From contig JAFSKR010000011.1 of NCBI GenBank assembly GCA_017448825.1, positions 1 through 33,927 of the forward strand: a stretch of 33,927 bases of DNA. Direction: 5' to 3'. The notes below the pieces were generated by a model that searched no databases, was not told where the DNA came from, and worked only from the letters and a program-made list of their open reading frames with translations. Of the stretch, positions 1 to 33,927 are shown piece after piece. Position numbers and translations under genes: made by a program. Positions within the stretch are counted from its first letter, which is position 1. Each line of letters opens with the position of its first letter. The stretch is from Bacteroidaceae bacterium (GTDB lineage: Bacteria; Bacteroidota; Bacteroidia; Bacteroidales; Bacteroidaceae).

Positions 1-23
1 GATGCCTTGTCTCTTCTTGTCTT

Positions 24-44
24 GTTCGCAGTCTGTCAAAGAAC
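24..44 (-). promoter_or_regulatory. Possible boxA-like leader element (edge of window)
   Basis: On the minus strand, just downstream of the promoter at 79-109, the leader contains TTCTTTGACA (positions 34-43) inside a GTTC...GAAC inverted arrangement. From memory, similar TTCTTTGACA boxes occur in Bacteroidota rRNA leaders and spacers, where they resemble the boxA antitermination signal. No rRNA gene lies inside the window, so the assignment rests on this motif and the strong promoter. It could also be the leader of an ordinary gene. Confidence 0.3.
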
Positions 45-78
45 CATTCTTTGGTGCCTCCCGTTTGGAAAGCGAGTG

Positions 79-109
79 CAAAGGTACGACGACTTTGCGA
101 ATTGGCAAA
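79..109 (-). promoter_or_regulatory. Strong consensus promoter pointing out of the left edge
   Basis: On the minus strand TTTG (106-109) is followed after 19 nt by TACCTTTG (79-86). This fits the Bacteroidota primary-sigma pattern TTTG-N19-20-TAnnTTTG at every defined position. Transcription would start near 75 and leave the window leftwards. The -33 element abuts the U-tract side of the terminator at 113-156, so the promoter begins a new unit right after the C10 protease operon ends. Confidence 0.65.
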
Positions 110-112
110 ATT

Positions 113-156
113 TTTCGGGAACTTTTTTCGCCTTTTTGCGAAAAAAGTTCCCGAAA
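113..156 (-). terminator. Strong hairpin terminator after the left C10 protease
   Basis: A 19-bp perfect inverted repeat (arms 113-131 and 138-156, loop CTTTTT) lies 4 nt beyond the stop codon of the C10 gene. Read on the minus strand it is followed by AATTTTG, a short U-run. The stem mixes GC at the base with an A/T run, and it separates the left operon from the next leftward promoter. It could also stop transcripts arriving from the opposite direction. Confidence 0.7.
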
Positions 157-160
157 CAAT

Positions 161-1855
161 TCAAAACTTTCTTTTTTTGACAATTTTTAGGCCATTTGAA
201 AGTGTTTGTCGGTCTATTACTATGCCTTTTTGGACATTATGTACAGGACGTCCACTGACATCAAAGTATTCATGGGCAACCACCCTGACGTTGCTCCCAT
301 TCAAGTTTTCATCTACACATATATTATATATAGAAGACGGAATTTCACCAAAGGTTGCCACACCATCCTTGATTTCTGTATAGACTTGGTTATTAACGGC
401 TCCTCCCACCATGTCTGGAAGAATCCACTCATCATATCCTTTTTGACGGAAAATACAGCTGATGATATAACTACCTTCAGGTGTGTCTGCCGGGATGGAG
501 AATCTGGTAGAGATTGAATTTTTTATATAACTGGAACCGATGGTATTTTCCGTTTCTTGGGTTGTCAAGTTTTTCAGAAGATTGCCATCGAGGTCGAACA
601 GCCCTATACCAAAATACCATGTCTTGCCACTGTACGTCAGGTTCCCAACCTCTGCCAGCATCACCATTTTCTCTTTTCCCAGATTGAGTGAGCCTTTTAG
701 GGAAAACGCGCCCATCACATAAGGTGGAACAGGTGCTGGCACCTTGTCTTCGCCCGTATAATCTGGTTCCAGACCCACGATCATGCTTTGCATTTCAGCA
801 AAACTCGATGAAGCCGTAGCATTGAGAAGGGTGATGTCGAAATAGCCATCACTGCTACCATTCCATCCCCAGTTCACATGCACAAAACCATTCGAGTCGT
901 ACCCATCCAGCAGAAACTGATGACCACCGCTCTCACCTCGACCACTGTACAGCACAGGGCAACCAGCGTCAAGTTCTGCCTTCCACAAAGCATCCCACTC
1001 CGCTTGTGTGGCATAACAATCCCGCCACAGGGATTTAATGGAGGAAGCCTTATAACTGAAGTTCTCATACATGGCTCGGATAATATAATCGCTAATTGTA
1101 CCACTGGAACTGGCACCATACTCCATACGTGTCGCCACACCGCAATCGTAACAGATTTTCGACACTGCAGCGGCTGCCGCCATGTCGGCTTTCAGTTCTT
1201 TCGTCGTGTTAAGCATGATACCCCAGTCATAGGTGCTTTGCGAGAAATCCACCGACAGCGCACCCACCCCCGTCAGACCAGACGCATAAGTTACCTGACC
1301 CGTTCCAGTCTTGGGCCATTCATGGTGCTTCAGGATTTGTGCCAATGCGATGGCGACACAACCAGCAACGCTGCGCTTATTGCCATCCATCGGGCACAAA
1401 GCATTGTAAGGGTCACCTTGACCCCATTGTGTCTGGCATAGCGGTTCCACAACAGGCACCGCTTCCGCTCTTCTTGGTGCGAACTCCACCATCTTGCCTT
1501 CACGTACGTCTGTCACCAGCGCAGCATAAGCATGAAGGAAGTCCACCAAAGCGGGAGCCATGTTGTCGGCAGTTGAAAACTCATTTTGGTCAGAGTAAGC
1601 CACCACAGCAGGCAAGGTGCTCTCACCACTGATGATGGCAAATCCCCCACCCTCCTCACGAGAGAACACATAGTAAGCAGGTGCGCCAACGCCACCACGG
1701 CTCTTTGTTTCCTGTGCATGGGCATCGACATTCATCGTCACCGCATGACCCAACACCTGCTGCGCAGTTTTCCGCGCCTTCTCCATACCGACAGGAGCAG
1801 CGTAACACACTGCTCCTGTCAATATCAAGGTTAATAAGATTAAAGACCTTCTCAT
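161..1855 (-). CDS. Secreted C10-family cysteine protease (streptopain/interpain-like)
   Basis: This 564-residue protein is a predicted secreted papain-like cysteine protease. Residues 1-19 form a signal peptide. Residues about 20-120 resemble the inhibitory Spi/C10 propeptide, including a YYVFSREEGGGFAIISG segment. The catalytic domain follows, with the nucleophile Cys166 in VAGCVAIALAQ, His312 in GGHQFLLDGY, and the family HVNWGWNGSSDGYF motif. The C-terminal region (about 370-564) is a beta-rich extension ending in a YFDVSGRPV...GIVIDRQTL...IVKK module nearly shared with the protease at 14303-16009. The ATG at 1855 was chosen because it opens directly on the signal peptide; upstream in-frame codons overlap the preceding gene and lack one. 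It is the last gene of the left operon, 1 nt after the lipoprotein stop, so it is probably cotranscribed and translationally coupled. Confidence 0.9.
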   Translation of the reverse strand: MRRSLILLTLILTGAVCYAAPVGMEKARKTAQQVLGHAVTMNVDAHAQETKSRGGVGAPAYYVFSREEGGGFAIISGESTLPAVVAYSDQNEFSTADNMAPALVDFLHAYAALVTDVREGKMVEFAPRRAEAVPVVEPLCQTQWGQGDPYNALCPMDGNKRSVAGCVAIALAQILKHHEWPKTGTGQVTYASGLTGVGALSVDFSQSTYDWGIMLNTTKELKADMAAAAAVSKICYDCGVATRMEYGASSSGTISDYIIRAMYENFSYKASSIKSLWRDCYATQAEWDALWKAELDAGCPVLYSGRGESGGHQFLLDGYDSNGFVHVNWGWNGSSDGYFDITLLNATASSSFAEMQSMIVGLEPDYTGEDKVPAPVPPYVMGAFSLKGSLNLGKEKMVMLAEVGNLTYSGKTWYFGIGLFDLDGNLLKNLTTQETENTIGSSYIKNSISTRFSIPADTPEGSYIISCIFRQKGYDEWILPDMVGGAVNNQVYTEIKDGVATFGEIPSSIYNICVDENLNGSNVRVVAHEYFDVSGRPVHNVQKGIVIDRQTLSNGLKIVKKRKF

Positions 1856-1856
1856 C

Positions 1857-2687
1857 TTACTTCTTTTCCAAGCGGAGGTTTCCATTATAGATTTCCCAGA
1901 AGCCCTCATCATCAGCAACGCCAAAGGCATTCTTGATGAGCAAGTTTTCGCCATAGTCCAACACATCGATATAGATGTCGTCGTATCCTTCTGCCACTGA
2001 ATAGTCAGCATCATCCAAACCTATTATGAAGACAGAGCCGTAACCGACCATCTGACCGCCTTCAATAGTGATCGTCTTTTTCTGCCAATCAATCACGCCT
2101 TCATAGTAGTTGTAGCCTTCAGAAGCCACATATCCATAACTTGCGAAATAGGGGTCGAGGTCGTTCACCACACACTTGGTAGAATCTTCATCATCGATTT
2201 CAATCGTCACGCTGAAAGCACGTTCCTCGCCCGTAGCAGCGATTGTCGTACCACTATATGTACCAGCCAAGTGAGCCTTGCCAAACTCAGGCTCGCCTGT
2301 CTCCACTTTCTGTACATCCGAGAAGGCCATCCGATTGTCCTTGGCCACCACGTATGCCTGAATGTAGTAAGTGGTGAGGGGTTGCAACTTCTTAGCCACA
2401 GCCGTGAACTCAGCAGTCACAGCCGATGCTGGCCAATAGGCCGCGTCAGCCATGTCTTCTGAAGAGGCTATGCGCACACCTACCTCAGCAGCCTTTGAAG
2501 CATCGCTCACAGTACCCGAAACAGTCACAGCACTGCTACCTCCATTGGCAGTAGCAATAGCCACCGTAGGGGCCGTACCGACAGCATACTTGCCATCGAT
2601 TTCGTCCTTGTCGTCCATGGTCGAGTTACAGCTCACCAGCGCAAGCGCAACTGCCACAAACGGAAGAAATATCTTATACTTTTTCAT
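1857..2687 (-). CDS. SusE-position surface lipoprotein with Fn3-like domain
   Basis: This 276-residue protein has a lipoprotein signal peptide with lipobox ALVSC and Cys20 as the predicted lipidation site. Asp and Glu follow the Cys closely (STMDDKDE), a pattern compatible with surface export of Bacteroidota lipoproteins. Residues about 38-130 look like a fibronectin-III or Ig-like beta-sandwich (TVSGTVSDASKAAEVGVRI, then LQPLTTYYIQAYVVA). The remaining residues are beta-rich and acidic and belong to no family I can name. It lies between the susD-like gene and the C10 protease gene, the slot usually held by an accessory ligand-binding lipoprotein. By analogy it may capture protein or peptides; this is inference. 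Confidence 0.75.
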   Translation of the reverse strand: MKKYKIFLPFVAVALALVSCNSTMDDKDEIDGKYAVGTAPTVAIATANGGSSAVTVSGTVSDASKAAEVGVRIASSEDMADAAYWPASAVTAEFTAVAKKLQPLTTYYIQAYVVAKDNRMAFSDVQKVETGEPEFGKAHLAGTYSGTTIAATGEERAFSVTIEIDDEDSTKCVVNDLDPYFASYGYVASEGYNYYEGVIDWQKKTITIEGGQMVGYGSVFIIGLDDADYSVAEGYDDIYIDVLDYGENLLIKNAFGVADDEGFWEIYNGNLRLEKK

Positions 2688-2701
2688 GTTTCTATGTTCA
2701 A

Positions 2702-4198
2702 TTAGTCGTTCTGTTCACTTTCTGAAATTTTTGTATTCTCCTGCATCTCGCGCTGTGGCAACTGATATACCCATTTGGGATCCTGAGCAGGAACTGCAAT
2801 AATGAAGCCAGCCAAATGGTTGGTGCCTTCATAGTCGCGGTCAAAGCCCTTGTTGAGACGGCGCAGGTCGAAGCCAGCGAAACCTTCACCCCACAGTTCT
2901 ATGCGGCGTTGCAAGAGAACATCGTCCAAGCTGACCGTCTGCTTGTTCCAAGAAGGTTGGCGATTCTTCATCAGTTCACCCAACACAGTGGCAGCACCAG
3001 AAGCATCACCCTGACGCACCTTAGCCTCTGCCTCAATCAGATACATCTCAGCAGCACGCATATACACGTAGTCCTCGGTCAACTGCCCGTCAGAACCAAA
3101 CTTCAGGTTGGCGTAGGGCAGCTGTGAACCTACTGTCGGTTGCGAGTCATCGCCATCTGGACCATTGAAGAGGGTCTTGCGCTCGTCGTCATCAGCCATC
3201 TGACTGTAGAGACGTGCATCAATAAGACGTGTAGAGTAACCCAGACCTGCATAGCCAGACTCCAAGCTGGAAATATGAGAGAAGAACGAAGCGTAAGAAG
3301 TAGCTGTCTCCGTGTTGTGGTCGAAGCCCCACATCCATTCAGAGTTCGTGATGTCCATGAAGCCATCATGCAGCTGTGTGGTGCTCATCGGAGCGTAGCC
3401 TTTGCGAGCAGTATTAGCGGCACTGGCAGCCTTGTCCCACTGCTGTGTAAGCAGATAGAAACGTGCCAGCAGACCATTTGCCACATTGGCATCGATGTAG
3501 TTCTTCGAGGGACGCTTATAGCCAGCCTCTGTAAGGTTTTTCACAGCGTTCTCAAGGTCTGCTTGTGCCTGATCCAGCACAGCAGTCACCGTGTTACGAC
3601 CTTTTGCAGCTTCCATTTCCTCTGAACTCTTGCCATCAGCCTCCGTATAGATGAGTGGCACACCTGGGCGATCGCCAGCGATGGCACCATCAGCACCTAT
3701 AGGGTTCTGGAAGAGTTGGATAAGCACCGTGTAAGCCAGACCTCTCACAGCCTGAGCCTGTCCCACGATGGCTTTTTCAGATTCGTTTTGAGGGCCATCG
3801 GGATAGAGGCTGATGAGCTGGTTGGCCTTATCCACCATTGTGTAGAGAATCGTCCAGTGTGAGCGCACACGACGGTAGGTTTCCAAACGGTTGTCCATCT
3901 GATAGTCATAGTTGAACCAGTGGGCAGCCGAGAGCGCAATGTCCTCGCTGCCGAGGTCGGTGGCATGCATGATAGACATATAGCCCCAAGTGTCGTGGGC
4001 ATCGGCATCAATGGGATCCCATTCCACCATCCACGACCAAATACCATTCAAGAACACAGAAGGGTCTTCGGCTGCAATCTCGCCCACCTCATCCTGTCCA
4101 AGGTATCGTGTATAATCTGTGTCGAGGTAGTCGGTACCACAACTTGACAGGGCAAGTACAGCAGCGACTCCTGCAACGATATTCTTAATAGATTTCAT
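2702..4198 (-). CDS. SusD/RagB-family outer-membrane lipoprotein
   Basis: This 498-residue protein has the lipobox ALSSC (Cys20) followed by GTDYLDTDYTRYLGQDEV, typical of SusD/RagB N-termini. Helical TPR-like segments follow (IVGQAQAVRGLAYTVLIQLFQNP, then NVANGLLARFYLLTQQWDKAASAA). Near the C-terminus is the family signature LLQRRIELWGEGFAGFDLRRLNKGF, then a proline-rich WVYQLPQREM segment. SusD proteins form a lid over the SusC channel and deliver ligand. The gene follows the susC-like gene by 29 nt. With a C10 protease in the same operon, peptides are a more likely ligand than glycans, as reported for RagAB of Porphyromonas gingivalis. No glycoside hydrolase or polysaccharide lyase is nearby. 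Confidence 0.93.
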   Translation of the reverse strand: MKSIKNIVAGVAAVLALSSCGTDYLDTDYTRYLGQDEVGEIAAEDPSVFLNGIWSWMVEWDPIDADAHDTWGYMSIMHATDLGSEDIALSAAHWFNYDYQMDNRLETYRRVRSHWTILYTMVDKANQLISLYPDGPQNESEKAIVGQAQAVRGLAYTVLIQLFQNPIGADGAIAGDRPGVPLIYTEADGKSSEEMEAAKGRNTVTAVLDQAQADLENAVKNLTEAGYKRPSKNYIDANVANGLLARFYLLTQQWDKAASAANTARKGYAPMSTTQLHDGFMDITNSEWMWGFDHNTETATSYASFFSHISSLESGYAGLGYSTRLIDARLYSQMADDDERKTLFNGPDGDDSQPTVGSQLPYANLKFGSDGQLTEDYVYMRAAEMYLIEAEAKVRQGDASGAATVLGELMKNRQPSWNKQTVSLDDVLLQRRIELWGEGFAGFDLRRLNKGFDRDYEGTNHLAGFIIAVPAQDPKWVYQLPQREMQENTKISESEQND

Positions 4199-4227
4199 TG
4201 TTTACTGTATTTATTAGTTTACCAATT

Positions 4228-7200
4228 TTAGAAAGAGAGGTTGACACCAATTGAATAAGTGCTCAAGGCAGAGTAGCCGTAGCCCGTGAAACCACCGAAT
4301 GCAGCAGAGCCGTCGCCATTCGTGTCGTTCATGCGTGGGTCGAAGCCCTTACGCTTAGAGCGGAGCCAGATGTTGTCGCCCGAGAAATAAACACGTAGCT
4401 TCGAGATGCCTGCACCTGCCAGCAGCGACTTCGGGAATGTGTAGCCAAAGGTGATGTTGCGGAGGCTGAAGTAGTTGGCACGTGTCAGGAAGAAGTCGCT
4501 GGCACCACTGATGGTGTACTGGTCATTGTCCTGATACCTCAGGGCAGGAATCGCCGTGTCAGTGTGGCCTGGTGTCCAGCGGTTGAACATATCTTTGTGG
4601 AAGTTCTCGCCCTGGTCACCTGGGTTCATCAGCCTCATATACTGGTCATCCATCATCCAACCACCCAGCGAGAAGGCTGTAGCGATAGAGAGGTCGAAAC
4701 CCTTAAATTCAACAGACGTAGAAACACCACCTGTGAAGGTTGGCAGCGAGCTCTTGCCTGTACGACGACGTGAAGCGTCAGAACTGCTATTCACGATGTA
4801 GCGAGCCTCTCCCGTCTTCGCGTTATACTCCTCATAGCCAGCCTTGGTATCAGCATCGAGGGCATCCCACTCTGCCTGTGTGTACTCATCGTAAGCGTTG
4901 TACATCGTCTTACCAGTTTCAGGATCTGCGCCGAGGTACTCATAGAGATACCAGTCGTAGAGCGAACCGCCGATGCTGCGCCAGTAGTAACCAGATTGAT
5001 AGCCGTCAGGATAAAGTGTCTTGTCCTGCTTGGAGGCAGGCAGCTTGGTCAACTTATTCTTGTAGTGTGTGCCGTTCAACGAGATGTTCCACTTCAGGTC
5101 GCGGGTCTTGATGACATCGGCACTCACCGTGAACTCGATACCCGTGTTCTTCATGTCCATCTCGTTGCGATAGATACCATTGGGCGTACCCTCAGATGGA
5201 GCCAATGGAGAATAGTAGAGCATATCACGTGTGTCCTTGATGAAGAAGTCGAAATCCACCGAGAAGCGGTCAAGGAGACGGGCTTCAAAACCGAGGTTGA
5301 AGTTGCGGCTCTTTTCCCACTTCAAGTCCTTGTTACCGCGGTTCACCTTCGTGAAGGCTGCTTCACCATCTACACGCTCAACTCTGTAAAGGTCTGTGTA
5401 GTTGTGGTAGTAGCCCACGTTATCGTTACCCTGCGTACCATAGCTGGCTTTCAGTTTCAAGTCGTTGATGGCAGTGATGTCCTTCATCCAAGGCTCTTCC
5501 TTGATGCGCCATGCACCACCAATCGCCCAGAACGTACCCCAACGGTTGCCGCTGGCAAAACGTGAGCTACCGTCACGACGCACACTGGCTGTGAAGTAGT
5601 AGCGATCCTTATAATCATATTCACCCTTCATGAAGACACCTTCGAGGGCATATTCCCATGAATAGCTGTTCAGACCCTGATAAACCGTAGCGTTGGAGAA
5701 GTCAGAGTTAGTTTTGTCGGCAAAGTTAGTCATGTGACCATACAGATACTTATAAGCATCCTTCTTGTTCTCATGACCCAGCAACACGTGCACCTTGTGG
5801 TCGCCATACGTCTGGTTCCAGTCAATCAGCTGGTTGGCGTTCAACGCCTGACGACGGGTGGCATACTTATAGCCACGACCACCGTAGGCAGCAGCATCGC
5901 CACCAATCGGTGTCATGAAGTCCGTCTGGTTCAAGTTGAAGAGGTCGTAAGCCAAGTTGCCCGTCACCTTGAAGCCGTAGGGCAGCTTCACCTCAATGTA
6001 GCCACGCGAAGAGAGGTTATCAATCAGCGTCTTGTGCTCTCCTGCCTCGGCAGCCGCCCAAGGGTTCTGCTCTGAAGCGTAAGGACGCTGGTACTCGGTA
6101 CCGAAGTCGTACTTGCCACCTGCATTGTTGAGGGCTGGATTACCATCGGCATCGTAGAAGTAGATAGGATAGATGGGGGCGATGTTCTGCGAGAACGAGA
6201 ACAAGTTGGAATAGTTGGTGCCCTCATCGTCGTTGTAACGATCCTGTTCCGTGCGAGCGTAAGCAATGTTACCGCCCACCTTGATGAAATCGTTAATCTT
6301 CTGATCCACCTTCACGCGACCGCTGTAGCGCTCGAAGCCCGAACCGACCACGTAACCCTTGTCGTGCAGATAACCAAACGAAGCGTATGCCTGCGTATTC
6401 TCAGAACCGCCAGAGATACCCACGTTATACTCCTGACGCACCTTCGTCTTGAAGGGGTCTTTCAGCCACTTGTCGCCCCACTTCTTCTGCTTGGCATTGG
6501 GATTCAGCTGACCATTTGCATCCACGATGGCATTGTCAGCCACACCCTTGAAGCTATTGTAGCCCACGATGTCGATAAGGTGCTGAGAAGCATACTCACC
6601 TGCACCAGCATAACCCATCTGAGGCACCAGCATATTGCGGTAAGACTCCCACATCATCTCATACCACTCGCCATCGTCCTCAATCACGTCGTAGGCACTC
6701 ACACCACGCGTGTTCACACCCACGCGAGCGTTGAAGTCGATGCGAGCCTTGCCACGACCACCAGCTTTCGTGGTAATCATGATGACACCGTTAGAACCAC
6801 GTGCACCATACATAGAGTTGGCGGCAGCATCCTTCAACACGGTCAGCGAAGCAATATCCTGTGGATTGATAGAGTTCAAGCTACCTTCGTAAGGCACACC
6901 ATCCATCACGATAAGTGGCTCCTGGCTCGAAGAAATCGAACCAATACCACGGATGATGATAGCGGCCTGAGCACCTGGCGTATTCGAGTAAGAGGAGAGC
7001 TGCAAGCCAGCCACCGCACCTTCGAGGGCACGCTCAATGCTGGACACCTGCACCTTCTCTATCTCCTCACCCTTCACCGTCGTGGCAGCACCCGTGAACG
7101 ATGCCTTCGACTGGGTGCCGTATGCCACCACAATTTGCTCGTTCAGGTTTTGGGCATCGCTGTCCATATAAATCTTCATGTTAGGTTTGATAGCCACCTC

Positions 7201-7449
7201 CTTCGTCACCATACCGATGTAGGAGACCACGAGGTGCTTAGCAGAACTGGGGACATTGTTGATGGTAAAGCGTCCATTCACATCGGTAGCGGCACCGATG
7301 CCCGTGGAACCCGCCACAACTACAGAGGCCCCAATCACAGGTTCGCCCGTCTCGCTTTCGATGACAACGCCTGTCACCTTCTGCTGGGCGAAAGCCATGC
7401 TGACTGTCATCAGACAGACAGCAAGCAGCGACCATAATCTTTTTTCCAT
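4228..7449 (-). CDS. SusC/RagA-family TonB-dependent outer-membrane transporter
   Basis: This 1073-residue protein has a 21-residue signal peptide, then a carboxypeptidase-D-like domain (about 22-100, with GEPVIGASVVVAGSTGIGAA). The plug domain follows (about 105-230, with VVAYGTQSKASFTGA, IIIRGIGSI, LIVMDGVPYEG and VLKDAAANSMYGARGSNGV), and the remainder is a 22-strand-type barrel ending in a hydrophobic aromatic terminus (YSIGVNLSF). It imports the ligand captured by its SusD partner, energised by TonB/ExbBD. It is the first gene of the left operon. Its leader, start codon and signal-peptide codons are part of the 175-nt inverted repeat shared with the paralogue at 8086. Past the plug the two receptors diverge strongly, so they probably take different substrates. 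Confidence 0.95.
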   Translation of the reverse strand: MEKRLWSLLAVCLMTVSMAFAQQKVTGVVIESETGEPVIGASVVVAGSTGIGAATDVNGRFTINNVPSSAKHLVVSYIGMVTKEVAIKPNMKIYMDSDAQNLNEQIVVAYGTQSKASFTGAATTVKGEEIEKVQVSSIERALEGAVAGLQLSSYSNTPGAQAAIIIRGIGSISSSQEPLIVMDGVPYEGSLNSINPQDIASLTVLKDAAANSMYGARGSNGVIMITTKAGGRGKARIDFNARVGVNTRGVSAYDVIEDDGEWYEMMWESYRNMLVPQMGYAGAGEYASQHLIDIVGYNSFKGVADNAIVDANGQLNPNAKQKKWGDKWLKDPFKTKVRQEYNVGISGGSENTQAYASFGYLHDKGYVVGSGFERYSGRVKVDQKINDFIKVGGNIAYARTEQDRYNDDEGTNYSNLFSFSQNIAPIYPIYFYDADGNPALNNAGGKYDFGTEYQRPYASEQNPWAAAEAGEHKTLIDNLSSRGYIEVKLPYGFKVTGNLAYDLFNLNQTDFMTPIGGDAAAYGGRGYKYATRRQALNANQLIDWNQTYGDHKVHVLLGHENKKDAYKYLYGHMTNFADKTNSDFSNATVYQGLNSYSWEYALEGVFMKGEYDYKDRYYFTASVRRDGSSRFASGNRWGTFWAIGGAWRIKEEPWMKDITAINDLKLKASYGTQGNDNVGYYHNYTDLYRVERVDGEAAFTKVNRGNKDLKWEKSRNFNLGFEARLLDRFSVDFDFFIKDTRDMLYYSPLAPSEGTPNGIYRNEMDMKNTGIEFTVSADVIKTRDLKWNISLNGTHYKNKLTKLPASKQDKTLYPDGYQSGYYWRSIGGSLYDWYLYEYLGADPETGKTMYNAYDEYTQAEWDALDADTKAGYEEYNAKTGEARYIVNSSSDASRRRTGKSSLPTFTGGVSTSVEFKGFDLSIATAFSLGGWMMDDQYMRLMNPGDQGENFHKDMFNRWTPGHTDTAIPALRYQDNDQYTISGASDFFLTRANYFSLRNITFGYTFPKSLLAGAGISKLRVYFSGDNIWLRSKRKGFDPRMNDTNGDGSAAFGGFTGYGYSALSTYSIGVNLSF

Positions 7450-7556
7450 TCTTTGAATTAAATTAGTTAATAATATAAAGTTTGATTTTGTCTCTAATCG
7501 TCTGTACGTGCACCAATACTGGATGGTTTGTGCATCATTTCTGGCATGATACCCGC
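7382..7556 (-). repeat. Left arm of 175-nt inverted repeat spanning the susC start
   Basis: The minus strand of this stretch aligns without gaps to the plus strand of 7979-8153. By eye I count 10 mismatches in 175 nt, about 94% identity. The core 7394-7498 matches 8037-8141 perfectly over 105 nt. Each arm contains the last part of the leader, the ATG and the signal-peptide codons. The perfect match includes synonymous positions, so it reflects recent duplication, gene conversion or recombination, not protein-level conservation alone. Confidence 0.93.
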
Positions 7557-7571
7557 CCCATCTTATTATTT

Positions 7572-7591
7572 AACATAATGCATCTTATACG
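7572..7591 (-). repeat. 20-nt leader element, left inverted copy
   Basis: The minus strand reads CGTATAAGATGCATTATGTT, an exact match to the plus strand at 7916-7935. The flanks are not conserved, and the distance to the 175-nt arm differs on the two sides (15 nt here, 43 nt on the right). The element is therefore an independently conserved block. It contains the palindrome ATGCAT. For the left operon it lies within the predicted leader RNA. Confidence 0.85.
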
Positions 7592-7714
7592 TCCACATTT
7601 CAGTCTCTTTCTTGCTATTCTTTGTTTCTTTCTACTACCATATTCCTCTCTTGCTATTCATTTTTAACTCCTCTGACATCAACACAAAAAGAACACAAAA
7701 AGCACAATTGGCTG

Positions 7715-7722
7715 CAAATATA
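7715..7722 (-). promoter_or_regulatory. -7 box of the left susC operon promoter
   Basis: The minus strand reads TATATTTG followed by CAGCC, a full match to TAnnTTTG in the context typical of Bacteroidota start sites. No good TTTG lies 19-20 nt upstream; only TTTTTATG-like sequence occurs there. This fits a promoter that needs an activator or another sigma factor. The start would be near 7711, giving a leader of about 260 nt. The box lies inside the segment bounded by the inverted repeats. Confidence 0.55.
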
Positions 7723-7844
7723 ACACTTTTTTACTAAATTTTTCATAAAAAGCACTCTTTTTGTCACTATTTTTATAAAAAAGTTAAAAAAAGTCTGTTT
7801 TTGGGAGGAATTGACTAACAATAGCACTTCTTCCCACCATAGGC

Positions 7845-7901
7845 ATCAAGGCTGACACATTTAAGTATTTGTTTGCAATATTTAAGTGCTCCAGCCTTGA
7901 T
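7845..7901. promoter_or_regulatory. Inverted repeat enclosing phased direct repeats (candidate operator)
   Basis: ATCAAGGCTG (7845-7854) and CAGCCTTGAT (7892-7901) form a perfect 10-bp inverted repeat. Inside the 37-nt gap are two exact copies of ATTTAAGT (7859-7866 and 7880-7887) 21 bp apart, which is two helical turns. The layout suits a dimeric DNA-binding regulator with flanking half-sites, or a cruciform/RNA hairpin. It lies close to where a rightward promoter is expected. No regulator is identified for it. Confidence 0.45.
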
Positions 7902-7915
7902 TTTTGAGATGTGCT

Positions 7916-7935
7916 CGTATAAGATGCATTATGTT
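7916..7935 (+). repeat. 20-nt leader element, right inverted copy
   Basis: This is an exact copy of the element at 7572-7591 in opposite orientation, each facing its own susC gene. The right copy continues as TTTAC, giving TATGTTTA, a near match to the -7 box (last base A instead of G). It could therefore contribute to a rightward promoter. Confidence 0.85.
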
Positions 7936-7978
7936 TACTTGGAGGGCATCATTCCTATATATATAAATAATGTGTAGA

Positions 7979-8153
7979 GCGGGTGTCACACCGAAAATGA
8001 TGCACAAACCATCCAGTATTGATGCACGCACAGACAATTAGAGACAAAATCAAACTTTATATTATTAACTAATTTAATTCAAAGAATGGAAAAAAGATTA
8101 TGGTCGCTGCTTGCTGTCTGTCTGATGACAGTCAGCATGGCATTTGCCCAGCA
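7979..8153 (+). repeat. Right arm of 175-nt inverted repeat spanning the susC start
   Basis: This is the partner of 7382-7556. It covers the last 107 nt of the right leader and the first 68 nt of the gene at 8086. Mismatches cluster at the outer leader end and just after the signal-peptide codons, while 8037-8141 is perfect. Two of the leader mismatches lie in a TGCAC...GTGCA-like stem (intact on the left, weakened on the right), so leader folding may differ slightly. Confidence 0.93.
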
Positions 8154-11100
8154 TTCGGTTTCCGGCAAGGTGATCGACAAAAGCACGGGCGAACCAGTAA
8201 TCGGCGCTTCGGTGCTTGTAAAGGGCACGACGATAGGCGCCGCTACAGACTTGGATGGTAAGTTCACCATCAACAATGTGCCCCAACATGGAGCGGTTCT
8301 GCAAGTAACATACGTGGGTATGCTCCCCACAGAAGTGGCCGCCAAGAATGGCATCCGCATCCTCATGGAGCCATCAGAGAAGTCGATTGACGAAGTGATG
8401 GTGGTGGCTTACGGTACGATGAAGAAGTCATCGTTCACGGGTTCTGCCGCTGAGGTGAAGGCTGAGGACATCGAAAACCACATTGCCACCAACGTGACCA
8501 GCGCATTGGCCGCCACAACTGCAGGTGTGCAGATGACGAGCAACAACGGTGACCCCGCCAGCGAAGGCCAGGCCATCCTCATCCGTGGTATCAGCTCCAT
8601 CTATGCCAGCAGAGAGCCTCTCATCATTCTCGACGGTATGCCCTACGACGGTGTGCTCTCCAACATCAACCCACAGGACGTGGAATCGATGACCGTGCTG
8701 AAGGACGCTGCCGCCAGTGCCATTTACGGTGCGCGCGGTGCCAATGGTGTCATCCTCATCAACACCAAGAAGGGTCGCCCACAAGACGCTGAGATTCACT
8801 TCGATGCCAAGTGGGGTTCAAACTCTCGCTGCGTGCCTCAGTATGACGTGATTGACGACCCTGCCGAATACTATGAGACCGCTTACCGTCAGCTCTACAA
8901 CGACTACGTGTACAACGGCTACTCACAGGCTTACGCTTACCGCATGGCCAACGCCCGTCTGCTCGACGAGAACAACGGCGGTCTGGGTTACCTTGTTTAC
9001 ACGCTGCCTGAAGGCGAAAACCTCATTGGTACAAACTTCAAGCTCAACCCTAACGCCACCCTCGGCTACAGCGATGGCCAGTACTACTACACCCCAGACG
9101 ACTGGTACAAGGAGACCATCCACAACTCGTTCCGTCAGGAGTACAACCTCTCCATCAGCGGTGCTAACGACCGCTTCAACTACTATGCCAGCGTGGGCTT
9201 CCTCGACCAGAACGGTATCGTTGACCAGTCGGGCTACAAGCGCTACACTGGCCACTCCAACGTGGACTATCAAGTGAAGAAGTGGTTCAAGGTGGGTGCA
9301 CAGCTGAACTTCACCCACGCTGACTTCGAGCAGCCAGACTACTCGACCACCAGCTGGGCAAGCTCGGGCAACCTCTTCTACCTGGTGAACAACATGGCTC
9401 CCATCTATCCACTCTATGTGCGCAACGCCGATGGAAGCATCGCTCACGACGCTAATGGCTTGACGAAATACGACTCTGGCCAGACCAACCAGCACCGTCC
9501 CAGCACGGTGGGTAACCCTGTGCGTGACAACCAGTATGACCGCAGCCAGAACTACCGCGATATGTTCACGGGCAACTGGTCTGCCATCTTCACGCCTATC
9601 GACGGTCTGACCCTCACGGCTCGCATCGGTGTGAACTCCGACAACCGCCGCCGCAACAACCTCTACTCTGCTTTTGGCAATGCCGCTTCGACCGATGGTG
9701 CTACCGACGTGACGAGCGTGCGCCAATTCTCGGTGAACAACCAGTATCTGGGCAACTACGCGACCGACTTTGGCACCGACGAGACTCACAACCTTGATGT
9801 TCTCGTGGGTTACGAGCAGTACAAGTATAAGTACCAGTATTCTTACACCTACCGCACGAACCTGTACGACCCACTGATTGGCGAACTCGGAAACGCCTAC
9901 GGCGACAAGAGTCTGATTGATGCCAACTCCTACACCAACAACTACATGATTGAAGGTATCTTCGGTCGTGCTCAGTACGACTACAAGGAGAAGTACTTCG
10001 TCAGCACGTCTCTCCGTCGCGACGCTTCTTCTCGCTTTGCCAAAGGCCATCGCTGGGGTTCGTTCTACTCTTTCGGCGCTGCCTGGAACATTGCCAAGGA
10101 AGACTTCATGAAGGAATACACTTGGATTGACCTGCTGAAGCTGAAGGCATCCTACGGTGAGCAGGGTAACGACAACCTTTCTGAAGCCGATTATCCATAC
10201 TTCCCCTACGCCAACATCTACGGCATCACTTACGACCCAGACAACAATGCTTACTCAAAGACTCTCAAGCAGCTGGGCAACGATGACCTGACTTGGGAGA
10301 AGAACCGCAACTTCAACGTGGGTGTTGACTTCGGATTCTGGAAGAACCGTCTCTCGGGTAGCCTCGAGTTCTTCACTCGCACCACTTCCGATATGCTGTT
10401 CTACCTGAACCAGCCGGCCTCTTCTGGCTATGGCTCTCTGCAAAAGCCCATCAACGTCGGTTCTGTGCGCAACCTTGGCTTCGAGCTGCAGTTGAACGGC
10501 ACACCTATCCGCCAGAAGAACTTCACTTGGGATATCAACTTCAACCTCACCCACTATAAGAACACCATCCGCTCGCTCCATGAGAGTGTGGCAGAAGATG
10601 GCATCAAGGGGTCTTACTATATCCGCCGCATCGGTGGTTCACTCTATCAGGCTTACGTCTATAAGTATGCTGGCGTATATAGTGCCAACAACTATCCGGA
10701 AGGTTCCACTTACGACGCTTCCAACGATGGCCGTGCGCTCTACTACTATCAGAAGACCAACACGAAGCTGGATGACGCTGGCAACCCTGTGCTCGATGCT
10801 GACGGCAACCCCGTGACCTACGAGACCAAGGAGAAGACCCTCAACTTCTCTGACGCTACCCAGTATGACGACGGTGACATCCTGCCAAAGCTCCAGGGCG
10901 GTATCGGCATGAGTTTCAAGGTGTACGATTTCGACCTCAGCTTCCAGTGTGGCTGGCAGCTCGGTGGACGCTTCTACGATGCTACCTATCAGTCTCTCAT
11001 GCACACCAGCGACCAGAGCATCGGTTCTGCATGGCACAAGGACGCTCTGAAGGCCTGGAGTGTAGATAACCAAGGCTCCAACATCCCACGTCTGGAGAAC

Positions 11101-11394
11101 GACTACTCGGTGGGTCAGTCAGCAGTTGACCGCTTCTACACCAGCTCCGACTACTTCTCTCTGAGCAACTTCACCGTTGGCTACACCCTGCCTAAGCTCA
11201 TCACCAGCCGCATCGGCATCGAGTCGCTGCGCGTCTATGTGGCAGGCGAGAATATGTTTGTGCTCTCAGCCCGCAAGGGTCTCGACCCACGCTGGAGCCT
11301 CGGTCTCGGTAGCTACACAGGCGGCACAGGCTATGCTTCGGGTAACTATTCCGCCATGCGCACTGTCACCGCTGGTATCAGTCTCTCATTCTAA
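8086..11394 (+). CDS. SusC/RagA-family TonB-dependent outer-membrane transporter
   Basis: This 1102-residue paralogue of the receptor at 4228-7449 has the same signal peptide. A carboxypeptidase-D-like domain follows (about 22-100, with GEPVIGASVLVKGTTIGAA), then the plug (VVAYGTMKKSSFTGSAAEV, ILIRGISSI, LIILDGMPYDG, VLKDAAASAIYGARGANGV). A large barrel ends in RTVTAGISLSF. It should form a TonB-driven import channel with the SusD-like lipoprotein 27 nt downstream. Identity to the left receptor is total in the signal peptide, clear in the N-terminal and plug domains, and low in much of the barrel, which suggests a different cargo. The ATG is fixed by the signal peptide and by the perfect match to the left gene's start. 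Confidence 0.95.
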   Translation: MEKRLWSLLAVCLMTVSMAFAQHSVSGKVIDKSTGEPVIGASVLVKGTTIGAATDLDGKFTINNVPQHGAVLQVTYVGMLPTEVAAKNGIRILMEPSEKSIDEVMVVAYGTMKKSSFTGSAAEVKAEDIENHIATNVTSALAATTAGVQMTSNNGDPASEGQAILIRGISSIYASREPLIILDGMPYDGVLSNINPQDVESMTVLKDAAASAIYGARGANGVILINTKKGRPQDAEIHFDAKWGSNSRCVPQYDVIDDPAEYYETAYRQLYNDYVYNGYSQAYAYRMANARLLDENNGGLGYLVYTLPEGENLIGTNFKLNPNATLGYSDGQYYYTPDDWYKETIHNSFRQEYNLSISGANDRFNYYASVGFLDQNGIVDQSGYKRYTGHSNVDYQVKKWFKVGAQLNFTHADFEQPDYSTTSWASSGNLFYLVNNMAPIYPLYVRNADGSIAHDANGLTKYDSGQTNQHRPSTVGNPVRDNQYDRSQNYRDMFTGNWSAIFTPIDGLTLTARIGVNSDNRRRNNLYSAFGNAASTDGATDVTSVRQFSVNNQYLGNYATDFGTDETHNLDVLVGYEQYKYKYQYSYTYRTNLYDPLIGELGNAYGDKSLIDANSYTNNYMIEGIFGRAQYDYKEKYFVSTSLRRDASSRFAKGHRWGSFYSFGAAWNIAKEDFMKEYTWIDLLKLKASYGEQGNDNLSEADYPYFPYANIYGITYDPDNNAYSKTLKQLGNDDLTWEKNRNFNVGVDFGFWKNRLSGSLEFFTRTTSDMLFYLNQPASSGYGSLQKPINVGSVRNLGFELQLNGTPIRQKNFTWDINFNLTHYKNTIRSLHESVAEDGIKGSYYIRRIGGSLYQAYVYKYAGVYSANNYPEGSTYDASNDGRALYYYQKTNTKLDDAGNPVLDADGNPVTYETKEKTLNFSDATQYDDGDILPKLQGGIGMSFKVYDFDLSFQCGWQLGGRFYDATYQSLMHTSDQSIGSAWHKDALKAWSVDNQGSNIPRLENDYSVGQSAVDRFYTSSDYFSLSNFTVGYTLPKLITSRIGIESLRVYVAGENMFVLSARKGLDPRWSLGLGSYTGGTGYASGNYSAMRTVTAGISLSF

Positions 11395-11421
11395 ACCAAC
11401 ATTAAAAAAGAAGACAAAAAT

Positions 11422-13086
11422 ATGAAACTCTATAAATTATCTATTTTGGCTCTCGCTGCGCTCGGCTTTGCTGCCTGCAACGACATCAACGACGTGGAGC
11501 CAAAAGGTGACGGCATCAGTGCCGCTCAGGTGACAGAGACTGTAGGTCTTATCCCCAGCCGTTCCGAGGCCGACTTCACCGGTATGTTCTCCATGATGGG
11601 AGAGCCTTATTTCTATTCACCCAGCAGCACCCGTGCCGACGACTTCGGCTTCATCATGGCAGCCATCTCTCAGGATGCTGAAGGTCCCGACCTTCAGTTC
11701 CCCAACTCAAGTTACAACTGGTTCTCTGTGTGTGGCGAACTTTCTTCACGCACTCCCACCTACGCCAACCCTCTTATCCGCTACTCCACTCCTTATTCCC
11801 AGCTGAAGATAGCCAACGACCTGTTGCGCAACTACATCACCAGCGAGGAACAGCTGGACGATGCCGCCTTTGTGGAGGGTCTGGACTCTACAGCTGTCAA
11901 CACTATCGCCCAGTCGCTGGCCATCCGTGCCTTTGACTACCTTTCGCTGGCTCCTTACTTCCAGTTCTCCTACGCTGCCGGTGCGCAGGACGAGCCATGT
12001 GTGCCCATCGTGACACTCTCTACAGTTGATGCCACCCACAACCCACGCGCTACCGTGAAGGAAGTGTATGACCTCATCATCAAAGACCTCACTTGGGCCA
12101 TCAACCATCTGGATGTCAACCGCAACACCAAGGCACAAATCAACGTGAACGTGGCTTACGGTCTGCGCGCCCGTGCTTACCTCGCTACAGAACAATGGGC
12201 AGAGGCTGCTGCCGACGCTGAAAAGGCTGCCGATGGTTACACGCCTGCCAGCATCGACGAAGTTTCCACTCCTTCGTTCTACGACATCAACGACCACAAC
12301 TGGATTTGGGGTTACGACATGACGGCCTCCATAGCCAACGGTCGCTACGCCACTTCTCCCTCGTGGATTGGTTCGTTCTCCAAGCAGGCATACGCTGCCG
12401 GTGTAGGCTGCTACGCCTTCATCAACAACCTGCTCTATAACAAGATTCCAGAGACTGACGTGCGCAAAGGCTGGTGGGTGGACGAGAACCTCCACTCTCC
12501 GCTGCTCGCCACGGTTGACTGGGACGGTGTGACTGGCGACGACATCTCCACCCTTCAGGTGGCCGACGAGAAGGAGCCTTACATCGCCTACACCAACGTG
12601 AAGTTCGGCGTTCCCTCCATGCCCAGCCCCACCTCTCTGAACGATTCCGACTGGCCCTTCATGCGCGTGGAGGAAATGCTCCTCATCCAGGCTGAAGGCT
12701 ATGCCAAGAGCGGCAACGAGAGCAAGGCCAAGGATATTCTGACCGACTTCGTGAAGAACTACCGCGACCCCTCCTACAGCGTTCCTTCTGTGACCGTCCG
12801 CTCGCTGGCCGACGAAATCTGGTTCCAGCGTCGTGTGGAGCTGTGGGGCGAAGGTTTCGGCTGGAACGACATGATGCGCCAGAACAAGCCGCTCGTTCGT
12901 TTCCACGACGACAACTCCAACTACCCCGAGGCATACAAGTTCAACCTTCCTGCCAAGGATCCCTGGATGTTGATGCGCTTCCCACAAAGAGAGACCAACA
13001 CCAACTTCGACATCGTGAACAACACTGGTGGCGTTGCTCCTACCACAGGCATCAACCCATCGCTTCGTGACGGTGTGACAGACTAA
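11422..13086 (+). CDS. SusD/RagB-family outer-membrane lipoprotein
   Basis: This 554-residue protein has a lipoprotein signal ending in GFAAC (Cys19), followed by NDINDVEPKGDG. SusD-type helical segments appear in the middle (AQSLAIRAFDYLSLAPYFQF, then INVNVAYGLRARAYLATEQW). The C-terminal signature is IWFQRRVELWGEGFGWNDMMRQNKP, followed by a WMLMRFPQRETN segment that parallels the left paralogue. It is the expected surface lid of the SusC-like channel encoded just upstream. The chain is 56 residues longer than the left SusD-like protein, and similarity between them is confined mainly to the family signatures, consistent with different ligands. Confidence 0.93.
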   Translation: MKLYKLSILALAALGFAACNDINDVEPKGDGISAAQVTETVGLIPSRSEADFTGMFSMMGEPYFYSPSSTRADDFGFIMAAISQDAEGPDLQFPNSSYNWFSVCGELSSRTPTYANPLIRYSTPYSQLKIANDLLRNYITSEEQLDDAAFVEGLDSTAVNTIAQSLAIRAFDYLSLAPYFQFSYAAGAQDEPCVPIVTLSTVDATHNPRATVKEVYDLIIKDLTWAINHLDVNRNTKAQINVNVAYGLRARAYLATEQWAEAAADAEKAADGYTPASIDEVSTPSFYDINDHNWIWGYDMTASIANGRYATSPSWIGSFSKQAYAAGVGCYAFINNLLYNKIPETDVRKGWWVDENLHSPLLATVDWDGVTGDDISTLQVADEKEPYIAYTNVKFGVPSMPSPTSLNDSDWPFMRVEEMLLIQAEGYAKSGNESKAKDILTDFVKNYRDPSYSVPSVTVRSLADEIWFQRRVELWGEGFGWNDMMRQNKPLVRFHDDNSNYPEAYKFNLPAKDPWMLMRFPQRETNTNFDIVNNTGGVAPTTGINPSLRDGVTD

Positions 13087-13114
13087 TGACAACCCATAAA
13101 ATCGAATAAGCAAT

Positions 13115-14173
13115 ATGAAACTGACTAAGATATTTTTGCTCGCTGGCATCGCTGCCGCAGGTGTGCTTGCATCTTGTAGCGACGATGACTATGAGAAAGG
13201 TGCGGTTGCCACAGGCAATCAGCTCCAGACGGTGACATTCGGCCCGAACAATATCTATACAGCCGAACTCGACCCTGCTGACCCAACCACTCACACCATC
13301 ACGCTCTACCGTGATTCTGCCTACATGGCAGAGGCAGCATCTGTGCCATTGAAGGTGATTACCAACGACGACAGCGTGTTTGTAGCTCCTGCTACCGCAG
13401 AGTTTGCTGCTGGCAGTGCCGAGACGACCATCACCGTCACGTTCAACGCCGCCGAGGTGGGTGTGCCCTACAACTTTGAAATTGCGATTGACGACTCCTA
13501 CGTGCATCCTTACAGCTCGGCCACCTATAGCCGATACGCCATCACGAACTTGCAGCGTGTGAAGTGGAACAGCCTCGGCCTTGTCGAGTTCTACGACACC
13601 ATGATTTGCGGCAGGTCTGACGGCAGCACTTGGGGCTACTACGTTGAGTTGCAGCAGCGTGACGGTACCAACATGTTCCGTCTCATCGAGCCATACGCCG
13701 GTGCCAACGCCAATGAGGACGACTGGGGTGGCGGACTCTATCAGTCAGACGAGAAAATCTTCTTCACCATCCTTAATGCAGGTGATGTAGATGACGATGG
13801 CGATGAATACCTGTATGTCACCTTCGACACTTGGGCCACTGGCTACTGGTATCAGGATGCTTATATGGTTTACGCCTTCTTGCCATCAGACCTGTCTGCC
13901 TCTATCGCAGATGATGATGAACTCTCTGTTTACTACCCAGATTATGGCCAGATTATTCTGACTCCTTACTACTACATCCCAGGTTTGGGCGGTTTCGGTG
14001 AATACTCCGTTTATATCATCATTCCAGAGGAGACTCCTGCTGATGCTGTGGCTGGCGGCATCGTCCCTGAGGCATCGGCCAAGAGTCGTGGCAACATCCG
14101 CGAGGCAACTCCAGTGAATGCCATTCGTCCCTCAGACAGAAGCCTTCTCGACTATAAATGGAAACGTTACTAA
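13115..14173 (+). CDS. SusE-position surface lipoprotein, beta-sandwich type
   Basis: This 352-residue protein has lipobox VLASC (Cys21) followed at once by SDDDYEKG, an acidic stretch compatible with surface export. Residues about 35-115 form a repeating strand pattern (TITLYRDSAYM, VPLKVITNDDSVFVAPATAEF, ETTITVTFNAAEVGVPYNFEI) resembling the Calx-beta or DUF4843-like domains of Bacteroidota surface lipoproteins. The remainder is rich in Asp, Tyr and Trp, with a DVDDDGDEYLY segment that could bind calcium. It occupies the slot matching the lipoprotein at 1857-2687 but is not obviously homologous to it. The gene ends 20 nt before a strong terminator, so it closes the susC-led transcript. Confidence 0.7.
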   Translation: MKLTKIFLLAGIAAAGVLASCSDDDYEKGAVATGNQLQTVTFGPNNIYTAELDPADPTTHTITLYRDSAYMAEAASVPLKVITNDDSVFVAPATAEFAAGSAETTITVTFNAAEVGVPYNFEIAIDDSYVHPYSSATYSRYAITNLQRVKWNSLGLVEFYDTMICGRSDGSTWGYYVELQQRDGTNMFRLIEPYAGANANEDDWGGGLYQSDEKIFFTILNAGDVDDDGDEYLYVTFDTWATGYWYQDAYMVYAFLPSDLSASIADDDELSVYYPDYGQIILTPYYYIPGLGGFGEYSVYIIIPEETPADAVAGGIVPEASAKSRGNIREATPVNAIRPSDRSLLDYKWKRY

Positions 14174-14192
14174 AATAACTCCATTGAAAAGC

Positions 14193-14231
14193 CAAGTGCA
14201 GTTGCCGACTGGCAGCTGCACTTGTTTTTTT
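14193..14231 (+). terminator. Rho-independent terminator after the right SusE-position gene
   Basis: A 14-bp stem with one G-T wobble (arms 14193-14206 and 14211-14224, loop GACT) is followed by seven T residues (14225-14231). It lies 20 nt past the stop of the lipoprotein gene. It separates that gene from the C10 protease gene, unlike the left operon, where the two genes are only 1 nt apart. Confidence 0.88.
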
Positions 14232-14238
14232 CTTTCTG

Positions 14239-14270
14239 TTTGGCCAAGTGACCAAAAACGCGTATATTTG
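14239..14270 (+). promoter_or_regulatory. Consensus promoter of the right C10 protease gene
   Basis: TTTG (14239-14242) is followed after 20 nt by TATATTTG (14263-14270), matching every defined position of the Bacteroidota consensus. The predicted start is near 14274, leaving a leader of roughly 28 nt before the ATG at 14303. Together with the terminator just upstream it makes this protease gene its own transcription unit. Confidence 0.75.
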
Positions 14271-14302
14271 TACACGCATTACACACATATATAGAATAAT
14301 CG

Positions 14303-16009
14303 ATGAAAATGAAAGTTTTTTTACTGATTGTTGGCATACTCTGTGCGAATGCCGCGATAGCCAGTCCCGTGGGCTTCGGCAAGGCAGTGTCGAAGGCCAA
14401 GCGGGTGCTGGGAAAGGAAGTGGTTTCTACCGAAAACCTCACAGCAGAAGTCCGTGCGCGGATGGGAGAAGCGTCAGCCTCACCCTCCTTCTATGTGTTC
14501 AACGCCGAAGACGGCCAAGGGTTCGTCATCATCAGTGGTGAAGACCAAATGCCCGAAGTGTTGGCATACTCCCACACGGGTCGCTTCGATGCCACCAATA
14601 TACCTCCAGCACTGGTGAGTATGCTCGACAACTACATGGAGGTGGTGGACGAGGTGCGCAACGGTGAAATGACGGTGGAGGCCTCTCCTCGCCGTGCCGA
14701 AGAAGCAACACCTGTGGTAGGTCCCCTGTGCCGGTCGCAGTGGGGCCAAGACAAGCCTTACAACACGCTCTGTCCTTCGAAGGACGGGGAGAAGTGTCCT
14801 GTGGGCTGTGTTGCCACAGCTTTAGCTCAGATTATGTACCACTTCGCTTGGCCCGTGACAGGCACAGGTTCCAATATGTATGCCAGCGGTATCAGCGGTG
14901 TGGGGGTATTGAAATCGAACTTCTACGAGCACACCTACGCATGGGACGTGATGGAGGAGACCACACGCAAAAACCTTGCCTCGGAAGCAGCATCCGCCGC
15001 CGTGGCACAGCTGAGCTACGACTGCGGCATTGCCACACGTATGTCGTATGACCCTGAAGGCAGCGGCACCAACGACGATCTGGCCATGGCAGCCCTCTAC
15101 ACTTACTTTGGCTACCGCGCATCGTCGCTCCGCATCGAACACCGCGCCTGCTACGCCACACAGGAGGAGTGGAACGACCTTGTGAAGTCGGAGCTGAATG
15201 CCAACCGCCCCGTGCTGTATGCGGGCTTTGACTCACGCTACGGTGGTCATGAGTTCATCATCGACGGCTACGACGATGCCGGCTTCTTCCACGTAAACTG
15301 GGGCTGGAACGGCTCATCGGATGCCTACTACTCCATCGTGACGCTCAGTCCGTCGCGCATGAGCATCTCGTACTCACTGGAGCAGTCGATGGTGTGCGGC
15401 ATTGAGCCCGATGAGACGGGCGAGGACAAAACGCCACAACAATTCCGCATCTACATGGAGGATGCCCCCACGATGATTCAAGAAAGCATCAGTCTTGGCC
15501 ATTCTGCCATCCTGACATTAAACAACTTCTTTAATTATAGCCGCACGGCACACACTTGGACACGCGCTGTTGCCCTATACAGCCTTGATGGTGAACAACT
15601 GGCCTTCGTGTCTAACCCTGAAAACAGCAATTGTACCACCCAAATCCTCTCTCTCAATGGATATAGCAGGGCTGACATCAGTTTTGCCATCCCCGAAGAC
15701 ACCCCCGACGGCTACTACTCCCTCCGCGCCGTGTTCCGTCAGGAGGGCTACGACGACTTTATCCTGCCCGACATGGTGGGTGGCTCGGAACTGAACAACC
15801 TGTATGTGCAGGTGAAGGACGGTGTGGCCTACTTCAATGTGGACATCCCCGATGCCATCAACGCGATAGCCACTAACACCAACGTGGTGACACACGACTA
15901 CTATGATGTGTCTGGCAAGAAACTTTCACGTATCACAAAAGGCATCGTCATTGACCGCCAAACACTGCCGAACGGACAACAAATTGTCAAGAAAATTGCG
16001 GTGAAATAA
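14303..16009 (+). CDS. Secreted C10-family cysteine protease (streptopain/interpain-like)
   Basis: This 568-residue paralogue of the protease at 161-1855 has a signal peptide (1-20). Its propeptide-like region (about 21-125) includes PSFYVFNAEDGQGFVIISG. The catalytic domain has Cys169 in PVGCVATALAQ, His316 in YGGHEFIIDGY and the HVNWGWNGSSDAYY motif. The beta-rich C-terminal extension ends in YYDVSGKKL, GIVIDRQTL and IVKK, close to the tail of the left paralogue. That tail may be a sorting or folding module resembling type IX secretion C-terminal domains. The enzyme should degrade extracellular protein to peptides for the adjacent SusCD pair. It has its own promoter and terminator-separated unit, so it could be expressed when the importer operon is not. 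Confidence 0.9.
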   Translation: MKMKVFLLIVGILCANAAIASPVGFGKAVSKAKRVLGKEVVSTENLTAEVRARMGEASASPSFYVFNAEDGQGFVIISGEDQMPEVLAYSHTGRFDATNIPPALVSMLDNYMEVVDEVRNGEMTVEASPRRAEEATPVVGPLCRSQWGQDKPYNTLCPSKDGEKCPVGCVATALAQIMYHFAWPVTGTGSNMYASGISGVGVLKSNFYEHTYAWDVMEETTRKNLASEAASAAVAQLSYDCGIATRMSYDPEGSGTNDDLAMAALYTYFGYRASSLRIEHRACYATQEEWNDLVKSELNANRPVLYAGFDSRYGGHEFIIDGYDDAGFFHVNWGWNGSSDAYYSIVTLSPSRMSISYSLEQSMVCGIEPDETGEDKTPQQFRIYMEDAPTMIQESISLGHSAILTLNNFFNYSRTAHTWTRAVALYSLDGEQLAFVSNPENSNCTTQILSLNGYSRADISFAIPEDTPDGYYSLRAVFRQEGYDDFILPDMVGGSELNNLYVQVKDGVAYFNVDIPDAINAIATNTNVVTHDYYDVSGKKLSRITKGIVIDRQTLPNGQQIVKKIAVK

Positions 16010-16026
16010 ATTTTTCACTACCTTTG
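15996..16026 (+). promoter_or_regulatory. Promoter of the AraC-type gene, nearly leaderless
   Basis: TTG (15996-15998) is followed after 20 nt by TACCTTTG (16019-16026). The -33 lies in the last codons of the C10 protease gene. With the start expected about 4 nt after the -7 box (near 16030), only about 5 nt would precede the ATG at 16035. Confidence 0.65.
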
Positions 16027-16034
16027 TAGCCGAA

Positions 16035-16385
16035 ATGATACAGCAAGAAGGTTACAAAGCAAAAATAGACGACTTTCTCATCCGAGAAAAACGGTATCGC
16101 GACCCCAAGTTCTCTGCCAACCAATTGGCGGAGATGCTTGGGGTTGCTGATTATAAGTTGTCGAGAATCATGAAAGATGCCTACGGAATGAGTTATTCGG
16201 AGGTAGTACATACCTATCGCATCCAAGAAGCGATGCACCACTTGAAGAACCGAAGGCTGTCTCCCTACACAGTAGATGACATCGGCGAGATGGTGGGCTT
16301 CAAGAATCGACAATCGTTCTTCGATGCATTTAAGCGGATAACTGGCACAACACCTGAGAAATACCGAAAGAGCACCATTCCATGA
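16035..16385 (+). CDS. Small AraC-family DNA-binding regulator
   Basis: This 116-residue protein consists essentially of the AraC-type two-helix-turn-helix domain. The first HTH is in FSANQLAEMLGVADYKLSRIMKDAYGMSYSEVV, a linker carries YRIQEAMHHLKNRR, and the second is in TVDDIGEMVGFKNRQSFFDAFKRITGTTPEKYRK. No ligand-binding, receiver or membrane domain is present, so any signal must act through its amount or a partner. The start codon is set by the homologous N-terminus and by the promoter immediately upstream. It lies between the C10 protease and the dipeptidyl peptidase III genes and is a plausible regulator of either; that link is inferred from position only. Confidence 0.87.
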   Translation: MIQQEGYKAKIDDFLIREKRYRDPKFSANQLAEMLGVADYKLSRIMKDAYGMSYSEVVHTYRIQEAMHHLKNRRLSPYTVDDIGEMVGFKNRQSFFDAFKRITGTTPEKYRKSTIP

Positions 16386-16392
16386 TACCCGC

Positions 16393-16405
16393 AAATCATT
16401 GATTT
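16393..16405. promoter_or_regulatory. Palindrome in the 165-nt gap before the DPP III gene
   Basis: AAATCA-T-TGATTT is a perfect 13-nt palindrome just after the AraC-type stop codon. The rest of the gap (16386-16550) shows only a poor promoter (TATTCTTT around 16420, with TTG 18 nt upstream). The palindrome could be an operator for the neighbouring regulator or chance in A/T-rich DNA. Confidence 0.25.
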
Positions 16406-16550
16406 CAATACGAGGTACTTATTCTTTTCAGATGCGGCATATCATTCAAATCACTACCTGGTATCACCGAATGGTACAAACAGAATGCACCGCATCCCCT
16501 GTCCCGCTCACACAAAAAAGGGATTCCTTACCATAAAACCAATCATAACA

Positions 16551-18605
16551 ATGAAGACAACTGTAAAAACCATGATGATTTCAGCATTGATGGCTGTGGG
16601 GGTCGGCTGTACGAACACCCAGCAGCAAGGAGTCTCCACTTCGGCAGAAGGAGATTTCGAGTATAACAACGAACGATTTGCAGATCTACAGATGCTGCGC
16701 TACCGCGTGGATGGCTTTGAGCAACTGACGTTGAAGCAGAAAACCTTTATCTATTATCTGCAAGAAGCCGCCCTGTATGGTCGCGACATCCTCTTCGACC
16801 AGAACGGCGAGTACAACCTGCGCATCCGAAAGATGCTGGAGGATGTCTATACGAACTATAAGGGTGACCGCGATGACGAGAACTTCAAGGCGATGGAAGT
16901 GTACCTGAAACGAGTGTGGTTCAGCAACGGCATCCATCATCACTATGGCTGCGAAAAATTCGTGCCTGAATTCACCAAGGAATGGCTACAAGAACAGGCC
17001 ATTTTGCTCGATGGAATCGACAAAAACGAATGGAAAGAGGACTTCGACATCCTGCTCGACATCATCTTCAACCCCACCGTGCTACAGAAGCGCGTGAACC
17101 TTGCCGAGGGCGAAGACTTGGTGAAAACCAGTGCCAGTTTCTATTATGACGGTGTGACCCAAGAAGAAGCAGAAGCGTTCTATGCCAAACAGAAGGCAAC
17201 CAGCGACACCCTGCACCCAGTGATGTTCGGCATGAATTCACGTCTTGTCAAAACAAAAAACGGCGATTTCATCGAGAAAAAGTGGACAACAAACGGACTC
17301 TACGGTGCTGCGCTGAAGAAGGTGGTGGAGAACTTGAAGCTGGCACGCCCATACGCAGAAGACGAACAGCAACAGAAGGTTATCGACCTGCTCATCTCTT
17401 ACTATGAGACAGGCGACCTGAAGACCTTCGACCAGTATTCGATTGCATGGGTGGAGAACACCGAGCCACTGGTGGACTTCGTAAACGGTTTCATCGAGTG
17501 TTATGGCGACCCATTGGGCTTGAAGTGCTCATGGGAAAGCATCGTGAACTTCAAGGATATGGAGGCAACGAAGCGCACGGAGACTCTGAGCAAGAATGCT
17601 CAGTGGTTTGAAGACCATTCACCTGTGGCTCCCGAGTTCAAGAAAGAGAAGGTGAAAGGCATCACAGCAAAGGTCATCAAGGCAGCCATCTTGGGTGGCG
17701 ACCTCTATCCTTCGACAGCAATTGGCATTAACCTGCCCAACAGCGACTGGGTGCGTGCGGAACATGGTTCGAAGTCGGTGACCATCGGCAACCTAACGGA
17801 TGCGTACAATCAGGCGGCCAAGGGCAACGGTATGTTACAGGAGTTCGCTTACGGACAGGAAGAAATCGACTTGGTGGAAAAATATGGCGACTTGACCGAT
17901 GACCTGCACACCGACCTGCACGAATGTCTGGGACATGGCAGCGGCAAGTTGCTGGAAGGCGTGGACGGTGACAGCCTGAAGGCTTACGGAAGCACGATAG
18001 AGGAAGCACGTGCCGACCTGTTTGCGTTGTACTACCTGGCTGACCCGAAGTTAGTGGAGCTGGGACTTGTGCCCAACAAGGAGGCTTACAAGGCGAGCTA
18101 TATCGCTCAGATGCAGAACGGACTGTTGACGCAGTTGGTACGCATCAACCTGGGCAACAACATTGAAGAGGCACACATGCGCAACCGCGCCCTCATTGCC
18201 CGTTGGGCATACGAGCACGGAAAGGCAGAGAAGGTGATGGAACTGGTGAAGCGTGATGGCAAGACGTTTGTGAAAATCAACGATTACGAGAAGTTGCGTG
18301 GGCTCTTCGGCGAGTTGTTGGCAGAGATTCAGCGAGTGAAATCGACAGGCGACTTTAAGGGTGCGCAGCAGTTGGTGGAGACTTACGGCGTGAAGATAGA
18401 CCCTGCCTTACACAAGGAGGTACTGGAACGCTATAAGAAGCTGAACATCGCGCCTTACAAAGGCTTCATCAACCCCGTCTATAAGGCTGTGCGTGATACA
18501 AAAGGCAACATCACAGATGTCACAATCGACTACACAGAGGGTTATGCCGAGCAGATGCTCCGATATAGTAAGGACTATAGTGTATTGCCACTCACCAATG
18601 AATAA
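16551..18605 (+). CDS. Dipeptidyl peptidase III (M49 zinc metallopeptidase), lipoprotein
   Basis: This 684-residue enzyme removes dipeptides from the N-termini of oligopeptides. The M49 zinc motif HECLGH lies at 457-462 and is followed by GSGKLLEG; the third ligand motif EEARAD begins at Glu484. The HECLGH variant is the one known from the Bacteroides thetaiotaomicron enzyme. The start at 16551 gives a lipoprotein signal peptide (AVGVGC, Cys20), whereas an earlier in-frame ATG adds 22 residues and no signal. Lipidation would place it in the periplasm or at the outer membrane, able to process peptides brought in by the neighbouring SusCD systems. Its length is close to that of the B. thetaiotaomicron protein. 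The stop overlaps the next gene by 8 nt. Confidence 0.93.
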   Translation: MKTTVKTMMISALMAVGVGCTNTQQQGVSTSAEGDFEYNNERFADLQMLRYRVDGFEQLTLKQKTFIYYLQEAALYGRDILFDQNGEYNLRIRKMLEDVYTNYKGDRDDENFKAMEVYLKRVWFSNGIHHHYGCEKFVPEFTKEWLQEQAILLDGIDKNEWKEDFDILLDIIFNPTVLQKRVNLAEGEDLVKTSASFYYDGVTQEEAEAFYAKQKATSDTLHPVMFGMNSRLVKTKNGDFIEKKWTTNGLYGAALKKVVENLKLARPYAEDEQQQKVIDLLISYYETGDLKTFDQYSIAWVENTEPLVDFVNGFIECYGDPLGLKCSWESIVNFKDMEATKRTETLSKNAQWFEDHSPVAPEFKKEKVKGITAKVIKAAILGGDLYPSTAIGINLPNSDWVRAEHGSKSVTIGNLTDAYNQAAKGNGMLQEFAYGQEEIDLVEKYGDLTDDLHTDLHECLGHGSGKLLEGVDGDSLKAYGSTIEEARADLFALYYLADPKLVELGLVPNKEAYKASYIAQMQNGLLTQLVRINLGNNIEEAHMRNRALIARWAYEHGKAEKVMELVKRDGKTFVKINDYEKLRGLFGELLAEIQRVKSTGDFKGAQQLVETYGVKIDPALHKEVLERYKKLNIAPYKGFINPVYKAVRDTKGNITDVTIDYTEGYAEQMLRYSKDYSVLPLTNE

Positions 18606-19191
18606 CCTGCTGAATGATATCAAAAAGGAGTTGAGGGCCAACATGAATGGGGTGGCTTCGGCGCATGCGAGACAGACGGAAGACTATCGTGTGAACTGGG
18701 GGGTGGAACTGCCGAGACTGGCAAAGATAGCCGATGAAATCGCTGAAAACTGCACTCAGAGAGACCTCTCGCAAAGAGAATTGGCACAAGCACTGTGGAA
18801 CGAAAGCACCAGGGAGTGCAAGATTCTCGCCTGTATGCTCATGCCAACCGAAGCGTTCAGCGAAGAGGTGTGCGACCTCTGGGCAGAAAGCATCCGCACG
18901 GAAGAAATCGCCACGATGTTCTGCCTGTATTTGATGCCACGGCTGCGCTATGCCAGCACGAAAGCCTACGAATGGATGGCAAGCGAACAGAATATGCTAC
19001 GAACGTGCGGTTTTCTGACGCTCTGCCACCTCATCCGAAAGTATCCGCTGAACGAAGATGCTGAAGCAGAATTTCTTGACCAAGCAGGGGCATCGCTCGA
19101 CAACCGATATGCTATTAAGGCACTACAGATTTATGCCTCTCTGAGTGAAGATAACGCACGGAAAGTCAAAAAAGTGGCCAATTTCTTGTGA
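18598..19191 (+). CDS. DNA alkylation repair-like HEAT-repeat protein
   Basis: This 197-residue all-helical protein resembles the short AlkD-like/DNA-alkylation-repair family seen in Bacteroidota. Recognisable segments are RVNWGVELPRLAKIADEIAE, LAQALWNESTRECKILACML and YASTKAYEWMASEQNMLRTCGFLTLCHLIRK, a pattern of HEAT-like helical pairs. AlkD enzymes excise alkylated bases, but the short family is mostly untested, and I cannot confirm the catalytic residues. The ATG at 18598 overlaps the DPP III stop region by 8 nt, indicating translational coupling. A longer reading frame upstream would lie entirely within the DPP III gene. The functional link to DPP III is unclear. Confidence 0.75.
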   Translation: MNNLLNDIKKELRANMNGVASAHARQTEDYRVNWGVELPRLAKIADEIAENCTQRDLSQRELAQALWNESTRECKILACMLMPTEAFSEEVCDLWAESIRTEEIATMFCLYLMPRLRYASTKAYEWMASEQNMLRTCGFLTLCHLIRKYPLNEDAEAEFLDQAGASLDNRYAIKALQIYASLSEDNARKVKKVANFL

Positions 19192-19216
19192 CACCCAGAG
19201 AAAAGCAGTAAATTTG
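19186..19216 (+). promoter_or_regulatory. Promoter of the Fur-family gene
   Basis: TTG (19186-19188) is followed after 20 nt by TAAATTTG (19209-19216), a match to the Bacteroidota consensus. The -33 lies inside the last codons of the preceding gene. The predicted leader is about 20 nt. Confidence 0.6.
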
Positions 19217-19240
19217 TGCCCTGTATTGTGTAGAGCCATC

Positions 19241-19807
19241 ATGAAGAAGACCAAAACCGACACGACACCTGCGGAAACGCCTCACGATATTCTGACGCGT
19301 TTCATGACAGAGAAAAAGATGCGGAAAACCCCTGAACGGTATGCCATCTTGGATGTCGTGATGCAGATGAAGGGACATCACAGTGCCGATGAGGTCTGGG
19401 GCATGATGCCTGAGTCGTTCCATGTGAGCAGAGGCACCATTTACAGTACGTTGGCATTGCTGGTCGAGTGCGGTTTGCTGTATAACCACCAACTGGAGAA
19501 TGCGATGCTGTATGAGCGCGCCTACCGAGTGCCTGCCCACCATCACTACATCTGCACGGGATGCGGCAAGATTTGGGACTTGCAGGACGATTCCATCGAA
19601 CAGGTTGCCTCAAAAGTGAGGACACCGAAGTTCAAGAAGATGCGTTGCAACACCTATATCTATGGTGTCTGCAACATCTGCCAAGCCAAATTGGCTCGAC
19701 TAAAGAAGAAGATGGCAAAAGCCCAACAAACCACGATGACTCGCGAGGAAAGGCGATTTGCTAAGATAGATGAAGAGTTGAGCAAGGCAGCAGAATGGTT
19801 CAAGTAA
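19241..19807 (+). CDS. Fur-family metal-dependent transcriptional regulator
   Basis: This 188-residue protein has the Fur winged-helix domain (about 15-92, with KTPERYAILDVVMQMKGHHSADEVW and VSRGTIYSTLALLVECGLL). A dimerisation/metal domain follows, with two zinc-type pairs, Cys105-x2-Cys108 (YICTGCGKIWDL) and Cys144-x2-Cys147 (GVCNICQAK), and HHH at 100-102. The C-terminus is a charged extension of about 35 residues, longer than in classical Fur. Whether it is an iron (Fur), peroxide (PerR) or zinc (Zur) sensor cannot be decided here. The start at 19241 follows a good promoter; the upstream in-frame ATG lies within the previous gene. purA follows 27 nt downstream. Confidence 0.9.
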   Translation: MKKTKTDTTPAETPHDILTRFMTEKKMRKTPERYAILDVVMQMKGHHSADEVWGMMPESFHVSRGTIYSTLALLVECGLLYNHQLENAMLYERAYRVPAHHHYICTGCGKIWDLQDDSIEQVASKVRTPKFKKMRCNTYIYGVCNICQAKLARLKKKMAKAQQTTMTREERRFAKIDEELSKAAEWFK

Positions 19808-19834
19808 TTATCAACTAAAAAACAAGATAGAACA

Positions 19835-21103
19835 ATGAAAGTAGATGTGCTTTTGGGTCTTCAATGGGGAGACGAAGGTAAAGGCAAGGTAGTGGATGTG
19901 CTGACACCACGCTATGATGTAGTCGCTCGTTTCCAAGGTGGCCCCAACGCAGGACACACCCTCGAGTTTGAAGGACAGAAATATGTGCTTCGCTCCATTC
20001 CATCGGGCATTTTCCAAGGTGACAAAATCAACATTATTGGCAACGGCGTGGTATTGGCGCCAGACCTCTTCATGGACGAGGCGAAAGACCTCGAAAAGTC
20101 GGGACACAATCTGAAGAACCGTCTCCATATCTCGAAGAAGGCACACCTCATCATGCCTACACACCGACTGCTGGATGCTGCCTATGAGGCTGCGAAAGGC
20201 AAGAACAAGGTGGGCACGACAGGCAAGGGCATCGGACCCACTTACACGGACAAGACCAGCCGTAACGGCTTGCGTGTGGGTGACATCTTGGACAACTTCG
20301 AGGCAAAATACGCTGCCCACAAGGCACGCCACGAGGACATCCTCAAGAGCCTCAACTACACCGACTACGACATCACGGAGGTGGAGAAGAAGTGGATGGA
20401 AGGCATTGAGTACATCAAGCAGTTCCAACTGGTTGACTCCGAGCACGAAATCAACAACCTGCTGAAGCAAGGCAAGTCTGTCCTCTGCGAAGGCGCACAG
20501 GGCACGATGCTCGACATCGATTTCGGTTCTTATCCTTTCGTCACATCGTCCAACACGATTTGCGCCGGTGCTTGCATCGGTCTCGGCGTGGGTCCCAACA
20601 AGATTGGCGATGTGTTCGGCATCATCAAGGCTTATTGTACGCGTGTGGGTGCCGGGCCTTTCCCAACGGAGCTGTTCGACGAGACGGGTGCCAAGATTCG
20701 TGCCATCGGCCATGAGTATGGTGCTGTGACGGGTCGTGAGCGTCGTTGCGGTTGGATTGACTTGGTGGCACTGAAGTATGCCATCATGGTGAGCGGTGTG
20801 ACTAAACTGATTATGATGAAGAGCGATGTGCTCGACGACTTCGAGACCATCAAGGCTTGCACGGCTTACAAACTGAAAGACGGCAGCATCATCGACTACT
20901 TCCCCTACGACATCAGCGACGGACTCATCGAGCCTGTCTATACCGAGATGCCAGGTTGGAAGACTGACCTCACGAAAATCACGAGCGAGGCTGAGTTCCC
21001 GAAGGCTTTCTCCGACTACATCGCATTCCTAGAGAAGGAACTGGAGACCCCCATCATCATCGTGAGCGTAGGTCCCGACAGAGCACAGACCATCGAAAGA
21101 TAA
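19835..21103 (+). CDS. purA: Adenylosuccinate synthetase
   Basis: This 422-residue cytoplasmic enzyme joins IMP and aspartate using GTP, the first committed step to AMP. The N-terminus carries GLQWGDEGKGK with catalytic Asp13, and GPNAGHT with His41, at the numbering of the well-studied enzymes. Other family blocks are GTTGKGIGPTYTDK, CEGAQGTMLDIDFGSYPFVTSSNT, GAGPFPTEL and TGRERRCGWIDL. The length is normal and no disruption is seen. No separate promoter is evident in the 27-nt gap after the Fur-family gene, so cotranscription is likely. Confidence 0.97.
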   Translation: MKVDVLLGLQWGDEGKGKVVDVLTPRYDVVARFQGGPNAGHTLEFEGQKYVLRSIPSGIFQGDKINIIGNGVVLAPDLFMDEAKDLEKSGHNLKNRLHISKKAHLIMPTHRLLDAAYEAAKGKNKVGTTGKGIGPTYTDKTSRNGLRVGDILDNFEAKYAAHKARHEDILKSLNYTDYDITEVEKKWMEGIEYIKQFQLVDSEHEINNLLKQGKSVLCEGAQGTMLDIDFGSYPFVTSSNTICAGACIGLGVGPNKIGDVFGIIKAYCTRVGAGPFPTELFDETGAKIRAIGHEYGAVTGRERRCGWIDLVALKYAIMVSGVTKLIMMKSDVLDDFETIKACTAYKLKDGSIIDYFPYDISDGLIEPVYTEMPGWKTDLTKITSEAEFPKAFSDYIAFLEKELETPIIIVSVGPDRAQTIER

Positions 21104-21118
21104 AATTCGTCTTTCCCT

Positions 21119-22300
21119 ATGAGACGAACCGCCTTTTCGTTCATCCTACTCATCATACTGACTACCTGCTGCACCAACAGGAGGAGTCGGTATGATGCTG
21201 TTTTAGTGGAGATTGACAGCTTGACCGAGGTGGATGCGGACAGTGCGAGGGTACGGCTGGCGGCATTGGGCAAGGAGATGGGCAGTGCCTCCGAAAAAAC
21301 GAAAGCCTATTATGACCTGTTGCGAGTGAAGGCAGATGACAAGGCGATGGTGAAGCACACTTCTGATTCGCTCATCTGCAAGGTGGCACAATACTTTGAA
21401 AGACATACGGATGACGGTCACCTGCCCGAGGCTTACTACTATGTGGGACGTGCCAATTCCGACCTGCAAAACGGCGAGAAAGCCCTTATCTACTTTCAAA
21501 AAGCCTTGCTGGAAGACAGCATTCACGTGACCTCTCACCTGAAAAGTCGCATCTACGCACAGATGGGATACATCTACTTGCGAAACGGATTATTCGATGA
21601 CGCGATAGCGATGCAGCAACTCGCCCACTTCTACTGCCAACAGATAGGCGACACGTTAGGCATGAGATATAGTTCAGAAGACATCAACACCATCATGACA
21701 CTGGCAGAGAAGGTGGAAATCAGCGAAATGCCGAAGAAAGAAGTGATGATGACTGTACAGAAACTGAACGCCCAAGTCAGGAACCAACTACTACACCACC
21801 AGAACGAACGACTACAAACGGAAAACGACAAACGGACAAGCATCACGTGGATAGTGACACTCGTTGCCCTTGCGGTGATGGCTGTGGCTGCATGGGTCGT
21901 GCTCCGTCTCCACCAACAGATAAAGGAACGAAAGGAGAAAACGGCTGGCACTCCACAACCCAGACAACGGCAGTTCTACGACAAGGAGATTAGCGAACTG
22001 CTCACCACACATCTATATAATAATAAGGTGTTGAAGCCTGCTGACTGGCAAGTCATCGAAACACGGCTGCTCGAGGCGTTCCCAACGTTCAAAGACAGCC
22101 TCTACTCCTTCTACAACCTTTCCGAGACAGAATATCACATCTGTCTGCTCATCAAGGCAGAAGTCTCGCCCTCCAACATGGCAAAGCTCTTGGCAACTGG
22201 CAACAGCACCATCTCGCAAAGTCGTCTCCGCATGCAACAAAAGGTCTTCAATGGGCAAGGAACGGCAAAAGACTGGGACAACTTCGTACTCTCCCTCTAA
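21119..22300 (+). CDS. TPR-transmembrane-HTH regulatory protein
   Basis: This 393-residue protein starts with a hydrophobic signal ending in TTCC (possible lipobox). It then has TPR-like helices (about 60-195, with PEAYYYVGRANSDLQNGEKALIYFQKAL and AQMGYIYLRNGLFDDAIAMQQLA) and a coiled region (205-235). One membrane helix lies at about 241-263. A cytoplasmic tail follows, whose last 60 residues (LSETEYHICLLIKAEVSPSNMAKLL, then STISQSRLRMQQKVF) look like a LuxR-type helix-turn-helix. This layout, a periplasmic TPR sensor fused to a DNA-binding tail, is common and poorly studied in Bacteroidota. It lies 15 nt after purA and directly upstream of a repeat-decorated promoter, so it may regulate the two secreted proteins that follow; this is inferred from position. 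Confidence 0.75.
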   Translation: MRRTAFSFILLIILTTCCTNRRSRYDAVLVEIDSLTEVDADSARVRLAALGKEMGSASEKTKAYYDLLRVKADDKAMVKHTSDSLICKVAQYFERHTDDGHLPEAYYYVGRANSDLQNGEKALIYFQKALLEDSIHVTSHLKSRIYAQMGYIYLRNGLFDDAIAMQQLAHFYCQQIGDTLGMRYSSEDINTIMTLAEKVEISEMPKKEVMMTVQKLNAQVRNQLLHHQNERLQTENDKRTSITWIVTLVALAVMAVAAWVVLRLHQQIKERKEKTAGTPQPRQRQFYDKEISELLTTHLYNNKVLKPADWQVIETRLLEAFPTFKDSLYSFYNLSETEYHICLLIKAEVSPSNMAKLLATGNSTISQSRLRMQQKVFNGQGTAKDWDNFVLSL

Positions 22301-22330
22301 TTCCCCTGATTTACAAACTCTTACAATATG

Positions 22331-22391
22331 TTTGTGAATTTTTTGTGAACACTTTTCAAACCCGCTTGATCAAATGTGAACGATTTGTGAA
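22331..22391 (+). promoter_or_regulatory. Two phased pairs of TGTGAA direct repeats upstream of a promoter
   Basis: TGTGAA occurs at 22333, 22344, 22375 and 22386. Spacing within each pair is exactly 11 bp, and the two pairs are exactly 42 bp apart (about four helical turns), so all four sit on one face of the DNA. Three copies extend to TTGTGAA and three end in GTGAAC. The last copy ends 9 nt before the -33 element, the usual position for an activator. I read this as an operator for a direct-repeat-binding regulator. Confidence 0.65.
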
Positions 22392-22400
22392 CAGTTTTTC

Positions 22401-22431
22401 TTGATGCTTTTCTACAAACTCCTTACCTTTG
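22401..22431 (+). promoter_or_regulatory. Consensus promoter of the 22467-24119 gene pair
   Basis: TTG (22401-22403) is followed after 20 nt by TACCTTTG (22424-22431) and GCAGC. The start would be near 22435, giving a leader of roughly 30 nt. Confidence 0.75.
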
Positions 22432-22466
22432 CAGCAACAAAATTGTTTCACTAAAACCCTTCAACA

Positions 22467-23279
22467 ATGAAAACGACCTTTATCAACCTGATGGCAACAG
22501 CAGCCATCGCCCTCATGCCAGCAGTCAGCATGGCACAGACAGAGAACCCACGCGGAGTCTATAAACTCACAGGATTGCTTGACAAGTATGGCAACATTAT
22601 TAAGGAGCCGTTCGACCAATATAAAATATGTACGGACAGCGTCACGCTGATGTTCTCCGTGGTGGGCGATTGGTTCAGAATAGGCAAGAACGATTCCAAG
22701 ATATTCAACTACACGGGCGAAGAACCTGATGCCCACGATGCCACCGCCACACGCATCTTCGACAGCAACGCCGAACACTTCACGCTGAAGTGGTGGAGCA
22801 CCTACTCCGACCACGTCTATTTTCCCAAAAACGACTGGTGCACAGAGTATTATGAGTCAGTCAAATACTCCGAGACCGCCAAGAAGGCGTTGGACGCAAT
22901 GATGTCCCCTCCAGCATCAGACCCCAAGAATCCCCTTATCGGCACATGGCGACTGATTGGCATGATGGACGACTTGCACAACACGAAGCAGAAGATGAAG
23001 CAAATCAGAGAGAAACCCATGGATGGCTATTACACCATCTTCACCCCTTCCTACATCGTGGCTATTGCCCGTAATAGCGGCTCCATCTACCCCTCTCCTA
23101 ATCCATACAACAAGAAAGTCTTCAAGGTCGGTCAAAACGAAAACAAAATCACATGGCTCTCCAAAGACCTCATTGCCGTGGAGATTCACCAAGACTATCG
23201 CACCGACTACGAGATACTGGAGCGCGTAACGCAAGGCACAGCGTTCGACGGCATCGCCAGCCATTATGTGACACACTAA
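22467..23279 (+). CDS. Secreted protein of unknown function, probably two lipocalin-like halves
   Basis: This 270-residue protein has a signal peptide ending in VSMAQ (about 1-24). The mature chain seems to contain two related halves. The first starts NPRGVYKLTGLLDKYGN and the second, after a short linker at about 147-155, starts NPLIGTWRLIGMMDD. Both show the GxW/GxY opening of small beta-barrel (lipocalin-like, DUF4488-type) domains. The second ends with LIAVEIHQDYRTDYEILERVT. No catalytic motif is visible. It is followed 12 nt later by another secreted protein and is driven by the promoter at 22401-22431. I do not recognise a function. Confidence 0.6.
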   Translation: MKTTFINLMATAAIALMPAVSMAQTENPRGVYKLTGLLDKYGNIIKEPFDQYKICTDSVTLMFSVVGDWFRIGKNDSKIFNYTGEEPDAHDATATRIFDSNAEHFTLKWWSTYSDHVYFPKNDWCTEYYESVKYSETAKKALDAMMSPPASDPKNPLIGTWRLIGMMDDLHNTKQKMKQIREKPMDGYYTIFTPSYIVAIARNSGSIYPSPNPYNKKVFKVGQNENKITWLSKDLIAVEIHQDYRTDYEILERVTQGTAFDGIASHYVTH

Positions 23280-23291
23280 ACATACCACAGT

Positions 23292-24119
23292 ATGAAAAGG
23301 GCCACCATCCTCATCCTGCTGATGCTTATCGTCACCAGCACCTTTGCCCAACCTCGCGAAATCAAGAGGACGGACAGATTGCTCACTGCTTCGGGATTGC
23401 CACGCTATTGGAAAGGGAAGGATACTAACACCCCCTTTATCGAAGCCTTCCGATATGGAGGCGACAAGGAGGCGAAGCGGTGGTGGACTGGCTATTACGA
23501 GCCAACCGTCAGCGGAGCCAAGACTGCCGAGAAAGCCCAGAAGAAACGAGAAAGGAAATACAACCCATACGAGAAGAAACGGGACAAGATGACCGCACTT
23601 CATCCTCGATACGGCCACATGTTTCTCGCCAAACCCTCTTTTTCTCCCCCTTACGGCTTCTCCTACAGCTACAAAGACACAGCGCTGGTGGCTTTGACAC
23701 AACTTTGGGATGGAAGCAAGAAGCACAAGAAGATGACCATGACCACCCACAAGATGAAAGTGGACGTTGCCATCTATGACTCCATCCAATGCTTGCACAA
23801 ACTGGCCGTTTACACCTCTGCCCAGTTCAACCCCGACTACACAACGCTCGACGGCACAAGATATCACTTCGTCTGGCAGGCCTTCGATGGCGACAAATAC
23901 GCCATCAGTTCCGACAATGGGTCAAGCACTTGCAGGCAGTTAACGAGCACTTTCAATAAAATCTACGAAGCAATCAATACAGATAACCCCGAACTGCTCC
24001 AATCGCTGATGCCCACCGTCCACGAAATCCTCGCCCACTACCGCACCCTCCTTCTACCCGACGTGCCAATAGATGACTGGGACTTGGATGCAAGCGCCAG
24101 AAAGAGAAAGAAAGACTAA
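23292..24119 (+). CDS. Secreted protein of unknown function
   Basis: This 275-residue protein has a clear signal peptide (LMLIVTSTFAQ, about 1-19). The mature chain is basic, with a Lys/Arg/Glu-rich stretch at about 75-100 (AEKAQKKRERKYNPYEKKRDK). It contains aromatic motifs such as KRWWTGYYEP and PPYGFSYSYKD, and ends in a lysine/arginine tail (DASARKRKKD). No family is recognised and no cysteine pair suggests disulphide bonding. It lies 12 nt after the preceding secreted-protein gene and is surely cotranscribed. The basic composition would fit binding to an acidic surface or polymer, but nothing in the sequence proves that. Confidence 0.6.
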   Translation: MKRATILILLMLIVTSTFAQPREIKRTDRLLTASGLPRYWKGKDTNTPFIEAFRYGGDKEAKRWWTGYYEPTVSGAKTAEKAQKKRERKYNPYEKKRDKMTALHPRYGHMFLAKPSFSPPYGFSYSYKDTALVALTQLWDGSKKHKKMTMTTHKMKVDVAIYDSIQCLHKLAVYTSAQFNPDYTTLDGTRYHFVWQAFDGDKYAISSDNGSSTCRQLTSTFNKIYEAINTDNPELLQSLMPTVHEILAHYRTLLLPDVPIDDWDLDASARKRKKD

Positions 24120-24150
24120 ATCCATGTCTTCCTGATTCTTTCTTATACCC

Positions 24151-24183
24151 TTGCGAAAAATTTCGAAACGAAAAAAATCGCAA
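24151..24183. terminator. Possible bidirectional terminator between convergent genes
   Basis: TTGCGA (24151-24156) pairs with TCGCAA (24178-24183). Inside these, TTTCG (24161-24165) pairs with CGAAA (24169-24173), with a 4x4 A-rich internal loop between the two stems. It lies in the 71-nt gap between converging stop codons, where termination is expected on both strands. The stems are short and the U-tract is weak, so the call is tentative. Confidence 0.35.
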
Positions 24184-24190
24184 CAGTAAT

Positions 24191-25312
24191 TTATAGCGAA
24201 GACAGCAACCTCACATACAGCGAGATAGCATCGTCTATCTCGCTGATTTTTATGTATTCATCAGCAGTGTGAGAACGGGCGGATTCGCCAGGGCCCAGCT
24301 TGAGCGAAGGGCAACGCATGAGGGCTTGGTCACTCAAAGTGGGAGAGCCGAAAGGGGTGAGACCTTCGCGGATGCAGGCTTGGATGAAGGGGTGCGACTC
24401 GTCTATCCGAGAAGAATACAAGCGGAAGGAGCGGGCATGGAGTTCCGACGTGAGATGCTCCTGGAAGAAAGCAAAGATTTCCTCGTTCGTGTAGCACTCG
24501 TTGGAGCGCACATCGATGGTGAACGTGCAGGTGTCAGGAATCACGTTGTGCTGCGTGCCCGCATTCACGACAGTGACCGTCTGCTTCACGGGGCCAAGGA
24601 GTTCTGTCTGCTTCGGGAACTGCCACTCCGAGAGCCACTGGATGTCCTTCATGGCATGGTAGATGGCGTTGTCACCCTCGTTGCGAGCCGCATGACCCGC
24701 CTTGCCGTGTGCGATGGCATCAATCACCATCAGTCCCTTCTCCGCAATGGCAGGCTGCATCCCTGTGGGTTCGCCGACGATGGCAAAGTCTATTTTTCCC
24801 AACAGCGGCAGCACACACTCAATGCCATTCTTGCCACTCACCTCCTCCTCACAACTCGCCAAATAAATCAGATGATACGGTCTCGGTTTGTCCTTCAACA
24901 ATATAAAAGCCTGCAAAAGAGCCATCAATCCACCCCCACAGTCGTTGCTGCCCAATCCATACAGCCTATCCCCCTCCACCGTCGGCGTGAAAGGGTCATG
25001 CTGCCAGCCAGCCACAGGCTTCACCGTGTCGATATGCGCATTGAGCAAAAGCCCCCCAGCCCCCGAAGGGGGAGGGCTGACGCGATGCTCCTCGTCAGAT
25101 TCCCACTGCGACGGCCCTCCCCCTTCGGGGGTCGGGGGGCTTACGCACCACACATTGTTGCCATGCCGCTGTGGAGCAAGCCCCTTCTCCCTCATGTACG
25201 CCTCCAGCACATCCGCCGCAGCTGCCTCGTCGCGACTCACGCTCGGCGTGGCAATCAGCCTCTTCAGCAGTTCCACCGCCTCCATAGTCTGCTCATTATA
25301 AGTCCTTTCCAT
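24191..25312 (-). CDS. argE: M20-family metallohydrolase, acetylornithine deacetylase-like (ArgE)
   Basis: This 373-residue cytoplasmic amidohydrolase resembles the ArgE-like acyl-ornithine deacetylase of Bacteroidota, which releases ornithine for arginine synthesis. Probable metal ligands and catalytic residues are His93 and Asp95 (NAHIDTVKP), Asp124 (GSNDCGGG), Glu155/Glu156 (SCEEEVSG), Glu181 (VGEPTG) and His348 (RSHTADEY). Bacteroidota members use N-succinyl- or N-acetyl-ornithine; the sequence alone does not decide which, and a dipeptidase role is not excluded. Residues about 57-88, just before the first metal ligand, are unusually Gly/Pro-rich and are encoded by a palindromic repeat (25049-25142) that keeps the frame. 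It is transcribed alone, towards the secreted-protein genes. Confidence 0.82.
   Translation of the reverse strand: MERTYNEQTMEAVELLKRLIATPSVSRDEAAAADVLEAYMREKGLAPQRHGNNVWCVSPPTPEGGGPSQWESDEEHRVSPPPSGAGGLLLNAHIDTVKPVAGWQHDPFTPTVEGDRLYGLGSNDCGGGLMALLQAFILLKDKPRPYHLIYLASCEEEVSGKNGIECVLPLLGKIDFAIVGEPTGMQPAIAEKGLMVIDAIAHGKAGHAARNEGDNAIYHAMKDIQWLSEWQFPKQTELLGPVKQTVTVVNAGTQHNVIPDTCTFTIDVRSNECYTNEEIFAFFQEHLTSELHARSFRLYSSRIDESHPFIQACIREGLTPFGSPTLSDQALMRCPSLKLGPGESARSHTADEYIKISEIDDAISLYVRLLSSL
25049..25142. repeat. GC-rich palindromic repeat inserted in-frame in the M20 gene
   Basis: Two 29-nt arms (25049-25077 and 25114-25142) are reverse complements apart from one swapped dinucleotide (27 of 29 matching). 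They are separated by a 36-nt spacer. Each arm itself contains a CCCCCGAAGGGGG hairpin core. From memory, CCCCGAAGGGG-type repeats are dispersed in many Bacteroidota genomes. Here the unit is translated as residues about 57-88 of the hydrolase (PPTPEGGGPSQW...PPPSGAGG) without a stop. Confidence 0.8.
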
Positions 25313-25334
25313 CCTTTCTTATCTTTTTCGGGGA

Positions 25335-25365
25335 CAAAGTTAGCCTTTTTCTTTCATTTGGCAAA
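25335..25365 (-). promoter_or_regulatory. Consensus promoter of the M20 hydrolase gene
   Basis: On the minus strand TTTG (25362-25365) is followed after 19 nt by TAACTTTG (25335-25342), a full consensus match. The leader would be about 18 nt. Its -33 side lies only 13 nt from the rightward ECF-type element at 25379, so polymerases of two types would be loaded back-to-back here. Confidence 0.75.
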
Positions 25366-25378
25366 AAAAATCGCACTT

Positions 25379-25413
25379 AGGGGTGTTTGATTAGCGTTTT
25401 CGTGTGTCATACG
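25379..25413 (+). promoter_or_regulatory. Putative ECF-sigma promoter of the GLPGLI/receptor operon
   Basis: GGGGTGTTTGATT (25380-25392), 10 nt, then TGTGTCATACG (25403-25413), is nearly repeated with identical spacing before the ECF sigma gene (32295-32329). The two blocks would be the -35 and -10 regions of an alternative-sigma promoter. No TAnnTTTG box lies between this element and the ATG at 25457. The leader would be roughly 37 nt. Confidence 0.6.
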
Positions 25414-25456
25414 GATAAAGAAAGCCACAAAAACAACCATTTACACAACACCGCAA

Positions 25457-26347
25457 ATGAAGAAGAACCTGCTCATCATCGCCCTTGCAGTCATCAGTAG
25501 TGGGGCAACTGCACAGAAGAAGGAAGCCAGCATCTTGATGATGAGCCGCAACCGATTAGGAAAAGCCACTGTCGTCGATACCAGCGACGTGCGCATCTAT
25601 TACGCTCTCAACGCCGACTCTCTCAGCAACCAAGACACCTATGTTGACTTGCGAGTGCTGGAAGTGGGTCCGAAAGTGACCAAGTGCAGCAGCGAATTTG
25701 TGCGTGAAGGCGAAGCACATCAGAAAGAAATCCTAAAGACATGGAGGGTGTCTCATCCTCATGCTGACGGTGTGCCTCGTTCCTGTCCGATTCACGGCAA
25801 GCGGCGTGACTATTGGAACGAAATCCAGTACACCGACATCTACATCGAGGGGCAAACCGCCACAGAGTACCACACCATGCCACATGGCTTCCAAGGCGAG
25901 AACGGCTACCTAATCAGTCAGTATCCCTCACAGAACTGGTCACTCACCGACGAGACCATAACCATCCTGGGTCACAAGTGCCAAAAGGCGACCTGCCATT
26001 GGCGCGGTCGCAACTTTGTGGCCTGGTTCGCTCCCGACATCCCCATCCGTCGCGGTCCGTGGCTCTTCGGCGGATTGCCGGGACTCATCCTCAAAGTCCA
26101 TGACAAAGACCATCACTACACCTTCGAAGCCGTGAGCATCCAACGCGGCAACCAACCCATCATCCGTTACGCCTACGATGCCTACCGCAAGGCCAGCCGA
26201 GACCGCTATCTCCGCCTCAACCGCGAACTGAACGCAGAATACAATAACACCATCGGACGCATGGGCGGCATGATGAAGAATGCCGCAGGCGAATGGGTGC
26301 CAGCATCTGGCTCCAAGATACCGTATGAACCTTTAGAATTAGAATAA
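25457..26347 (+). CDS. GLPGLI-family secreted protein (copy 1)
   Basis: This 296-residue protein has a signal peptide (to ATAQ, residue 20) and the family hallmark GLPGLI at 206-211 within RRGPWLFGGLPGLILKVHDKD. Upstream is a conserved CQKATC (Cys175, Cys180) and WRGRNFVAWFAPDIPI. It ends in PLELE. GLPGLI proteins are periplasmic or envelope proteins of unknown function in Bacteroidota, often next to TonB-dependent receptors, as here. This is the most divergent of the four copies at its N-terminus and has extra cysteines (77 and 110). It opens the six-gene operon, 21 nt before the receptor gene. Confidence 0.88.
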   Translation: MKKNLLIIALAVISSGATAQKKEASILMMSRNRLGKATVVDTSDVRIYYALNADSLSNQDTYVDLRVLEVGPKVTKCSSEFVREGEAHQKEILKTWRVSHPHADGVPRSCPIHGKRRDYWNEIQYTDIYIEGQTATEYHTMPHGFQGENGYLISQYPSQNWSLTDETITILGHKCQKATCHWRGRNFVAWFAPDIPIRRGPWLFGGLPGLILKVHDKDHHYTFEAVSIQRGNQPIIRYAYDAYRKASRDRYLRLNRELNAEYNNTIGRMGGMMKNAAGEWVPASGSKIPYEPLELE

Positions 26348-26367
26348 TTGAATGGCAACTGTGACAA

Positions 26368-29097
26368 ATGAATACGAAATGCATCACTCTTATTCTCGCT
26401 TTCTCAGCTCTGTGTTGCAAGGCGAAAGCGCAGACCATCATAGATGGTACAGTTACTGACTCTCTCGGTATGGCAGTGGACGCCTACGTCACTGTGGCGC
26501 CAAAGGGTATGGGCAACATCATCGGTTTTGCAGACACCGATGCCAAGGGGCACTATCAGTTGCAGTTCAGGAGTGAGGCTGACTCCGTGGTGGTGACTGC
26601 CGCAGGACTTGCCATCGGCAATGTGTCGCGCATCGTGGTCAACAAGACTCAGCGGTTGGACATCCGTGCCCGTCAGAAAGCCATCGAACTGAAAGAGGTG
26701 TCCGTCAAAGCTGACAAGATACGGCAACACGGCGACACGCTCAACTACACCGTAGCGTCCTATCAGCAGCAGGGCGACCGCGTCATCGGCGACGTGTTGA
26801 AGCGTATGCCGGGCATCGAAGTGTCAGAGAGCGGAGCCATCAAGTTCAACGGCAAGGCCATCAAGAAATTCTACGTAGAGGACATGGACCTGCTACAGGG
26901 TCGCTATGGCTTGGCAACCAACAATATCAACGCCTCAGACGTAGCCACGGTGCAGGTGCTGGAACACCACCAGCCCATCAAGGCACTGCAGGACAAGTCC
27001 CTCACCGACGACGTGGCCATCAACCTGAAACTGAAGAACTCAGCCAAGGGAACCGTAGCCATCAACACCATGTTGGGTGGTGGCATCCAGCAGGCAGGCG
27101 GCTGGGGTTTCGGCACCCGTCCCCTTTCTGATGGGCAAACAGTCATCGGCTCGAACCCGTTATGGACTGTAGAGGCCGTGGGTATGTACTTCGCCAAGAA
27201 GCGGCAAAACATGACTTTATATAAAGGTAATAACACGGGCGACGACGTGTCGAAGGAACTGACTTCGCATTACTCCAACATCAACAGCGTCAGCCTCTAT
27301 CCCTTCTGCCCGACGAACGCCGTGCTACCGTCAGGGGCAGGGTTGCCACAAAAACGCACCTTCGACAACCACAGCCACATTGCTACGGTGAACCATCTGG
27401 AGAAAGTGGGAAAAGATTCGGAAGTAACGATGAACATAGCCTACTACAATGACGACATCCGCCGTGAGGGAACATCGGAGAGCGACCGCTTCATCAGCGA
27501 CGACAGCCGACTGCTGACCACTGAAACGCTGACTTCACGCACCCATCTGAACGACCTTAGCGGCAACCTCCGCTATATGTGGAATGCCAAAGACGGCTTT
27601 CTCGCCAACGTCATCAAGTTCGACGGAAGTTGGAATGACGACCAAGTGGAAGGACTACTTGCGTCACAGTTGAACGGCCCTCAGCCTCTCAACTTTGGCA
27701 TCGAACGCACCCACCAGCACTTCGACCGCCCATCGCTTGCCGTGAGCAACACCACCAACCTCATCAAGAATGTGGGCAAGCACACACTCGACCTGCATTT
27801 CTCGGCAGGCTATGCACAGCGTCCAAACACACTCACGGTAGGGGTGGATTCGCTCAATGCCCAGCGGGAACTGTTCAACAGTCATGCCTATCAGCAAGAC
27901 ATCAAATCGCGCCACATCAATGCCAACTTCCACACCAACTACAACTTCCGCTTCGGCAACTTCACCTTGTCCTACGGCGTGATAGCCAATGCCAGCCTTC
28001 ACGGCATCACCACCGACTTGGATGGCTTTGACACAGGCAACTACTCCGCAAGCAATGACCTGTGGTACAACACCTACGAACTGACCCTCGGACAGCATTA
28101 CAAATGGGAACGTGGCGGTTGGCGTGTGAGTCTCGGCTGTCCACTGAACCTCTACACCCAGACCCTCGACGACCGCATCCGCGACGATAAACACAGTTAC
28201 ACTCACCTGCTCGTATCGCCCAACTTCTCCACCAGCTACGAGTGGCGCGACTGGAGCGGCAACATCAGTACCTCCTATTATAAAAATGTAGGCGATCCAG
28301 GCGGCATCTACAGCGGCTACATCATGAACAACTACCGTACCTTCCAACGCTCCTACGTTGAACAACTGTCCGAAACCGACCGCATAGGAGCCAGCACCAG
28401 CATCGGCTACCGCAGTGCCTTGAATGCCACATTCTTCCGCATCAACGCCAGTTACAGCCACACCCGCGACAACCAAATCTACGGCTATTCCTACACGGGA
28501 GCTACCAGCGTGGTGCAAGCCGTTAACCAAGCCACCACGTCCAACTCCTACAACTTCAGCTTCGACTTCAGCAAAGGCTTCGACTGGCTACAAACCACGT
28601 TCCGTGCCTTCGGCGGCTACGGTCATTCCCACAGCGAGCAGTTGATAGCGGGGCAACTCTATCCCTTCAACAGCCGCACCATCAGCCTCGGAGCCGGTGG
28701 CACCATCACTCCCCTGCCTTGGCTCAACTTCGTGCTGAGCAGTGGCTACAGCTGGAACAGCAGTTGGACCGATAGCGGCAGCAGTGACCTCGCCCGCACC
28801 ATCCGCACCGCTACCCAACGCCTGTCCATGAACGTCTATGTTACCAAACAAATGACCCTCTCCGCATCCGTGGAGGACAACTACACCAACCTCACCGCCA
28901 CCGACCGACACGCCTGGTTCAGCGACATCAAGGCAAAGTACAAACTCGGTCGCTGCAACTTCGAACTGCAACTCAACAACCTCTTCGACCAGCGTCACTA
29001 CACCCGTGTCACCTATTCCGGCCTCGACATATACACCAACACCTCGCAGCTCCGTCCCCGCAATATCCTCGCCACCGTAAGATTCAAACTACTATAA
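26368..29097 (+). CDS. TonB-dependent-receptor-like outer-membrane barrel protein
   Basis: This 909-residue protein has a signal peptide (1-21), then a carboxypeptidase-D regulatory-like domain (about 22-103, starting TIIDGTVTDSLGMAVDAYV). The plug-like domain (about 110-230) contains IELKEVSVKADKI, VIGDVLKRMPGIEVSESG, IKKFYVEDMDLLQGRYGLATNNI and VQVLEHHQPIKAL. A long barrel ends in LATVRFKLL. It belongs to the outer-membrane beta-barrel group commonly paired with GLPGLI proteins, not to the SusC group: there is no SusD partner and no SusC-type YGARGSNGV motif. Its substrate is unknown. It is flanked on both sides by GLPGLI genes and followed by a TonB C-terminal-domain gene in the same operon, pointing to one envelope complex or import system. 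Confidence 0.85.
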   Translation: MNTKCITLILAFSALCCKAKAQTIIDGTVTDSLGMAVDAYVTVAPKGMGNIIGFADTDAKGHYQLQFRSEADSVVVTAAGLAIGNVSRIVVNKTQRLDIRARQKAIELKEVSVKADKIRQHGDTLNYTVASYQQQGDRVIGDVLKRMPGIEVSESGAIKFNGKAIKKFYVEDMDLLQGRYGLATNNINASDVATVQVLEHHQPIKALQDKSLTDDVAINLKLKNSAKGTVAINTMLGGGIQQAGGWGFGTRPLSDGQTVIGSNPLWTVEAVGMYFAKKRQNMTLYKGNNTGDDVSKELTSHYSNINSVSLYPFCPTNAVLPSGAGLPQKRTFDNHSHIATVNHLEKVGKDSEVTMNIAYYNDDIRREGTSESDRFISDDSRLLTTETLTSRTHLNDLSGNLRYMWNAKDGFLANVIKFDGSWNDDQVEGLLASQLNGPQPLNFGIERTHQHFDRPSLAVSNTTNLIKNVGKHTLDLHFSAGYAQRPNTLTVGVDSLNAQRELFNSHAYQQDIKSRHINANFHTNYNFRFGNFTLSYGVIANASLHGITTDLDGFDTGNYSASNDLWYNTYELTLGQHYKWERGGWRVSLGCPLNLYTQTLDDRIRDDKHSYTHLLVSPNFSTSYEWRDWSGNISTSYYKNVGDPGGIYSGYIMNNYRTFQRSYVEQLSETDRIGASTSIGYRSALNATFFRINASYSHTRDNQIYGYSYTGATSVVQAVNQATTSNSYNFSFDFSKGFDWLQTTFRAFGGYGHSHSEQLIAGQLYPFNSRTISLGAGGTITPLPWLNFVLSSGYSWNSSWTDSGSSDLARTIRTATQRLSMNVYVTKQMTLSASVEDNYTNLTATDRHAWFSDIKAKYKLGRCNFELQLNNLFDQRHYTRVTYSGLDIYTNTSQLRPRNILATVRFKLL

Positions 29098-29109
29098 TTC
29101 AATATTAAT

Positions 29110-29988
29110 ATGAACAAGAGATTCTTTATTATTTTCATCGCTATTACCGCCCTATGCGGTGAAGCGAGCGCCCAGTGGAAACAGAGTGGAGCCAGAGCTA
29201 ATGGAAGTCACATCACAGTTCTGGGGCGTAAGGTCATCGACACGGCCAACCTGCGCATCAAGTATGCGTGGGGAGCCACAGACATCACGCAGGACAGCAC
29301 CTATCTGGATTGCGGACAACTGCTCATCGGCCAGCACATGACGAAGTACAGCAGCTGGTTCGTGGAGGTGGCCGACAGCCAGCGCGTAGAGTGGGCAAAG
29401 AAGAACCCGAACCCACAGGGCGTACCCAACGGCACGTGGTGGATGCGGGGCAAGGTGCCCGGCATCTGGAGTGAATACCAGTACTCCAATATCTTCATCC
29501 ACGGCGACACGCTCAACGAGTGGGCCATGATGCCGATGGGGCAGGAATGGCCGCAACGGTATGAGGAGAAATGGGAGGGACAGGAGTGGACGTTGCAAGC
29601 AGACACTGCCACGTTCCTCGGCTATCCCTGCCAGAAAGCCACCTGCCGCTGGCGTGGGCGTGATTACATAGCGTGGTTTGCTCCCGACATTCCCATCCGT
29701 CGCGGGCCGTGGAAGTTCGGTGGTCTGCCGGGACTCATCATGAAGATTCACGATGTGGATAGCCTATACGTCTTCGAGGCAGTGGCCATCGAGAAGGGCA
29801 ACTTCCCCATCTACCAGTACCCCAAGGAGGAGTTCATGAAATCCACACGTACCCACACATGGAAACTGCAAGTGGCATACAACCGCAATTATCTGAAGAC
29901 CGCCGGCATCCGAAGCTTCAACGAGGACGGCACCATCGGCGACCTGAAATCTAACCCGCACGAGTATGACCCGATGGAGCTGGAATAA
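29110..29988 (+). CDS. GLPGLI-family secreted protein (copy 2)
   Basis: This 292-residue protein has a signal peptide ending in EASAQ (about residue 22), followed by WKQ. It carries CQKATC (Cys174, Cys179), WRGRDYIAWFAPDIPIRRGPW, GLPGLI at 205-210 and the terminal PMELE. Its core is closest to copies 1 and 3. It starts 12 nt after the receptor stop. The Trp-rich region NGTWWMRGKVPGIWSEYQYSNIFI aligns with WSEYQYDEIFI in copy 3 and WSEYEWSDYFF in copy 4, a second family block. The function is unknown; possible roles are a periplasmic chaperone, ligand-binding partner or modifying enzyme for the receptor's cargo. Confidence 0.88.
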   Translation: MNKRFFIIFIAITALCGEASAQWKQSGARANGSHITVLGRKVIDTANLRIKYAWGATDITQDSTYLDCGQLLIGQHMTKYSSWFVEVADSQRVEWAKKNPNPQGVPNGTWWMRGKVPGIWSEYQYSNIFIHGDTLNEWAMMPMGQEWPQRYEEKWEGQEWTLQADTATFLGYPCQKATCRWRGRDYIAWFAPDIPIRRGPWKFGGLPGLIMKIHDVDSLYVFEAVAIEKGNFPIYQYPKEEFMKSTRTHTWKLQVAYNRNYLKTAGIRSFNEDGTIGDLKSNPHEYDPMELE

Positions 29989-30036
29989 ACACAAAGCAAC
30001 AAAAAATATTCATTCACAACTCAAACAAAAACAACA

Positions 30037-30447
30037 ATGAAGAAGAACATGATGATCGCCTTTGCAGCCATGATGCTGCAGACAGCTGCCATCACAGCGC
30101 AGACCCAGGAACAGACAGCTCCCATCTACACACCCGAACAGGTGGAGCAACGTGCCATGTTCCCCGGAGGACAGGAAGGCATGATGAGCTACATGATGCA
30201 ACACATGAAGTACCCCAAAGAGGCAGAGAAAGATCAGGCTCGGGGAACCGTCGTTGTTCACTTCGTCGTGGAAGCCGACGGCAGCATTTCCGAAGCCCAT
30301 GTTCCCGACAGTCTCAAAGTCCATCCAGCCCTTGATGCTGCCGCCATGCAGTTCGTCCAAGCAATGCCGAAATGGGAACCAGCCAAGCTGAAGGGCAAGA
30401 CCGTCCGCCAACACGCCACACATGCCATCACCTATCGATACAAATAA
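30037..30447 (+). CDS. Stand-alone TonB C-terminal-domain periplasmic protein
   Basis: This 136-residue protein has a signal peptide (to ITAQ, about residue 22). A MFPGGQEGMMSYMMQHMKYPKEA block follows, then a TonB C-terminal domain (RGTVVVHFVVEADGSISEAHV ... WEPAKLKGKTVRQHATHAITYRYK). TonB normally carries an N-terminal membrane anchor and a Pro-rich spacer to reach ExbBD; both are absent here, so it cannot transduce energy in the usual way. It may bind the TonB box of the receptor at 26368 and modulate or compete with TonB, or act as a structural partner of the GLPGLI proteins. It lies between GLPGLI copies 2 and 3. Confidence 0.82.
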   Translation: MKKNMMIAFAAMMLQTAAITAQTQEQTAPIYTPEQVEQRAMFPGGQEGMMSYMMQHMKYPKEAEKDQARGTVVVHFVVEADGSISEAHVPDSLKVHPALDAAAMQFVQAMPKWEPAKLKGKTVRQHATHAITYRYK

Positions 30448-30461
30448 TTTCCAACTCTGCC

Positions 30462-31304
30462 ATGAAACGAATAATGATAGTCTTCGCCCTCGCTGCCCTG
30501 TGCGGTGGGGCGAATGCCCTGTGGAAACAGGGCGAAGTGGCACCATCCTCCAAAAGGGGAAGCATCCCGCCAACAGAGATTGACAAGGCGGAAGTGACCG
30601 TGTACTATGCGTTCAACGCCGACAACATCAAGGACGAGAACACCTACATCGACCTTGGATGGCTGCAAGTGGGTAAGCAGTACACGAAGTATGCCAGCTA
30701 CTTCATGGCACACAGCGACTCGACCTACAAGGCAAAGTTGATAAAGCATGGTGCAGCCGAGGGTATGCCCATGCAGAAGAACGGCGGTAAGTTCCCGTCG
30801 CTGTGGTCGGAATACCAGTACGACGAAATCTTCATCAAGGACGGACAGCTGACAGAGTATGCCATCATGCCGATGAATCTCGAAAGGGAATGCTGCCAGT
30901 ACACAGAGGCTTACCCGATGCAGGAGTGGACGCTGAAGGAAGAGCAGCAGACCATCCACGGCTACCGCTGCCAGAAAGCTACCTGCCGCTGGCGAGGCCG
31001 CGACTACGAGGCGTGGTTCACCACGGAGATACCTATCCAGCGCGGCCCATGGAAGTTCGGCGGTCTGCCAGGACTCATCGTGAAGATTTCCGATGCCAAG
31101 AAAGAGTACAACTTCGAGTTGGTGAAACTGGAGCGGACACCGCGCCCCATCATGTCATGGAACTTCTCTCGCTTCCGCAAAGTAAAGCGCCAAGACATGC
31201 TGAAACTACAGAAGAAAATCAACGTGAACTGGGTAAGGGTGTTGTCGCCAGAAGCTGGCAACCAGTTTCCAGACCATCCTTACAGCCCGATGGAGTTAGA
31301 ATAA
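30462..31304 (+). CDS. GLPGLI-family secreted protein (copy 3)
   Basis: This 280-residue protein has a signal peptide ending about GGANA (residue 19). It contains CQKATC (Cys170, Cys175), WRGRDYEAWFTTEIPIQRGPW, GLPGLI at 201-206 and terminal PMELE. In this copy the otherwise constant AWFAPDIP is changed to AWFTTEIP, and an extra CC occurs at 144-145, so it is diverging from copies 1, 2 and 4. The ATG at 30462 was chosen because it opens the signal peptide. The longer in-frame start overlaps the TonB-domain gene. The gap from that gene is 14 nt. Confidence 0.88.
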   Translation: MKRIMIVFALAALCGGANALWKQGEVAPSSKRGSIPPTEIDKAEVTVYYAFNADNIKDENTYIDLGWLQVGKQYTKYASYFMAHSDSTYKAKLIKHGAAEGMPMQKNGGKFPSLWSEYQYDEIFIKDGQLTEYAIMPMNLERECCQYTEAYPMQEWTLKEEQQTIHGYRCQKATCRWRGRDYEAWFTTEIPIQRGPWKFGGLPGLIVKISDAKKEYNFELVKLERTPRPIMSWNFSRFRKVKRQDMLKLQKKINVNWVRVLSPEAGNQFPDHPYSPMELE

Positions 31305-31316
31305 ACATATAAAATC

Positions 31317-32216
31317 ATGAACAGAAGAAACATCATCACCATCATCCTCGCACTTGCCGCACAATGCGGTGGGGCGAGTGCGCAACCCAAGGAAGGTGGG
31401 CGATGCCCTGCACCCATCTACGCCAGAGACTTCTCGAAGATGGAAGTCTTGGACACGACGCGGCTGAGAGTGCGCTATGCCTTTTGTGCCGAAAAGATGA
31501 ACGACCCGAAAACGTATATCGACCTGCAGAGGCTCGATGTGGGGAAACGGGTCGTGAAGTACTACAGCCAGTTCGTCTACCTCAGCGACTCGCTGATTAT
31601 GCATTGGAAGAAAGCCAACCCGAACTCGCAGGCAGGGCAAAGTTGGCTGGGCGAAGGCGGTCGCGGGAAAGGCCAATGGAGCGAATATGAGTGGAGCGAC
31701 TATTTCTTCGAAAACGGGCAGCTGACGGAGTATAGCCAGATGCCACAGTGGCTGCACAAGTACAACTCATGGTACACCGAGCCAGCCCCCAAGCAACAAT
31801 GGACGCTGCACAACGAGACACAGACCATCATCGGTTACAAGTGCCAGCGAGCCACCTGCCGTTTCCGTGGTCGTGACTTCGTGGCTTGGTTTGCGCCCGA
31901 CATCCCCGTGAAGCGAGGTCCGTGGAAGTTCCAGGGGCTGCCTGGTCTCATCCTGAAGGTCTATGACAAGGACAAGCTCTACACCTTTGAAGCCATCGGG
32001 CTGGAGACGCGCAAGTATCCCATCACCCGCTTCAGGCAGTACAAGGAGTACACCCGCTCCACCCGCGAAAAGGTGTGGAAGATGCAACGCAGATGGCATG
32101 AGAACTGGTTTAAGGCGGTCGATTTCCACAAAGCCACGATGGATGCCTCTGGCCAAATGATTACAGGTGAAGCCGTGTCTATCTATACGCCTTATCATCC
32201 ATTGGAGTTGGAATAA
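31317..32216 (+). CDS. GLPGLI-family secreted protein (copy 4)
   Basis: This 299-residue protein has a signal peptide ending GGASAQ (about residue 23). It contains CQRATC (Cys176, Cys181), FRGRDFVAWFAPDIPVKRGPW, then FQGLPGLI with GLPGLI at 207-212, and terminal PLELE. It is 12 nt after copy 3 and is the last gene of the operon. Copies 2-4 also share a DNA-level block at the signal-peptide cleavage region (TGCGGTG...GCGAGCGC-like), pointing to tandem duplication within the operon. After the stop, a weak 7-bp stem (about 32221-32256) with a T-rich tail may terminate transcription. Confidence 0.88.
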   Translation: MNRRNIITIILALAAQCGGASAQPKEGGRCPAPIYARDFSKMEVLDTTRLRVRYAFCAEKMNDPKTYIDLQRLDVGKRVVKYYSQFVYLSDSLIMHWKKANPNSQAGQSWLGEGGRGKGQWSEYEWSDYFFENGQLTEYSQMPQWLHKYNSWYTEPAPKQQWTLHNETQTIIGYKCQRATCRFRGRDFVAWFAPDIPVKRGPWKFQGLPGLILKVYDKDKLYTFEAIGLETRKYPITRFRQYKEYTRSTREKVWKMQRRWHENWFKAVDFHKATMDASGQMITGEAVSIYTPYHPLELE

Positions 32217-32293
32217 GGCTCTTCCGTGCTTTTTCTCGTGCTGGGAGGGGAGAGTTTCTGTTCTTTTCCTTATTTTTGCAAAAAAATGGGCAT

Positions 32294-32329
32294 CAGGGGG
32301 TGTTTGATTTGCTTTCCTGTGTGTCTTAC
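32294..32329 (+). promoter_or_regulatory. Putative autoregulatory ECF-sigma promoter
   Basis: GGGGTGTTTGATT (32296-32308), 10 nt, then TGTGTCTTACG (32319-32329), duplicates the element before the GLPGLI operon, with 13 of 13 and 10 of 11 bases matching in the two blocks. It lies 34 nt before the sigma gene, the expected place for an autoregulated promoter. A TATTTTTG box at 32271-32278 upstream lacks a partner -33 and is a weaker candidate for basal transcription. Confidence 0.62.
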
Positions 32330-32363
32330 GTGTAGAGTAAGGCAATAAAGCCTGCATTCAAGT

Positions 32364-32858
32364 ATGATTTACGATAAAACTTCTTTCGAGCATCTCTACA
32401 AGAGCAATTATCGGCAGATGTACCGATTGGCCTTCTCGCTGCTGGAGGAGGCGGAGGATGCCCGTGATGCGGTGAGCCAGGTCTTTGCACGGATGTGGCA
32501 CGCACAACCTGAACTGCGAGAGGACTGCGTCACGGGCTACCTCATGGCAGCGGTGAGGAACCTCTGCCTCAACATGCTGCGGACTCGTCGCCAGAATGCT
32601 GCCATCGAGGCTGAACTGAAAGCCGAGCAGTTGGTGCATCAGGCTCAGGAACGCCGAGAACTCATGGACGAACTGGCACGGGTCATCGACGAAAACCTCA
32701 CGGAGCAGGACAAGCGCATCCTCGCTCTCCACTACGACGAAGAAATGACTTACGCGGAGACGGCTCAAGCTCTGGGCATCAGCCCCTCTGCCGTCAATAA
32801 GCACATTTCACGTTCTCTCTCCAAAATTCGTTCCATCTTCAAAACCACGAAACAATGA
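32364..32858 (+). CDS. ECF-type RNA polymerase sigma factor
   Basis: This 164-residue protein has sigma region 2 at about 8-76 (FEHLYKSNYRQMYRLAFSLLEEAEDARDAVSQVFARMW, then GYLMAAVRNLCLNMLR). Region 4 is at about 105-158 (LTEQDKRILALHYDEEMTYAETAQALGISPSAVNKHISRSLSKIRSIF). Regions 1 and 3 are absent, as in ECF factors. It directs polymerase to special promoters, here probably the shared element at 25379-25413 and 32294-32329. The stop codon overlaps the next gene's start in an ATGA arrangement, typical of a sigma/anti-sigma pair. It is preceded by a 147-nt gap carrying its own putative promoter. Confidence 0.93.
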   Translation: MIYDKTSFEHLYKSNYRQMYRLAFSLLEEAEDARDAVSQVFARMWHAQPELREDCVTGYLMAAVRNLCLNMLRTRRQNAAIEAELKAEQLVHQAQERRELMDELARVIDENLTEQDKRILALHYDEEMTYAETAQALGISPSAVNKHISRSLSKIRSIFKTTKQ

Positions 32859-33865
32859 ACACGCAAGAAATTGACAAGAGAATAGGTATGCCCGACATCG
32901 ACGAAGAATGGGCAAGGTTTGAGAAGGATGTGATTGGCAAGCAGAAGCCAACCACGTGGAGCCTCATCCCGAAGAAGTGGATGGGGCGTGCCGCCGCCAT
33001 CGCAGGCCTTATCTTCTGCATCAGCCTGGCTGGCATCGCTGCCGCCGTTGTCGCCATCCAGAACAACAGCCAGCCACAGAAGGAGAAGTTTGAATACAAA
33101 CCGCTGGTGGAGGTCTTCCAACGAAAGGTCAAAGGGAAGGAAACTGCCTACTACATCGTCCACTACTGCGAAGGGGTGTGGATTCAGCACGAGGGTGAGA
33201 AGGGCTACATCGACGAACAGTTTTATCAGATGTCCTTCCCCGTCAGCCAAACCCTCATGCAAATGGACGGCAAGCCTTTCGACCAGAATAACCTGCCACG
33301 GATGCGCAACAGCCACCTGAAGAAGATTGAGATGAAGCGGCAGGGCGACAAACTGGTGGCGAACCTCATCACCCACGTCTCGGGAGGCATCCCCTCGGGC
33401 GTAACGGGCAATGCGCCACGCGAGCAGACGCTCTTCCTCTTCTCCAACGGTATGTTGGGCATCATCGACAAGAAGGCAAAGGCGGGCGACTGGATTCACT
33501 ACAGCATCACCGATTGGGATGAGACCATCTGGGGATGGAGTGTCCGCAAGGAGATGGAGCGCGGCTGCCACCGCCTCGGCTACAAAGCCTATATCTACGC
33601 CAGCACGGAGACATCTCAAAAGTACATTGACCGTGCCGAGACGATGATGAAAGAATTGGGCATCAAAGACTACACCATCACGCGCGATATCCCCATTCGT
33701 CACAAGACTGACCAAGAATGGCGCGAGTGGGCAACGAAGCAGAAACAGGCTCATCCGCAGTATGACTGGAAGCTCCTCTTCAACATCTTGGCAGACGAAG
33801 GTGTGGACGGTACCGACCTGCACGAGAAATGGCACATCGTCAAGGATGTGTACGGTGTGAAATAA
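32855..33865 (+). CDS. Putative anti-sigma factor, single membrane span, novel periplasmic domain
   Basis: This 336-residue protein has a short cytoplasmic N-terminus (EIDKRIGMPDIDEEWARFEKDVI), as in small anti-sigma domains. One membrane helix lies at about 45-69, and a periplasmic domain of about 265 residues follows. The periplasmic part is not a FecR domain and matches no family I know; it includes ETAYYIVHYCEGVWIQHEGEKGYIDEQFY and HRLGYKAYIYASTETSQKYID. The 4-nt overlap with the sigma gene and the topology support the anti-sigma call. A ligand or receptor state sensed by the periplasmic domain would release the sigma factor. The final 62 nt after its stop hold no recognised feature. Confidence 0.7.
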   Translation: MNTQEIDKRIGMPDIDEEWARFEKDVIGKQKPTTWSLIPKKWMGRAAAIAGLIFCISLAGIAAAVVAIQNNSQPQKEKFEYKPLVEVFQRKVKGKETAYYIVHYCEGVWIQHEGEKGYIDEQFYQMSFPVSQTLMQMDGKPFDQNNLPRMRNSHLKKIEMKRQGDKLVANLITHVSGGIPSGVTGNAPREQTLFLFSNGMLGIIDKKAKAGDWIHYSITDWDETIWGWSVRKEMERGCHRLGYKAYIYASTETSQKYIDRAETMMKELGIKDYTITRDIPIRHKTDQEWREWATKQKQAHPQYDWKLLFNILADEGVDGTDLHEKWHIVKDVYGVK

Positions 33866-33927
33866 CCCACTACCCCCCTTCCACTACCCCTCAAGCGGTC
33901 TGAGTAACACCCCCTCGGCGATGTGAC

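Follow-up and report, generated by a model that had tools for sequence, protein, structure and literature searches.

In Bacteroides fragilis, according to the available text of PMC4747536, three master invertases act at distant regions of the genome; the targets of Tsr0667 comprise three SusC/SusD clusters and nine further regions, and the phase variation of SusC/SusD by this invertase is credited there to Nakayama-Imaohji 2009. A preliminary description of the locus analysed here had invoked the switching of SusC/D expression by DNA inversion in B. fragilis as a precedent, and that source bears it out. More generally, promoter inversions and SusCD inversions are both common in gut Bacteroidales, as far as the available parts of PMC12632263 and PMC10939037 show.

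We analysed a stretch of 33,927 nucleotides (hereafter, the window) from a Bacteroidaceae bacterium, assembly GCA_017448825.1, contig JAFSKR010000011.1. The assembly to which it belongs, G000, is metagenome-assembled (75 contigs, 2.95 Mb, 86% complete). Like the Tsr0667 system, as described in the available text, the locus consists of SusC/SusD clusters that would be switched by inversion, and Tsr0667 acts at many distant places. Unlike that system, which comprises shufflon-type multiple inversions at three clusters, the window holds one short segment between two complete operons and no local recombinase. The invertible capsule promoters of B. fragilis (Mpi) and other invertible regions of Bacteroidales provide a second parallel, namely a short promoter segment between inverted repeats and a recombinase acting at a distance (available text of PMC4747536, PMC12632263, PMC3090145 and PMC10939037). 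Mpi, however, is a serine recombinase, and the capsule promoters switch a locus on or off, whereas here either orientation would serve an operon.

Since SusC/D inversions and promoter inversions are already known, the kind of system is known as well. The locus would be a variant of it, marked by one short promoter segment that selects either of two complete divergent operons, by the sites described below, and by the lack of a local recombinase. Among the matches listed, titles and the beginnings of abstracts contained no publication on the locus or the site, most subscription papers lying outside the scope of the search, and SusC receives no mention in the available part of PMC5903667. In our opinion, the segment between the inner sites is likely to be an invertible promoter that chooses between operons 1 and 2 and is flipped by a tyrosine recombinase encoded elsewhere.

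The two operons and their shared leaders

Each of the divergent susC genes probably heads an operon encoding SusC, SusD, a predicted lipoprotein, and a C10 peptidase with an I69 pro-domain:

161..1966, minus strand: C10 peptidase with I69 pro-domain, end of operon 1, frame open from 2014 (Pfam PF01640, PF13734)
1857..2687, minus strand: predicted lipoprotein of operon 1, named by eye (open reading frame; adjoins SusD1 in relatives too)
2702..4198, minus strand: SusD1 (PF07980, PF14322)
4228..7449, minus strand: SusC1, TonB-dependent SusC/RagA transporter of operon 1 (PF13715, PF07715, PF00593; TIGR04056)
7382..7556, no strand: left long arm, with signal-peptide codons, ATG and 5' UTR common to susC2 (repeat search, alignment)
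7979..8153, no strand: right long arm, with 5' UTR, ATG and signal-peptide codons common to susC1 (repeat search, alignment)
8086..11394, plus strand: SusC2, operon 2 (PF13715, PF07715, PF00593; TIGR04056)
11422..13086, plus strand: SusD2 (PF07980, PF14322)
13115..14173, plus strand: predicted lipoprotein of operon 2, named by eye (open reading frame)
14303..16009, plus strand: C10 peptidase with I69 pro-domain, operon 2 (PF01640, PF13734)
16035..16385, plus strand: single-domain AraC-type HTH protein, after operon 2, with an M49 peptidase (PF12833; synteny)

Neither predicted lipoprotein (1857..2687, 13115..14173) has a Pfam match at E 0.001. Both SusC proteins score above the TIGR04056 cut-off, and the best solved-structure match of each is RagA (6sli). 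Because of this match and of the C10 and M49 peptidases nearby, both SusCD systems are predicted to import peptides. The AraC-type/M49 pair (window 16035-21103, loci L035-L097) marks a variable site in the genus, upstream of which different SusCD operons or other genes are found, depending on the genome; in 10 of the 20 fetched genus stretches the contig ends less than 2 kb upstream of the M49 gene.

The inverted repeat claimed in the preliminary description is real: its arms are gapless and identical at 165 of 175 positions (94.3%), with a perfect run of 105 nt starting at 7394. The 422-nt spacer (7557-7978) stands as described, and so does the course of the arms through the 5' UTR, the ATG (7449 on the minus strand, 8086 on the plus strand) and the signal-peptide codons of both genes. 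Ungapped extension to 7303-7556 / 7979-8232 yields 254 nt at 84% identity, and the N-termini of SusC1 and SusC2 both read MEKRLWSLLAVCLMTVSMAFAQ. A DNA search of G000, in which 40 of 58 first-look candidates were scored, reported arm copies at six places, all of them at this locus, and no further copy elsewhere. The locus has two operons and, with the same 40 of 58 candidates scored, no further arm copy, whereas a SusC/SusD shufflon would have more than two interchangeable cassettes.

Comparison with orthologues bears on the origin of the arms. In G000, the susC1 and susC2 leaders are identical at 49 of the 50 nt preceding the ATG and at 64 of 66 nt of the signal peptide, vs 483 of 743 in codons 43-300; for the two leaders of G014, a close relative, the figures are 42/45, 66/66 and 473/740. 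The orthologous susC1 genes of G000 and G035 agree at 37 of 46 positions in the UTR, 61 of 66 in the signal peptide and 651 of 774 in codons 43-300. Leaders are therefore nearer to each other within a genome than to their susC1 orthologues (P 0.006 for the UTR contrast), while codons 43-300 show the opposite. Judged from these alignments, the leaders appear to have been homogenised by recombination, separately in the G000 and G014 lineages. Gene conversion of a common leader, offered in the preliminary description as a passive alternative, explains the long arms in this way, and accounts for them without any inversion.

An inner repeat around a single recognisable promoter

The spacer contains the following features:

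7572..7589, minus strand: left inner site TATAA-GATGCA-TTATGTT, candidate recombinase crossover (repeat and motif search)
7712..7733, minus strand: promoter TAAAAAAGTGTTATATTTGCAG facing susC1, with TAnnTTTG box TATATTTG at 7722-7715 (motif scan and PWM)
7845..7901, plus strand: hairpin with a T run at 7901-7905, facing susC2, possible terminator (RNA fold)
7918..7935, plus strand: right inner site TATAA-GATGCA-TTATGTT, inverted copy of the left one, candidate crossover (repeat and motif search)

The two sites belong to a second inverted repeat, absent from the preliminary description (7572-7602 / 7905-7935; 90% over 31 nt). Its exact block of 20 nt is the longest exact inverted pair in the spacer, vs a maximum of 12 nt in 60 first-order Markov simulations. 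The left and right sites are identical over 18 nt, and YATAA-N6-TTATGTT has exactly two exact matches in the 2.95 Mb of G000, namely this inverted pair. The motif was also sought in 12 further leaders of the genus: 11 have no copy within 350 nt, and the remaining one has a match with two mismatches that overlaps its promoter. It should be noted that the bare motif has 68 matches over 45 genomes vs 74 for a reversed control (counts alone compared); as these numbers are alike, the evidence rests on the inverted pairing with equal centres.

The promoter box TAnnTTTG is a B. fragilis consensus, credited to Bayley 2000 in the available text of PMC3090145. Within 500 nt it occurs once toward susC1 and not at all toward susC2. 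This count was rejected as proof, since about 45% of gap simulations are also one-sided, and it is the weight matrix that carries the argument. Built from the leaders of six relatives, which were picked by eye for having the box, and with the window and G014 left out, the matrix scores 21.7 toward susC1 vs at best 6.1 toward susC2 in the window (the maximum of 1000 simulations being 19.2), and 27.0 vs 6.5 in G014. For leader-type loci, i.e., those with a divergent susC pair sharing a leader, the probability that at least six of seven would be one-sided for TAnnTTTG is 0.037. A sigma-70-type scan was uninformative (6 found vs 3.7 expected). In the sequenced orientation susC2 has no recognisable promoter, though it could have one of another type.

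The region 7835-7925 folds at -25.8 kcal/mol (z -3.2; 1 of 200 shuffles is as good), which suggests that the hairpin at 7845-7901 may act as a terminator; a terminator consensus scan found none. In G014, a hairpin scan restricted to even lengths detects a T-tailed hairpin facing susC2; in the window the same scan detects another hairpin, without a T tail, the 57-nt hairpin lying outside its reach. Short inverted repeats that flank a promoter upstream of a gene, the mark of an inverton, are present in the window, where the PWM match lies between the copies of the 20-nt exact block.

Close relatives

G014, a separate metagenome-assembled genome, has the same divergent layout and the same AraC-type and M49 peptidase neighbours. 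It carries its own inner pair, with AGAACAGGCATTATGTT in both copies, and these are the only exact copies in that genome. The G014 sites have two mismatches to YATAA-N6-TTATGTT, and a match this good or better turns up in 8% of simulated 350-nt stretches. Only GCATTATGTT of the inner block is conserved between G000 and G014, and both copies change together. No other closely related genome is assembled across this layout, and the promoter of G014 points the same way as that of the window.

In a further relative, G023, CATAA-CGGCGG-TTATGTT forms 23-bp perfect inverted pairs on contigs C68 (314 nt enclosed) and C80 (264 nt enclosed). Both segments hold TAnnTTTG boxes and adjoin genes for large predicted lipoproteins, with no susC beside them. 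On C80 the only box points away from the lipoprotein gene, as do two of the three on C68, and genes flanking the opposite end of the segment might also be served by these boxes. Another copy of the sequence, on contig C62, lies upstream of a common-leader susC near a broken contig end. A second susC, with 28 nt before the ATG matching exactly, begins contig C74 inside its leader, so the assembly is broken at the susC locus of G023. Such candidate invertible promoters, bounded by 23-bp perfect repeats and next to the lipoprotein genes (651 and 878 aa), occupy L178:6659-7008 and L179:7458-7757 in G023; the first residues of these two large predicted lipoproteins look alike.

Loci with a recombinase between the arms

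Searches with SusC1 covered contigs of named genomes (26 loci) and 399 genomes of the family (88 with a match). Outside the genus, 5' regions were retrieved for 40 of the best matches; together with earlier loci, 63 oriented regions were examined, some of them duplicates (L100 = L063, L101 = L061, L104 = L065). Leader-type divergent pairs are found in the window, G014, L058, L059, L064, L065, L115 and, broken, in G023. A tyrosine recombinase gene lies between the arms of the divergent susC pairs of L058, L059, L062, L064 and L065; this includes four of the seven assembled leader-type loci (L058, L059, L064, L065), the window, G014 and L115 having no recombinase there. At L073:9046-9660 the recombinase between the arms of a divergent susC pair is a serine, not a tyrosine, recombinase.

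L058, L059, L064 and L065 resemble the window in their divergent full-length susC pair with a common leader, and the first three also in carrying TAnnTTTG on one side only and a short inverted block further inside. Unlike the window, all four have the recombinase between the arms and other block sequences. Six of the seven assembled leader-type loci have, between promoter and leader, a block of 17 nt or more whose two copies are identical. The block of L064 merges into an almost unbroken stretch of identity; L065 lacks it and has TAnnTTTG on both sides.

The preliminary description had proposed that orientation be compared across related genomes. With one genome compared per species, G000 and G014 share one orientation. 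The recombinase segment is reversed in L059 vs L064, next to a collinear SusC1 operon (5713 nt, 92%), and the homologous TTAACTTTG promoter stands before SusC1 in one of these loci and before the partner in the other. The left partners differ and another operon has moved, so this inversion sits within a wider rearrangement.

A second class, the coding-repeat loci (e.g., L062, L098, L111, L112, L129), shares the divergent SusC pair with the window; these loci hold a tyrosine recombinase and occur in two orientations across species. They differ from the window in that the arm edge falls within susC (around codon 67) at an AGTTC-N5-RRACT-like site, which leaves only one gene with a promoter and signal peptide. 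An arm edge at or within a few nt of such a site is seen in 15 of the 18 loci shown, and AGTTC-N5-GAACT is a known motif of B. fragilis. Twelve coding-repeat loci have one truncated and one complete divergent susC with a tyrosine recombinase between them, and in all 12 (6 + 6, P 0.002, uncorrected for kinship) the strand of the recombinase matches which susC is complete. This count excludes L105 and L130 (both susC full length), L108 (no SusC partner found), L071 and L072 (no recombinase between the genes) and L073 (serine recombinase, both genes without a start).

Candidate recombinases

A profile search of the window's contig gave no PF00589 or PF00239 match. The recombinase gene carried by four of the seven assembled leader-type loci and by the 12 coding-repeat loci counted is absent here, though none is required where an invertase acts at a distance. 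The 86% complete G000 assembly has four PF00589 genes and no PF00239 gene. One of the four, a tyrosine recombinase of 393 aa on contig C11 (L138:5285-6466), is 60% identical to a recombinase on G014 contig C49 and 40% identical to one on G023 contig C71. The C11 and C49 genes both lie near an alike-looking transporter-like gene (judged by eye; one gene apart in G000). Matches to the C11 protein at E 1e-60 occur in 10 of 45 genomes: all 3 with the dual operon and 7 of the remaining 42 (P 0.008, post hoc). On the basis of its distribution and its orthologue in G014, the C11 recombinase is only a candidate for the enzyme acting on the inner sites. An inverted-word search revealed no recognisable site pair near the C11, C71 or C49 recombinases. 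A single genome, G043 (contigs C53, C55, C60), holds four genes related to the C11 recombinase, of which two contain an in-frame stop.

Proposed switch and alternative explanations

The operons stand at inverted repeats with a promoter whose direction would decide between them, the pattern of a SusC/SusD inversion locus, with the change in expression being inferred. In the sequenced orientation, the single convincing promoter (7733-7712, minus strand) would transcribe operon 1 (susC1-susD1-lipoprotein-C10 protease). Site-specific exchange between the two TATAA-GATGCA-TTATGTT sites (cores 7579-7584 and 7923-7928), catalysed by a tyrosine recombinase encoded at another locus, would invert about 340 nt. 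This would place the promoter box at 7785-7792 on the plus strand, 294 nt before the ATG of susC2, and lead to expression of operon 2. Neither susC would give up its leader, made up of 5' UTR, ATG and signal peptide, with gene conversion keeping the leaders identical and so giving rise to the long arms. The repeats, the sites, the promoter match, the homogenised leaders and the architecture of relatives are direct observations; from them we infer inversion in this strain, the switching of expression by it, and the recombinase involved.

The preliminary description proposed an invertible promoter segment with crossover in the arms. Comparison with relatives supports the segment well, but the crossover is likelier to lie elsewhere. 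Inversion through the 175-nt arms, whether by homologous (RecA-type) recombination or by a site-specific exchange, is rather unlikely. A perfect identity of 105 nt is ample for homologous recombination, and exact runs reach the first codons in all eight leader-type pairs compared; recombination in the arms, however, explains neither the isolated 20-nt identical inner block nor the 23-bp inverted pairs found at two places in G023 with no susC beside them. To judge from the sites themselves, the crossover is likely the inner repeat YATAA-N6-TTATGTT (7572-7589 / 7918-7935) rather than the arms, because this repeat directly brackets the promoter, because its copies are identical within a genome though the site differs between species, and because sites of this kind also flank other predicted promoters, as perfect inverted pairs, in G023.

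A static locus, in which a duplicated leader was homogenised by gene conversion and the inner block is an operator or 5' UTR element, is unlikely. It would fit the clear homogenisation, the single orientation of G000 and G014, and the lack of a local recombinase, but not the conservation of only GCATTATGTT with both copies changing together, the absence of the inner motif from 11 of 12 other leaders, the use of the same kind of site in promoter-flanking inverted pairs of G023, or a susC2 with no recognisable promoter. Several relatives have a recombinase between the arms and the window has none, as would be expected if a switch descended from such loci had decayed and was now locked with susC1 on and susC2 silent. 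Such decay is improbable in view of the full-length open reading frames of susC2, susD2 and the second C10 gene, of inner sites still identical over 18 nt, and of leaders homogenised separately in both lineages. Finally, the contig comes from a 75-contig, 86% complete assembly, and a chimeric head-to-head join could mimic a divergent locus; yet G014, assembled separately, has the same layout beside the same AraC-type and M49 genes, which makes an artefact highly improbable.

A fuller version of the preferred switch between inner sites is put forward tentatively, as a possibility a little short of probable: a two-way switch in which a chromosomal tyrosine recombinase acts in trans at YATAA-N6-TTATG sites to flip the invertible promoter of about 340 nt, so that either of two complete SusCD and C10-protease operons is expressed, gene conversion keeps the leaders interchangeable, and sites of this family operate at several surface loci of this rumen genus. 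If so, a clonal population would spread its bets over two surface importers, each with a C10 protease of its own, with consequences for nutrient capture and perhaps also for the surface met by phages. The site sequence provides a testable handle on the recombinase and on further switches in rumen Bacteroidales. It also hints at the relationship between SusC/D inversion loci that carry a recombinase and a compact form that depends on one encoded at a distance.

Other features of the window

Two further repeats were observed. At 25049-25142, a palindromic element with 35-nt arms and 24 nt between them lies inside the open frame 24191-25312, possibly as an in-frame insertion in a peptidase-like gene (judged by eye). 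In the region 25457-32216, a 141-nt direct repeat with a GLPGLI motif is common to four genes (25965, 29615, 30955, 31828), which lie near a large outer-membrane-like gene (26368-29097) and are followed by a sigma-factor-like gene (both named by eye).
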